Notes under the pieces: generated by a model | What the model was told of the DNA's origin: nothing | The model's database searches: none | The model's input: only the letters and a program-made list of their open reading frames with translations | Translations under genes and position numbers: made by a program | Origin: Omphalotus guepiniiformis | Lineage: Eukaryota; Basidiomycota; Agaricomycetes; Agaricales; Omphalotaceae | Length of the DNA: 64,000 nucleotides | Direction of reading: 5' to 3' | NCBI GenBank assembly: GCA_028554645.1 | Contig: JAQOOI010000015.1 | Span: 1 to 64,000, forward strand | Shown here: in pieces, positions 1 to 64,000 of the stretch | Numbering within the stretch: position 1 is the stretch's first letter | Layout: the number at the start of each line of letters is the position of its first letter

Positions 1-3000
1 CCAAACCAGGATATTACGGTCGATTTAGCGGGTGCGCGCGATTTGCTCTACTTGGTATATCCTCACTAAAATTCAGGTATAAATTACGCCATTTTTTCCG
101 ATGATGCCACCCCTCTACTTTACTGCAACAGAAAATGCCACACCTCCAAGGAAAACGCCTGAAATTGCAGGCCAAGTCTGCGACGAGGTTGCTATGACGG
201 GGGTTGTGTTTATGAACGAGAGCGGTGGTGTTTTTTATTGAGGCTTGGCGCACAGCCTGTATGATATCTTCTTTCCTCCGCCCTTGCGCTCAGGTGGCGG
301 CAGTCAGCAATAACAAAACAAAGATTCCTCGTCATGTGTGCGCCTAGATGCAGAAAGGTCCTCGTGTGTGGGTTTTAGCTGGTTGCAACTGATGTCGCAG
401 AGCCTCCATTATTTATCAGACACGAGCTGCATTATTGAGGAAAACAATTGTCCCCAGTGCCTTCAGAACATTCGTCTCGGACGTATTGATTCGCAATATG
501 CGTACTGGGTGGCGTACCCAATTCTCGTCCGGGACGTCCTGTATAACGTTTCAAATTCCAGAATCTGTTGGTCTCATCTAGTGGTGCTGGTAGTACAAGT
601 ACTCATCAGGTGAAGAAGGTACTTAACACTGTGACTCAATGGTCCGATGCAGAGTATTCGGCTCTGTGCTGGTGGAATCAGGCTTGAGGTGAGTGCACTA
701 GCACTTTTTGCCTTCGAAGTGGATCGTTATGCATAGTATCGCTCATAATCCATTTCTATTTTGAGGGCATACTGAGTAGATGCCTGGCGGACATTACCCC
801 TTCTTTTGTCCGCTGCTGGAGCGCCGCCGATTGGTATAGAGTGGGTGTTGTTTATAACCGACCGGCTCATTGTCCAGCGCTTGACAAACCTATGAATCAG
901 TATTGCAACAGACTCGACAGCTATGGACGCTGCGACCTTTTACGAAGGTGGCCCGCCTTTTCGGATGGGCGATTAATAATATGGTATTGATATCAAGGGG
1001 AGTTGCGAAAGTTCCTCACACGAAAACCTCCTATGCAATTACGACAAGATTGAACCAGCAAAACCTGGACAAGTACATAAATACCCTCGTTTACTTTCGC
1101 TCGTCCCCACCATGTTTTCAATGGCCGCAGAAACTGGACAGTCTGTGGAATTTACGTATACCAAAGCAATATGTAGTGGAGAGCGCGTCAAATCTCACTT
1201 TATCGTGCTGAAAACGCTTGAGGATCCACCGCGGTTCCTTTGATCGTCAAATATCTCAGATCGGTAGTGGGGGGGGGGGGGGGGGTACGAACCTCAACGA
1301 ATATCTTGCAGACTTGGACTATGCCCCAAAGCTGTACTAATTGCGGTCTGCTTGATGGAAAACATGATGTTCGAGAGTCTGCGGAGTAAGCCAGAGGGAA
1401 GAATCCTGGTGGAGGGGGGCGGAATTTACCTGGGACGCAACGGGCGTAATTGGTCGTAATGGAAGACATCTCGGAAAGCGCCCGAAGCGCGTTAGACAGG
1501 CGTAATAACAATAGACATGGCCTCAGACTGTCGCGCATGTAGATATCCGAGAAGGCGGCGTCGCAGCTCCTGCAACACCAAGGAGTGGGTGTTACGGAGG
1601 TGATCATACTCCGCCATCCTAACGTTTGTTTTTCGTAGTGCGAAACGGTGGCAAAGTTGGTTTGGACTTTGAATTGGAGTGGAACAAAGAGGGGTGGGAG
1701 GGCTTTTTCTATTTCCGATATGGGATTGTCTAGCCAGTTGTGTTCCAAGTGGCCCAAAAAAAAAAACCCTGAGGGAGACTTTGCTGAACCACAAAAGGCC
1801 GATTTTCAGCCCAACAGCATGATCTGGAATATGTTGGAAAAATGTTTTTTTCGCATTAGTGTCCTTCGTTTTGCTCCACTTTTTTTGTGGCATTTGTATT
1901 TTCCTTTTAATTATGTACATCATGTTGAATTTGAGGTCTATCAAGGAACTACGAGGAGGCTCTGCAAGCCGCCAGCGGCTTCGTGAAGGTCTGAAAATCC
2001 TTAGGCAGGCGAGATTCTCCATGAAAAAACAACTAAGTCCACTTGCGCTAGGATTCGCGACCCTCAATGTACCACGTGGGTGAAGCACGAATGTTGGCGG
2101 TAGCGACTGCACGGAAAAAAAAAAAAGGGGACTGCACAGAAAAAAAGGCGATTTCATATTACAAACTTCACTCCATGCAATTCGCACGATGTCAAAGGCG
2201 AGCACTAGGTATGCCGTCTCCATTCTTGAATCGTGGTTTAGTGTGCTGATGCAGAGGAAAACTTAGGGAAGAAAGTTTGAAAGGATGTCGTTGCCCATTC
2301 AAACTAAGTAAAATTAAGGTACAAGGTGAAAGGATGATGACAAGAATAAAATACGTGACGGGCGAGAAAGAGTTACTCTGACCGATCAAGGAAAACCTCG
2401 ACATGGCCTAGTCATTGTGCTCAGCGTCCCGACACCTCTATGGGCGAGCAGACCGTCTAACACCTCCGTCGTCTCTATGACTGCCCGAATCCAATCTCCC
2501 TTCAACATCAGCCGTTCCTCTATGTTCTCGTACTGCAAGCTCGTTCCCCACCACTTTAAGCATGCAAGCAACACTTAGCCCAACCATGATTGCCCCGAAT
2601 TTGTCCACGGTTTTCCAATAGCCAGCGTCAGGATGGAAACCCACAGAGCTTTGTCGGTTTTAGCTTTGACCACCAACTCCTAAATTTCAGAGAGAAACTG
2701 GACCCGAAGCCTGCTGTAATTTTCGGACTCGCTATTTGAGCGATTATACCTCGTGTTACAAACCCAATGCGACAGCTCCTCGGGTCTGCCCTCCGCCAGC
2801 AAGCCACGTCGTGGATTCTTCCAATGGTGAGACCGCTCAAGAACCACCCATCTTTCCAGTAAACAGCGGTACTCTTTGCCAAGGTGAACGTTCAAATAGA
2901 CAAAAGCCATGGAAAACCATTTACGTGGCATCTTCGTTTTCGGCCGCGTCTTGAGGATATTGAAGGACATGGCCGTCGTCGGTGTTAGTGATATCCTGAA

Positions 3001-4709
3001 TCTCTGGCGCGACGGCGTCAGAGTCAATATCTGCGCTGGGAGCTAGTGGGTGAGGACGAGTGTCATTAGCATCAGGCAGAAGATTAGGAAGGACCACTGT
3101 CAGGAATAGCTGGTCCCTGTGGTTGAGAGGCACCAAGTGTCTGCGGACCGTTGTCGGTGTTAGTGATATCCTGAATTCCTGGCGCGACGGCGTCAGAGGT
3201 CAATGTCTGCGCTGGGAGCTAGTGGGTGAGGACGAGTGTCATTAGCTTCAGGCGGGAAGATTAGGAAGGGGGACACTGTCAGAGAATAGCTGGTCCCTGT
3301 GGTTGAAGAGGCACCAAGTGTCTGCACAAATGTTGAGGCGTGAGGCCTCCTGGAGATTTCTGCCTGTCCTAGGATGGGATTTGGGAGCTGTTGACGGTGC
3401 TATTTACGACTGCTGTGTGGCTTGTGTTTCAGAGGGAGAGGGAGACAGTGGAGGGCGGGGAATCAGGGAAAGAGACCGTCAGGGGAATTTTTGAACCACT
3501 AGTTGCATCCTGTGATTGAGGTGCACCAAGTGTTTGCGGTTTTCGAGACGTGAGATCTTCTGAGGGTTTTCTGCTCGACCCGAGGATGAAGTTGGAGCTC
3601 TTGGCACAGCTCGAGCTTGGTGTGGCCGAAGAATCAAAAGGAGTTGGTACGTTAAGTTCTTGAGCCGGCTCTTCCGATTGATTTATTTCCTGATGGCAAC
3701 GTCAACATTCAGCAGTAGTATAGAGAAATGGGGCCATACCTTAGTGTCCATCGTACCTGGACCAGTAGGGCTGGTAGCCACTTTTCTCCATCTGAAAAGT
3801 TGCTCCTGGCCCGGAGTTGTGTACCTGTCAAATTTTCTGTGAGCCACCGTACCACGACAGTCCGCCCATCCCAACCTTTTCGCTTGTTGATTCGAAGCGA
3901 TCGCGGAGCAAAGCTAATTCCAGCCTAGTTTCCACCAATTCTCGATACAATTCCTTCCGTGCTCCATGAAGGGCCACAAGTGCTACCGAATCTGTGTTCT
4001 GATCAGAGTGTCAGATACGAGAGTGGAGTTCTCATGACAAACACACCATCAGGTCGTCCAACTCCTCGTCCATTAGTTGTATTCTTTTCTTGAGAAGTTG
4101 GTTTTCCATAGTTAATGCTTCATTCTGCTGGTACAGTTCGGCGGTGGGGTGCGTTATGACCCTGACTTTCTATTCAACCATGTACATTAGTGAGATTGCT
4201 GAGTTTATAGGAACACCTACTGAATTTCGAGACAAACGAGGCGAGTTCGAAGAGGGGTGGGCCTTTCTCTTCCGGTTCATGGATTGTGGTTGCGTGGATG
4301 CATGACCTACAACCCGAGTGGCGAATATATACAGAAGGTGAACCAGGGGCGAACAAAGCATTATTGGTGCTTATCTAAGCTCCAAGTCAAAGCGGGAAGC
4401 ACAAACTGTCCCCCAATCGGCGCCACGCTGTCCAGGTTCGAATCGAAACCCGAGCGGCGAAGAAAAGCGAAGAAAGTCATGCCAAATACGCGATATTCCA
4501 TGACCGATTTTTCATTACACACATCTACGATCTGATGTTACAGAAATAATTCTAGACCATCGAACATTGAAGGATGAGCCAGTATATTATCAGCGATCTC
4601 GCAACATTTTGCTATAGACTTGTGTTCATAGAGTATAAGTACTATTGTTCTTGTAGGACATTCAAGTCACCATCGAAAGCGTTACTTTGAGCTCCGTGGT
4701 CCGGGGAAG
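1..4709. other. Left flank without a supportable gene
   Basis: Many short open frames occur on both strands, but none shows a recognisable domain, exon chain or good codon pattern. Visible structure is limited to a run of 17 G (1269-1285), A-rich runs near 1756 and 2116, and a tandem duplication at 2977-3325. The part next to 4710 must belong to the 3' non-coding side of the CACTA element whose last exon lies at 4710-4715. I could not find the CACTA terminal repeat, so where that element ends is unknown. Confidence 0.5.
2977..3325. repeat. Two tandem copies of a ~176-bp unit
   Basis: A unit beginning GTCGGTGTTAGTGATATCC at about 2977 recurs at 3153 with a few substitutions and small indels (for example GAATCTCTGG versus GAATTCCTGG). 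The downstream words GTGGTTGA and CACCAAGTGTCTGC close each unit, and a more diverged trace of the same end appears near 3514. On the minus strand part of it is open but with no recognisable product. Confidence 0.8.
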
Positions 4710-4777
4710 CTAATCCTGTCGTAGACATGCGTAAGAACGATGTGAGGTTAGGTGCTCTAAGGCAAGAACTTACTCGG
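4710..4777 (-). CDS. Terminal intron and last exon of the split CACTA transposase gene
   Basis: Reading the minus strand from 4777, the target-duplication bases CCGA are followed at once by GTAAGT (4773-4768). A 58-nt intron with a CTAAC branch-like word ends at CAG (4716). The remaining exon (4715-4710) is GAT TAG. Joined in phase to the part at 21333-25800, this ends the transposase one residue after the insertion point. It is the 3' end of the gene cut off by retrotransposon 1. The intron length and signals are typical for basidiomycetes; the join is inferred from phase and the shared TCGG. Confidence 0.65.
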
Positions 4778-6621
4778 TGTTGCGTCAAAAAGCCTTTCAG
4801 TACTGAAATCTATCAGATTGAAGTAAATATGGAATGTTCAAGCATTGGAAACTGAACATAAAGGATTAGAGTCACCCCAGACTGCTAGTTAAGACATGAA
4901 ACATACTTGTACTCACAAGACCTAAGTGTAGTGTTTGCTACAGTACTGAATCTGGTACTAAGCAACTGTGACCAATGGGTTATACAAAGAGATACTAGTT
5001 ATGCCTCTCCAGATGTGTTGGAATTCCAATGTTCCATACCAGATTGAGTTGGTCAGACCCACCCTCTAATAACTAGAGACTCTACCAAGTGTTGTTGACT
5101 GTAATCCAAGGGGTTGATGGATTTTCACTTCAATTGATCAACTATCTAAGTCCTTTGGACTGATCAAAAGTTCCAGCTGGTCTTGCTAACTAAGTTGGCA
5201 CTATAAGATTGAATGCTGAGAATATGGGCAATCTTGAAGATTGTATTACCAGAGAAATATTGTACATTGAGTACTATGTGGATATAATGTCACTGAGATG
5301 AAATGCCAATCTGTGTAATAATGGAAGTAGATTCAAAGTTACATCTGCACAAATGAGTTAGATACTCAATACTCATGCTGGAAGGAGTTAGATACTGAAA
5401 ATGAGTATCTCTCTGGATCTGAGTATCTCTCTGAAATTCAGTAACCCTCTGAACTTGATGAAAGACAAAGGCACTCTAATTGGAGGTCTTAGACGAAACT
5501 ATGGGATAGAATACTGTCCTAGGAGAAGCTGGGAGCTATCCTAAACAAGAAATGTAACCTGAGTACAAATCTGACCAAAAAGAGATGTATAGGGGTAAAA
5601 CTTGAAATAAACAGTTACTGTACCTTACTGTGGCTGATAGAAACGATGAAGCATGGTCTAGATAAGCTCTAGAGCTTCTACACAACTCCTAATGCTGCCC
5701 TAGTAGAGGAGGATGTGCCAATTTTTGGAGAAACTTATAGGGGACCAGATTTGCAATGCACTGAGGAGAATGTCACCTGTCAGGATACTGGTTGCTATTT
5801 ACAGGTTCTGGACCTTTATTTAGGTACCCTGGGTACGCCCTAACACACCTAGAACGCGGACAAAGCGATATATTTCTGTTTTTATACCAATCTATACCCA
5901 AAGTTCCTACATTTTGACTATCTAACTGGAAAATTACCTAGAAAACTACCTAAAAAGAATCCAATCTCTGCTCAATTGATACTTACTTACTTTTGACTCA
6001 TTTACTGTTCAGATTACTCTTTTAATTTCGAGATATATGTTTGATTTTATGATTTAGTATATATAGCTTACAGAGTATCTATTTAGATTTTCTTAAGCAA
6101 GTACTGCCCAAAGCTCCAAGCCAAAGCAGGAAACCCTTCTTAGACGAAATATAGCCTGGCTCTTTAGAGTTCAGTTCGAGAAATATCCAGTTGTGAAAAC
6201 TTCTGTAAAGTCCCTTGTGGCAGATAAATTGAAAGAGATACTGAATCTTTGCTGAAACTGCTGTTCTGTCTGTGCTGAATCTGCCTGCTGAAACTGTCTG
6301 TGCTGCATCTGAAACTGTTCCCTGCATTGTCTGACCATTGGATCGAGTTTAAACATCGAGATTGATTGTCCTGAATCCCTCCTGAACCCTGAAAACCACC
6401 CTTACCTTCTGTCTGAATCTTGTGTTTTGAGATACCCTCTGCCATTTTTCACCCAGATTGAGATAAAGACATCTGTAACCCTGCAGATTTGAAGTTCAAT
6501 TGTTGCGTCTAACTGTGCGGAATCTCTGACAACGCCAGTCACACCTCACCCTACATCATTTTGATTTGAGTTGGATTGTGCTCATTTGAGTATCTCTCTC
6601 GTTCATTTCATAGTCACTACA
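4778..6621 (+). repeat. 5' LTR of retrotransposon 1
   Basis: Starts TGTTGCGTC and ends CACTACA. It matches 19489-21332 with two length differences seen: AAA versus AAAA near 5335 and five versus four T near 5716. A TATA-like AGTATATATAG at about 6056-6066 is a candidate promoter. The LTR contains two exact GAGTTAGATACT words (5355, 5385) and several GAGTATCTCT words. Confidence 0.95.
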
Positions 6622-6623
6622 TC

Positions 6624-6641
6624 TGGAGCCCACCGCGAGGG
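6624..6641 (+). other. Primer binding site of retrotransposon 1
   Basis: TGGAGCCCACCGCGAGGG begins 2 nt after the LTR. Its complement ends in CCA and can be parsed as a T-stem strand, a 7-nt acceptor strand (GGTGGGC), a U discriminator and CCA, as expected for a tRNA primer. The same 18 nt occur at the same place in retrotransposon 2. I cannot name the tRNA. Confidence 0.85.
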
Positions 6642-6791
6642 GTGGCTTTAGACTTGATAATTGAACTATCTGTGTATTTACACGTGTCTGGAAATAAATC
6701 TGGACTTTTTCTGTGTTGAACTTTGCCCTGTTCCTCACTTAGCAACAATTTCCTTGAAGTTGTTGAACCATCTATAAGTTTTATAACTTAG

Positions 6792-8709
6792 AGTTTGCTT
6801 GTCAAAATTAGCAGCTCACAGAGAAACACACGTCCTAGAAAGACTAAGAATTCTGAGAGAGCTGGAACAGAAGAATTGTCACTGAACCAGTCATCCAGAA
6901 GGAAAAGTTCCAAAGGAAAAGAGAAAGAAGTCATACCTGAACCAGATTCAAGTTCCCTTTCGTCTCTTTCGTCCCTAAGTACGATTCCTGAACGGAATAC
7001 ACCTCCAGATTTATCTGAACTCTCAGCTAGATACAAGAAAAATAAGAGGAACTTTGTTAACAGTCCTCAATATTTTGCCTTGACACATAAAAGAATCCCT
7101 GTTAAAATAATAAGGAACCCGAGAAACAATATGTCTACTCATGACAATGCTACTGGGAATGAAGCTCCCCAACAACAAGGACCTACCCAAGGACCTGTTG
7201 AGATGGAAGAGATCTTCATTTTTGGAAATGCAACAGGAATGCAGATTCCTGTTCCTGCTGCTAAAGAGTTGCAGAATGAGAAACTACCTAAAGTCTCTAA
7301 GCAGGCCCCCATCTTTGATAAGAAACATCCATCTGAACTAGTTGCATGGTTGGCAGAGCTGGAAGGCATCTTTGTGTCAACCGGAACTAAAACAGATGCG
7401 GCTAAAGTGATGTTGGCACTCAGATACATGGAGTTCCATACCCGTGAAGAGTTTCAACGGCTTCAAGCTGTTAAAGATTTGGATTGGGATGCTTTCAAAG
7501 AGGCATTAATGAAAAATTTCCCTGAATCTGCAGATAGAGGACTGGGATCTAGACAAAGATTGTATGCTATCATTGATGCATATAAGCTCATAGTGCTTGG
7601 TGCTATTCAGAAACTGATGGCATTTAAAAGAGAGTATGAGATTGAGTATGAGAAACTATCTTCTGGTACTACACCTGTAGTATCAAACTCAGAAGCTGTA
7701 GCTGGTTTCTTGAGTGCACTAGATGAACCCTTCAGAAGGAAACTTCTGGACCGCTTAGAAAACAAAGTGATCAATGGCCACTTACAAGTTCAGAGAGAGG
7801 ATGACCCTTTTACTCTGAAAGATGTAATGTCTGAGGCTGAAAAAAAAACTCTGTTCTGTAAAAAGAGCAGGGGGATACAACTTTGGTTTATTCTTGAATG
7901 GTCCAAATCTGGCAGAAGGATACTCTAGGATACTCCCAACAACTGAGCAGAATGCTACAAGGAAGTTATATGATCCTTACCAAGTAGCATCTACTGTGAA
8001 GTCAGAACCAGATCAGTGGGCAATGAAATTGTCTGCAACAGTGGATAGTCACCAGAACCAGTTTAACCAGATTAGACAAGCCCAGGAAACGAATCTGGCA
8101 GCTCTTGCAAAGCTATCTGAGACAGTTGCTAACTTGGCAAAAATGACCCAAGCAACTTCTAGCTCAGTTAGGATGAACATGAATGCTCCAAATTCCCAAT
8201 CTGGACCTGGAATGAACTCTAATGGACACAATAGTGTACAAAGATCGTCCCAGATGTCATCTGTGAATAACAATACTCATGCTGACTCCAATTGCTATAT
8301 GTGTGATGAGCCTGGACATAGATCTATGGACTGTCCACATCAACTTAGATTTATCAGGTTGGGGTGGATGATCAAAAATAGTGCTGGTAAATGGGCATTG
8401 AAAGATGGAGTATATTGGCCAAGAGCTGATCCATCTGATACTCGGTCTAAGAAAGAGAAGATTGAGGAAATTGCCAAAAGACATGGATGGGAACAACCTC
8501 CCCCTCATGTTGACCAGAACTTGTATGCTTTTGAAGATGAGGATTCTGCTATAGCAGGTCCCTCTCAAAGTAGTTCATTAGATGCTATCAACAGCCTTGT
8601 TGCTCAATTCAGTCAGGTTTGCAATACTTTGCAGAATCTGGCACCAGCAGCTAAATCTGAAACTAAGCAGATTTTGAAACGAGAAAACAACTCTGAGTCG
8701 AAAAACTAG
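6792..8709 (+). CDS. gag: Gag of retrotransposon 1, broken by one frameshift
   Basis: Structural capsid/nucleocapsid protein. The first part is open from 6792 to 7928, the second continues one frame later to 8709. A retrotransposon-gag-like region lies around the block KLPKVSK.APIFDKKHPSEL. A zinc knuckle C-x2-C-x4-H-x4-C starts at 8293. The break falls at the run of nine A near 7840-7848; with one A fewer the frame would run through and align with retrotransposon 2. The first ATG in frame is at 7131, yet about 110 codons upstream of it are open and similar to the corresponding region of element 2, so translation may begin at a non-AUG codon or after leader splicing (TTAG precedes 6792). The stop TAG overlaps the open protease frame, suggesting -1 frameshifting. 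Confidence 0.85.
8700..8706 (+). promoter_or_regulatory. Candidate -1 frameshift site gag to protease
   Basis: G_AAA_AAC in the gag frame (codons TCG AAA AAC) directly before the TAG stop. The protease frame is open through it from 8697. The string TCGAAAAACTA is identical at the same junction of element 2 (35087-35097). The heptamer is one base off the canonical X_XXY_YYZ, so reinitiation at the ATG 8 nt after the stop is a fair alternative. Confidence 0.5.
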
Positions 8710-8717
8710 AGTTTCCA

Positions 8718-10115
8718 ATGAAGGAGATTGGTGAAGAAGCTGTATATACTCAGAATCCTTCTCACAAAACAGGTCAATCTCCTGAGGAAAATAAACTTGT
8801 AAAGAAAAAGAGAGTTGAAGTGTTACTACCTACACTAAGACCATCTGAAAGGGAGAAATACAGACCCCCTGCTATGAGAAGAGAGCCCGTTCGTTTTGAA
8901 CTACCCGTTGATTCTGACACTGAGGAGATTGAATCTCCCTCTGAAAATAACAACGATGTTGCACGGAGAGTATCTAACCGTCCGTTTGATCATGTAAAGG
9001 CAATAGATAGGCCACCTATACCAAAGGGAATGCCTGTAGGAAGCCAGAACAAGGCAAATGAGACTGAAGGAGCTCAATCTGGAACTAAAGATGGAATGAG
9101 TAATGATACAAGGAATGCTATTGTATACACAAAGCCTCCGCGTAAATCTGAGCCCGATTTCAAGCTTAGAAACTCACTATTCAAACCGGGTCTAGCAGAA
9201 GAAATTGCAGACAAAATCTTTAGATCTGAGATAGATATAAGTAGTGGGGACCTCATTGCTATATCTCCGGCACTTCAGAAGATTATGCAGAGAAAATTGA
9301 AGAACAACAGGGTGTATAAGCGTCCTGTAAAGGCTTTTGTTCATGAAGTAAGGGATGAAGATGATCCTGATGGTATTCTACCAGAAGAAGATGTCAATCT
9401 GGTACAGGCAAATTATATGGTCTTTATTGAAGATATGGCCTATGAAAGGGAAGATGTGTTTATTGTCCTAGATGAAGACACAGATGACCTTAAGAAAGGC
9501 TCAGTGGTACACAAGGATGTTGTGGACCAGTATCAGAAAGATGTACCTCCAGAGGAGAGGAACAAGATCATTATAGTAGCCAGCCAGACTGACAGTCTAA
9601 AGGCAATCTACCCAAAGATTAATCACTCTGATCAACAAGTTGAGACAGTAGTTGATAGTGGTTCTCAAATCGTGTCCATGGATACAAGAGTAGCTATTGG
9701 ACTTGGTTTAAGATGGGACCCAGAGACTGTGATCCATATGCAAAGTGCAAATGGTCAATTACAGGCTACTAGGGGACTAGCAAGAAATGTACCATTTACC
9801 TTTGGAGAAATAACTATCTATATGCAGATTCACATAATAGATAAAGTGCCTTATGATGTTCTTTTGGGAAGACCATTTGATGTGTTAACAAGCAGTGTAG
9901 TCAGAAACTTTGAAACTGGAGAACAAGAGATCACCATTACAGATCCAAACAGTGGAATGAAGTGTACAATGGGAACATATGACAGAGGTAGAGGAATCAA
10001 GGTTAAACCTATTCCTGGTGAACCAAAGCTTGTCCCTGAAACACAGAAATCTGCGAGTGTCCCTGTGAAAAATGAGGGAGACTCTCAAAATTTTCATCGG
10101 ACCTCAATGAACTGA
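8718..10115 (+). CDS. Aspartic protease and flanking region, retrotransposon 1
   Basis: A 465-residue frame with a retropepsin-type active site D-S-G (residue 313, VVDSGSQIVSMD) and downstream ...VLLGRPFDVL, the Ala/Leu-Gly-Arg flap-end block of Gypsy proteases. It matures Gag and Pol. The N-terminal 300 residues are charged and probably disordered. The annotated start is the ATG at 8718, 8 nt after the gag stop, but the frame is open upstream to 8697 and could be entered by a -1 shift. It overlaps pol by about 40 nt. The same arrangement, with similar protein, exists at 35107-36459. Confidence 0.88.
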   Translation: MKEIGEEAVYTQNPSHKTGQSPEENKLVKKKRVEVLLPTLRPSEREKYRPPAMRREPVRFELPVDSDTEEIESPSENNNDVARRVSNRPFDHVKAIDRPPIPKGMPVGSQNKANETEGAQSGTKDGMSNDTRNAIVYTKPPRKSEPDFKLRNSLFKPGLAEEIADKIFRSEIDISSGDLIAISPALQKIMQRKLKNNRVYKRPVKAFVHEVRDEDDPDGILPEEDVNLVQANYMVFIEDMAYEREDVFIVLDEDTDDLKKGSVVHKDVVDQYQKDVPPEERNKIIIVASQTDSLKAIYPKINHSDQQVETVVDSGSQIVSMDTRVAIGLGLRWDPETVIHMQSANGQLQATRGLARNVPFTFGEITIYMQIHIIDKVPYDVLLGRPFDVLTSSVVRNFETGEQEITITDPNSGMKCTMGTYDRGRGIKVKPIPGEPKLVPETQKSASVPVKNEGDSQNFHRTSMN

Positions 10116-13100
10116 TAAGAGATCAGGGAGAGGTAGCTGTTTGTATTGAAATGGATGAAGATGGCAATGCCACAATTGCTGGATATAAGCTGCCAGACAA
10201 TGAATTGTTTTCAGAACCTGAAAAGGCTGAGGCATTTGTGTTTGCAGCTGAATCCATCATAAGAGAAAACGATATAGCGGCTGCAGATTCGGTTAGATCG
10301 TATTTAAATCGGTCTGTAGACTCAGAAAAGAAACAAGTGTTCTGTACCTGGCGAGAAAATTTAAATTTGAGTTCAAAAGAGCACTTAGATACTCAGAATC
10401 CGGACTTAGATACTTGCACGGTACTTAATCACACTTCGGAACCTGCATCTGGAACTGAAAAGAGGATGAATAAGGGTAAAAAGGTCAAAAGAGAACCGAA
10501 ACCAGTCCAATCTTCAAGACCCAGATGGAGTAGAGATAAGAATGGCAACAAAATGGCCAGATTGGTGACTGTTTTGGCTTCTAGAAAGTACAAACCAGTT
10601 GCTATTAAGGTCAAACCTGTTAAAGCTACCTTACCTGCGGAGTTCCGGATTGAAAGAAAAATAATTGGAGATCCGTTAAAAGATATGCCTGAGTTACCTA
10701 CTCATCCTCCAGATTTCACTCCTGGTGAGAGGTACTCTCAAGAAAGAAAAGAAATTGTAGACAAGAATCATAATGAAGGATTCTTATGGCCTGAAGAGCT
10801 GAAGCTTGTACACCATCTTATGAAAGTCCAAGAGAAAGCATTTGCATGGGAAGCATCTGAAGGAGGAACCTTTAATACAGAGTTCTTTCCTCCAGTAAAG
10901 TTTCCAGTGTTACCACACACCCCTTGGGTAGAAAGGAATATTCCTATACCTCCAGGGATCTATGATCAAGTGTGTAAAATGATTAAGGACAAAATAGATG
11001 CTGGTGTATATGAGCCTTCTAGTTCATCCTATAGATCCAGATGGTTCTGTGTCTTAAAGAAAGATGGAAAAAGCTTAAGATTGGTCCATAGTTTAGAACC
11101 ACTCAATAAAGTGACTATTCAACATTCAGGAATTCCTCCTGCAACTGCAGATATAGCTAGAAGCTTCTCTGGAAGAGCATGTTTGGGTTTACTGGATATC
11201 TTTGTTGGGTATGATGAGAGGCTGGTTGATGAAAGTTCAAGAGATCTTACAACCTTCCAAACACCTTTTGGCCCACATAGATTAGTGAAGTTACCTATGG
11301 GTTGGACAAACTCTGTCCCTATCTATCATGATGATGTTACATATATCTTCAGAGATGAAATTCCACATGTAACTAAACCTTACATTGACGATGTACCAGT
11401 AAAAGGGCCTGTCAGCAGATATGAAACTGCAGATGGAGGTTATGAAACTATCCCTGAAAATTCTGGCATCAGAAGATTTGTGTGGGAGCATCTGCAGAAT
11501 ATGAACAGAATTGTGCAAAGAATGAAACATGCTGGTGGTACCTTTGCAGGGACCAAAGCTTTCATCTGTGTAGCTGAAGGTGATGTTGTTGGACATCATG
11601 TCAGTTATGAAGGAGAAAAGCCAGTTGAAAGGTTAGCTGAAGTTGTTCTGACTTGTGATGCATCAAAATGGTCTGAGAAGAAAGATATCCGGTCATTTTT
11701 TGGCACTGCTGGTCAGATGAGAATGTTCATAAAGGATTATGCCAAGAAAGCAAAACCTTTGACAATCTTAACTGGAGATGTGCCTTTTCAAATGGGTCCT
11801 GCAGAACTGGAAGCTGTAGAAATGATTAAAGATGGGATTAGGAATGCTCCAGCACTCCGTCCTATTGACTATGATTTAAGTACTGGAATCACCCTTTCAG
11901 TAGATACTTCCTGGATGGCAGTAGGTTTCCAACTATATCAGAGAGACCCTGCAGATTCAAAGAAAAAGTTCTACAACTGGATGGGTTCCATTACTTTAAA
12001 TGAAAGAGAAGCAAGGTTTTCTCAACCCAAGAGAGAACTATATGGCTTGATGTTGGCCTTACAACAAACATACTACCAGACATATGGATGTAGGGATCTT
12101 ACTGTGGAAACAGATGCAAGCTATATTAAAGGAATGCTTGACAAACCCAGTAGTGGTCCCAATGCAACTATAAACAGATGGATTGAAGAAATAAGGAAGT
12201 TCCACTTCACCTTGGTACACATCAAGGGCACTGAACATAAGGGACCAGATGGACTATCTAGACCACCTAGAGGAACCATACCAACTGAAAGAGCGGCATC
12301 TAGAGATCCGGATTCATTTGTTGATGAAGATGATGGTCTGCCGGTGAAATTCAGAATGGGAGATGGTGAATCTGAGGTACCCTTTGATTTTGAAGCCTTT
12401 AAAGATGAAATAGATACTCGAGGTGGTTACTTGCAGGAAGTTGCAAAGTCGATAGACGACTTTGAAGACGATTTGCAAGAAGCTCTTGAAGAAGAACGTC
12501 ACTTGAACTCCATTAGAGAGCTGTTAGCAATTCAACATCCAGTATCTAACTCGATGTTGCAGTTTGCACAGACCTTGGTTATACCTGAAGGAGGTACTGA
12601 ATGGAAACATGAACACCCATATAGAGAGGATCACAGATCTGCATCTACAAAGGAACTGGATGAACAACTAGACCTAATCAAAGATTGGTACCTGCAGGGC
12701 AATCAGCCTCTAGCTCACCTAGGTGAGACTGCTATGAAAAAGTTCATTTCCAGGGCTGTAAAGTTCTTTGTAGACAGAGATGGTAGACTCTATAGAAGGA
12801 ATGATGATACAGGAGGCCAGCATAGACTGGTTGTGCCTAAAGAGAAAAGGATGTACATGATGCATGCTGCTCATGACCATCTGGGACATAAAGGAATGTT
12901 TGCAACAAAAGCTCTCATAGAGAAGCGTTTTTGGTGGCCAGATTTGAATGGAGATGTCAATTGGTTTGTCAAATCCTGCCAAATCTGCCAGAACCGAAAA
13001 TTAGAATTGTTGAAGGTTCCCCCTACTCTTACACACACTCCCTCCCTGTTTTCAGAAGATTCATGTAGATGTGTTCAAAGTATCACCTCCAAGTAATGGT

Positions 13101-14111
13101 TGCAAGGATGTTGTACATGGCAGATGTGCACTCTCATCCTGGTCTGAAGGAAGAGCCTTAAGATCTGACAATGCTAGATCATTGGGAGAATGGTTCTTTG
13201 ATGATATTATATGCAGATGGGGATGTCCGGATGAAGTAGTAACTGATAATGCACCCCAGATGCGAGCTATGCTTAAATGGCTAGAAGATAAATATGGAAT
13301 TAAAGGAATTACTATATCTCCTTACAATTCCCAAGCAAATGGCAAGATTGAGAGAGCCCACTTTGACATTAGAACTGCCTTGGCAAAAGCTACAGGTGGA
13401 GATCTAAAGAGATGGTGGTGGTTTCTCAAACATGTCTTCTGGGCAGATAGAATTACAGCTAGAAAAGGACTTGGATGTTCACCATACTTCCTTGTTACTG
13501 GAGCTGAACCTATCCTACCCTTGGATATTGTTGAATCTACATGGTTAGTAAAACTTCCAGATAGAATCTTGACATATGAGGAACTTATTGGCTATAGGGC
13601 ACAAGCTCTAGCTAAGCATAGAACCCATGTGCAGGAAATGATATCTAGAATTGATACAACCAAGAAAGAGACTCTTAGACAATATGAAGAAGAATACAGA
13701 AATGTTATCAGAGACTTTGATTTCAAACCTGGTACACTTATCCAAGTCAGAAATACACAAGTTGAGAAGAACTTGGACAGAAAGATGTATCCTAGGTACC
13801 TGGGACCCATGATTGTAATAAGGAGAACCAAAGGGGGATCCTACATTGTGGCCCAGATGGATGGTACAGTACTCAGAGAAAAGGTTGCGGCCTTCAGAGT
13901 ACTACCCCATGTAGCTAGATATGAACCAATTGAACTGCCTGAGAACATTCATGAACTTATAGACTTGACTAGTGAACAGCTAGAAGAGATGGTCAATGAT
14001 AACAATGAGTTAGACTCTGAACTTGAGAGAGATTACATCTTTGACAGTATTCCTCAACTGAGAATTCCTGCTGAAGATGAAGATCTTGATGAGTCCAGTG
14101 ATGAAGAATGA
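10076..14111 (+). CDS. pol: Pol (RT, RNase H, integrase) of retrotransposon 1, broken by one frameshift
   Basis: The frame runs from the overlap at 10076 to 13096, then resumes one frame on at about 13050-14111. RT shows the motif-A Asp in LLDIFVGYDER and Y-I-D-D at 11381; the segment LPMGWTNSVPIYHDD replaces the usual PFGLTNA block and marks a divergent mushroom Gypsy lineage. RNase H follows (VDTSWMAVG, the conserved Glu in KRELYGL, VETDASY, HIKGTEH). Integrase has an HHCC region (HDHLGHKG ... CQIC), then D, D and E in FKVSP, VTDNA and NGKIERAH, about 34 residues between the last two. No chromodomain is visible. Compared with element 2 there is one extra T in the CTGTTTTCAG run (about 13048-13052), just before the first catalytic Asp of integrase. 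If real, it inactivates integrase. Confidence 0.9.
10088..10094 (+). promoter_or_regulatory. -1 frameshift heptamer protease to pol
   Basis: A_AAT_TTT in the protease frame (codons CAA AAT TTT), a canonical X_XXY_YYZ slippery heptamer. It lies inside the 40-nt overlap of protease (stop 10113-10115) and pol (open from 10076). A -1 slip gives K-F-S-S-D-L in the pol frame. An identical heptamer is at the same junction in element 2 (36435-36441). I did not model a downstream pseudoknot. Confidence 0.75.
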
Positions 14112-14396
14112 CAATCTGCAAACGATGCAGATGAAGAAGAACCAGATTGGGACGCTCCAGTCCAGACCAGGTCTCAATCTTCACAAAATAAATGATAAAC
14201 ACACTACATTTGAACAAAGTAAGAGATAGACACTGAAAAGTGACTACCTAACTGCAGATGAAAGTAAAAAGTGGGTAACAGTAGTATGCACTACTAAGAT
14301 AAACATAAAGGGTGTCTGAGGATGTCCTATACGATGTACCAATACCGTGTAAACTGCCCATAAATGATACTGAGATGTCCAGATGTAACATTAAAG

Positions 14397-15797
14397 TCAG
14401 AGAATGTCTGCAGATGGAAATGCATGGAAAGGAGCTGGATCATCAGCAGTACCTGGACCAGACTCCAAGGGACTCTGGTTGGCCCTGTAAGCCTTCTCCT
14501 TCTGTCTTCGGAGCAATTCCAGACGGGAAAACTCCTTGTAGGCGAATCTGTACTGAGAATGATGATACTGAATGGCATGTTGATGAACACTGAGTTCTGT
14601 CTTCAAGAAGTTGGAAATTGATTGAAGAACCTCAGGAGAGAAGTGGTCCAAGTCCATGAAAGGGAACAGAGCAGTGATACGAGTCACAATCTCTTCTCCA
14701 CTCTCCCGGAGTTTGCGCTCATCTGCAGGATAATTGAGTTAGAAACTCGAAAAAAAAACCGCAGATTGGGTGACTACTCACGGTCTGTCTCCTCTCTAAG
14801 GTTGACGATTGGGTTCTCAATACGAGGCTTCTTCATGACAATCACCTTGTGGGGCTCAGGAATAGGTTCATTCTGCAAGAACATTTATGATCAGTACATG
14901 GAACTACTTGAGCAACTCCAGATGGAACTAAAAACTTACATCTTTGGGTCCAACTGAGGTGGCCTGTAAGAGTTACCAAGGTACATCAGTCAAGAGAAAC
15001 GAATAAACAGTTCTGAACATAAATCTGCTTACCCTTGGAGAAGTGATTACTACTTTGGAAGACTTATGAACTGTGGTAGTAGTGGAAGAACCTTTGGTCT
15101 TGTCCTTGCTAGAGTCCTTGTTATCCTTATTGGGAGCGTGGATCGACGCAGAAAGCCCAAGGGAAGGTCCATCTGCCATCTGAGAAAAAGAAAGACCATG
15201 TTGGGATTTGAGTTAGATACTCAGTAACCAAGGAGTTAGATACTTACAGTAACGTCTCCGTCACCAGTAATGACCTCAATCTCTTCATCGTCATCATCGT
15301 CATCCTCAATAAGTTCGGGAGTTTTAGCTGGCTACACACCGATAGGCAGTTAGATACTCGAAATGAGAGGGATGGTCAAGAAAAATGTACTTTGCGCTTC
15401 TTAGACCCACTGAGAGTCTCTCTGCGCTTTGCCAAGTCGTCCCGGAAAGCTTTAATGGCGGAGAAAGTGTCAGGTTCACCTACAGATGGGAACTTCTTGA
15501 CTGCATCTGCGACCAGATTGACACCTTTGTCGAACAAAGTGAACGCTTCCTCGGACTTAGCAACTGCATAGGCAGGCAGAGACTTCTTCTGTAATAAGAA
15601 ATCAAGTTAGATACTGGACCTGGAATCAAAGATTGAACATTTACAAGATGACTAGCAAGGGCTGTAATAAGCATCCCAAGTAGTTCAGTATCCGCATCTT
15701 TGGCCTCCATGGCTCCAGTAGCTCGAGAAAGATATCGCTGCGTTGTGGCAACCCACTCAGGACGCTCAGGCCAAGTCTTGGGACCTTTAGGGGCCAT
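14397..15797 (-). CDS. Antisense accessory gene A of retrotransposon 1 (K-T-W-P-E-R protein, 340 aa)
   Basis: Unknown protein encoded against the element's own sense strand. Seven exons close perfectly in frame: 15797-15645, 15588-15391, 15331-15248, 15179-15033, 14963-14940, 14872-14782, 14722-14397; all introns are GT-AG of about 56-70 nt. Features: KTWPER at residues 7-12; a basic KKRK at the end of exon 2 (possible nuclear signal); an Asp/Glu run encoded by the 84-nt exon 3; a shared LGLSAS.HAP block; a helical C-terminal block (FSPEVLQSISNFLKTEL). A homologue sits at the same place in element 2 with first and third exons of exactly the same lengths (153 and 84 nt). A TATA box lies about 100 nt upstream. 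I recognise no known family. Homology between the two copies is seen directly; expression and role are inference. Confidence 0.85.
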
Positions 15798-15891
15798 AAC
15801 TGTAAAATGTAGAGATAGAGAAATGATAAAAGTGGAAGGGTTGTAGAACCAAGTGATAGATGGTGCTGAGTCGTTCTGAATCTGCGCTGCA

Positions 15892-15900
15892 CCTTTTATA
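15892..15900 (-). promoter_or_regulatory. TATA box of accessory gene A, retrotransposon 1
   Basis: Minus-strand TATAAAAGG, 95-103 nt upstream of the gene A ATG. Element 2 has TATAAAGG 104-111 nt upstream of its gene A ATG, so the position is kept although the surrounding sequence is not. Confidence 0.6.
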
Positions 15901-15995
15901 TCTGGTCTACCCCGTCTAAATCTGCAAGTTGGTCATTACTCCTATGCTGTTCAAACAGGCACAATGAGGCCTAGCCAGCGTAGCAGATTGATCAA

Positions 15996-16030
15996 CGGGG
16001 ACGTTGAAGTTAATTTTACTTGGGGGGAGA
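15996..16030 (+). other. Internal polypurine-tract-like module, retrotransposon 1
   Basis: CGGGGACG (15996-16003) followed 16 nt later by TTGGGGGGAGA (16020-16030). The same combination forms this element's 3' polypurine tract (CGGGGACG 19458, TTTGGGGGAGA 19478). Both copies are preceded by ATTTTACT. It may be a central polypurine tract, a shared upstream element of genes A and B, or a relic of a module duplication. Confidence 0.65.
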
Positions 16031-16637
16031 GAGCACACAAAGTTTACAAGGCCAAAAATTTTGAATTTTTGAAATTTCAAATATCTCAAATCTGGAGATC
16101 TAGACAGCTTTGACCGCAGAGGACTTAGCCGAATAGCATTGCCGAGTAACCGAGAGCTCTCAACCTTGACAGAAAGGACTTATTAAATTCAATGTATCCT
16201 CAAAAAGAAACGATACTTATTGAAAATTGTGGGCTTAAGTCATTTAAAGAATTGTTTCCCTCTAAAATCGAGTTAGATACTCAATTTGAAGGAGACTCTC
16301 AAATTTATTTCTTATGTTTCACACCAGATTCATACCAAGAAAAACGAAACGTATATTGGAGCATGAAAAGCTCAGTACTATAATAAGAGATACTTCGACC
16401 TATACTACTATAAAGTAAGTACAGGGAGTATCTACAGAAAAAGCGATGTATAAAATTTTTATATATTTGGGCAACCTGGTGTGTTGAACACCAAGGTCAC
16501 CCGCGACGAAATGCAAACGGATACGGCAGGTCCCAGCCAAGCGAAGAGAACGGCAGATCTGTGAGATTGGGACTGAGAGATGGAGAAAGTAAAGGGAAAA
16601 GGGGGTACGAACTATGTGCGCACCCGAGCCTTGAAAG
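16031..16637. other. AT-rich spacer between accessory genes A and B, retrotransposon 1
   Basis: No gene. Directly after the internal module lies an AT-rich inverted-repeat-like stretch (AATTTTTGAAATTT region, about 16054-16085). A similar stretch follows the internal module in element 2. One exact GAGTTAGATACT is at 16270-16281. Confidence 0.6.
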
Positions 16638-17439
16638 TCACTCTGAGAGGGGATCGTCCCTCCCAGCTAGTGGACTGCTTTCTGGCACTAAGACCCTGCC
16701 CGTCGTTTCCTCCTCCAGCTCGTCCTCCTTGTCCTCATCCTCTTCGACCGTGACTTGCGAGGCACCGACCGCCTGAGGCGATTCGTCGATGACTGTAGCA
16801 ACGGGAGTGGAAGGAACATGGGATGGACCAGCTTGCTGCTCGACCTCTGGATCCACCACGATGAAATGACCTGCTTCGTTCCTAGCGATGTAGCTGGCCC
16901 GAGACACCAGGTTGATGTCCCATCCAAGCGCGGTAGCCAGTAGTTTGAGCTGTTCGTCCGAATAGTCGAACGTCGGGTCGCCAGTCTGAACCTGATGTAA
17001 AACGAGACGAGGATCGCGACACGAAGCCTTGATATGATCTTGACGCTGCAAGATCGTTTGGTGTACCCGTTCCATCGCTCGCATCTGCGCGGAGACGCTG
17101 TTTTGCATGTCCTCGTAGGTGTCGATGAGAATCTGCAACTGCTCAGCTTCCTGAGAGACAACTAAGAAACGAAGAACCTTTAATAAAAGATGTCTAAAGA
17201 AATGAAAGGAATACTTACCTGTACTGCCGCTGCGAGCCAATGTGTATGAAAGGCATCGCAACTGATCGCTGCCTTCCAAACCGTACGACCAGCTACAGGT
17301 ATGATTGTCCTTCGCGCAAGTCGCGCAGCGCCATTCGAAAGTCTTGCTGTTGAACTGAGGACGGCATTCTCTACCTTCAGTGTGAGTACCGCCGACGCAG
17401 GCAGCACAAATAGAGTCGCCGAAGAACTAAAGAGCGACG

Positions 17440-17472
<33 letters not shown>

Positions 17473-19184
17473 AGCGGGTATCAATCGCGATTCAGAGAGA
17501 TACGTACCCTATCGAATGTGCGGTTGACTGAAACGAGTTGCTGTAAAGTAACAGGACGGCCATAAGGCCATCCAAAGACAACACGGCCTGTAAAAGAACC
17601 GTTAAACAAACACTAGAAAAATGAAATAAAAGAGATACTTATCGGGTATCGCTTCAAAGTCCTCCTTCGCACGATTTTGAGGTGTTCGTCCATCCGATCG
17701 CTAAGGAAAGGCATGGTCAGTAAAAGGAAATGAAATAAAAAGAAATGACAAGACTTACTTGAAGATTTGGGGCCTCGTAACGAGTGCCCGGAGCAAGAGA
17801 AACAGAAGAAGTAGAGAAATCAGCGCGAGAAGCCCATAGAGGTGCCTCGAAGTCGACGTTAAGATTGACTGGGGCTTTAGTACCCTCAGTCTTGACTGCT
17901 TTCTCATCTTCCTTCTTCTCCTCTTCCTCGTCGCTGGATGCAGGAACAGTAATTGAAGTCGCCTTGGAGCGAGTCTTTCGAGACGCTGGTTCATCGGCAG
18001 GCTCTTCCACACGCATCTTCCGAATCTTCGGTTTTGGCTTGACCACCTGTTTACCCTTGCCCTGTGTAAGAAAACATGAGAAAAGAATAAATAAATCTAT
18101 AAGGAAACGTACCTTTGAAGCTGCAGCTGCAGGCTTCTTACCCTCAGAAACGCGAGACTTCTTGACCGGAGGCTCAGAGTTCTCGGACTCGAAGTCAGTA
18201 TCATCGTCGTCGTCGTCAGTCAGCTCAGTAGATTCGGCCGTGGCTTCAACGTCGGAGATCTTGCGTTTCATCTAAAAATGATAAAATAAGAAGGACCTCT
18301 TCAAACAAAAAGAAAAGACATACTGAACGACCCGGTAAGGGCGTTACACTAGTCTTGGCCTTTGGCTTTGGCTTTGGCTTTGGTTTTGAAACCGGTGCCG
18401 AAACCTTCGAAGATTCAGCGCGAGCAACCTTGGCGGACGAAGCAAGTGTGGCGAGAGGCGGGAGTAAGATCTCATCGTCGTCGTTGTCTTCCTCGAGCTG
18501 CGGAGTTTGCTTAAGCTTAGGAAATGGAGGTAGTGGTTCCCACAAATTGCGAAGCTGTAAAGAGTTAGCAAAAGAAATGAAAACCAGTCTGAGAGATACT
18601 TACGGTATACTTGAGGCAGAAAGAGTCAAGTTTAGCGCGATTTAGCCCCCAGGGCGGCACAATAAATGACGTTGGCTTTGCCTGATGTAGCCATAAGGCG
18701 AGATTGCATGCAGAAAGAAAGGAACCAGTAAAATAGTCGGGGAGATGTGTATGTGCCCGCTGGCACCGATTGAAAGTCAAAGCAACGCGAGTCTGTAAAG
18801 ATGAGGTTAGCTATAACAAAGATGAAAAGAAATTGGTGCCTACCAAGGCAAGATTCAAGTCGTCAAAGGCGGAGGTAATGGTTTTCAACCTGAGACCCTT
18901 GCCGAAATCCTTAAACGATTGATCCCGTAAACGACGGTCCAAGTCGCCTAGTCTTGAAACGATGGCGGAAAGAGCCTTGTAATCTTCTTCGTTCATGTCT
19001 GAGAGCTGTGAGAGGGAAAAGAAAAGAAAGAGGCCGTCAATTGGGAGCGGTTCTCGAATATATATGTGACACACTGTGAAAAGCAGCGCATGAGAGAAAG
19101 GAATTAAAAAGGACTTACCGGTACCTCGGAAGGCTCCCTACTGAGAGTGATAGAGGAAGCCAATTGCCTTGAAAAGTCATCCAT
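16638..19184 (-). CDS. Antisense accessory gene B of retrotransposon 1 (Zn2Cys6-like protein, ~660 aa)
   Basis: About ten exons: 19184-19119, 19005-18844, 18792-18604, 18554-18324, 18271-18113, 18061-17759, 17700-17639, 17587-17508, 17426-17219, 17161-16638. Order of parts: an N-terminal helical region, acidic stretches, a KPKPKPKPKAK run, a KR-rich segment, then a cysteine cluster C-x2-C-x9-C-x12-C-x2-C-x6-C ending CSW (exon 9), a coiled-coil-like region (exon 10), a conserved ALGWD segment and an acidic tail. The cluster spacing resembles fungal Zn2Cys6 DNA-binding domains with longer loops. Element 2 carries a homologue with the same cysteine order, KPKPK run and ALGWD/GLGWD block. The exon pair 17700-17639/17587-17508 is one nucleotide out of phase, so a splice site is mis-assigned or a base is wrong. 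One intron holds a run of 30 A (17440-17469). Confidence 0.75.
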
Positions 19185-19457
19185 CGGGGGACGAAGTGAG
19201 ATGTGAAGAGAAAACGAGAATCACTGTCTGTTTAAGTCGAAACTTCGACAGAAGTAGATTGCGGGTTTCGCCGAAGTCTGACATTGCCGTCACATGCCGA
19301 TGTAAATATATTGACTGGCGATCAATCGAGAAAAGTTTTGCCTGAAGGCAGTCCGTGAGACGTGATATTGTGATATTGAACAGTACGAAATGTGCTTCTA
19401 TGACAAATCTGCTAGTAATAATTGTATCTAACTCGATTTTGGCCAATCTGGTACGAT

Positions 19458-19488
19458 CGGGGACGATCTTATTTTACTTTGGGGGAGA
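19458..19488 (+). other. 3' polypurine tract with upstream CGGGGACG box, retrotransposon 1
   Basis: TTTGGGGGAGA (19478-19488) abuts the 3' LTR TG and would prime plus-strand DNA synthesis. CGGGGACG lies at 19458-19465. Element 2 has the identical tract (45202-45212) and box (45182-45189). Confidence 0.85.
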
Positions 19489-21332
19489 TGTTGCGTCAAA
19501 AAGCCTTTCAGTACTGAAATCTATCAGATTGAAGTAAATATGGAATGTTCAAGCATTGGAAACTGAACATAAAGGATTAGAGTCACCCCAGACTGCTAGT
19601 TAAGACATGAAACATACTTGTACTCACAAGACCTAAGTGTAGTGTTTGCTACAGTACTGAATCTGGTACTAAGCAACTGTGACCAATGGGTTATACAAAG
19701 AGATACTAGTTATGCCTCTCCAGATGTGTTGGAATTCCAATGTTCCATACCAGATTGAGTTGGTCAGACCCACCCTCTAATAACTAGAGACTCTACCAAG
19801 TGTTGTTGACTGTAATCCAAGGGGTTGATGGATTTTCACTTCAATTGATCAACTATCTAAGTCCTTTGGACTGATCAAAAGTTCCAGCTGGTCTTGCTAA
19901 CTAAGTTGGCACTATAAGATTGAATGCTGAGAATATGGGCAATCTTGAAGATTGTATTACCAGAGAAATATTGTACATTGAGTACTATGTGGATATAATG
20001 TCACTGAGATGAAATGCCAATCTGTGTAATAATGGAAGTAGATTCAAAAGTTACATCTGCACAAATGAGTTAGATACTCAATACTCATGCTGGAAGGAGT
20101 TAGATACTGAAAATGAGTATCTCTCTGGATCTGAGTATCTCTCTGAAATTCAGTAACCCTCTGAACTTGATGAAAGACAAAGGCACTCTAATTGGAGGTC
20201 TTAGACGAAACTATGGGATAGAATACTGTCCTAGGAGAAGCTGGGAGCTATCCTAAACAAGAAATGTAACCTGAGTACAAATCTGACCAAAAAGAGATGT
20301 ATAGGGGTAAAACTTGAAATAAACAGTTACTGTACCTTACTGTGGCTGATAGAAACGATGAAGCATGGTCTAGATAAGCTCTAGAGCTTCTACACAACTC
20401 CTAATGCTGCCCTAGTAGAGGAGGATGTGCCAATTTTGGAGAAACTTATAGGGGACCAGATTTGCAATGCACTGAGGAGAATGTCACCTGTCAGGATACT
20501 GGTTGCTATTTACAGGTTCTGGACCTTTATTTAGGTACCCTGGGTACGCCCTAACACACCTAGAACGCGGACAAAGCGATATATTTCTGTTTTTATACCA
20601 ATCTATACCCAAAGTTCCTACATTTTGACTATCTAACTGGAAAATTACCTAGAAAACTACCTAAAAAGAATCCAATCTCTGCTCAATTGATACTTACTTA
20701 CTTTTGACTCATTTACTGTTCAGATTACTCTTTTAATTTCGAGATATATGTTTGATTTTATGATTTAGTATATATAGCTTACAGAGTATCTATTTAGATT
20801 TTCTTAAGCAAGTACTGCCCAAAGCTCCAAGCCAAAGCAGGAAACCCTTCTTAGACGAAATATAGCCTGGCTCTTTAGAGTTCAGTTCGAGAAATATCCA
20901 GTTGTGAAAACTTCTGTAAAGTCCCTTGTGGCAGATAAATTGAAAGAGATACTGAATCTTTGCTGAAACTGCTGTTCTGTCTGTGCTGAATCTGCCTGCT
21001 GAAACTGTCTGTGCTGCATCTGAAACTGTTCCCTGCATTGTCTGACCATTGGATCGAGTTTAAACATCGAGATTGATTGTCCTGAATCCCTCCTGAACCC
21101 TGAAAACCACCCTTACCTTCTGTCTGAATCTTGTGTTTTGAGATACCCTCTGCCATTTTTCACCCAGATTGAGATAAAGACATCTGTAACCCTGCAGATT
21201 TGAAGTTCAATTGTTGCGTCTAACTGTGCGGAATCTCTGACAACGCCAGTCACACCTCACCCTACATCATTTTGATTTGAGTTGGATTGTGCTCATTTGA
21301 GTATCTCTCTCGTTCATTTCATAGTCACTACA
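19489..21332 (+). repeat. 3' LTR of retrotransposon 1
   Basis: 1844 bp, TGTTGCGTC...CACTACA, practically identical to 4778-6621, and followed by the target duplication TCGG (21333-21336). Its minus strand supplies 21 extra codons and a stop to the interrupted CACTA transposase frame. Confidence 0.95.
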
Positions 21333-24300
21333 TCGGCTCAAACTAAGAACAACAGTACAATCAACACTCAACTCCCATCTTGCGGTGTGTGCAATAATCC
21401 AATCCTTATTGACAATTTCGAGCTCTGAAGAAAACGAGGACGACACAGATTTAGCTTCAAAGCCCCTTTCCCAGAACGCCGCAAACGGGTCAGGGCCCCT
21501 ACGCCCTAGATAATTGCTACGTCTGACCGCCATTTTGATTCTCCCATTATGCTCGAAAATATGCTGGATTTGACCCGCAACCCACTCCGCCTTCAGATCT
21601 CCTTCTGGGAAATAGCAGATGTAGCTGTTTCCAATAGCGATGGGGCCAGGAATTGTATATGAGCCATACTGCGCAGGGACGCGAGAAAAACACCGAACGT
21701 CAGCTCTTTTGAGTAATTGAGCAAGTTCAGAAGGTAGAGGTGTAGAAATTAAATGAGGTGGTCGAGAGGAATCACGGCCCAAGTAATGGGAATTATTCAA
21801 TGCGAAAGGGTTCTCCGAAGCGATATGGGCCTCAAATTCCTCTTCTATATCTTCATTTCTCCCATCTTCATCATTTACAAATGTCGAGCCCAACAATGCC
21901 ACTTGGGTATGATATCCATAGGCAGTGTCCAAGAGATCTCGACAAAATTTCAGTAGCGGGGGACATTCAGGCCGCAAAAGCCACTGCCGAAAATTCGCGC
22001 CTTTGTAGAAAGAGTGCAGCAATGTATGCTCATATTCACCTACACAGTGTACCTCAGACGAGAAATCAAACGGTATACATTTCACTTACCAATTCTATGA
22101 TTTATTGGAATCTGTTGCAGCTTTCCAATCATATTCTCGAAAGGAAAACACCACCAATTTCGTACTACGCTGAAAGATTCCATGAAGTCATAGATGTGGA
22201 ATCCGAGATGATGCGATGGTAGTATAAATCCGGGGAAGTTATGTTTGAGACCAACTACATGCTCTCGAAGAGAATGTCGGAACAACTCCCAGCGTTGCGG
22301 TGTCAGAGTGTTCTTCGTCATAACTATTGACGCGCACGTTAAGGCCATGGAGGTTTTGAGAACTTCTATCATATTGCTTGCGTCTGCTGCAGCTATAGGC
22401 GATTCCACATTCCAGAGGCTTAGCAGAGCGAGGGGAAGGTGTATCGAAAAAATAGTTCTCCATTGATCAGCTTTCAGAGTCCCAGCGCGCGGAAGCCCAA
22501 TATCAGATGGTGGATTAGAGATCCAAGCCGGAGTAATGACAGCTTTTGTTGACTCTTGCACCCTTTTCAGGACAGACCGGGAATCGATGACTACAGGCTC
22601 CAGAGCTGCCTTGGGTTTTTCCGCCCTCTAATTCTTAGATGAGGTTCTACCAATAATATGGTTGAGAACCCGAACTCACCCAAGATACCAATTGCTCAAC
22701 TAAGTTCGCCTTTCCTAATCGTCCCACCGGCAAGCGATTTATATCTGTGCAAACAAAAGCGAGAGCTTGTTCAGGCACCCCCTGAAGAGCCTTTCGTAGT
22801 AAATCCAACCCTTTTTCTCCTGAACTTAGTGGTTGCACTAACACACGATGAAGGTGCCCTATTCTATATGCAGAATGATAGTTCATAACATCCGTCAATT
22901 CTTTCAAGAGGGTAAGGCGGTCTTCTGGGCTGAGAACACGATAGCCTGTGGGAGCTTCCGACTCTTGCGCTGTCGGCACCAACCCTTGGGCCCACGGAAT
23001 GGATGGAGGTGCCAGGTTCGTGGGGGTGAAGAATGGCCAAATAAATGTGTCCGTCTCTTCGATATCATCGACGCGCTACCGATAAAATTCGGTCAGTGCA
23101 ATATACTTTTAGTGTTTAGATGAAATTACCCATTGAACCAGTACTTCCGCCATGGCATTTTTTGTGAAATCTTTCTTATCGAAATGCATCTGCGTCTGGA
23201 CCCGTTCTTTGCAGCTACTGGGGAACACCATGAGGTCATTACAGACATATGCTAAAACGATCCATTTTTGTCGTTCGAGGCGCTTCAGTAATGCCTGCTT
23301 CTCTGTGTGAGCAGCTGGGGCTGGAAGTGAGAGACCTTCGTGTACATCACTTATACCCTGAAAAGCACGCATGTCCTTCGCGATGACATCCTTTAGCTTC
23401 TCCATCCTAGATGTACGGGCAGTCTGCAGCGGCAAGGAAAGGTGATTCCATTCCAGAACTGACAACCGCTGATCCGAATCTGTGTACGAGGTCAGAGTGT
23501 TGATGATGTCCTGAAACTTTCGGCCTGGGTTTTCGCCAACAGTCGTCCCGGGTGGAGGCAGAGACGAAAGAGGTGGAGGGGGGAAGAAATCATGATAATA
23601 CGCCCGATAGACGCTTTTCTTGGGTTTCTCGATGCTGGACTCAGGATTGTCTAGGCTTAGTGCATCTCGAAAAAACCGCTGCTGTATGTTTAAGTACATC
23701 GTATGCATAGGATCTACCAATAATTGTTGTGATGGCTTCCAGTATGGAAGGCGCCAGAGTTCTGAGTAACGAGTGCCGTGGTAATCCTCAAAGACCTTGC
23801 GTTCATTTTTATAGTCTGCCTGTCGCCATGATTCAGCTCCTTCTCGTAAGAAGTCGTCGTTGACAGCAGTCCAAGTCTCGCAGTCCGTTCGACCTAAATG
23901 CGCTATGTGCCAGCACTGACACAAGAAACAGAAGATGTGAGATGTAACGTCAAGGAAACCTCCAAAAGGTCGGGCCGCCTTAGAATCCATTAAGACGTAT
24001 GCCAGCGCAACGCGGGAGACCTTGCGTTCTGAGGTTCCAAGATTATGAGACTTATGCTGCATTCCACGAGTATATCCAAGTTCTAGTTCTGTCACAAGCG
24101 GCTGAAGATAGTGCCTATGTTCAGCCTCTTTCGCGTCTGGCTCATGCGGTCCTTGAATGATGCCGGGGACATATATATAGGCAGGGTCGTTGCGTATCTC
24201 GAGGGGAAGATTAAGACATGTCATGCCCATTACACCGGTAGAGCTGGTACGACCACGAACACGATTTCCTTCGACGTTGAAAAAATCGCCATGAAGTATG

Positions 24301-25800
24301 AAGAACCATCGACCCTCGATGCCACGGTCTGCAATGAAAAGACTGCCATCGCCAGCTCTGAACTCGCGCACAAAACTTCCATCTGTGGCAAGTCGTTTTG
24401 TTTCAGGTGCGTCTGGATAGCGTGTGATGTGGTCACAGAATTGATCTCCAATTCTTTCGATGCCAGGAAGAGTAATGAAGCGCCCGAACCATTCGAAAAA
24501 AGGGTAATATTCGAACGTCTTGATGGGTTTACCGTTCTCCAGTAATGATGCTCCACATGGAGCTTCGAGTTTTGCGGATCGTTCGCAACATTCCTGAGGA
24601 TACACGGGCTTCGCGGAGCGATCATGATATTTAGGTGGGTAGGTGGAACTGCATTGAGGGCACACTGCATACGGTATACCCACCACATCAAGATTGAGTT
24701 TATTTTCGAGAGTCTCAATTGACTCGGGTATGTCAGACAGCGCTTTTGCCTGGGTTAGATTGGGACCGCCATTTAGATGAGTCAAGGACAATCCAAACAA
24801 TTTCAAGGCTTTGAGCATGAAACTCGCGCCTCGATTCCCAGCTCCTTCGAACAGGCGATTCACCAGTGCTAGGCAATATGCGATGAGAGTCGGTGTATGA
24901 TAACTACTAGTCGGGGTGTCCAGAAATGCTTTGCCTACTACGGAGGTGGTGTTAAGAAATTTATTATAAGCAGACAAAAAATATGTAACTTACGATTGTC
25001 AATCTTGTATGGAGTAATATCGGGATGATTTTGACGCCAGATCGCAACCGAACCTTCCAAGACCCCCAGAAGTTCCTTCGCTTGCTGCACAAGCTCTTGG
25101 GCTGAAGCTCGCTTGATCGGCCTCAAGCCGGCACGAACATGAGAGATAGTGCGCTCGATCTCAACTAGGGTAGACTGAATAGCTGTATCTCCCGCGTCCG
25201 AAGATAGCTCTGTTAGTCTCTGCTGCGATTTTTCCACCAGCTCCTTCAAACGGGCTGCACTCAGGACTGCTCTAGCCGTAGCCATATTCGTCTTCTTTGG
25301 GTCGCCGAAGGGGTGCCTATAACCGTCCCTGTCTGGCACCAGTCTCTCTTCCCATGAAAGTTCGTTGATGTGATCTCCACAATCTAACTTCTCAGCAAGG
25401 GCATCTGTAGCCTGGAATTTCAGTCAGCCTTGCCCTGCAGATGATCAACGTGTTAGGCCACGTAACCACGTACCACTTGTTTTGCCAGAGCTGTTGCTAG
25501 ACCAGTGAAGACCGAAGACTCACTGAGGCGTGGAACCTCAGCAAGGTCCTTCGGTCTGTTCAGGAGCGCAGTAGCCATCATTCTTAATCCATGTTCAGAT
25601 TGGTTATCCGTACCGCGAACAGTGGAAGAGCCTTCGTGTCGTTGAGAATCTTCTTGTGCGGCATCATCATGATAGAACTCTGACGTGGAGGATGAAGTTG
25701 ATAAATTCAGAGACGCATTCGAAGATATAGAGCCTCGAGAATGATTTGAAGAGCTTGCCTTAAGCTTTCGAGTGAGTAAGTCCCGGTAGGCAGAAGACAT
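21333..25800 (-). CDS. CACTA/EnSpm (Tnp2-type) transposase, 3' end interrupted
   Basis: Six visible exons, starting at ATG 25800: about 25800-25490, 25412-24995, 24942-23135, 23076-22671, about 22630-22087 and about 22043-21333. The long third exon has a CPQC zinc-binding start (VCPQCSSTYPP), the HGDFFN block with a catalytic-type Asp, LPLEIRNDPAYIYVPGIIQG, and RLPYWKPSQQLLVDPMHTMY, all hallmarks of mushroom CACTA transposases. The fifth exon has PFENMIGKLQQIPIN, and the sixth GEYEHTLLHSFYKGANF, the usual C-terminal domain. Retrotransposon 1 entered at the end of the sixth exon. The remaining intron and final codons are at 4710-4777. Only the last residue is lost, but the frame now runs into the LTR for 21 codons. 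No other frame break was seen. The CACTA terminal repeats were not identified. Confidence 0.85.
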
Positions 25801-25957
25801 AATGTATCCTTTCGTGCAATTTGATAAGCACAGAAGTCCGAATCTAAGCTTATGTAATTACGCCCAACGACTGGCCGTTCAAAAGACTGAGTATGGAAGA
25901 TAGGAAGATAGGAATTTCAACATGAACTATTCTACATCGTTACCACGACACCCTCTA

Positions 25958-28146
25958 TTAGAGCAAGATCAAAGCAGTCTCCTGATTAACAAGTGTCACA
26001 CCAGACTCATCCTGAGCCAAAGACGTAACGCCAGACTCATCCTGAGCCAATGATGTAACGCCAGACTCATCCTGAGCAAAGGATGTAACGCCAGACTCAT
26101 CCTGAGCAAAGGATGTAACACCAGACTCATCCTGAGCAAAGGATGTAACGCCAGACTCATCCTGAGCCAATGATGTAACGCCAGACACATCCTGAGCAAA
26201 GGATGCAACGCCAAACTCATCCTGGGCAAAGGATGTACTCGCACTTTCTTCCTGAACTGCGTCGTCCTGCTGAGGTTGCATTTCTTCAAAAAGGGTAGCA
26301 AACTCTTCCTGAACAGCAACGTGAACAGCACCGCTCTGCTGAAGTTGGATCTCTTCGTACAAGGTGTGACTGGTGGCAAACTCGTCCCGAGGTTTAATCA
26401 ACTGGGGCTGTTTTACTATACACAAAGTCAGTGGATGTTACACAGACAACTATTCAGTGGAACTCACGTGAAACGATTAAGTTTGTTGTTGCGTTCGCAA
26501 CATGGGTCCCCTCGGCCATACCCTGCTCCGTAAGATCGACGCCAAGCCAATGTGCATGGTGAGACCAGTTCTAGAAGCGCTGGATTTAGCAATAGATTCG
26601 CAAAACAAAATAAAATAAGATGGTGTACGTGCCTCGGGTAAGTAGGACAGAGAGAGATGATGAAGGCTGTGAAGTGCGAGGGAAAAAACGAATAGACGGA
26701 GAAGGAATGTGGACAGCGATATTTCGGGAATACACCTTCGCAAGAAAGCAAACCAGGACTTGCGGTGAGCTTTGCGGAAAATGATGATATCTGCTGCCTT
26801 TAAGAACGTGCTACCAGCAATGGCAATCAAGTCGCAGTCCGGAAGTGTGCATGCCTAAAACAACTTATAATTAAATAATGCCATCTAAGTTTGCACCTGT
26901 GATGCTTACCGCGACATGCTGAACCAGACCGCCTTTGGGATACTGAAGTTCTTGAACTTTCTTGCCGCTGATGGTGTCATATACAAAAGCAAAGCCACAG
27001 TCTGTCCCCCCAACAACAATTTTACTCTGTTCCGCGAAAATCACATCCTTTGGAAAAAGGACGGCAGAAGTACTACCCTCGTAGGTTTTAATGTGTTCTA
27101 GTGTACCGATTCGGAACATCTGAAAGTCCTTTCCAGTGCAGGCGATGAAGCAGGCTCCTGTGGTATCTAGGCTTGCGTTGCCCCTATTCAACAGTTTGAG
27201 ACTTCCTTTTTTAAGATTCTAGATTGAACACTCACATCCTATGCGGGCCAAAAGTCTTCCTCGATCGGACATCTCCTGTCTTATGACCTAGCTGCTGTCT
27301 GTCAAAGAATCAAAATGCGAGCTTTCAAGAATGAGAGGCAGAAGATTACTCACATCCCACCTCCGGTACTTGCAAAAGCGAAAACATCCCGCGTTCTGTT
27401 GCAGAAACGGACAGTTCGAGGTAAGAATCCCACTTCCAGAGTCGTTGTAAAGATGTTGATCATAACTCCGGACGCCGTCAACGTCCATACTCGCACAGAC
27501 TGTCCTGCCGAGGCTACAATGCGCCCAAGCTTGCCGTGAGGAATTTTTTGTTGATGTACATCAAGCGACATAACATATTCGTCAGGTTCTATCGGAGCCG
27601 CCCTACTCATAGGCTCAAAAGTCTAAAACAAACTGCAGTGAGAAAATTAAAACGAACATTAACATAAACGTTTAGACGCACCTTTTCTCCCTCGTTCCAT
27701 ACCCAAGCGATGATATCACCGCGCAAAGAACCAAGAAGCAGAACGTGTCGATCCCAATACTCGAAGTACAACCAAGATGTAGTTGCAAACAAGTGCTTTG
27801 AGCTTTGTGGTGCATAAGGAAGTTGTGGCATCGACACAGACTGCTGGGTGGTCATGTCCCAAATCATAACACCGCTGTACCCTGTATACAGGTAGATTTA
27901 AGAACACGCCAAATGGGGGTGGCGGAAGAAACATACCGGTGGTGGCCAGAAAACGCGCATTGGCAGAGAATGTGAGAGATAGAACAGCATCACGATGACC
28001 TGTGAGTGTCGAAAAGTATTTGTATGAGGAACTGAAGCCGATCATCGAGCTGAAATCGAGGTTGAACATAACGGAACGAGAATCGGTAAAGTTGGCGGCG
28101 TATAGCAAAGAAATAGGGTGCAACTTGCAAATGAGGCGTTGACACA
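25958..28146 (-). CDS. WD40-repeat protein with a C-terminal 10-residue tandem repeat
   Basis: About seven to nine exons. The first carries a WD40 blade start (STLTGHRDAVLSLTFSANARFLAT), continued by GVMIWDM, LLLGSLRGDIIAWVWN, GRIVASAGQSVRVWTL and KIVVGGTDCGFAFVYD in later exons, so a beta-propeller scaffold is likely. A hydrophobic stretch (LRLFVFSLALHSLHHLSL) follows and could be a membrane helix or an unrecognised intron. The last exon encodes Gln-rich sequence and eight units of QDESGVTSFA type. Start chosen at ATG 28146; ATG 28069 is a good alternative. Partner and function are unknown. Exon joins around 26550-26660 are uncertain (NWSHHAHWLGVDL appears to follow TCTAG). Confidence 0.7.
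25996..26240 (-). repeat. 30-bp coding minisatellite in the WD40 gene
   Basis: About eight tandem 30-bp units containing CCAGACTCATCCTGAGC (plus strand), in frame with the WD40 gene on the minus strand and coding for QDESGVTSFA variants. Unit length is a multiple of three, so copy number can change without breaking the frame. Confidence 0.9.
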
Positions 28147-28360
28147 TAGAACGCCCATACTTGTTGTTTAAATACAAAGCTTGGGACAAGGGCTAGTTAA
28201 AGCTTCAAAGGACACAGCCGGACCGACATGAGTCATCATTAATGTGTTGGTTTACACGTTTCCCTTCCACTTGCGGATATCTCCATATCGTGCCAAAAGT
28301 CTCTTTGTTACTTTGTCCATTGACAGGTCCTTGATCGCTCCCTTCGGAACCAGATAAACC

Positions 28361-28465
28361 ACGACGTGCTATTACAGAGGGGTAGAATTCGCACGATTAT
28401 AGAGGGTTGTGTTGAACCTGCAGTCTAAACACGATGTGCTATTACAGAGGGGTAGAATTCGCACG
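28361..28465. repeat. Pair of 35-bp direct repeats
   Basis: ACGACGTGCTATTACAGAGG... at 28361-28395 recurs at 28431-28465 with one mismatch, 70 bp apart, in the gap between the divergent WD40 gene and the plus-strand gene at 28500. It could be a shared upstream regulatory element. Nothing else is visible in the 28147-28499 gap. Confidence 0.85.
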
Positions 28466-28499
28466 CCGCTCATCTCGGGTATTTTACTGATTTTACTCT

Positions 28500-29775
28500 A
28501 TGCCTTCTACGCCCTGTTATCAGAAATCCTTTGTTTCAGGTCTTTTGACCACCCAGCCAGTTCTGAAATATATAATAAGGGTTGAGGAAGGCACATCTCC
28601 CCAGTTCATACCCAACGTTACCGAGTCGCCGATCATGTCCAGGCTCTTTTCGAAATCTATTCATGGTCGTCCACTGACGCTTGATCATGTCGAAATGTAT
28701 CCGTCGAGTATGACCTTCACTACTCTCGATCAGCAGTTTCTTCCGCCCTCCTCCGGACCGCAATGTACTCCTAGAAATGACCGCAGGTTCTCTCCTTATT
28801 CCACATCTTCTCGTGGTTCTCGTCGTCCATTGCCAGATAGGAATGCACATAAACCCACCTCTCACTCGTCACGCTCGTCATCCCATCCCTCCAGCTATGA
28901 GAGTGATCTCGACTACGATTCAGACATTGACGTAGCGGCGTCTTCCTTTCCATCGAGCACCTCATACCATCGCCCAAACCACATGCTCGCGTACGATAGC
29001 GATGAGAGTACGGAGCAGTTCATCTCGAACAACCATTTAGAAGGCAGCTTCTCAGACGACGAGGAGAATTTGGCTTTTCATGCAAATTCAGCGAAGGCCT
29101 GTCCTGCTGAGCCGTCCGTCGCCCATCCTGCTGAGCCGTCCGTCGCCCATCCTGCTAAGCCGTCCATCGCCCATCCTGCTAAGCCGTCCATCACCCATCC
29201 TGCTGACGGGGAGATGTTCGACGATTCCGATTCCGATTCCGATGCCGGAAAGATTACGAAGCCTGCTGGAGAGGTCGGAAGGCCGGGTCGTGGGGGCTAT
29301 AACCTACGCACCGCCCTAAAATGGCCCGACGAGCGTTTCGACAAAGTCAAGGCAAGTCTTTTCGCTCCGTTCATTGCCCGTATACATTCATGACGTTCGT
29401 TGTCCTTTGCAGAAGTTCATCAATAAGTTAGTCGAGGAAAAGCTCGATTGCTCTGTCCCAATGAGTGAGCAACCCTTGAACAAACTCAACGACGTGCGTA
29501 ACAAGGTGGGTGAACTTTCATGATTCCAAATTTCGTTCTCTCATCGACGTAAATCGCAGGCTGCCGACAAGTTCAACTTCTTATCTGGTTATAAAGATCT
29601 CTGGGTCGTCGACGACTTCATTAAATGTCATGTGAGATATCGAAAGACCGCCCTACGCAGGGAAGCGCTTGAGAAAGTGGCGACGGAGGCCACTAAGGCG
29701 GAACGCAAAACGAGAAGCCATGTTGAGGGAGAGGGTACCAATGAAGGGAAGGATAAAGCACGAGTTCGACAGTAG
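28500..29775 (+). CDS. Unknown serine-rich protein with conserved-looking C-terminal helical domain
   Basis: Three exons: about 28500-29352, 29412-29502, 29560-29775. The first intron appears to use a GC donor (AAG|GCAAGT). The first 200 residues are low-complexity and Ser/Asp-rich, with a tandem 8-residue repeat (AKPSIAHP type, about 29100-29205). The C-terminal part (YNLRTALKWPDERFDKVK, then KFINKLVEEKLDCSVP, AADKFNFLSGYKDLWVVDDFI) is regular and looks like a folded all-helical domain. I recognise no family. The start could also be the ATG at 28635. No frame break was seen. Confidence 0.6.
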
Positions 29776-29935
29776 TACCGTACGTACTATAAGCAGCCCT
29801 AGACGGAAATCCGAGCGAAATGTCCCAAAGTGACTGGATTTTTTTTGCCTTTGCTTAGACTCGACAACTAAAGGATACAGGAATTTGTGCGGTGTATGAT
29901 GGGTTATAGAGTGTCGCACTTCTGAGCACTCCCTC

Positions 29936-30100
29936 AAGGTCTTCCCAAAGCTGTATGACTTCACTGTCCAAAACGAACATGCCAGCAAGGGTGAGTTATA
30001 CTCGAGAGTGATCGCTCGAGGTCTTCCCAAAGCTGTATTTATGACTTCACTGTCCAAAACGAACCAGCGAGGGTGAATTATTCTCGAGAGTGACTCGCTC
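29936..30100. repeat. Two tandem copies of an ~82-bp unit
   Basis: GGTCTTCCCAAAGCTGTAT ... GACTTCACTGTCCAAAACGAAC ... CTCGAGAGTGA occurs at about 29936-30017 and 30018-30100 with small indels. It is non-coding and lies between the 28500 gene and the bZIP gene. Confidence 0.85.
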
Positions 30101-30212
30101 CTAAGGGTTGGGGTCATGTTCGGACCGGGGACGGTATTTTGGGAACGTTGAGACATTTTGCCAGTGTAGAGAACGAGCTAAGAGGTATATATAAGTGACC
30201 CCAGCGCGCTGT

Positions 30213-30523
30213 CAATGAGCCTCTAGTATTGCAATTGCGCTGCAGTGACGGAGTGATTTCAACCGCAAAGAACGAACTCTGAGGTATAAACTCTGAGACG
30301 TTCAATGGGCGCACTTCAATGAGCCTCTAGTATCGCAATTGCGCTGCAGTGACGGAGTGATTTCAACCGCAAAGAACGAACTCTGAGGTATAAGCTCTGA
30401 GACGTTCAATGGGCGCACTTCAATGAGCCTCTAGTATCGCAATTGCGCTGCAGTGACGGAGTGATTTCAACCGCAAAGAACGAACTCTGAGGTATAAACT
30501 CTGAGACGTTCAATGGGCGCACT
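30213..30523. repeat. Three tandem copies of a 104-105-bp unit
   Basis: Units start CAATGAGCCTCTAGTAT at 30213, 30317 and 30421 and are nearly identical (TATT/TATC, TATAAA/TATAAG variants). Each includes GCAATTGCGCTGCAGTGACG and ends TTCAATGGGCGCACT. It lies about 300 bp upstream of the bZIP start, so it may hold repeated upstream sites. Confidence 0.9.
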
Positions 30524-30813
30524 CCGATTCTCCGGTATTGGAAGCTGCACAACTAGATGCACATTAGAAAGGTTATACGACATCAAGCTAGTCGCTTACC
30601 TGCAATTCGAAAGTGGTTGAGGGCGGTACAGAACACTGAGAATCTAAAATTGTTGACTTGTGGATTTGTGGACGCATATATATATAGTTTGACTTCTCTG
30701 GGAAACTCGTTCCCACGTATGGCCACAGACCATTATCTTATCTTCAATTTTTGCGTTGGGCGCCACATTGTGACATAATTACATGATAATTTGAACCTTG
30801 ATCCTCATCTGGC

Positions 30814-31612
30814 ATGGCAAAAGTTACCCCATCTCATTCACAAACCCGTTCTAGAGCTCCTATGTCTGCTCGTCAAACTGCTTCTCCTTATCCTTCACCC
30901 TCGAGTCCCGGTCATAGTCATGTCAGTGCGGTTGCGCCATCACTTCGCACGACGACCCGCAAAGAGAGAAACAAAATTGCTTCGCAGAAGTGTCGCACTA
31001 GGAAAACCGCCAGACTCACTTACTTAGAAGATCGAGTGGCAGAGCTGGAGGAGGAAGTAAAAGTATTGCGCACCGCATTGGGTGCTGCTTCCAGGTCTAC
31101 TACGCCTGCACCGACTGGATCACAGACTCGAGCCTCAAGCTTCAGCTCCAGTGCTCAGCCTACTGCATCGTCATCCGGTTCCTCCTCGGGTGCTGCTTCC
31201 AGGTCTACTACGCCCGCACCGACTGGATCACAGACTCGAGCCTTAAGCTTCAGCTCCAGTGCTCAGCCTACTGCATCGTCATCCAGTTCCCCCTCCAAGT
31301 CTTCGTCTCTGGAACCGGTGCCATCTCCATCTCCAGCATCCTTATCTTCGACTCTATCCACCGATACGCTACTGAAATCTGAACAGTCACTCGATCCAGT
31401 CCAGTTGAAGCGTGAGAATGAGGAACTCAAAGCTTGTATGAGGACTTTTGAGAGGGAATGGAATGCTGCTATAAGCGCGCTGGCTATTAGCGCGCTGGGT
31501 ATTCACGCTGTTCCTCCCCCCACCTCTTCCAGTGCTGAAGAGGCACCATCGGACGCAAGGTCAAGCTTGCAACCTTCGAAAGTGTCTTCTCGGTCTTCTT
31601 CAGCTACACCGA
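30814..31612 (+). CDS. bZIP transcription-factor-like gene, cut by retrotransposon 2
   Basis: Starts at ATG 30814. Residues 49-64 form a basic region with the bZIP signature N-x7-R (N53, R61), and L71, L78 and L85 give three heptads of a short zipper, so a nuclear DNA-binding dimer is likely. A 37-residue Ser/Thr-rich segment (GAASRSTTPAPTGSQTR...) is tandemly duplicated (about 31084-31300). A second heptad-like stretch (LKRENEELKACMRTFEREW) follows. The LTR of element 2 begins at 31613, and the frame stops 11 nt inside it. The missing 3' part is not on the other side of element 2. The true C-terminus is therefore unknown; loss may be small because the coding logic is already complete. Confidence 0.7.
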
Positions 31613-32842
31613 TGTTGCGCTGAAAACGCATACACACCTGAAATACCTGAAATTAAACGATTTCTACTGTGAATATGATGGGAATAAAGGGCTAGACTAT
31701 GTCCCATAGTGCTAGCTAAAACATAGAACACGAATAGTTAAAGGCTCGAAGTGAAAGGACTACGATGTACGAGTATGCATCAAGACCTTATGGCTGATAT
31801 GCCTCTAGACCTTCGGCGAAGTAACTACCTGCTGCGAGACTGTACAGTATGGTCAGACCCACCCTGCCTGGCAAAGAGCCCTTCGTCTGGAAGTCGCTAT
31901 TTAAGTATCTGTGTAATCCACGGGACTTAGGAAGGAAGAAACTACACACACACAGGCGTAATAGCCTCATGAGCCTCGATAATGTCGAAAGGACAAAGCT
32001 AGAGGTATCGCCGAGCCATCAAAATGGTTTGTTCGAACTTAGCCGACCTCCTAGAACCTGCAGATTGATGATATACTGGAGATAACGCTTTATGATCGGA
32101 AATATATGATCGACGATTCCGTTCCGAGATACTAGATGGTCAAAGCTATGAAAATGATCAGTCTCGATGACTGTATAATAACTTATTAGTAAAGTAATGA
32201 CAGAATTGACCTTCGAGCGCTGGATATTGGTATATCTACGAGGTGCTATGGGGTCTAGATGTCGAAATAGGAGAAAATACGGAAGCCCGACGGGATAAAT
32301 GACTAGAAACTGCCCTCGGCGCCCCTATAAGTACACTGTAAAACAGTTACGAAGATGAATAATAACGAAATGCATAGGAGTAGTTCGTTTAGAATGGCTC
32401 GAGCGCATGATAAGAAGGGTCTAGATGTACCAAAAACATCACTAAAACATAATACTTACACATATATACCCAAGAACTGCACATAATTACCCTCTAGACG
32501 TGCCTACTTACCCAACTCAGTCATATTGTTTCTGTTTATATCCATTTTATACTCGATGTTATCCCTCTGTTCCTTTTAATTACTCCACTCAGTTTTCTAT
32601 CTATTTATGAAATACTTACAAGCAGTAGAGTACATATACTGTCATGTATAGGGTCGAGCGCCCCAGGTTACGACTGCCCGCCAAATTGGAGAACTTTACG
32701 TATCTTCTAGAGCGTTAAATCGCAGAAGGCCTCTTGATTGTGAACGTCAGGCCCCGGTTCTTCGAGCTGGTAGAGGCGGACTATTAGGAATTGCAGTGCT
32801 TTGATAGAGTGCTAAATATCTGAACATCTGTTGTGTTTGAAC

Positions 32843-32873
<31 letters not shown>

Positions 32874-33109
32874 GTCTGTCTGTCTGTGTCTGTCTGTCTG
32901 TGTCTATCTGTTTGCTGTTTCTGGTACTCGTCGAAGGGTCTAGACGGTGATCTTACAGTTCAGTTAGTCTTTCCAACAGTCTAGCTCGACTTTAGTCAGT
33001 TTTCTGCGTGCGGAATCTTTGCCAACGCCAGACTACACTCGCTTTTACAAGGCAACCTTTGAGTTTAGACGAGTTCCTACGTCTTAGAGTGCTCATTACG
33101 CTGCTATTA
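31613..33109 (+). repeat. 5' LTR of retrotransposon 2
   Basis: Begins TGTTGCGCTG and ends GCTATTA immediately before TC plus the primer binding site, so the end is TA rather than CA, judged by alignment with 45213-46704. Candidate TATA words lie near 32460. It contains GGGTCTAG at 32251, 32417 and 32936 and a TCTG microsatellite. Confidence 0.92.
32841..32912 (+). repeat. TCTG microsatellite in the LTR
   Basis: Imperfect (TCTG)n with TGTCTGTC interruptions. The 3' LTR copy (about 46441-46506) has a different number of units, which explains most of the LTR length difference. Confidence 0.9.
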
Positions 33110-33111
33110 TC

Positions 33112-33129
33112 TGGAGCCCACCGCGAGGG
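33112..33129 (+). other. Primer binding site of retrotransposon 2
   Basis: TGGAGCCCACCGCGAGGG, 2 nt after the LTR, identical to 6624-6641 of element 1 although the surrounding DNA differs. It implies the same tRNA primer. Confidence 0.85.
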
Positions 33130-33265
33130 GTAGTTTCAGAAAACAATTATATCGAGTTTTACTCTTGAAAGACCTCTGTGTCTAAATATCGCTGTCTTTT
33201 GACCTCGGCGAATTGAATTGACGATTTGATTTGCCTCTCGAAGTGGAAATTGTACATTTGCATAA

Positions 33266-35098
33266 CACTTCAAGGTATTCTACTTCGAATCCGAGTCTCT
33301 TGCAAAGATTAGTGACTCTAGCCGTCGTGGAAAACCTAGAACTACACGAAATTCCCGTGAGGCTGGACAAGAAGAATTAATATTCGAGTCTAGACCCCCT
33401 CGTCGTAGTAGAATCCCTGTTCGAAACAACTTGCCTCTGTCTAGAGAGAGGTATAGAGGAACAAACGAAGTTATAGGAGATATAAGACTACCAAGTCCTG
33501 AATTCTCTGATTTTACAAACATGCCTGATGAAGGAAATAATGCTACTGCTGGACCTGCTGGTCAAGGGCGAAACCCACAGCAGCAGAGACAACCAAATAA
33601 TGATGAGGCTGCGGCGAATCGAAATCCTGGAGGAAATCGGCCGCGCCGACCTCAACAAACTGAAGTAGTAGATGCATACTTACGAGAGCTACCTGCTGAG
33701 GTGCTCGCCGAAGTACAAAACGAGCAGTTACCGAAAGTCTCAAAGAAGGCACCCATATTTGATAGAGATCGTCCTGAGAAACTTGCAGGATGGCTCGAGG
33801 ACTTAGAGGAAATCTTTAGGACTTTAAATATCAGATCTGAGATGGCGAAGATCCATCTAGCCTTGAAATACATGACTTATGAGACGAGAAAGGAGCTAGC
33901 TACGCTTGATGCAGCTTCAGGAGATGATTGGGAAACATTTAGAGTTGCCTTGCTTGACTGCTATCCGGATTCTAGTGATAAGGACGGATATGGCTCGAAG
34001 CAGAGGCTCATGAGTGTAATTGAAAAGTACATGCTAGTGCCATCTGGTCAACTAGAGAAGCTTTTGGCCTTCTCGAGGGCGTATCAGATTGAAGCAAAGA
34101 AGTTAATGAGTGGACATGCTGTCATCTCGAACTTCGAGGCAGTACAAGGATATCTAGCTGCTCTAGAAGAACAGTTTAGAAAGAGAGTTATTCGAAAATT
34201 ATCAACTAATGGTACTGGAGAAGGGGTTCGTCGAAGAGATGATCCTTGGACTCTAGAGCAAGTTGTAAAAGCTGCAAAAGCTGTATGTGCTATTCCTCCT
34301 GAGGAATTATATGATGTAGGAGCGAGTTGGAGCCTACCAGGTGTCATAAACACTGGAGCTAGACCCCTCTCGAGCCGACCATCTATGACTGACAGGTTAA
34401 CTGCTATAAAGCAGGAAGAAGCACAGAATGAGTGGGAACGAAAGATTTCGTACACAGTAGATGATAACGAGACGAAAATTAAGACCATTCACCAGAAGCT
34501 AGACACTATGACGAACCAGAATCAAGAGATGATGAAGTCCTTGATAAGGATGGTACAAATGTCAAGTAGAAACACTGGAAATATGGGTCTAGCGTCTTCG
34601 ACGAATGTTGGTATGTCTTCTATGCCTAACAGAGGACTTCTGGACACGAGTAGAGTTATGCCTGCCCGTGATCTAGCTTGTTTCATGTGTGGAGGCAGAG
34701 GACATGGTTCACAAGACTGTCCAGCTCAACATCACTTTGTAAGTAAGGGATGGATGAAGCGAAATGCGAGGAATAGATGGGAACTAAAGGATGGTTCACC
34801 ACTTCCTTGGATAAATGAAGGAGATAAAGAGACTAGAAAGGAAAAGATTGAGAAAATTGCAAAAGAGAAGGGATGGGATGTAGAAGTCCACCCAGATCAG
34901 TTCTTATATGAAGTAGAATCTATGCCAAATGCATACCAGGTGCAGCTGCACGAAGCTAGCCCCCTGGGAATGGAAAATAATGAAGTTGATACATTGGCTG
35001 TACAAGTACTTGAACAGCTAGAAAGGATGGGAGTTGAGTATAAGGCCTTGTCTGATGGACAAGTGTCTATAAACACTCCTGGAGGTTCGAAAAACTAA
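33266..35098 (+). CDS. gag: Gag of retrotransposon 2
   Basis: Open without interruption to the TAA at 35096-35098. The gag domain contains QLPKVSKKAPIFDRDRPEKL. The zinc knuckle C-x2-C-x4-H-x4-C starts at 34679 and is followed by basic GWMKRNARNRWELKDG, as in element 1. The first in-frame ATG is 33521 (MPDEGNN), but the frame is open back to 33266. Its product there (RTTRNSREAGQEEL) aligns with the pre-ATG part of element 1 (RKTKNSERAGTEEL), so the true start may be non-AUG or created by leader splicing. It ends in the conserved TCGAAAAACTA string. Confidence 0.88.
   Translation, partial: HFKVFYFESESLAKISDSSRRGKPRTTRNSREAGQEELIFESRPPRRSRIPVRNNLPLSRERYRGTNEVIGDIRLPSPEFSDFTNMPDEGNNATAGPAGQGRNPQQQRQPNNDEAAANRNPGGNRPRRPQQTEVVDAYLRELPAEVLAEVQNEQLPKVSKKAPIFDRDRPEKLAGWLEDLEEIFRTLNIRSEMAKIHLALKYMTYETRKELATLDAASGDDWETFRVALLDCYPDSSDKDGYGSKQRLMSVIEKYMLVPSGQLEKLLAFSRAYQIEAKKLMSGHAVISNFEAVQGYLAALEEQFRKRVIRKLSTNGTGEGVRRRDDPWTLEQVVKAAKAVCAIPPEELYDVGASWSLPGVINTGARPLSSRPSMTDRLTAIKQEEAQNEWERKISYTVDDNETKIKTIHQKLDTMTNQNQEMMKSLIRMVQMSSRNTGNMGLASSTNVGMSSMPNRGLLDTSRVMPARDLACFMCGGRGHGSQDCPAQHHFVSKGWMKRNARNRWELKDGSPLPWINEGDKETRKEKIEKIAKEKGWDVEVHPDQFLYEVESMPNAYQVQLHEASPLGMENNEVDTLAVQVLEQLERMGVEYKALSDGQVSINTPGGSKN
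35089..35095 (+). promoter_or_regulatory. Candidate -1 frameshift site gag to protease, retrotransposon 2
   Basis: G_AAA_AAC in the gag frame, followed directly by TAA. The protease frame is open through it (…FEKLILSMKEL), and a protease ATG follows 8 nt after the stop. The site, stop position and 8-nt gap are the same as in element 1. Confidence 0.5.
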
Positions 35099-35106
35099 TA
35101 CTTTCG

Positions 35107-36459
35107 ATGAAGGAGCTTAAACAGGTGCTAGTTGGTGCAAAGAAGTTACCTAGCCCTGTTCCCAGCAAAGCTCCGGAGGAAGATAATGCTGGAAAGACGT
35201 CTAGACGCCTCGAAGTGGTGCTAGAGCGTCCTAAGAACTTTAATCGACACTTGTATAAACCCATAAACATGACGGATGAGTCGTTGGAAACCCCTGAGCC
35301 CGAATTAGGCAAAGAGGCGCCCGCGCATAACGTCCCGGAAACGAAAAACTTAAATAAAAGACCATTTGATAACATAAAGCCTATTGAGAGACGAATCCAA
35401 CCACCAAAAGAGGGTCTAGAAACGTCCCCAGTGACCGCTAGAACACCTAGTGTGGATATAGAAGAGTCTCGAGGCTCGGCGAAGAAGAAAGTAACATTTG
35501 ATTTGCCTAAGGGACCTGAATACAAACTACAAAGTGGCGTGTACAGGCCTGGAGTTGCTGAAGAAGTTGCAACGAAGATATTAAAGAGTGAAATACCTAT
35601 AAGTATGGAAGAAGTAATTGCTATTTCCCCTACTTTGCAGAAAATATTGAATAGAAAGACTAAGAATAGTCGAGTATATAAGAGGCCTCTAAAGGCATTT
35701 GTACAAGAGATTAGAGACGAGGAAAACCCAGAAGACACTGATCTACCTGAGGATTCTATCTCTTTGCCATATGACACTCAAGTAGTGGATATTGATGATC
35801 TAGCATGGGGAGACTGCTTTGTACAGGTCCTCGAAGGCTCGAGCGGCTTGCAAACAGGATCTTTAGTCCATGTAGATGTTGTAGAACAATATCTCGAAGA
35901 TGTTCCGCCGTCTGAACGAGGAAAGATTATCATTGTAGCCAGACCAAGTGATAGTCTGCGAGTTATCTTTCCTGATATTAATAAACAAGGGCCAGTCGAG
36001 TGTATACTTGACAGTGGGTCTCAAATAGTATCAATGGACACGGATATAGCAATGGGACTAGGTCTAGCCTGGGATCCAAAGACTGTTATCCATATGCAAA
36101 GTGCTAGTGGACAGCTAAGCCCAACCAGGGGTCTAGCTAGGAACGTACCGTTTACCTTTGGTGAAATAGTCGTTTATATGCAGATTCATGTGATGGATAA
36201 AGCTCCATATAAAGTTCTGTTGGGAAGACCCTTCGATGTTTTAACAGAAAGTAATATTAAGACAAATAAGGATGGAAGTCAAGAATTAACGATTCGAGAC
36301 CCTAATTCTGGCATGACCTGCACAATGGGAACATATGAACGAGGCAGAGGTATTGGACCGAAGCCTGAAGGAGAAGAAAAACTTACACCAGCTACCCAAA
36401 AAGCTGCAGAAGAGGAAAGAAGTCCACAAGATGGAAATTTTCAATCCTCGAAGATCTGA
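35107..36459 (+). CDS. Aspartic protease and flanking region, retrotransposon 2
   Basis: A 450-residue frame. The active site D-S-G is at residue 302 (ILDSGSQIVSMD), then GLARNVPFTFGEIVVYMQ and VLLGRPFDVL, as in element 1. The N-terminal 300 residues are charged and low in order. It processes Gag and Pol. It overlaps pol by 25 nt after the A_AAT_TTT heptamer, and its own entry is either the ATG at 35107 or a -1 shift from gag. No defect was seen. Confidence 0.88.
   Translation: MKELKQVLVGAKKLPSPVPSKAPEEDNAGKTSRRLEVVLERPKNFNRHLYKPINMTDESLETPEPELGKEAPAHNVPETKNLNKRPFDNIKPIERRIQPPKEGLETSPVTARTPSVDIEESRGSAKKKVTFDLPKGPEYKLQSGVYRPGVAEEVATKILKSEIPISMEEVIAISPTLQKILNRKTKNSRVYKRPLKAFVQEIRDEENPEDTDLPEDSISLPYDTQVVDIDDLAWGDCFVQVLEGSSGLQTGSLVHVDVVEQYLEDVPPSERGKIIIVARPSDSLRVIFPDINKQGPVECILDSGSQIVSMDTDIAMGLGLAWDPKTVIHMQSASGQLSPTRGLARNVPFTFGEIVVYMQIHVMDKAPYKVLLGRPFDVLTESNIKTNKDGSQELTIRDPNSGMTCTMGTYERGRGIGPKPEGEEKLTPATQKAAEEERSPQDGNFQSSKI
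36435..36441 (+). promoter_or_regulatory. -1 frameshift heptamer protease to pol, retrotransposon 2
   Basis: A_AAT_TTT in protease codons GGA AAT TTT, 16 nt before the protease TGA. A -1 slip leads into the pol frame, which is then open without stop to 40508. It is the same heptamer as 10088-10094 in element 1, despite different neighbouring bases. Confidence 0.78.
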
Positions 36460-39400
36460 CAGGCCATCAGGGAGAGGTTGCTGTAAGTATTGGCCTAGGA
36501 GAAGATGGTAGATATGAAATAACTGGGTATAGACTGCCTGATGAGGAGACATTCTCTGATAATGAGAAGGCTGAGGCATATGTATATGCATCTCGAGCTA
36601 GCATTGAAGAGAGTGATCCCAAGGCTGCCCTTATGCTTAAAAGCTACATGAAGAAGGAAATAACCGAAGATAATTGCAAGGTATATTGTACTTGGCGTGA
36701 AGCTAAGGTACAGGATGAGAAAGTACCTTCGAGACCTGCGTATGAGGGTCTCGAGGCAGCTACTGTATTCAATACGGCTGCTCGAACTGAGAAAATGGTT
36801 CGGCGAATGCCAAACTTACACTGTAGGATCCTACCTCGTGGAAGTAAGGCTAGATTTCGAAAACCGTTTGCAGTATTTGGCAGTAAGTATAAACCTGTGG
36901 CAATAAAAGTGAAACCAGTAAAAACTACGCTTCCAGAAGAGTTCAGGATAGAAAGGCACATAACTGGTGACCCGCTAGAAGGGATGCCGACTTTGTCACC
37001 AAATCCACCGGACTTCACACCTGGAGAACGTTATAATGAAGAAAGAAAAGCTATTATTGAGAAGAATCATGATGAAGACTTCTTATGGCCAGAAGAAATG
37101 AAGCTAGTACATCACTTAATGAAGGTACAAGAGAAAGGTTTTGCATGGGAAGCTTCAGAAGGGGGAACTTTCAAGACAGAGTTCTTTCCACCTGTTAAAT
37201 TTCCTGTTATACCACATACTCCATGGGTCGAGAGGAATATACCTATTCCGCCCGGGATCTATGGAGATGTATGCAAAATAATTAAAGATAAGATTGATTC
37301 TGGGGTCTACGAACCCTCGAGCTCCTCTTATAGATCCAGATGGTTCTGTGTTTTGAAGAAAGATGGCAAAAGTTTACGGCTAGTACACAGTCTAGAACCG
37401 TTAAATAAGGTCACAATTCAACACTCAGGCATACCTCCTGCTACAGCTGATATAGCTAGAAGCTTTGCAGGCAGATCTTGTATTGGACTGCTAGATGTAT
37501 TTGTAGGCTATGATGAAAGGCTCGTAGATGAGGGATCTAGGGATTTGACGACGTTTCAAACTCCTTTTGGCCCTCACCGACTTGTAAAACTACCAATGGG
37601 TTGGACTAACTCAGTACCAATCTATCATGATGATATCACTTATATATTGAAAGAAGAAATTCCACACATAACGAGACCCTATATAGATGATGTTCCAGTG
37701 AAAGGACCGTCTACTAGATATGAGCTCGAAGGTGGAGGATACGAAACAATTCCTGAGAACAGTGGAATTAGAAGATTTGTATGGGAACACATGCAAAATA
37801 TGAATAGAATTGTTCAACGAATGAAACATGCTGGAGGAACCTTCTCAGGACCTAAAGCATTCATTTGCTGCGCAGAAGGAAATGTTGTGGGACATAGAGT
37901 CTCGTATGAGGGTGAATTACCTGAAGAAAAGATGGCTAAGACCATTTTGTCATGGGATGCAACTCAATGGACGAAGCGTACACACGTTAAATCATTCTTG
38001 GGGACTGCAGGACAACTCAGGATGTTCATTAAAGACTATGCAAAGAAGGCTAGACCCCTCACGAGGTTGACTAGTTCACAAGTTCCCTTTGAGATAGGAG
38101 AAAAAGAGTTAGAAGCCGTCGAGCTATTAAAAGAAGGCATTAGAAATGCTCCTGCATTGAAACCAATTGATTATTCGTTGTCTAGCGGCATTACTCTAGC
38201 AGTGGATACATCATGGATGGCTGTAGGATATTATTTATACCAAAGAGATCCTAATGATCCTAAGAAGAAGTTTTATAACTACTTTGGATCTATAACATTA
38301 AATGAACGAGAAGCAAGGTTCTCACAGCCTAAAAGAGAGTTATATGGGCTCAAGCTCGCGCTAGCCCATACTTACTACCAAACTTATGGTTGTAGGGATC
38401 TAACTGTAGAAACAGATGCTAGCTACATAAAAGGGATGTTAGATAACCCAAGTAGTGGCCCAAATGCAACTATTAATCGTTGGATTGAAGAAATAAGAAA
38501 GTATCACTTTGAATTGGTACATATCAAGGGGTCTATACATGGACCTGATGGACTATCTAGACCACCACCGGGTAGTGAACCAACAGAGAGATTACCTGCT
38601 GAAGAGGAAGATTATCTAGATGAAGATGATGGGGAACCATTGCGATTTCGTCAGGAAGATGAGAATGAGCAGGGCCCTTATGACTTTGAAGACTTTAAGC
38701 ATGAGATAGACTCTAGAGGTGGATACTTACAGGGTCTAGCCTTGTCAGTAGAAGACTTCGAAGATGATATTCAAGAATTAATTGAAGAAGAACGAAGATT
38801 CGCCTACTGGCGAGAACACATACTATTTGAACAAGGAAAGACTCTAGACCAGTTTGCACAGGTTCTAGTAGCTCCTGAATCGACAGAAGAATGGAAACAT
38901 GATCATCCTTATATGGAAGAACATAGAACTACCATAGGGATTGAGCTAGATCGACTGCTACCGAGAATAAAAGAGTTCTTAATGCATCCTGAATCGGATA
39001 TGCTGGATGAGATGGATGCTCGAGCTCGAAAGAAATTTCTTTCGAAGGCGTCTCGATACTTTGTCGACAAGAAAGGACGTATGTATCGAAGAAATGATGA
39101 AGTTGGTGGACAACATCAGCTGATAGTTGAGAAAGAACGCCGTATGTATATCCTGCATAGTGCTCATGATCATTTGGGACACAAAGGAATGTATGCTACG
39201 AAGGCTGTGATAGAAAAGAGGTTCTGGTGGCCAGAACTGGAGCGAGATGTCAACTGGTTCGTGAAAACGTGTCAGGCATGTCAAGATCGAGCTCTAGCGC
39301 TATTGAAAATACCACCTACCCTTACTCACACCCCTTCTCTGTTCCAGAAGGTACATGTGGATGTATTCAAAGTATCTCCGGCTAGTAATGGCTGTAAGAA

Positions 39401-40508
39401 CGTTGTACATGGCCGATGTGCTTTATCTTCTTGGTCAGAGGGACGAGCAATCAGAGATGAGACAGCTCGAGCCTTAGGCGAATGGTTCTTTGAAGATATA
39501 ATATGTAGATGGGGTTGCCCTCAAGAAGTGGTAACTGATAATGCTAGAAGCATGATTGCAATGTTGAAATGGCTGGAAGAGAAGTATGGGATTAAAGGGA
39601 TTCGTATCTCAGCCTATAATTCTCAAGCCAATGGAAAGATTGAAAGAGCACACTTTGATATCCGTCAAGCTTTAGTAAAAGCGACGGGAGGTGATCTTAA
39701 ACGTTGGTACTGGTTTCTCAAACATGTGCTTTGGGCAGACAGAGTAACAACTAGAAGAGGATTTGGATGTTCTCCTTACTTCTTAGTAACTGGAGCAGAA
39801 CCAATACTGCCTCTAGACCTTATAGAATCAACTTGGTTGGTAGAAGTACCAGATAGAGTCCTTACTTACGAAGAATTGATCGGCTACAGGGCTAGAGCCT
39901 TGGCAAAGCATAGAACTCATGTTATGGACATGATTTCCAGGGTTGACGAAGAGAAAAGAAGAACTATGAAGAAGTTTGAACAAGATTATGAACATGTAAT
40001 AAAAGACTATGATTTCAAACCTGGAACTCTAGTACAAGTTCGAAACACTCAAATTGAGAAGAGCTTGGACAGGAAGATGTATCCAAGGTATAGAGGACCT
40101 ATGATTGTCATCAGACGAACTAAGGGTGGTGCCTACATTATTGCTGAAATGGATGGCTCTGTACTTAAAGAAAAGATTGCTGCCTTTCGCGTACTGCCGC
40201 ATTTTGCAAGATATGAGCCTATAGACCTACCTACAAACGTGCTAGACCTCATAGACCTTACTGCAGAACAGCTAGAACGTATGGTGAACGAAGATGAGGA
40301 TACTTACGACGAACAAAGTCGAGACTACATTTTTGACTCCATTCCGAACTTAAGAATGCCTCGAGATGAGGAATATGAAGATGATTCTGATGAAGAAGAT
40401 GATCATCCTTCTCCTGAGAGGGATTTAAGCGCAGAACCTGAAGAGATCACTGGAGTGCGAACTAGAAGCAATAAACAGTTTGTTCTATTGCGTCGAAGTG
40501 GTACTTAA
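36435..40508 (+). CDS. pol: Pol (RT, RNase H, integrase) of retrotransposon 2, intact
   Basis: Open from the frameshift heptamer (first ATG only at 36633) to 40508, about 1357 residues. RT: LLDVFVGYDERLVDEG with the motif-A Asp, LPMGWTNSVPIYHDD, and Y-I-D-D at 37680. RNase H: VDTSWMAVGYYLYQ, KRELYGL, VETDASYIKGML, HIKGSIHGPDGLSR. Integrase: HDHLGHKGMYATK...CQAC zinc region, then D in VHVDVFK, D in VVTDNARS and E in NGKIERAHFD (about 34 residues between the last two). The C-terminus has PGTLVQVRNTQIEK, a GPY-like PRYRGPMIVIRRT module and an acidic tail, with no chromodomain. All catalytic residues are present, so the copy could be active. Confidence 0.92.
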   Translation, partial: KFSILEDLTGHQGEVAVSIGLGEDGRYEITGYRLPDEETFSDNEKAEAYVYASRASIEESDPKAALMLKSYMKKEITEDNCKVYCTWREAKVQDEKVPSRPAYEGLEAATVFNTAARTEKMVRRMPNLHCRILPRGSKARFRKPFAVFGSKYKPVAIKVKPVKTTLPEEFRIERHITGDPLEGMPTLSPNPPDFTPGERYNEERKAIIEKNHDEDFLWPEEMKLVHHLMKVQEKGFAWEASEGGTFKTEFFPPVKFPVIPHTPWVERNIPIPPGIYGDVCKIIKDKIDSGVYEPSSSSYRSRWFCVLKKDGKSLRLVHSLEPLNKVTIQHSGIPPATADIARSFAGRSCIGLLDVFVGYDERLVDEGSRDLTTFQTPFGPHRLVKLPMGWTNSVPIYHDDITYILKEEIPHITRPYIDDVPVKGPSTRYELEGGGYETIPENSGIRRFVWEHMQNMNRIVQRMKHAGGTFSGPKAFICCAEGNVVGHRVSYEGELPEEKMAKTILSWDATQWTKRTHVKSFLGTAGQLRMFIKDYAKKARPLTRLTSSQVPFEIGEKELEAVELLKEGIRNAPALKPIDYSLSSGITLAVDTSWMAVGYYLYQRDPNDPKKKFYNYFGSITLNEREARFSQPKRELYGLKLALAHTYYQTYGCRDLTVETDASYIKGMLDNPSSGPNATINRWIEEIRKYHFELVHIKGSIHGPDGLSRPPPGSEPTERLPAEEEDYLDEDDGEPLRFRQEDENEQGPYDFEDFKHEIDSRGGYLQGLALSVEDFEDDIQELIEEERRFAYWREHILFEQGKTLDQFAQVLVAPESTEEWKHDHPYMEEHRTTIGIELDRLLPRIKEFLMHPESDMLDEMDARARKKFLSKASRYFVDKKGRMYRRNDEVGGQHQLIVEKERRMYILHSAHDHLGHKGMYATKAVIEKRFWWPELERDVNWFVKTCQACQDRALALLKIPPTLTHTPSLFQKVHVDVFKVSPASNGCKNVVHGRCALSSWSEGRAIRDETARALGEWFFEDIICRWGCPQEVVTDNARSMIAMLKWLEEKYGIKGIRISAYNSQANGKIERAHFDIRQALVKATGGDLKRWYWFLKHVLWADRVTTRRGFGCSPYFLVTGAEPILPLDLIESTWLVEVPDRVLTYEELIGYRARALAKHRTHVMDMISRVDEEKRRTMKKFEQDYEHVIKDYDFKPGTLVQVRNTQIEKSLDRKMYPRYRGPMIVIRRTKGGAYIIAEMDGSVLKEKIAAFRVLPHFARYEPIDLPTNVLDLIDLTAEQLERMVNEDEDTYDEQSRDYIFDSIPNLRMPRDEEYEDDSDEEDDHPSPERDLSAEPEEITGVRTRSNKQFVLLRRSGT

Positions 40509-40699
40509 TCGATATTCTGAAGGCTCGAAGTAATGACAGTAATAAGAAACTCAAAAGAGTTATATGTATGAAGGTATATGAACTATATCATGAGTTGGGA
40601 GTGTAAAGTAGGTTGGAGACTCTGAATACAGGGTCTAGCGCCTATTCTCACAACAATTCAGTTAGAAAGAACTAGATTACGGGGATCGACGAAACTTAC

Positions 40700-42024
40700 T
40701 TAGGCACTGCTAGAGTTGGTAGCTGTGGTATCAGCTGAGCTAGATCCAGCCTCCTCCATGGTAGCATCTTGAGGGGTCTCCGAAGATGAAGAATCAGCGG
40801 TTTGCTTGTCCTCGACTGAGAGACAACTAAATTGCTCTCGTTGAATGTTGTCCATCTGTTTAACAACGAACTGGTACTGATTGGCATGGAAATGTACAGC
40901 ATGCTGAAGAGTGACTTGTTCGGTACGAAGGAAATTGAGAACTGAGCGTAAAGCTTCGACGCTAAGCTTGGGCAGTTCGAGATATGGAGTGAGCACGATA
41001 TGGCGGAAAGTTGTAGCGATGGCGGCCTCTCGAAGGGTCTTATCCTCTGATCAATATGGTCAGTAGGGTTGAGACAGGGAGAACCCATGCTTACTTACCC
41101 TCAATATCCTCACGAAGATCGGAAATGGGTTGCTCGAGGCGAATGCGCTTGCCATTGGCAGCTGCAATGTTATCCTGAGCAACTGATAAGTAATACATGG
41201 CCTTGAGGTAGGAACGAGAACGTACATCCATTCCAGGTACATCGCCGAGGGCCAATGAAAGAGTAGAAGAACGATTCGCGACGTCCTGAACGTTCGGCGA
41301 AGTTATAATATGATGGATAAGAAGACACCGCACTTACCCTGACCTTCTTGTTGAACTTGAGGCCAGGTGGAAGGCTTAATTCTTGAGAAGGGGCATGCAT
41401 AGATGCAGAAAGACCCAATGCGGCTGCGAGTCCGGCTTTATAGTCCTAAACTTAGGTCAAGTCGGAGTCTCGACCTAAGAAATATGGATACTTACTGGAG
41501 TAGAAGCAATCCGACCTCCGACGAACTCAATCTCATCATCATCATCATCGTCTTCGATGATAAGAGGAGATTTAACGTTCTGAGAAGAGTATAGAATGAA
41601 GCTTGTAAAGATTAATGAGGAAAGAGGAGAGTTACCTTGCGCTTGCGAGGGGGCTGTCGAAGCACCTCGAGCTTGGCAAAGAACTCCTCGAGCCCATTTA
41701 GATGGTAGGGACGATTGACCCCATCAATCTCTGTAATAGCTATCACAGTGTTGAGTCCTTTCTGGAAGGTATCAAAGGCGATATCATCCTTGGCCACCAC
41801 TTTGGCATTCAAAGGCTTTGACTACGAAGAAATATGAGCTCGACGAAGCCTGAAGAATATAATAAACAAACCATATGATCGGCTAGAGCCGTCACGACTG
41901 GTCCTAGAAGCTTGGGACTGGCTTTGGGGAAGGCTTGAACGGCTTGAGCGGCAGTAATGGCCTCTTGAGTCTCCTTTAACCATTGATCCCTCTCGGGCCA
42001 GGTCTTGTTGGATCCTCGAGCCAT
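40700..42024 (-). CDS. Antisense accessory gene A of retrotransposon 2 (K-T-W-P-E-R protein, 354 aa)
   Basis: Six exons close in frame: 42024-41872, 41821-41636, 41579-41496, 41445-41338, 41285-41099, 41046-40700; introns are 50-60 nt, GT-AG. It matches gene A of element 1 in KTWPER (residues 7-12), LLG..(I/V)TALA.H at the end of the 153-nt first exon, VAK...AF..F.KG.N.V in exon 2, a basic RKRK, the Asp run (IEDDDDDD) in the 84-nt third exon, LGLSAS.HAP, and the C-terminal block (LSVEALRSVLNFLRTEQ, then HA..(F/Y)H..QY.F). A Ser/Thr-rich tail follows. Conserved exon sizes and reading frame across two diverged elements argue for a functional protein. The function is unknown. Confidence 0.87.
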
Positions 42025-42127
42025 GTGACGATGAAATATGAACGAGAAGAAGACGAAAGTAAGGTCGAGAATGCAGGTTGAAGGTCTTAAAGTGTACTGA
42101 TAACTTGGACCCACCTTCGGCGACCGT

Positions 42128-42135
42128 CCTTTATA
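42128..42135 (-). promoter_or_regulatory. TATA box of accessory gene A, retrotransposon 2
   Basis: Minus-strand TATAAAGG, 104-111 nt upstream of ATG 42024, matching the position of TATAAAAGG in element 1. Confidence 0.6.
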
Positions 42136-42237
42136 CTTTTCTGACTGAGAACGGAACTCCTGGTCCCTTCGACGAAGTAACATGCCCAACTGATTAAGGC
42201 ACCCTGAACTTAACTAAGGACTAGCCGAGATATGCAG

Positions 42238-42271
42238 CGGGGACGCTGAACTTCTTTTGGTTTGGGGGAGA
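42238..42271 (+). other. Internal polypurine-tract-like module, retrotransposon 2
   Basis: CGGGGACG (42238-42245) then TTGGTTTGGGGGAGA (42257-42271). The last 15 bases are identical to those before the 3' LTR (45198-45212). It lies between genes A and B, as in element 1, and is followed by an AT-rich AATTTTGAAATTT stretch. Confidence 0.7.
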
Positions 42272-42783
42272 GGAGTCCATCTAGGACATAGAATTTTGAA
42301 ATTTCTAAAGATTTCATAAAAACGAAACTTAAGTGTTTTAGATTTCAATAAATCAACATCTAAGATTGGTTGAAACGAACAAATAAGTGCCTGAGGCACA
42401 GAAGTGATAAGTAAGGGCACGAGACTTATAAATAAAGGGGTCTAGTTACTACTTATTACCGTCGAGCTGGGATTTCTCTAAGTCGAGTCCATACTTACAG
42501 CCTCGACGAAGGCAATCTTAAAGATATTAAATTAAATTTGAACTTAACAATGGATTCACACATAAAGAAAGAACATGAAAGCTTTTATTTGGCACTAAGG
42601 CCACGAGATTTCTATGTACATGGTACAAGAAATGAAAAACAAAGATATTTGGGCCTCTATGAAGAGAACCCTTGCTAGATATAATGATTTTGGAGCTCTA
42701 TAAAGAGACTCCTTGCTGCGATATAATGAAAATATTATTTAAAGTCCGAAGACTGTAGGCTACGCCTCGACGAAGATCCCGAG
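42272..42783. other. Spacer between accessory genes A and B, retrotransposon 2
   Basis: No gene seen. AT-rich; contains GGGTCTAG (42438) and two partly matching GATATAATGA words (42678, 42719). It probably holds the 3' untranslated part of gene B and distal upstream sequence of gene A. Confidence 0.5.
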
Positions 42784-44704
42784 TCACCTCTCCGGACTAT
42801 CCTCTGCCAGGATCCGACCAACACTTTCCTCCTCCACCGGGGAACGGGCGGTGTTGAGTGTCGTAATGGTAGGGAGGGAGGATGGAAAGGAAGAACTAGC
42901 TGACGCAGGTACCCGGGAAGATGAAGCATTCGCCGAAGAGCGAAGAGGCATGAGAGCCGAGGTTACCATGCGCTCGATGGTGCTGCGAGTGTCGGATTTA
43001 GAGAAGTCGAGGGGAAGGCGCGACGAACTCGGTTGGATCTGAAAACCAGTCTCCGTTTTCACCAAGCTCGAGTCTCGATCCAAAACCGACATGTCCCAGC
43101 CCAAGCCCGCGCCTATCATCTTCAAATCTTCGATTTCGTCCTTGAATGAAGGGTCGTTACGATGAAGAATGTTGAAAAGAAGGGTAGGATCGGTGACTGA
43201 ACCACGAAGGTGCTCCTGGTCCCGCTCGATGGACTCGCAAAGCTTGTTGGCGTTATCGGCGAGGTCCAAGACGCTGCGGCGAAGTTGGTCGTATACAGAG
43301 ATCTTCTCGACGAGACCAATAACTTCTGCGCCGAGGTCTGAATAAGGAGGGAAACGAGAAAAGATGTTAAATAAAAAGAAATAAATGATTAACTTACTAT
43401 GAGAGCCTTGACGAGCCAACCCGTAGATCGTATTTCGCATCTCGAGGGCGCGAGCCGGCGTCAGGGTCCATGAACAAGGTTGCCTGCTTTTGAAGCAGAC
43501 GGCGCATTTGTAGGAGGTGCTCTGTATTTCGGGCGGGACACACTTCTCTGCTGCGTGAGCTGCGGTACATCGCGTACATGGCAAGCTGCCAGTGAGCTAT
43601 AAAAGATATATGAAAGAGTAATAAAATAAATAAGAAAGAGACTTACTGCGTCGATGGTTCGAGTTGCATGAAGCAAGTCGGCGAGGTTGAAGACCGTGTT
43701 GCTAGCAGGATGTGTGAAGAGGCCGGCCTCGGAGACCTGATGAGAAGGACCAGCCCTCGCTGATGAAGCAGGAGCAGGGGTCGGCGACCTTTCGCTAGCA
43801 ACAGGAGATGGCTCTTTGGGAGTCGGGGCCTTTGCCTTAGGCTTGGGCTTCGGTTTGGGCTTCACTGCGCGAACGGGTGGACCAGTCTTGAGTGTTTTGG
43901 AAGGAGTGGACGCGCGAGGCTTCTTAAAAGAGAAGAGATCCATGTCGTCGTCGTCTTCTAGCAGCTCGAGCGCTCGCTTTTTCAAAGTCAGAACAGGCTA
44001 GAATATGAAAGGATATAAGAAAGAAATTTGAAGGGAATAGGAAGAAGAAAACGAACCTCAGGCTTGACTTCGACGGACTCGTCGTCAGACTCGAGGACCT
44101 CATCCTCTGAGTTGCTCAGAACGGTATCATCGTCGCCACAATCGTCGCCGAGGATGGTATCGAAGTCGTGAAACTAGGAAATTATATTGAATAAGATTAA
44201 AAAGATTACGGTGGAATAAGGACTTACAGGCTCGAGACTATGTTTCTCCTGTCGATCGTCCTTCGAGATATACCAACCAGTCTTGTGAAGAGATGGGAGT
44301 CGAGATTCGAGGGGGTTGCAAAGTCGCACTAAAGCTAGCCACACTGGGCGCACATGCGGACAGAAATCCTCGATGTCGAAGTCGACGTGCTCAAAGAGAG
44401 TATCCTAGAAGAGAAAATGTAAGAATAAAAGACTAAAACTATAAGAAATACAACATACCATGAAGGGAGTAGCGCTTTCCACGGCCTTGGTCATTTCTGA
44501 AACCTTGGGGGGATTCTTTCGTGGTTTATCAAAGTAACGACGATAGACGTCGACAATACATGCGATGACTTCATTGGCTTGTTCGTGAGGGTTGATCTGC
44601 GCGGTCTTTCGACCGGCGCGAGTTTTCTTGGCCACTGCCGAAATTTGAGAAGAAGAGGCTGCTTTGCTCTTCCCTTTGGAAGCTTTACCAGTAGTACGCG
44701 CCAT
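42784..44704 (-). CDS. Antisense accessory gene B of retrotransposon 2 (Zn2Cys6-like protein, 547 aa)
   Basis: Six exons close exactly in frame: 44704-44459, 44404-44228, 44173-44057, 43997-43647, 43596-43398, 43337-42784. The N-terminus is Lys-rich (KASKGKSKAA). Then come acidic exons, KKRALELLEDDDD, KPKPKPKPKAK, and a conserved lead-in NLADLLHATRTIDA to the cluster C-x2-C-x8-C-x11-C-x2-C-x6-C ending CSW. Next are a helical, coiled-coil-like region and DP.LL...DPSF...GAGLGWD, and the tail ends GRILAEDSP. The homologue in element 1 shows the same lead-in (TLQQLVSVNRTFDR), cysteine order, CSW, ALGWD block and GRVLVPESSP. Zn2Cys6 proteins are fungal transcription factors; spacing here is longer than the classic x6 and x5-12, so DNA binding is a hypothesis. 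Basic runs suggest nuclear location. Confidence 0.85.
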
Positions 44705-45181
44705 TAGAAGAAAAGAAAAGAACAAGTATGTATAGAGAAAAACAGAAGGCTAGAGCCACTCTGAGTGAAAAATAGAGAGAAAGGAAGAATGGGCGTGAAA
44801 AAGTTGAAGTCCGTTTACTTATGGAACGACTCACCTGACCACGTTCCCACAGCGCACGGACCAGTGAAAGGCTGAGAGATGCGTGAAAAGAAAGAATAGA
44901 GAAGCAAGAAACTGAATAAGAAACGTGAAAGAGGAAAAGAGACGGAAAGTCACTTGCCTGAAAAGAACATACGGCAATTGCCGAAGGCAAACAACTGGCC
45001 GAGAGTATTTTGGTCGGAGTTTGAAATTTGATGATCGGCATAGACCGGCAAAAAGCAATGAACAGTGTACCACTGCTTCGGCGAACTCTGAGATGTGTGT
45101 GAATAAGTATTATATAATCAACAGGCTGTCTGCGAAGCTTTAGAATGTATCTTTGGCTGTATGACTGACCGATCACCAGAC

Positions 45182-45212
45182 CGGGGACGGTCTAGATTTG
45201 GTTTGGGGGAGA
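45182..45212 (+). other. 3' polypurine tract with CGGGGACG box, retrotransposon 2
   Basis: CGGGGACG at 45182-45189 and TTTGGGGGAGA at 45202-45212 directly before the LTR. The 477-nt gap between gene B ATG (44704) and this box shows no further exon that I can support. Confidence 0.85.
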
Positions 45213-46442
45213 TGTTGCGCTGAAAACGCATACACACCTGAAATACCTGAAATTAAACGATTTCTACTGTGAATATGATGGGAATAAAGGGCTAGACTAT
45301 GTCCCATAGTGCTAGCTAAAACATAGAACACGAATAGTTAAAGGCTCGAAGTGAAAGGACTACGATGTACGAGTATGCATCAAGACCTTATGGCTGATAT
45401 GCCTCTAGACCTTCGGCGAAGTAACTACCTGCTGCGAGACTGTACAGTATGGTCAGACCCACCCTGCCTGGCAAAGAGCCCTTCGTCTGGAAGTCGCTAT
45501 TCAAGTATCTGTGTAATCCACGGGACTTAGGAAGGAAGAAACTACACACACACAGGCGTAATAGCCTCATGAGCCTCGATAATGTCGAAAGGACAAAGCT
45601 AGAGGTATCGCCGAGCCATCAAAATGGTTTGTTCGAACTTAGCCGACCTCCTAGAACCTGCAGATTGATGATATACTGGAGATAACGCTTTATGATCGGA
45701 AATATATGATCAACGATTCCGTTCCGAGATACTAGATGGTCAAAGCTATGAAAATGATCAGTCTCGATGACTGTATAATAACTTATTAGTAAAGTAATGA
45801 CAGAATTGACCTTCGAGCGCTGGATATTGGTATATCTACGAGGTGCTATGGGGTCTAGATGTTGAAATAGGAGAAAATACGGAAGCCCGACGGGATAAAT
45901 GACTAGAAACTGCCCTCGGCGCCCCTATAAGTACACTGTAAAACAGTTACGAAGATGAATAATAACGAAATGCATAGGAGTAGTTCGTTTAGAATGGCTC
46001 GAGCGCATGATAAGAAGGGTCTAGATGTACCAAAAACATCACTAAAACATAATACTTACACATATATACCCAAGAACTGCACATAATTACCCGCTAGACG
46101 TGCCTACTTACCCAACTCAGTCATATTGTTTCTGTTTATATCCATTTTATACTCGATGTTATCCCTCTGTTCCTTTTAATTACTCCACTCAGTTTTCTAT
46201 CTATTTATGAAATACTTACAAGCAGTAGAGTACATATACTGTCATGTATAGGGTCGAGCGCCCCAGGTTACGACTGCCCGCCAAATTGGAGAACTTTACG
46301 TATCTTCTAGAGCGTTAAATCGCAGAAGGCCTCTTGATTGTGAACGTCAGGCCCCGGTTCTTCAAGCTGGTAGAGGCAGACTATTAGGAATTGCAGTGCT
46401 TTAATAGAGTGCTAAATATCTGAACATCTGTTGTGTTTGAAC

Positions 46443-46481
<39 letters not shown>

Positions 46482-46704
46482 GTCTGTCTGTCTGTGTCTG
46501 TCTGTTTTGCTGTTTCTGGTACTCGTCGAAGGGTCTAGACGGTGATCTTACAGTTCAGTTAGTCTTTCCAACAGTCTAGCTCGACTTTAGTCAGTTTTCT
46601 GCGTGCGGAATCTTTGCCAACGCCAGACTACACTCGCTTTTACAAGGCAACCTTTGAGTTTAGACGAGTTCCTACGTCTTAGAGTGCTCATTTCGCTGCT
46701 ATTA
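45213..46704 (+). repeat. 3' LTR of retrotransposon 2
   Basis: 1492 bp, begins TGTTGCGCTG and ends GCTATTA. Against 31613-33109 I see about eight substitutions; four are CpG losses (for example GATCGACG to GATCAACG, GTCGAAA to GTTGAAA, TTCGAGC to TTCAAGC, GGCGGAC to GGCAGAC), all in this copy. It abuts a LINE coding sequence without target duplication. Confidence 0.92.
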
Positions 46705-49568
46705 ACGTCCAGACCCGAGACCTCATGAGCTTCCTAGCAGGCATAAAGTGCTGGTCCAGCCGGCACAAACAAACCATCTACGCCGTCAAACGTGATCAAA
46801 TGAAGGGGTTCGACTATCTAGCACCGGAAGGATTTTACGACGCGATCACGGCCTACGGATTACCCCAGCAAATCATCGAGTTGGATAGAGCAGCACAAAC
46901 GGACACTAAATGCTTCATCAGAACGGCATACGGAGTCACGGATCCAATAACGATCAACGGCGTAACTAAACAAGGCGGACCCCTCTCACCTCTGAAGTCG
47001 ACACTCACCACAATCCTAGGCCACCATTATCTCAACGATCTCCTATGCTCGGACAAGAATGCAGTAATTATTGCCACCGAATCATTCCTGAAGGGTGATC
47101 CCCATCTGCCCACGGACAAAACCACCATCACAATAGGCATGACAGAAGCAACAGATGATTCTTACCTCTTCTCGCGATCACTTTTCTCACTCAGATTCAT
47201 CACTCTACAGATGGAACGATTCCAATTCGCGTATGGCTGGCTCACACAATGGGCCAAGACGAGAGCATACGTCCTCAACCCTGTGGGGCCTCAGCCTCAG
47301 ACGGTATCGTTTGAATCGGTCACAAACGAGAAGGGAGTGGATCCTCTAAACATTACTGTCCACGAGGTGCCACTGATTGTTGATGAGCTAGAATTTCTCA
47401 GAGCAAAAGTCGACGACCCGGCCAACAGGTATCAGGAACTACATATGTTCATCAACGACTTTGCGTTTCCACGGCTAAGCAGACGGGCCCCGATCACCCT
47501 CCTCTGCAAAATCATCTCGCAGAACATCGTCTCAAGATGTCGAGCGCTACTATCACTACAACCGATACGACAAGCTGATGCAGAGAATTTGGACCGCCTA
47601 ATTACGAGACGTGTCCATGATCAGCTAGGCTTTCCTTTTCATCCCAATACAGACATACTGACCCTTCCCATTCACATGAACGGACTCGGGTTTCCCTCCA
47701 TCGCACACATCAATGCCGGACTCGCGCTCGAGGGTCTTCGCAGAGATCTAAACCATCACATACCCTCATACCGTAGAATGGCACAGATCACGCTGGCTGA
47801 CTGGACATGTTCACTGAACAACTGCATTCAACCGCTGGAAGGAATTGGACTGCGAAATCACACTCACGCCTCCAGATCCAGCAAAGTACCCGCGACATGG
47901 CTAGCAGCACACAAAGTCATGTGTAAACACAAGAACGAGCTGGAAATGGGTGCCACGGATAAGTCGGAAGTAATGAGAGGTGATGTGTCGCTATCCCATC
48001 TCATGTCCATCTATAATCACTGCACGGCTACCTCAGATGTCACCGAACGCCCAGACGGACACACAATCCGTTCGCTACGGGCTAAAGGCATAGTTAAGCT
48101 GGCTGACATCGGACGCTGGCAGATCGACGCGGTGACCGGAAAAGAGAAATACGAGAAACATGACGGTATCGACACGGAGGGATGGACCAAAGCGGCTCAG
48201 AAGAACATCACTAAACTTCATACAATGCTAAGTGAATTCGACCTACGCTGGATCCACACTGGCTCAGTCGATATTTTCTTAGATCGAACGACAAGAAGGT
48301 GAATAGCAGAGGAACACATCCGCAGACTAGCCGAGTACACCCCGCTAAAGCACTCTAAGGTAGCTGACGTGAACGGGCAGGTCTGGGGATCTGATGGATC
48401 TATGATCCCTGCGGCAGCGACCATCTTTGACGATAGAACAGTGACGGCGGCCATTACTGGGCCCAAAACAGTTGTGGTCAAACTGAACGGAAACGCGACT
48501 TTCATCACACACGGAGAGTTGACAGGAATGATCATGGGCGCCCTCCTGGCTGACAACTCAGAGGCAATTCCCAAGCTCTACGCCGACCCACTAACTATCA
48601 TTCGCATAGTCGATGACTGTCTATCCAACCCGTCACACCGGATTCGTCTACGCCACATGAACGCGAGGTCGTACTACAAATGGCTTCTACACATCCTTTC
48701 AATTAAACCCATCCATATCGAACATACAAAGGCCCACACTAGCAGCACCTCCCTCCCATCGCAAATCAATGCAGAAGCGGACCACTATGCATCGACAGGG
48801 CAGAAATACCTTGATAGCATACCGAGCATGCCTACCCCCACCTTCTACATGGACGACTACACTCTACGGTCTCAGAAACCCGGATGGATAGAGTCCAGTG
48901 TGCCTCTCCACGTGCAGCAGGTGATGGAATGAGACAATGCGGAGAAACTAGCAGCATCGCACACACTTCGAATGTCACGTTGGCTATATGAGCCACGCCC
49001 CCCTCTCGAATTCCCATACACGAAAGCTTACTCCGCTTACTCCGCCACCGTTCAACTCTACGCACGATCCGGTCAGCTAGCCACGGCGCATACGCTAGTG
49101 CAAAGGAGGAAACTAGAGGACGACAACTGTAGGCTGGGATGCTCCGCAGTAGAGGATATGCATCACATCTTCGTGGACTGCAAGAGATATACACGATGGA
49201 GGAACGAAGCTACAGAGGAAATAGTTGCAAGGACAGGAAGGAAGTTAGAGGAGAAGAAAATAGATGTCACAGCAGCGGGACTCCTTCTGGACGGAGCTAA
49301 GTTTCTTTTCTTCCCTAATGAAACTGTATGGCCGCTACAGAATCCCTATTACTATCTAGGCTTGACGCCACCTCTCGAGAAGCTGATAACAAAACCACCC
49401 CATCTCTCCCATCTCGATTATGAACGACTTCTACATCACATCTCGGCAGACTGGCACCTACACGCCATACGACTCGCAGGAAGGATATTCGGAGACTACC
49501 AAAGGGAAATGGCTAAACAGAACACGCCGCTCAAAGCATCACGGAGTAGGGTTTTCCTCGCTCGATGA
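46705..49568 (+). pseudogene. 5'-truncated LINE-like retrotransposon ORF (RT, RNase H, Cys-rich end) with two stops
   Basis: Coding starts exactly at the LTR junction in mid-RT (NVQTRDLMSFLAGIKC). RT blocks: YAVKRDQMKGFDYLAPEGFYD, GVTKQGGPLSPLKSTL, and T-D-D in EATDDSYLF where the catalytic pair is expected. An RNase H domain follows (GQVWGSDGSMIPA, HGEL, HTKAHTSS, NAEADHYA), then a zinc-binding end (C-x3-C...H-x4-...C in CRLGCSAVEDMHHIFVDC). One frame is used throughout, but TGA codons at 48300 and 48930 interrupt it; the first sits where Arg (CGA) would fit. It ends at 49566-49568. It is a dead, 5'-deleted fragment; the missing N-terminal half is not on the other side of element 2. Confidence 0.85.
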
Positions 49569-50210
49569 AGGGAGTTAATAAACCGCCCTGAGAAGAGGTT
49601 TTTCATCCCCTCCACTTACGATACATACTACTATACATTTTATAACTTCGAACAAAACCAGCAAAGTCTGGCATTTTACGATACTTTTCATTATATATCA
49701 TTATATACATTCATAGTCTGGTTTGTCGAGGTAGTATCACAACCTTAGTCTCACGTAGACGTAGACGAATATCATTGTTGTAAACATTGTAAACAATAGC
49801 CTGTAACTGAGCGCTGAGCCTGGCCCTTGAGGTATCGAGGAACACAAACATGGGCAAAGTTGGTAAACAAATACCGTCAAATAGGGGAGGTATGAGGGTT
49901 AGGTGTTAAAAACCCTTTTATGGTAGTAATTCGAGCTTGTCCACAGTGCACCAGATTACTAAGAACAACGAATCCACTTCGTTAGGATTCGTAATGTAAC
50001 TGCTGAAGCCTGAAGATGCCCATTCTGTCGAAGACAAATAAATCACAATAACGCGCATCCTATGGGGCTAAGCGAAATCCTCACTTGACACTCATTGACG
50101 TTGAGTGGCGCACTGTGGGACACCGCAAAGATCCACTTCTCTGACGCTCGACGACCTCATTTAGGTGCTCAACTGCTCCATCTCCATGGTCTATCATTTA
50201 TACCTTTTCC
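49569..50210. other. Gap: LINE 3' end and intergenic DNA
   Basis: AT-rich sequence with ATTATATATCATTATATACATT (about 49690-49710) is probably the LINE 3' untranslated end. I could not place its terminus. No gene is seen. Confidence 0.5.
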
Positions 50211-51243
50211 ATGTCAACGATCCATCAAAATGCCCATCATGTCTCCATTGAACACCTCCGCCCAGCGGCATCTTCAGCAATCTCAAAACGTGATCCCTCC
50301 GGTCTTTCGCGTGCAACGATGTTGGAGCTTTCACAACGCCAGAAAGGTTCAAACTTCTTTCCTAGGTCGTTTGATGATCCAGAAGTTGTAGAGACTCTCG
50401 CTGAACCGTTTGGAGTTGCAAACAGCCACCTCATAGATTTCAAAGATCCCCATACCTGAGGACGATCTGGATAGGGATTCTATCGAATCAACGCACAGTT
50501 CGATACAACCCAGCTTGGTCACAGCGAAGCCCACCAGACCCTCTACGAGTGCGGCAGCTGTTACCACTGAAGACCTGGCATCTTCACCAATCTCTGACCA
50601 TGGTCTCTCCCGTCTTCCGCGTGCAACAATGTTGGAACTTTCACAACGCCAGGAAGATATCAATTTCTTTGGGATAAGAGTGGTGGTGATGGAGGAAATG
50701 CCGAAGATATTGGAGGTCAGCCACAGAGCTCGTCGTCTCCGTCGGGCGCACTGCCAGTGAATATTGGAGGCCAGCCAGAGGGCTCAGAGTCGTCTCCGTC
50801 AGATGCACTGCCAGTGGATATTGGAGGTCAGCCACAGGACTCATCGTTTCCGTCAGATGCACTGCCAGTGAATATTGGAGGCCAGCCAGAGGGCTCATCG
50901 TCTCCGTCAGACGCACTGCCAGTGAGACGCTTCCAGTGGAAGAGTCTCGGGAAGGCGCTACGTCGCTCCTAGTTCCCGACGACTTAATAGGGTTTGGACC
51001 AACAACTTGGACGGAACAATGTTCGACGAAACTGGCAGCCCTGATCTTTCTACTGGACCTTTGCCTGCGCAGCGGGTGGCGGAATGGCGCCGAGCCACTC
51101 CCTCATCGTCTATTCTCTCAGCTTCTAGGTCTTCGACGACCATGATGCACACTCGTCTGTCATTCTCTCATCTCCCCTTGACTCGAATGCTATTCGCCTC
51201 AACTTCGAAACTTCGATATCGCGTGTTATTTCTCAAACAATGA
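50211..51243 (+). pseudogene. Decayed repeat-rich coding-like stretch of unknown origin
   Basis: Two related segments, 50308-50390 and 50618-50695, encode ATMLELSQRQ..NFF in the same frame, about 310 bp apart. A minisatellite at 50707-50930 has four 54-60-bp units (GGCCAGCCAGAGGGCTCATC type) that read IGGQPEGSSSPSDALPVN in another frame. A later segment (SETLPVEESREGATSLLVPDD) is again in a different frame. No single frame or clean intron set joins them, so it looks like a pseudogene. No known domain. Confidence 0.35.
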
Positions 51244-53677
51244 CTCTTTTAGGCTGTCCTTGTAAATACCAAGAATGTAAATGTGCTCAATAGTTGTCTT
51301 CGTGCGTTGTCCTCGTGCTTTTGTTGTATATGTGTCTCCAAATGAAATGATTGACAGGGTTCTACACATGAGATGCTTCAGCGAGTGTCGACATATCACT
51401 GATTCAGATTGTTAAGGGTTAACGTATTCGTCGAGCGATTCGTCGTGAATTGGTCGTGCCGCTCGGATTCTTGCCATACGGTATCTATCTATTTCAGTCG
51501 TCATTCACGTCTTGAATCTGGATGTATGCATGTCATGCGCTCAGCTGCCGTTTGACTTCATACCGCAACGACCTTCGCTGCGGTTCCATTAAGTTTCAAA
51601 ATCTATTGAACTTCGCAGGCAAGTGTCTTGTGTACTGTGCACGGCATTGGCAGTTGACCTTTCAATTGATACCAGGACTCTGTGTCTTCAAGTCAGGTTC
51701 CGATATGATTGACAAAAAAACTTAACACCAGATCGAGCATCATGTTCGCATTCTATGTACATGCCTCGGCTTCGCAATGCTCTGCTTCGCGCGCATCCCC
51801 TGACGGAAAGCTGAACACATTCATGATTCATGTACCTGGTGCGTCAGAGGTGCGTGCCTCCCGGGCCTATCGCAGACACGAGACAGGACACGTTGTCTAT
51901 TTCCGAGTACATGAAAGCACCAGGCATTCGTGCGGGACGGTGTATAGATCAGAATAATGTTAACAACGCCCGAATCCGCCGAGAAAGCCCAGGTGGTAGA
52001 AACTCATACGGGCTTTTTACCGTTTTCACGTCCCAGTTTCATGTTGTCCTTCGACTGGCCCGAGGTATCCTACATAGAGGGAGTGATCATGTCTTCCGAC
52101 GAACTTGAAGAGGAATATGAAGGAGGTCCGATTACCAGGATTGACTCTAGCCTTCATGCGATCGAACAAAACATCCTTCTCGTTCTCCTTCTCAATTGAG
52201 AAGGTGGCGGTGACGAACACTAGCTTATTCCGAAGCATCCGAAGCATCCGAAGCAACCGAAGCTTGACCATCTTGCATGTATGTAGGCTGGCTGCATACT
52301 AACGGGGTCATTGAAGGAAATCTGAACCCAACATGTCGGAATGGGTGAAGCACCTTGCTTAATTGACTTTGCCGCGAGGTGTTGCACCAGCTACATGTTC
52401 GTGAGATCCTTTGTGTCTGTCTGCCAGGGTCCTCGGAACTTTCACCGGGTCAGATAGAACACAAGACCGGAAAGGACAGGAGCTCCACCTATGAGAAAGA
52501 AGACCGAGAAGAATCCGAGGTTTGGCTTTACTGTTTAGGTATCTTCCGTGCCATTGGGATACGGTGGGAGTGGAATTGAGGACATGGGTTACCTGGTTGG
52601 CAATTAAGGCTTCCGCTGGGGAGGCGCTCTTGCTCCGAGCTAGAGGACGGACGAAGGACGGATATCGTAACCTATATTCCTGATCGACGTTCGGCGAAGG
52701 GAATGGCATGACGCCTCAGCAAGCAGGACTCTGTCTCTGCGGATTCTTCTGGGCAGACGTTGCCATCGTCAGCTAGCGGCAATGACGCACACTCTGCGCG
52801 TGTGCCAGGAAGATTCAGTCCACAGTTCCGATTCGAATTCATATCCATGGTTCGAATTCACGGATTCAAATTGCGTGCTAGGATTTGCTACGAGGACCTC
52901 GTGACATCCCCCTGTTGAAGCTACCTCTATTCATTCAACTACACTATGGTCATTTTACCCTCGTGTTTTCCCAGATAGTAAACCTAAAGCGAGTGTTTCC
53001 GTTCCACGCCTGTTAAAGGGGATTCTAGCATCGTCAACAATTCGAACGAGTCCTTTCCAGATTCCCTTTCCAGATTCTCCGGAACACGAGGCTTGCGTGT
53101 TGCCTAGTCCTTCGTGCAGTTCTCTATATTCTTACTTCGAGGGTTCATATGGGGTATCCTGGGGAGCACACATAGTCGACTATTGCGAGCGCGAGCGCAC
53201 GAAACGATATCGATGAACTTCCTTCTGGGGAGTGATTCCATCCGATTGAATTGTTTGAATTTCGGAGTCGAACGCCTAAACTACGCAGGTTCGGACCTCT
53301 CGCCCGTAGAAACAGCTGCGCATGATGTGAACGGATCCCAGGGCTGTAATTCTAGGCTCTTGCTGTCGAATGAGGAAACCCGGTACGATTTTTGAAGGAG
53401 ACCCCTCTCAAGCTTTCTTCTTCAACAAGTGGAAATTAATGCGAGATTGTGGGGCTGATTTAATCAAACACTAACTCACCGTCGGCTTCTGTTTGGGCGT
53501 CTGACTCTCAGGTAAGTAGGACCTGGATTCAGGAATTCAGGAAGGCTGATCAGTGGTTCCATAAAAGGAAATTATTACTCACGTGGCGGCTGGAAAAGAT
53601 TTGTTCTGCTCGTGCAATGTTCGCCTCGTGTGCTTGATTTGAACAGTCATCCTCTCGTTCCTTCACTTCTTACCCCC
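51244..53677. other. Intergenic, no supportable gene
   Basis: Short open frames only. A small direct repeat CCGAAGCATCCGAAGCA lies at about 52231-52260. The last few hundred bases are the likely promoter region of the downstream aminopeptidase gene. Confidence 0.5.
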
Positions 53678-56600
53678 ATGCCGCCACCACCGCCCCCTCC
53701 GCCTCCCCCAATATGTTTCCCTTTTATCGGCAACAAACCTAGGCGAAGGCTTTCGTTTTCAAGTGCCGAGCCTGGCAGAGGTCCTTACTCGTACGACTCG
53801 CACGCCCGCAGTGGGAGTTTCAGTCAAGGACCGTTGTCTCGGCAGGAATCGTATTCGTCTCAATCGACCTTGACGTCTAGAGCAGACAACTTGACCTTCA
53901 TCTCTGATTCCGAGAAGTACGACGAGATCCCCAAGGATTACATCCCTGTAATGGACAAGAGTTCAAAAGGAAAGATCAAGGGAAAAGCTCGTCCAGAGCT
54001 CGTGCGCTCCAATACGATGACCGGAACGAAGAAGTCTGGGTCTAGATGGGGTTATGGATGGGGTATTGGAAAGAAAAATAAGGAGAAGGAAGCAGAGTTG
54101 GAGAGAGAGTTGTCAGAGAAGCCTAGTTCGGTCACAAATCTTCCCCTATATCAATCACCGACTCATTCACCGACTCGGTCACCGGCTCAAACCCCTGCGC
54201 GGAGCAACACCAAAACGACCCAGGCGAGCAAGATGACACACACGACTTCGCAAACGCTTGCACGTAGCAACACACGGGATACGCAGAACACCATGCAGAG
54301 CCGCAGCTCAGGCAACAGCAGATCGACTCATCGCACGCACAACAGCCAGCGGAGCGCAGGCTCTGGTAATACTGTTCTGCCGACCCGGCCTCGGTTTGCG
54401 CCTGCTGATTCCTCAAGCACACTCGTTGGATCGGCGTTGGAGCGTAAGATTAATCCAGAGGAGTCTATTACGGAGAAAGTCGATACTACGGAGAGGCTGG
54501 ATGAGTTGAGAAGACTGATGGGGAAGGAGAAGGATCCACTTCAGTACTAGTGAGTATAGTCACTTCTTTGGCCCCGAATATTCTTTTTCCTTACTGTCAT
54601 TGTTCAGCATTGTTCCGAGCGAAGATGCGCACCAGTCGGAGTATGTGTCTGCAAGTGATCAGAGGCGACGATTCATTTCTGGGTATGTTATCATGAATGT
54701 TTTTTCTTTGTCTTCGGAGGGAGGAATTGACCCTTGACCCCAGGTTCACCGGTTCTGCTGGACAAGCCATTGTCACCATGGATGCCGCTTTTTTAATTAC
54801 GGATTCTCGTTATTGGGAGCAGGCTCAAAGACAACTGGACGATAATTGGACACTCATCAGAGCTGGTGGTCAAGGCAATCCAAAAGATTGGATTGAATGG
54901 CTTGTGGTGTGTATGCTCTTGTGACTCTTGACCGGATAAAATTTAAACCTTTGTCATTGCTTATAGGGTCAAGTTCATAGTGCGCGTATCGGTATCGATG
55001 GGCGAATGCTCTCCTACGAGAAAGCCACGCTCATCAACTCCAAGATTGCCAGCCTTGGGTCGAAGCTTGTCTATCCCATACAGAACCTCGTCGATATGGT
55101 TTGGAAGGATAAACCTCCCAAATCCAGGGAACCTGTTTTTATTCATCCGATAGAATTCACTGGTGGGTTTTCATCCATATTTGGTTTCTTTTGCCTGACA
55201 TGTTTTATTCACTGGCGAGGAAGCATCGTCGAAACTACGTCGACTAAGAGAATGGATTCGGAATCAGGCACCTGACGTGTCTCCTTACTCTCGCTCGCAG
55301 GAGCCCAAGCCTTCCCAGAAGAATATCGCTACTCTAATATCGTCGTTACCCGCCATCGGTAGGCATTTTTTACTGATGTTGTTCCTCTTGTGTTTAATAA
55401 GAATTCATCAATTTTTAGCATGGTTACTGAACCTGCGTGGTTCCGACATCCCGTACAACCCGCTCTTCCACGCTTACCTTTTCGTGGGACTCGACAATGC
55501 TACTATCTTCCTGGAGTCGTCGAAAGTCTCCGAAGAAGTTCTTGCTTACCTGACAAACTTAGGGGTGGAGCGTAGGGATTACGTGGATATTTGGGCATTC
55601 TTAAGGCATCGAGAATGGAAAACCGAGGGGAAGGTAGGTTCTCCGTAGTTCTAACTTTGCGACACAAGCTAAGCGGCTGACGTTGATAATTAGATCATCA
55701 TTTCTCCTCAGACATCATACACGGTTTCTCTTGTTTTAACACACTTCAGATGTACGGTTTTGCCGTCTTATGTGGAACATATGATGTCGATCAAGAACGA
55801 GATTGAGCTGGAGGGCATGAGGAGGGCATACCTGAGAGACGGTGTTTGCTTCGTGAGTCTCATGTCACTAGAATGACAGATCATCCATTGACTGTTTGGT
55901 CTAGACTCGATTCCTTGCTTGGCTGGATGAGAAACTCAACCAAGGCTACGACATCACAGAGTGGGAAGCTGCCCACCGACTGACAGAATTCCGACGGCGT
56001 GCGAAGCATTTCATGGGTCTCGCGTATGAGAATATCTCTGCGAGTGGTCCAAACGCCGCTTTACCGCACTACTCTCCCAAGAAATACGAGACGGCTATGA
56101 TTGATAGGAAGTTGCCGTACCTGAAGTATGGATTTATTCACTCAATACATTGATCATTCAAGCTGACATGGACTATCTTGTGCAGTGATTCTGGAGGCCA
56201 ATACCTCGACGGGACATGCGATACCACACGGACGATACACTTCGATCGACCGGATTCTGAGCAGTGTGAAGCGTACACTCGAGTGCTCCAAGGCCATGTG
56301 CGTTTTTCTTCCCTTGCATAGAATCGATTTCCAATGCTCATTGTATGTGTTTTTTTAAGATTGCTATCGACAGCGCCGTTTTCCCTGCAGGCACTTCAGG
56401 CCATCAGCTTGACGTTTTGGCCCGCAGAGCACTTTGGAAGGATGGTTTGAATTACCTGGTTTGTGGTTCATGGGTAGTTATGTGATTTATTTTTTACTGA
56501 CAGTGACTGTCTTGTATATAGCACGGGACTGGACACGGATTTGGATCTTTCCTCACAGTACATGAAGGTCCTCATGGATTTTCGAGCTCGATTCCTCTTG

Positions 56601-57134
56601 AGCCTGGACATGTCGTCACTAATGAACCTGGATACTGTAGGTTTTGGTTCCTTTTTGGTTTTGCCTCTGCGAATCATCCATCTGACTGTTCTTGTTTTGT
56701 TCAGACAACGCAGGCAAATGGGGAATGCGAATCGAGTCTGCGCTTGCCGTTCGCAAGTTCAAGGTGCGATAGTTTGTGTTCGCTGTAATAAGATGTCGTA
56801 CTAAGGACTATATTAGACAAGAGGGAGCTTTAACGGAGATATCTGGCTGGGCTTTGAGCGTCTGACTTGTGTCCCTATCCAGACGCGTATGGTCAAGGAG
56901 AGTATGCTCACCAAGGAAGAGAAACAGTGGTTAAAGGTCCGTTGTTCTCTTTCAAGAATGATGTATTAGACATTTACATGGGCTGGCTAATAGGATCATA
57001 ATCAACGATGCTACGAAATGTTATCGCCGCTCCTAAGGGATGACAAGCGCGCGCTGTCCTGGTTGAAGCGAGAATCTCAGCGACAGATTGGTCTCGCTCC
57101 CGCTCCTGGAGGTCTCGCTGTTGAATGGGGTTAG
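53678..57134 (+). CDS. Xaa-Pro aminopeptidase (M24B, aminopeptidase P type) with long N-terminal extension
   Basis: It removes N-terminal residues preceding proline; a cytosolic dimetal enzyme. About 13 exons, first exon 53678-54549 (ATG chosen at 53678; nothing in frame upstream has an ATG). The creatinase N-domain begins [14 protein letters not shown] and continues [34 protein letters not shown]. The catalytic M24 half has all five metal ligands: Asp and Asp in [17 protein letters not shown], His in HGTGHGFG, Glu in TNEPGYY and Glu in MRIESAL; LWLGFE-like [12 protein letters not shown] closes it. The stop is at 57132-57134. Introns are 50-70 nt and every junction I followed keeps the frame, so the gene looks functional. 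The odd part is about 270 residues of Pro/Ser/Thr-rich sequence before the first domain ([19 protein letters not shown], many T/S repeats). The usual enzyme starts near the VDTTERL block. Confidence 0.9.
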
Positions 57135-58307
57135 GCACTTATGAACCTCGTCGCAGGTCGACAGATATTTATCGGCTCTTGTGTTTTATGACTGCTCCCT
57201 CTCTCTACTTTGCCTCGCCCTTCGGACCCGCGATACACCCTTCAGTTAGTTTTGTCAAGTGCACAGCCCACGGATGGATGTGATTCGTATTTCTCCGCTC
57301 ACCGTCAATTGCCTCAATGGATCTCTCTGTCTCTCTCTCTGCCGTCCCTGTGTTCTGCGCACTTCCTTTTCCTTTTCCTGTTCTCTCACCTTTTTGGGCT
57401 TTAATTTACTTTACTTTAGATTCCTTCTATCTACTAGTATACCTCTTATTTATCTACCTAGCCTCGGATTTACTTCCTGCCTATTACTCACCCTATGTGC
57501 CGTGTGTGTGTACATTATCACTCTTCCCTGCATGTACATACCCCCTCATGTGTGGTAGGCACATGTTCTTCTTCGAACCTTCTGTCTTCTCTTCTCTGTT
57601 TGTGGTGCTCTCTTCGGTACCTTTCACCGCGTTTGTAGGCGTTTCTCGAGGCCGGAACGGTTATATGTTCAAGTTTCCGTGGATTGCTAAACTTTTTCAA
57701 TTGCTTCTAGTGTTTCCTCCCCCACTCCTACCAAAGCTTGCTTGCTGCGGCATCAACGGATGGGACACTTTAGGTTTTTTTTATTATCTTCCACTTCGTT
57801 GTTGATAATTAGATTACGTGCTTTTTCCCTTGTGATTTACTTTTTATTTGAAACCTCTTATCGATGTACATTCTATCCAAATGTTAACCTCCTTGTTCGT
57901 TGTACATAAACATAAAACATCCGCGGGATGACAGAACTGGAAGTTCAAACGAAAGCAAACGAAAGTAAAAAACAAATTTTCTACAGATAGTGAAATGTCC
58001 ATAATGCGAATTGTTGTTGATAAGAAAGATTATAGTCGTATCTTTTACCTATATACCATACATCATAAATACATGCCACAATTCGCATTTTTCTTCGTGA
58101 GTTCGTTTTCCTGTCCACAACAAAGCCAGAAAGGGGAGGAGATACAAGCAGAGAGACTTAATGTCCGTCGAGAAACACAAAAAGAAAAACAATTTTACGT
58201 GAAATAATAAATCTTAATCCGCAAAGCCAGTGGGCGAGATCGAAGGCAAAGAAGGGGTTGAAGAAAGTAAACAAACCGCTCATCCAAATACACAATACAC
58301 ATGCCTT
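57135..58307. other. Convergent intergenic region
   Basis: Lies between the 3' ends of the aminopeptidase (plus) and the membrane-protein gene (minus). Long pyrimidine-rich stretches on the plus strand (57290-57480) give open frames without protein-like composition. Nothing else is seen. Confidence 0.6.
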
Positions 58308-61300
58308 TTACGCAAGGTCCTCCGGCTCATAAGGGAGCTCCAACTGCCTAACATGACCCGGTGGAGGCGACATATACCCCGCCGCACGAACAGCGCCCGG
58401 AAAAAGCATAGCAGTATCTTCTCTACCCGGGATCATACTCTCCCCCCCAGACCTATTCCTAGTATGATCATGATTATGATTCAACTGCTGCTGTTGTATC
58501 CCTGTGCTAGCAGTGCCAGTGGCGTACCCATCGAACATGAGCGCATGGGTTCCCGCGTCGCCTGGACCGTCCTGTGCTGCTGCCGCTGCCGCTGCCGTAA
58601 TAGAGATATTATCATCTGAAAAGATGCGCCGGTGGTGTTGATAATCATAATGATGATGGGGATGGGGTGGTTGCGGTGGTTGTGGTAATGGAGAAGGTGT
58701 ACGGCCTCGGCCAGTGATAGCAGTAGGTGGAAGCTCTCTAGGGAAAGAACTATAAGGAGGTGTAACAAACGGAGACACATTCGGAGGTGGGGAGGGTGAT
58801 CTAGCGATTCGGATTTCGTCAGGTAAGGGAGATGAACGATATGGAGGAGACGAAATGAGTGGTAGAGATAGAGATGTTGTTGTTGTTGTTGTATACGAAT
58901 CACTTCGTGTGTGGTGTCCGAAATGATGATGATCCCTTGGTGATCTCTGAGTAACAGGAGGGACAGGAGGAACTTGAGCGGGAGGTCTCAGAGGTTGTAT
59001 AACACTATCCATCGAAGCCATCGGACGAAGTGATGCCGCCGCATGTGAACGGGGCGTACTCTGCGGCGTTGAAGAAGGAAGGTACGACGCTTCATCAGAA
59101 GGACGTCGTGTGGGTGTAGGCAATACAGGTGGTGGCGGCGGAGGTATCGCATGTAAAGGAAGATGATGAGTAGATTGAGGAAGTGACGTCGATACCAAAC
59201 TCGGAGAAGCACTAGACGAAAATGCACTAGGGGAAGGGGAGTTTAAGATCGTTTCGATTGAAGGTTTACGTAGGTCTCTATTCAGACGAGGAGGAGAACG
59301 TGGGGGTGTAGCTGGTGGCATAGGTGCTGGATAGTTTGGAGCGGGTGGTGGGTGAAGACGAGTTTGAGAACCTGCTCGTGAGTGGTGTAACTTGGTTTTT
59401 AAAAGTTAGAAGTTAGATACAACGAATACGAAGAACTGCACTCACAGAATGCAAAGGATTCGGAGGAACAGGAACAGCCTGAGGTGTCGTAGGCCGAACT
59501 TCAGCTGGTGTAGGAGGTTCAACCTCAACCTCCAATCGGTGTCTCGTACTGACGGGGGAGGGGGACTCATTATTACCATGAGACTCAACTGAGAAATCAG
59601 GGCCAGAATTAGTGATAAGCAACACGTCGTCGAATGAACTTGAACGTATTGGTTCTTGAGGTGGAATCAACGATTCCTGTTCTTCATCAAACCTCATTCT
59701 CTCATCCCCAATCCCAACCCCAATCCCAATCCCAATCCCACTATCAAACCCATCTTCATCCTCTTCCTCACCATCTTCAAAAATCGTATCCTGAGGTTCA
59801 TAATCCCACCGACTCGTCCCATTCCCAGATTCACTAGTCGTCCCACTACTCGTCCCAGTATACCTAAAACCACCTCTACGCCAATTAACCAACGTCGAAT
59901 TAGTCTTCGTGCTCTTATTCGATGCGTCAATCTCGAATTTCCTGCTAGGATTCGTAGATGTAACAGAAACTAGGTTGTTTCCCCAAGGAACCGGAAGAAG
60001 CAACAAGGTTCGTCTGGCTTTTTGAACCAACTGTGAATTTTTCCATAGATTCTTACCTGGGATTGCCCAGGTAGCACCGGCATTCGGTTTTTGATTATGA
60101 AAATCCGATACGGATCCAGTAGAAGAAGATAGTCGTATATGTCCATATCGTGATCTTTGAGTTTTTTGAGAACTTGACCCATCCAAATCGAGGTCGACAT
60201 CGACATCGCCATCGGAGGAATGCTCATGATGGTCGATAACCCAAGCATTATCACGATCCGCAGTCCGTACTTTCCTCGTTCCAAAGCAAGGTCTGAACAT
60301 GCGTCGGAATGCCCCTCCAAGTTTTTGTTTATCTTGTCGCGCTTTTGACCGACGGAGATACCAGTATATTCCAATGGCCATGGCAACTGCTAAACCTGCG
60401 ATAATAGGTGTGACGATTTGAACGGCTGTCCAAGAATGTTTTGAAGAAGAGTCTTGTTGTTGTGCCGCTAAAAACAAGTTACATATGTTTACTTTTTAAC
60501 TTTTCTCGATGCGGACTGAGCTCACCGTCAAGTGCCTGGTCAATATCAAATGTCTGGTTTGTCGACAAATCATTAAAAGCCCAAGCTGGAATACCCTGGG
60601 TGCGGGTGCTCATCGATTGACCACCGCTCGTCGAAACCGCGTCGAAACTCAAACCCTGCTGTTGACAGGCATCTGTCCAATTCCTCGAAGACTGCGGGAG
60701 ATTCCCTTCTTGTCCAGACGTCAAAAAACATGCGTTCCATAGATTAAGGTAAACGTTCGTGCTGTAGACAAAAAAGGCTGAGCTTGAACTGGATTGGATT
60801 ATTACGAGTCAATAAGTCTTACCAGGTACAGCGACTCGCGTTAGGTACCGCTCGCCGAAGTCGGAGCGATTCATTTTGAACTGGAACTGGAACTGTGCGG
60901 GAAGTGAAGGGTACGAAATCTATTTCAGAAAAAAAAACGACTATCGTGAGTACACTTGTAAGAAGAAACATCAATCAAACACACATACTTCTCGCGAACC
61001 GAGACGGGGAGCAACCTTCCAGCATCTCCTGCATCTGACATGGCGTCAAACCATCTACATTGTTAAGCTGTACCCCCAGCGCTTTAGTTAGCTTTCCTGC
61101 TGTTACACAACACCCATACTAATAAAATGATCCGCGTAACACTGACCTTCGAGTAATCCTTCCTTGCCTTAAAGTTACAACGAAAAAAACAGCAAAAAAA
61201 CAGCGCGGGTCAATACATTGACAATATTCATCACTGTTAAACAACAACAACTTTGCGTACCTGGCCTCCCGTCGCCATCGCCATCGTCGTCGAATCCTCC

Positions 61301-61371
61301 GCCACACTGAATTGAATCAGAAACAGAAACAATACAACGAATCCAAAAGGCAGTAATCGCCCCAGAGACAT
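58308..61371 (-). CDS. Single-pass membrane protein with signal peptide and disordered cytoplasmic tail
   Basis: About five to six exons. Exon 1 (ATG 61371) encodes a signal peptide (LLPFGFVVLFLFLIQFSVAE). Later exons give a short extracellular part with Cys-rich CTCTNVYLNLWNAC, then GIPAWAFNDLSTNQTFDID, a membrane helix VQIVTPIIAGLAVAMAIGIY followed by WYLRRSKARQ (stop-transfer), and a cytoplasmic tail of over 600 residues rich in Ser, Pro, Asn and His. The tail includes GIGIGIGVGIG (about 59720-59745) and Pro-rich PPPPPVLP motifs. The last exon runs 59390-58308. The topology resembles fungal wall-sensor or adaptor proteins, but I recognise no defined family. Exons between 60480 and 61260 are approximate; the segment SLRLRRAVPNASRCTC at about 60875-60830 is included. 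Confidence 0.7.
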
Positions 61372-63855
61372 AACATAGATAGATATGAAAATGCAAAAAA
61401 CGAAGGTGAGATGGATTTGACTGTTGACTGTTGGACAAGAAGGTGTCGGTCAAGATGGAGTATGAATGTAAGGGCCCTGGGGGGGTCTTACGGTTTCTCG
61501 GATTCTCAGGGTAGTTCTTAGATCCAAATTTACATACCCGAAGCAGTAAAGTTTGTGTACATACACTTCACGCGGTTAATACAGTACATACTGATGGAAC
61601 AATTTTTGCTGTGATCCCGATCGGTCGGAGTCGGTCGGCTGTGCTCTCTTTCCAGTCCAAAAAATAAAATTCACCTCGAAAAAGACAGTTTGTACTTAAA
61701 GTGCTCGTAATAAACTTTGAGGGGAGTTATGTATAAAATATCAGAGGATAGTGGATAGCTGATGCCGAGGTACCATCAACTCGAACTGTCAGGACTTTCC
61801 TGTTGACGAGGTCCAGACAAACGATATGTTTGTGAGCCAAGGAACGACCGGAGACGTATGACCGTCCACGCGATCTTCAAGCATCCAAGTACTTCTCTTT
61901 AAGAGTCCATCCAGGTACACCTACGTAGGTGTATCAAGGCGTTCTCGGGTCAGAGAAGGAGAAACACCATCCTGACGATTTTGGAAATCGAATTGTCTCC
62001 AAACCTCCAAAATCTCTTGGGCTCGCCAACCGGAGAGCCCGCCAACCGAAAAACCCTAACCGGAGAGCCCGAAATCATCGCCTCCGAAATATTCTCGGTT
62101 TGAACAGTATGATTTCATTTAAGAAAGCTGTACCAACTCGATTAAGTAGAAGCACAGCAGAGGGGATACCCTGGGATACCAGGGGATACCATACATAGAG
62201 AGATTCAAATGACCATAAATCTCCAGAATCGACCGAATGCCGCCCGCCGGGAGCTAGTCCACGATAGACTATAGTAAGACCGCAAAATCCTACATAGAAC
62301 TTCAGAAGTACTTGACCCGCGACCCACGCGCTATTAGTATCTAAAGACTTGCGAATGAGCCAAAAACAACACTTTACAAAGGACTTACCCTGTCCTGTTG
62401 GTCATGGGGGGCGGAGAATAGCAGGGAATAGCGGAACAACTTCAGCCAATCTGGAAAGTCAAGCCCGAGGTTGCCTGAAGGTTGGCAGTTGCTGTATAAC
62501 GATACCAAATTTGAAGGCCCGGTGTCTTCCAAGATTACCGATGAGCTGATGGTTCCCAGCAACGTGACGGAAGATAGAAATAGGCCATCATCATAGGGCT
62601 TACAGGGCTTACTATACTCAGTTGCCTATGTAGTACTATGTAGTCCAGTGAAAACGGGGATTTGACATGAGATGCTAGTTCGAGGGTCGAGATGAAGATA
62701 AGTGCCCACCTGCCGACTAACCGCCCAGAGCAGTTAACACGACCAACTTCAAGGGCAGCACTCACATAAATAGAAGACATCGATTTCGGCGGAGCCGTGT
62801 AATCAGACATAAATCCACCGTGATTAAGAAGCACACACATCTGGCCATGCAACATTATGAAGCAACCTTCGTAGAACAGAACGACGTACATAGATATCGA
62901 TGCATATAAAAATACGATACACACATCATCTGAACAGTGAGTGAAGCATAGCAAATATCATGCGCCAAAAACACTAGAATTCAAAGTTCAAACAGCTATT
63001 ACTCATGTATTGATAAATTACTTCTTCGCGCCCACAGGAGGGAACATACTTACTTACTAACACTTTGCATATGCAACTTGCCAACATCCAGGCCTTGTAA
63101 AGCGAGTAACCTCGGGATGAAGGGACACCGTACAAATGAAATATGAAATCCGTGCAACTTGGAGCTTGAGAAGTAGATTGGTATCAGTCATATGAACCCC
63201 CCCGTTGTCGAATTTCGGTGACAGGAGGATAAGTCTTTCGATTCTATGTAAGTAAACGCGAGTTCCCGGTTCCGGTGACCTACGGATTTCGGTGGGCGTC
63301 GCCTTATGTCGCCGGTCGGACTGGCAAGGCCGCTTTTGAAGGCCTCTGAACGCCTGAACCTTGCCTGAACCTCTTGAGCATCAAAGTTCCAAGTTCCAAA
63401 TTTCATCATCGTTAGGGACAAGGACAGACACGTTCCATATGCATCTGCGTTCCATTAATTCTGCCTCGGCCCTCGGGCGGCGGTATCTCTTGGAAATCGA
63501 GTAGAATGTCAAGATGTCGCTCCCTTCCCTTCCCAGCTTGAGTCGCACGTCGCACTCCCCCTCGCTAGAAGTAGAACGGAATTTGATGCAATGCAAGATT
63601 TGACGTGGACGCTTTACGACTCTACGAGAATGATATGTATATGCGCCCTCAGAAGTCAGGAGGAGATGAAGAGCAATGAATGTTCCATCCATTGAGAACT
63701 TGTACCATCCTACAATGTTGCAAGGGTAGGCAGAGGTGAGCGGGATGTTTGAAACAGCGCTCAGGTGGGTCACGTGCACACGATCTGTTGAGCGCGTACC
63801 TCACTATTTGGCTTTATTTATATGCACGTAAACGTTCTCTGCTTTCAGTTTCATC
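61372..63855. other. Intergenic, no supportable gene
   Basis: The first several hundred bases are the likely promoter of the minus-strand membrane-protein gene. A short direct repeat of CCGGAGAGCCCG type lies at about 62029-62070 and GGGATACC triplets near 62163-62190. The open frames are short and lack recognisable content. Confidence 0.5.
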
Positions 63856-64000
63856 ATGAAACTCGTCACTCAGGTTTGCTTTCAATCCCAGATATTCGCT
63901 ACTTCAAACGCTTCAAACCTCAAGGCCTCAACACTTACAATATTCCTCTGGCGCATCTTCAAGAATCAATTCAAACTCAAAGCTAACAAAAAATAGAACA
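63856..64000 (+). CDS. Possible gene start at the window edge
   Basis: ATG at 63856 follows a TATA-like TTTATATGC (about 63815) and a pyrimidine-rich leader. MKLVTQ is followed by GTTTGC, a possible 5' splice site. Read without splicing it gives only 46 codons, ending at 63996. It is too short to name and runs off the window. Confidence 0.3.

Follow-up and report, generated by a model that had tools for sequence, protein, structure and literature searches.

The window, the whole 64,000-nt stretch of Omphalotus guepiniiformis DNA that was analysed, contains two related retrotransposons, elements 1 and 2. Between the integrase and the 3' LTR of element 1 lie two genes on the minus strand; a preliminary description gave them 7 and about 10 exons, and the models confirm this, with 7 exons in gene A and 10 in gene B. 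The features of element 1 are as follows.

4778-21334 (+): element 1, Ty3/Gypsy LTR retrotransposon
4778..6623 (+): 5' LTR, from LTR alignment
6792..14111 (+): gag-pro-pol region, several ORFs
15797..14397 (-): gene A, 7 exons, intron phases 0,0,0,0,0,1, 340 aa; exons 15797-15645, 15588-15391, 15331-15248, 15179-15033, 14963-14940, 14872-14782, 14722-14397
15891..15900 (-): TATA box, 103 nt upstream of the gene A start, identical in 20/20 copies
15992..16007 (+): internal hairpin, 6-bp stem, 4-nt loop
16022..16033 (+): internal polypurine tract, purine run identical in 20/20 copies
19184..16638 (-): gene B, 10 exons, 659 aa; exons 19184-19119, 19005-18844, 18792-18604, 18554-18324, 18271-18113, 18061-17759, 17700-17643, 17587-17508, 17426-17219, 17161-16638
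17219..17426 (-): gene B exon 9, six-cysteine zinc-type motif C-x2-C-x10-C-x12-C-x2-C-x6-C
19455..19468 (+): 3' hairpin, 5-bp stem, preceding the 3' polypurine tract
19481..19488 (+): 3' polypurine tract, directly adjoining the 3' LTR
19489..21334 (+): 3' LTR, from LTR alignment

An aspartic protease (PF13650/PF13975) scored above the Pfam cut-off in the element, and RNase H and integrase-type Pfam domains were found on relatives of about 1300 aa that are 50-66% identical to the pol of element 2. Judged by its sequence, element 1 is a Ty3/Gypsy retrotransposon, combining a near-identical LTR pair (0 mismatches and 2 gaps across 1,847 aligned columns) with the order protease, RT, RNase H, integrase, which was taken from those pol relatives and the ORF list and not domain by domain. 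Pol occupies two frames in the window copy and is uninterrupted (1372 aa) in many others, the gag match to Ty3_capsid was sub-threshold (E 0.065) with a CCHC stretch seen by eye, and the flanks point to TCGG as the probable 4-bp target duplication.

Homologous A and B pairs occupy the identical position in three further families, one of them element 2 of the window:

40700..42024 (-): element 2 homologue of gene A, 7 exons, intron phases 0,0,0,0,0,1 as in element 1
42234..42275 (+): element 2 internal hairpin and polypurine tract
42784..44704 (-): element 2 homologue of gene B, 6 exons, six-cysteine exon between phase 0 and phase 1 introns
45178..45212 (+): element 2 3' hairpin and polypurine tract

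A fifth family has a pair of equivalent position and orientation, but its hhalign probabilities against the others (0.2% for A and 2% for B, from small alignments with no positive control) are so low that it is treated as a positional equivalent only. In the genome census 118 of 124 gene-A matches were antisense and no more than 3 kb 3' of an integrase match, with none on the same strand, and 103 of 122 gene-B matches lay in element context; in their own genome, therefore, the two genes are not found merely as independent host genes. Counted from the integrase side (150 scored of 184 candidates), A stood beside 118/126 and B beside 100/126 integrase matches of families 1-4, among the matches listed, and a B-type gene beside all 24 family-5 integrases, again among those listed. 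The lone matches comprise 19 of B and 6 of A; two that were opened (L032 and L033) are fragments inside another Gypsy element, and a third, the decayed L027, accounts for one lone A and one lone B, while 16 B and 5 A lie outside this check. The arrangement fits the class of elements with an antisense coding gene between integrase and 3' LTR (Grande, Retand and Boty type). Between families 1 and 3, dS is 0.29 at the integrase end, 1.24 in A and 2.25 in B, and since cassette and pol differ in divergence, 3' modules seem to have been exchanged.

The end of gene B exon 7 was fixed through alignment against other copies. The window copy has a mutated intron-7 splice donor. An ab initio model recovered gene A of element 1 and gene B of element 2 exactly, gene A of element 2 with an earlier start and gene B of element 1 except introns 7-9, but it was trained on the introns and codons of these genes and is thus circular for both elements. 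In families 3-5 it also found multi-exon antisense genes, with family-3 A and family-4 B coming out fragmented, and antisense scores for these stretches were 292, 160 and 299 versus sense scores of 42, 5 and 87, respectively. Each antisense gene in the modelled families 1-3 has six to ten exons, and in three copies where stops were counted, each sense-strand frame of the cassette has 70-93 of them.

Including the window copy, 28 of the 33 matches in the genome span the entire cassette, at 91-100% identity. All 15 introns are present in each of 20 fetched copies, and the frames of A and B are both undisturbed in 18 of them, the exceptions being L027 and L018, whose B exon 10 has a frameshift that is compensated; single splice-site losses affect gene A in L017 and gene B in the window copy. 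This absence of intron loss is consistent with the earlier proposal that the introns survive because the genes are antisense to the genomic RNA: reverse transcriptase copies the sense RNA, in which these introns cannot be spliced. Constraint on A and B is near that on pol, pooled pN/pS being 0.049 for A and 0.115 for B, while two pieces of pol gave 0.077 and 0.089. Segregating sites in 19 copies (decayed L027 left out) were distributed over the three codon positions as 5/3/31 in A and 30/20/140 in B, a signal that was gone in shifted frames, although the chi-square on these sites ignores shared descent. Distinct exon indels were multiples of three in 4/6 cases (the remaining two are the L018 pair), compared with 3/20 in introns. 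In family 2 (3 copies) dN/dS was 0.16-0.26 for A and 0.10-0.23 for B, and between families 1 and 3 it was 0.15 and 0.14, at dS > 1. Rather than approaching 1, the nonsynonymous to synonymous ratio is far below it (0.049-0.26), which together with the element context supports the claim of an element-borne antisense cassette of two genes that has been kept. There is very little doubt that A and B are owned by the element and selected as proteins.

Zn2Cys6 (GAL4-type) clusters have the spacing C-x2-C-x6-C-x5-12-C-x2-C-x6-8-C. The family-5 motif fits this spacing, whereas in families 1-4 the first loop is longer (8-10), and Pfam Zn_clus gave no match for the motif-bearing B proteins of families 1, 2, 4 (part) and 5, the family-3 motif lying outside the scan. 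Protein B also has basic stretches, and in protein A an acidic tract follows a basic cluster, all noted by eye. Pfam returned only weak sub-threshold matches for the A and B proteins and pieces scanned (A of families 2, 3 and 5 lay outside the scan), and the TRP28 domain PF04195 had no match among the proteins scanned. The protein database gave no matches for A or B of element 1, an absence that is weak evidence given its length filter and the introns; it does hold relatives of the element, as it yielded 1369 relatives of pol, including a named match in Lentinula edodes (65%). No relative was confirmed in the viral_contigs and genome_contigs scans. AlphaFold predicted a helical last exon of A (pLDDT 80, pTM 0.46) and a poor model for the C-terminal half of B (pLDDT 56, pTM 0.31), and a fold search with the predicted structures found nothing below E 3 (best E 3.3). 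A shared origin of A and B was also considered and is not supported (hhalign probability 0.7%, small alignments without positive control).

A TATA box lies upstream of A in all five families, 46-111 nt away, against a background of one per 1380 nt; upstream of B, only one of the four families scanned has a strict TATA box at a distance of 111 nt or less. A covarying hairpin followed by a polypurine tract occurs twice per element, at the 3' LTR and between A and B, and each antisense gene has one such module on its promoter side. The modules number 10/10, but the count is not blind: the pattern was first spotted by eye in elements 1 and 2, and inspection by eye also supplied the 3' module of family 3 and the inner one of family 5, both of which the pattern search had missed. 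A comparable hairpin arises at random in 10% of cases (2035/20000), and two of five covariation measures are weak, with both-sides-changed pairs matched by 31/500 shuffles and further pair types by 54/500.

At a little short of an even chance, the internal module could be the scar left when two elements fused long ago, each ancestor having ended in an antisense gene, hairpin, polypurine tract and LTR, and not a working second primer site. The like module on the promoter side of each antisense gene and the differing divergence of cassette and pol between families 1 and 3 would suit such a fusion, whereas the spacer between A and B has no evident LTR remnant (only short matches of 15-26 nt) and the two proteins show no similarity to each other. 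A more ambitious reading of these sequences, which must be considered doubtful, is an ancient modular regulatory cassette of two proteins in which plus-strand synthesis would have a second primer in the inner tract, the first of its kind in Ty3/Gypsy, while either B or A would recognise the hairpin or its DNA and couple replication to antisense expression.

Selection keeping A and B readable in many copies suggests that the element makes its own regulators. The preferred reading, with a probability of roughly 0.6, is that A and B are accessory genes of a Gypsy lineage that are transcribed antisense, spliced and translated, and that act as nuclear regulators; the nuclear role itself, predicted from features noted by eye, is evenly balanced. 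Both genes would be transcribed against gag-pol from their own promoters (with the TATA box at A) and the transcripts spliced before translation, and both proteins would work in the nucleus, with the element as their target. B may bind DNA or RNA of the element via its basic stretches and zinc-type motif, with A as its putative partner, and together they might tune sense transcription or shield the element from host silencing, in the way established for HTLV-1 HBZ and proposed for maize Grande gene23. The presence of B beside only 100/126 integrase matches listed counts against this reading, as does the scarcity of strict TATA boxes upstream of B.

Alternatively, the proteins could act in the replication particle or in integration targeting (envelope-like, chaperone or targeting roles) instead of in transcription control; the available text of one review places sense env-like genes in the same slot in other elements (PMC7264820) and the constraint resembles that on pol, but the antisense orientation, the TATA box at A, the basic stretches and the zinc-type motif all point to the nucleus, making such a role unlikely. 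Less likely still is that the antisense RNA is the main functional product, pairing with sense RNA to limit copy number with the proteins secondary: the antisense TATA box is in keeping with this, as are the antisense RNA roles discussed for plant elements and retroviruses in the portions available of two articles (PMC7264820, PMC10186651), although an RNA-only role does not require the strong codon-level constraint seen in both genes. That A and B came from the host by recent capture or are hitchhikers, with no use to the element, is highly improbable despite their host-like character and many introns, as one pair holds one position across four homologous families under constraint in many copies, and the lone matches opened include no stand-alone host copy. 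No source gene was found in the genome itself or in the protein database.

Gypsy elements with antisense accessory genes form a class already known, though unexplained, and described mainly from plants; the preliminary description noted antisense ORFs in some plant lineages. Grande (gene23), RIRE2 and Retand (TRP28) share with the present elements a long region between pol and 3' LTR containing antisense accessory ORFs, and Grande has its own promoter and a nuclear protein. In contrast, PF04195/TRP28 is not matched by the A and B proteins scanned, and neither of the two reviews consulted uses the word 'intron' in the text available, compared with the six to ten exons per gene in families 1-3. 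The accompanying statement that no such gene had been described in fungi was wrong: Boty/BcGypsy1 of Botrytis cinerea has an extra antisense gene, brtn, in the same interval, credited to Zhao et al. 2011 in the cited portions of two articles (PMC7264820, PMC8365987). Compared by description only, Boty differs in its single cited antisense gene, where the present elements have two, and in belonging to another fungal group; no description of a two-gene, many-intron antisense form was found in the literature searched. HTLV-1 HBZ and related deltaretrovirus genes are likewise antisense, spliced genes of retroelements, and HBZ encodes a nuclear regulator, but according to the text available it is a single gene with a bZIP domain and a promoter in the 3' LTR (PMC10186651), as opposed to two genes, a zinc-type motif and an internal TATA box; the likeness would be functional only.

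The internal polypurine tract resembles the central polypurine tract of retroviruses and Ty1 as a second purine tract within the element, but it has a hairpin beside it, sits in the spacer of the antisense gene pair and, judged by sequence and conservation, is a putative primer site; for yeast Ty3, the accessible part of one article states that no central polypurine tract has been identified (PMC5371799). The doubled module may bear on the priming of DNA synthesis. Against the known antisense class, this is a fungal case in which one genome offers many copies, two genes, clear protein-level selection, a conserved TATA box and introns that have been retained, a combination that makes the role directly testable. 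Furthermore, it shows a route by which a retrotransposon can retain introns, namely in genes written against its own RNA.

Element 1, a Ty3/Gypsy element of the window (4778-21334), is a young insertion, since its LTR pair shows 0 mismatches and only 2 gaps across 1,847 aligned columns. Two minus-strand genes lie between the end of its integrase (14111) and the start of its 3' LTR (19489):

15797 to 14397, minus strand: gene A, 7 exons
19184 to 16638, minus strand: gene B, 10 exons

Gene models and the comparison of copies confirmed the coordinates and exon numbers assigned to both genes in the preliminary description. Its further proposal, that the lineage kept a two-gene antisense cassette, is upheld by the copies, pN/pS and a census of integrase context: the gene pair is real, belongs to the element and has been maintained under selection.

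A DNA search of the same genome (42.5 Mb, 80 contigs) returned at least 33 matches; 28 of them, counting the window, span the cassette in full, with 91-100% identity. Of the 28 copies, 20 were compared over their 3' half, and each retains 15/15 introns. Because the introns of A and B are introns on the antisense strand only, copying of the sense RNA would leave them in place, and their persistence through such copying is consistent with zero intron loss in 20 copies. GT donors and AG acceptors were present throughout, except in the window copy (one splice site lost, gene B intron 7), L017 (one lost, gene A intron 1), L027, in which both genes are decayed, and the family-2 copy L034, in which gene B has a premature stop and changed splice sites. 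L018 carries a +2/+1 indel pair in gene B exon 10 that partly shifts the frame. Neither gene is visibly damaged in 16 of the 20 copies, and 19 are free of premature stops in both. Intron 8 of gene B (17427-17507) varies from 60 to 81 nt across copies and contains a run of about 30 A in the window copy (T on the minus strand). All five families have a strict TATA box upstream of gene A, at a distance of 46-111 nt, against a background of one every 1380 nt for that strand, and the box is identical in 20/20 family-1 copies. For gene B, only one of four families scanned has such a box within 111 nt upstream.

Pooled pN/pS (L027 excluded, L018 included) was 0.049 for A and 0.115 for B, compared with 0.077 and 0.089 for two pieces of pol, while the same exons read one or two bases out of frame gave ratios of 2.6 to 5.9. 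Segregating sites at codon positions 1/2/3 numbered 5/3/31 in A and 30/20/140 in B (chi-square p 7e-9 and 4e-31, a statistic that ignores shared descent). Of six distinct exon indels, four are multiples of three and the remaining two make up the L018 pair; among introns, 3 of 20 distinct indels are multiples of three. Per-site diversity is higher in introns (0.036) than exons (0.010) of gene A. In gene B the introns are less diverse (0.022) than the exons (0.028), so the intron comparison by itself is no proof of constraint on B; the codon comparison shows that constraint. In family 2 (window element 2, L034 and L035) dN/dS was 0.16-0.26 for A and 0.10-0.23 for B.

Of 124 matches to A, 118 sit on the strand opposite an integrase match, 334-2120 bp to its 3' side, and none has a same-strand integrase within 3 kb; for B, 103 of 122 matches, a count that includes several pieces of single genes, have an opposite-strand integrase within 8 kb. 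Among the integrases scored (150 of 184 candidates), A is present at 118/126 and B at 100/126 of those in families 1-4, and a B-type gene lies antisense 2.2-2.4 kb downstream at all 24 listed family-5 integrases. A stretch of 957 bp from element-2 gene B and its downstream spacer (~82% identical) also occurs within a different Gypsy element, between ORFs named by eye as gag-like and protease-like. The two loci concerned, L032 1494-2440 and L033 1545-2491, share 98% identity.

Both genes have homologues in element 2 (31611-46704), in unchanged order. Homology between families rests on tblastn and blastp matches: B1 and B2 match at E 1e-24, and an element-2 A exon probe matched family 1 at E ~2e-9 and family 4 at E ~1e-6. 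A2 has seven exons with intron phases identical to A1 (0,0,0,0,0,1), and the six-cysteine exon of B2, like that of B1, is flanked by phase 0 and phase 1 introns. Both genes were also found in family 3 (L029) and family 4 (L030), the latter, by eye, without an intron ahead of the six-cysteine stretch; the gene B model of family 4 is partial. Family 5 (L031), with an integrase end 50-51% identical, has two antisense multi-exon genes in corresponding positions. In the gene model of the first, the last intron is in phase 1, and the second has a six-cysteine exon flanked by a phase 0 and a phase 1 intron; hhalign did not show sequence homology between these genes and A or B of the other families. 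A pol relative occurs in Lentinula edodes (65%). A record labelled Thermoplasmataceae archaeon (P0013) also contains a Gypsy pol, with 63-66% identity to that of element 2, which is most likely fungal contamination. Element 2 has three overlapping frames, gag (33266-35098), protease (35056-36459) and RT-integrase (36369-40508), each one base back from the previous, an arrangement suggestive of two frameshifts or of splicing. Directly after it, ORFs at 46683-49568 resemble, by motif, the reverse transcriptase of a different retroelement type, and element 2 may thus have inserted into that neighbour. A tandem repeat at 25950-26279 (30-bp unit) encodes a repeated peptide.

Between families 1 and 3, dS was 0.29 for the integrase end, 1.24 for A and 2.25 for B, the large values being close to saturation and rough, with similar dN/dS (0.17, 0.15 and 0.14). 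Within family 1, mean dS of B (0.094) exceeds that of pol (0.032-0.042), and A (0.036) is not above pol. Across 11800-20599 of the window and L010-L028 without L027, diversity is uneven, with values per 400 bp between 0.006 and 0.047, and the copy closest to the window copy shifts along the stretch. Family-1 copies look like mosaics, and the 3' cassette or portions of it seem to have been swapped between elements.

A short hairpin precedes the 3' polypurine tract, and the same pair is repeated between A and B. All 10 modules (five families, two places; one in family 3 and one in family 5 located by eye) comprise a 5-6 bp stem, a 3-4 nt G-rich loop and then a purine tract. The stems diverge in sequence yet pairing is kept, with 91.1% of cells paired and 13 double-change cells, although the family-5 3' row, off by one column through its shorter loop, scored as partly unpaired. 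None of 500 shuffles equalled the paired cells, double changes or covariation score, and slid stems were 15-46% paired; two further covariation measures were weaker (reached by 31/500 and 54/500 shuffles). Since half-sites vary while pairing stays, a folded strand is favoured over a protein's double-stranded site.

Among the A and B proteins and pieces scanned, nothing exceeded Pfam cut-offs, and A1 and B1 had no match in the protein database. B proteins of all five families share, by eye, the motif C-x2-C-x6..10-C-x8..12-C-x2-C-x6..7-C, after which come S/T and W/F; the family-5 motif fits Zn2Cys6 spacing, and the others do so except for a longer first loop. The five aligned A proteins have an arginine-lysine cluster and then an acidic tract, which in families 1-4 ends in what we presume, by eye, to be a SUMO-interaction-like stretch. 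AlphaFold gave a helical last exon of A (pLDDT 80, pTM 0.46) and pLDDT 56 for the C-terminal half of B, whose input contained translated intron letters; a fold search returned no match. Our best guess is that A and B may be a pair of nuclear regulators.

In the titles and abstract openings of the open-licence literature no two-gene, intron-bearing antisense cassette was found for a fungal Gypsy element, though one may be in print, and the word 'antisense' is absent from the main text of surveys of Laccaria transposable elements (PMC3411680) and fungal LTR elements (PMC3248453). The cassette is a variant of an already known phenomenon, element-borne antisense genes (PMC11963269, PMC8365987, PMC4227169; PMC8365987 cites the Boty antisense gene brtn). 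Rotifer LTR elements possess additional ORFs (PMC5408684). According to PMC5371799, yeast Ty3 lacks any identified central polypurine tract; in the families described here the inner tract is a candidate priming site. Deltaretroviruses have spliced antisense genes, and these encode regulators (PMC10186651).
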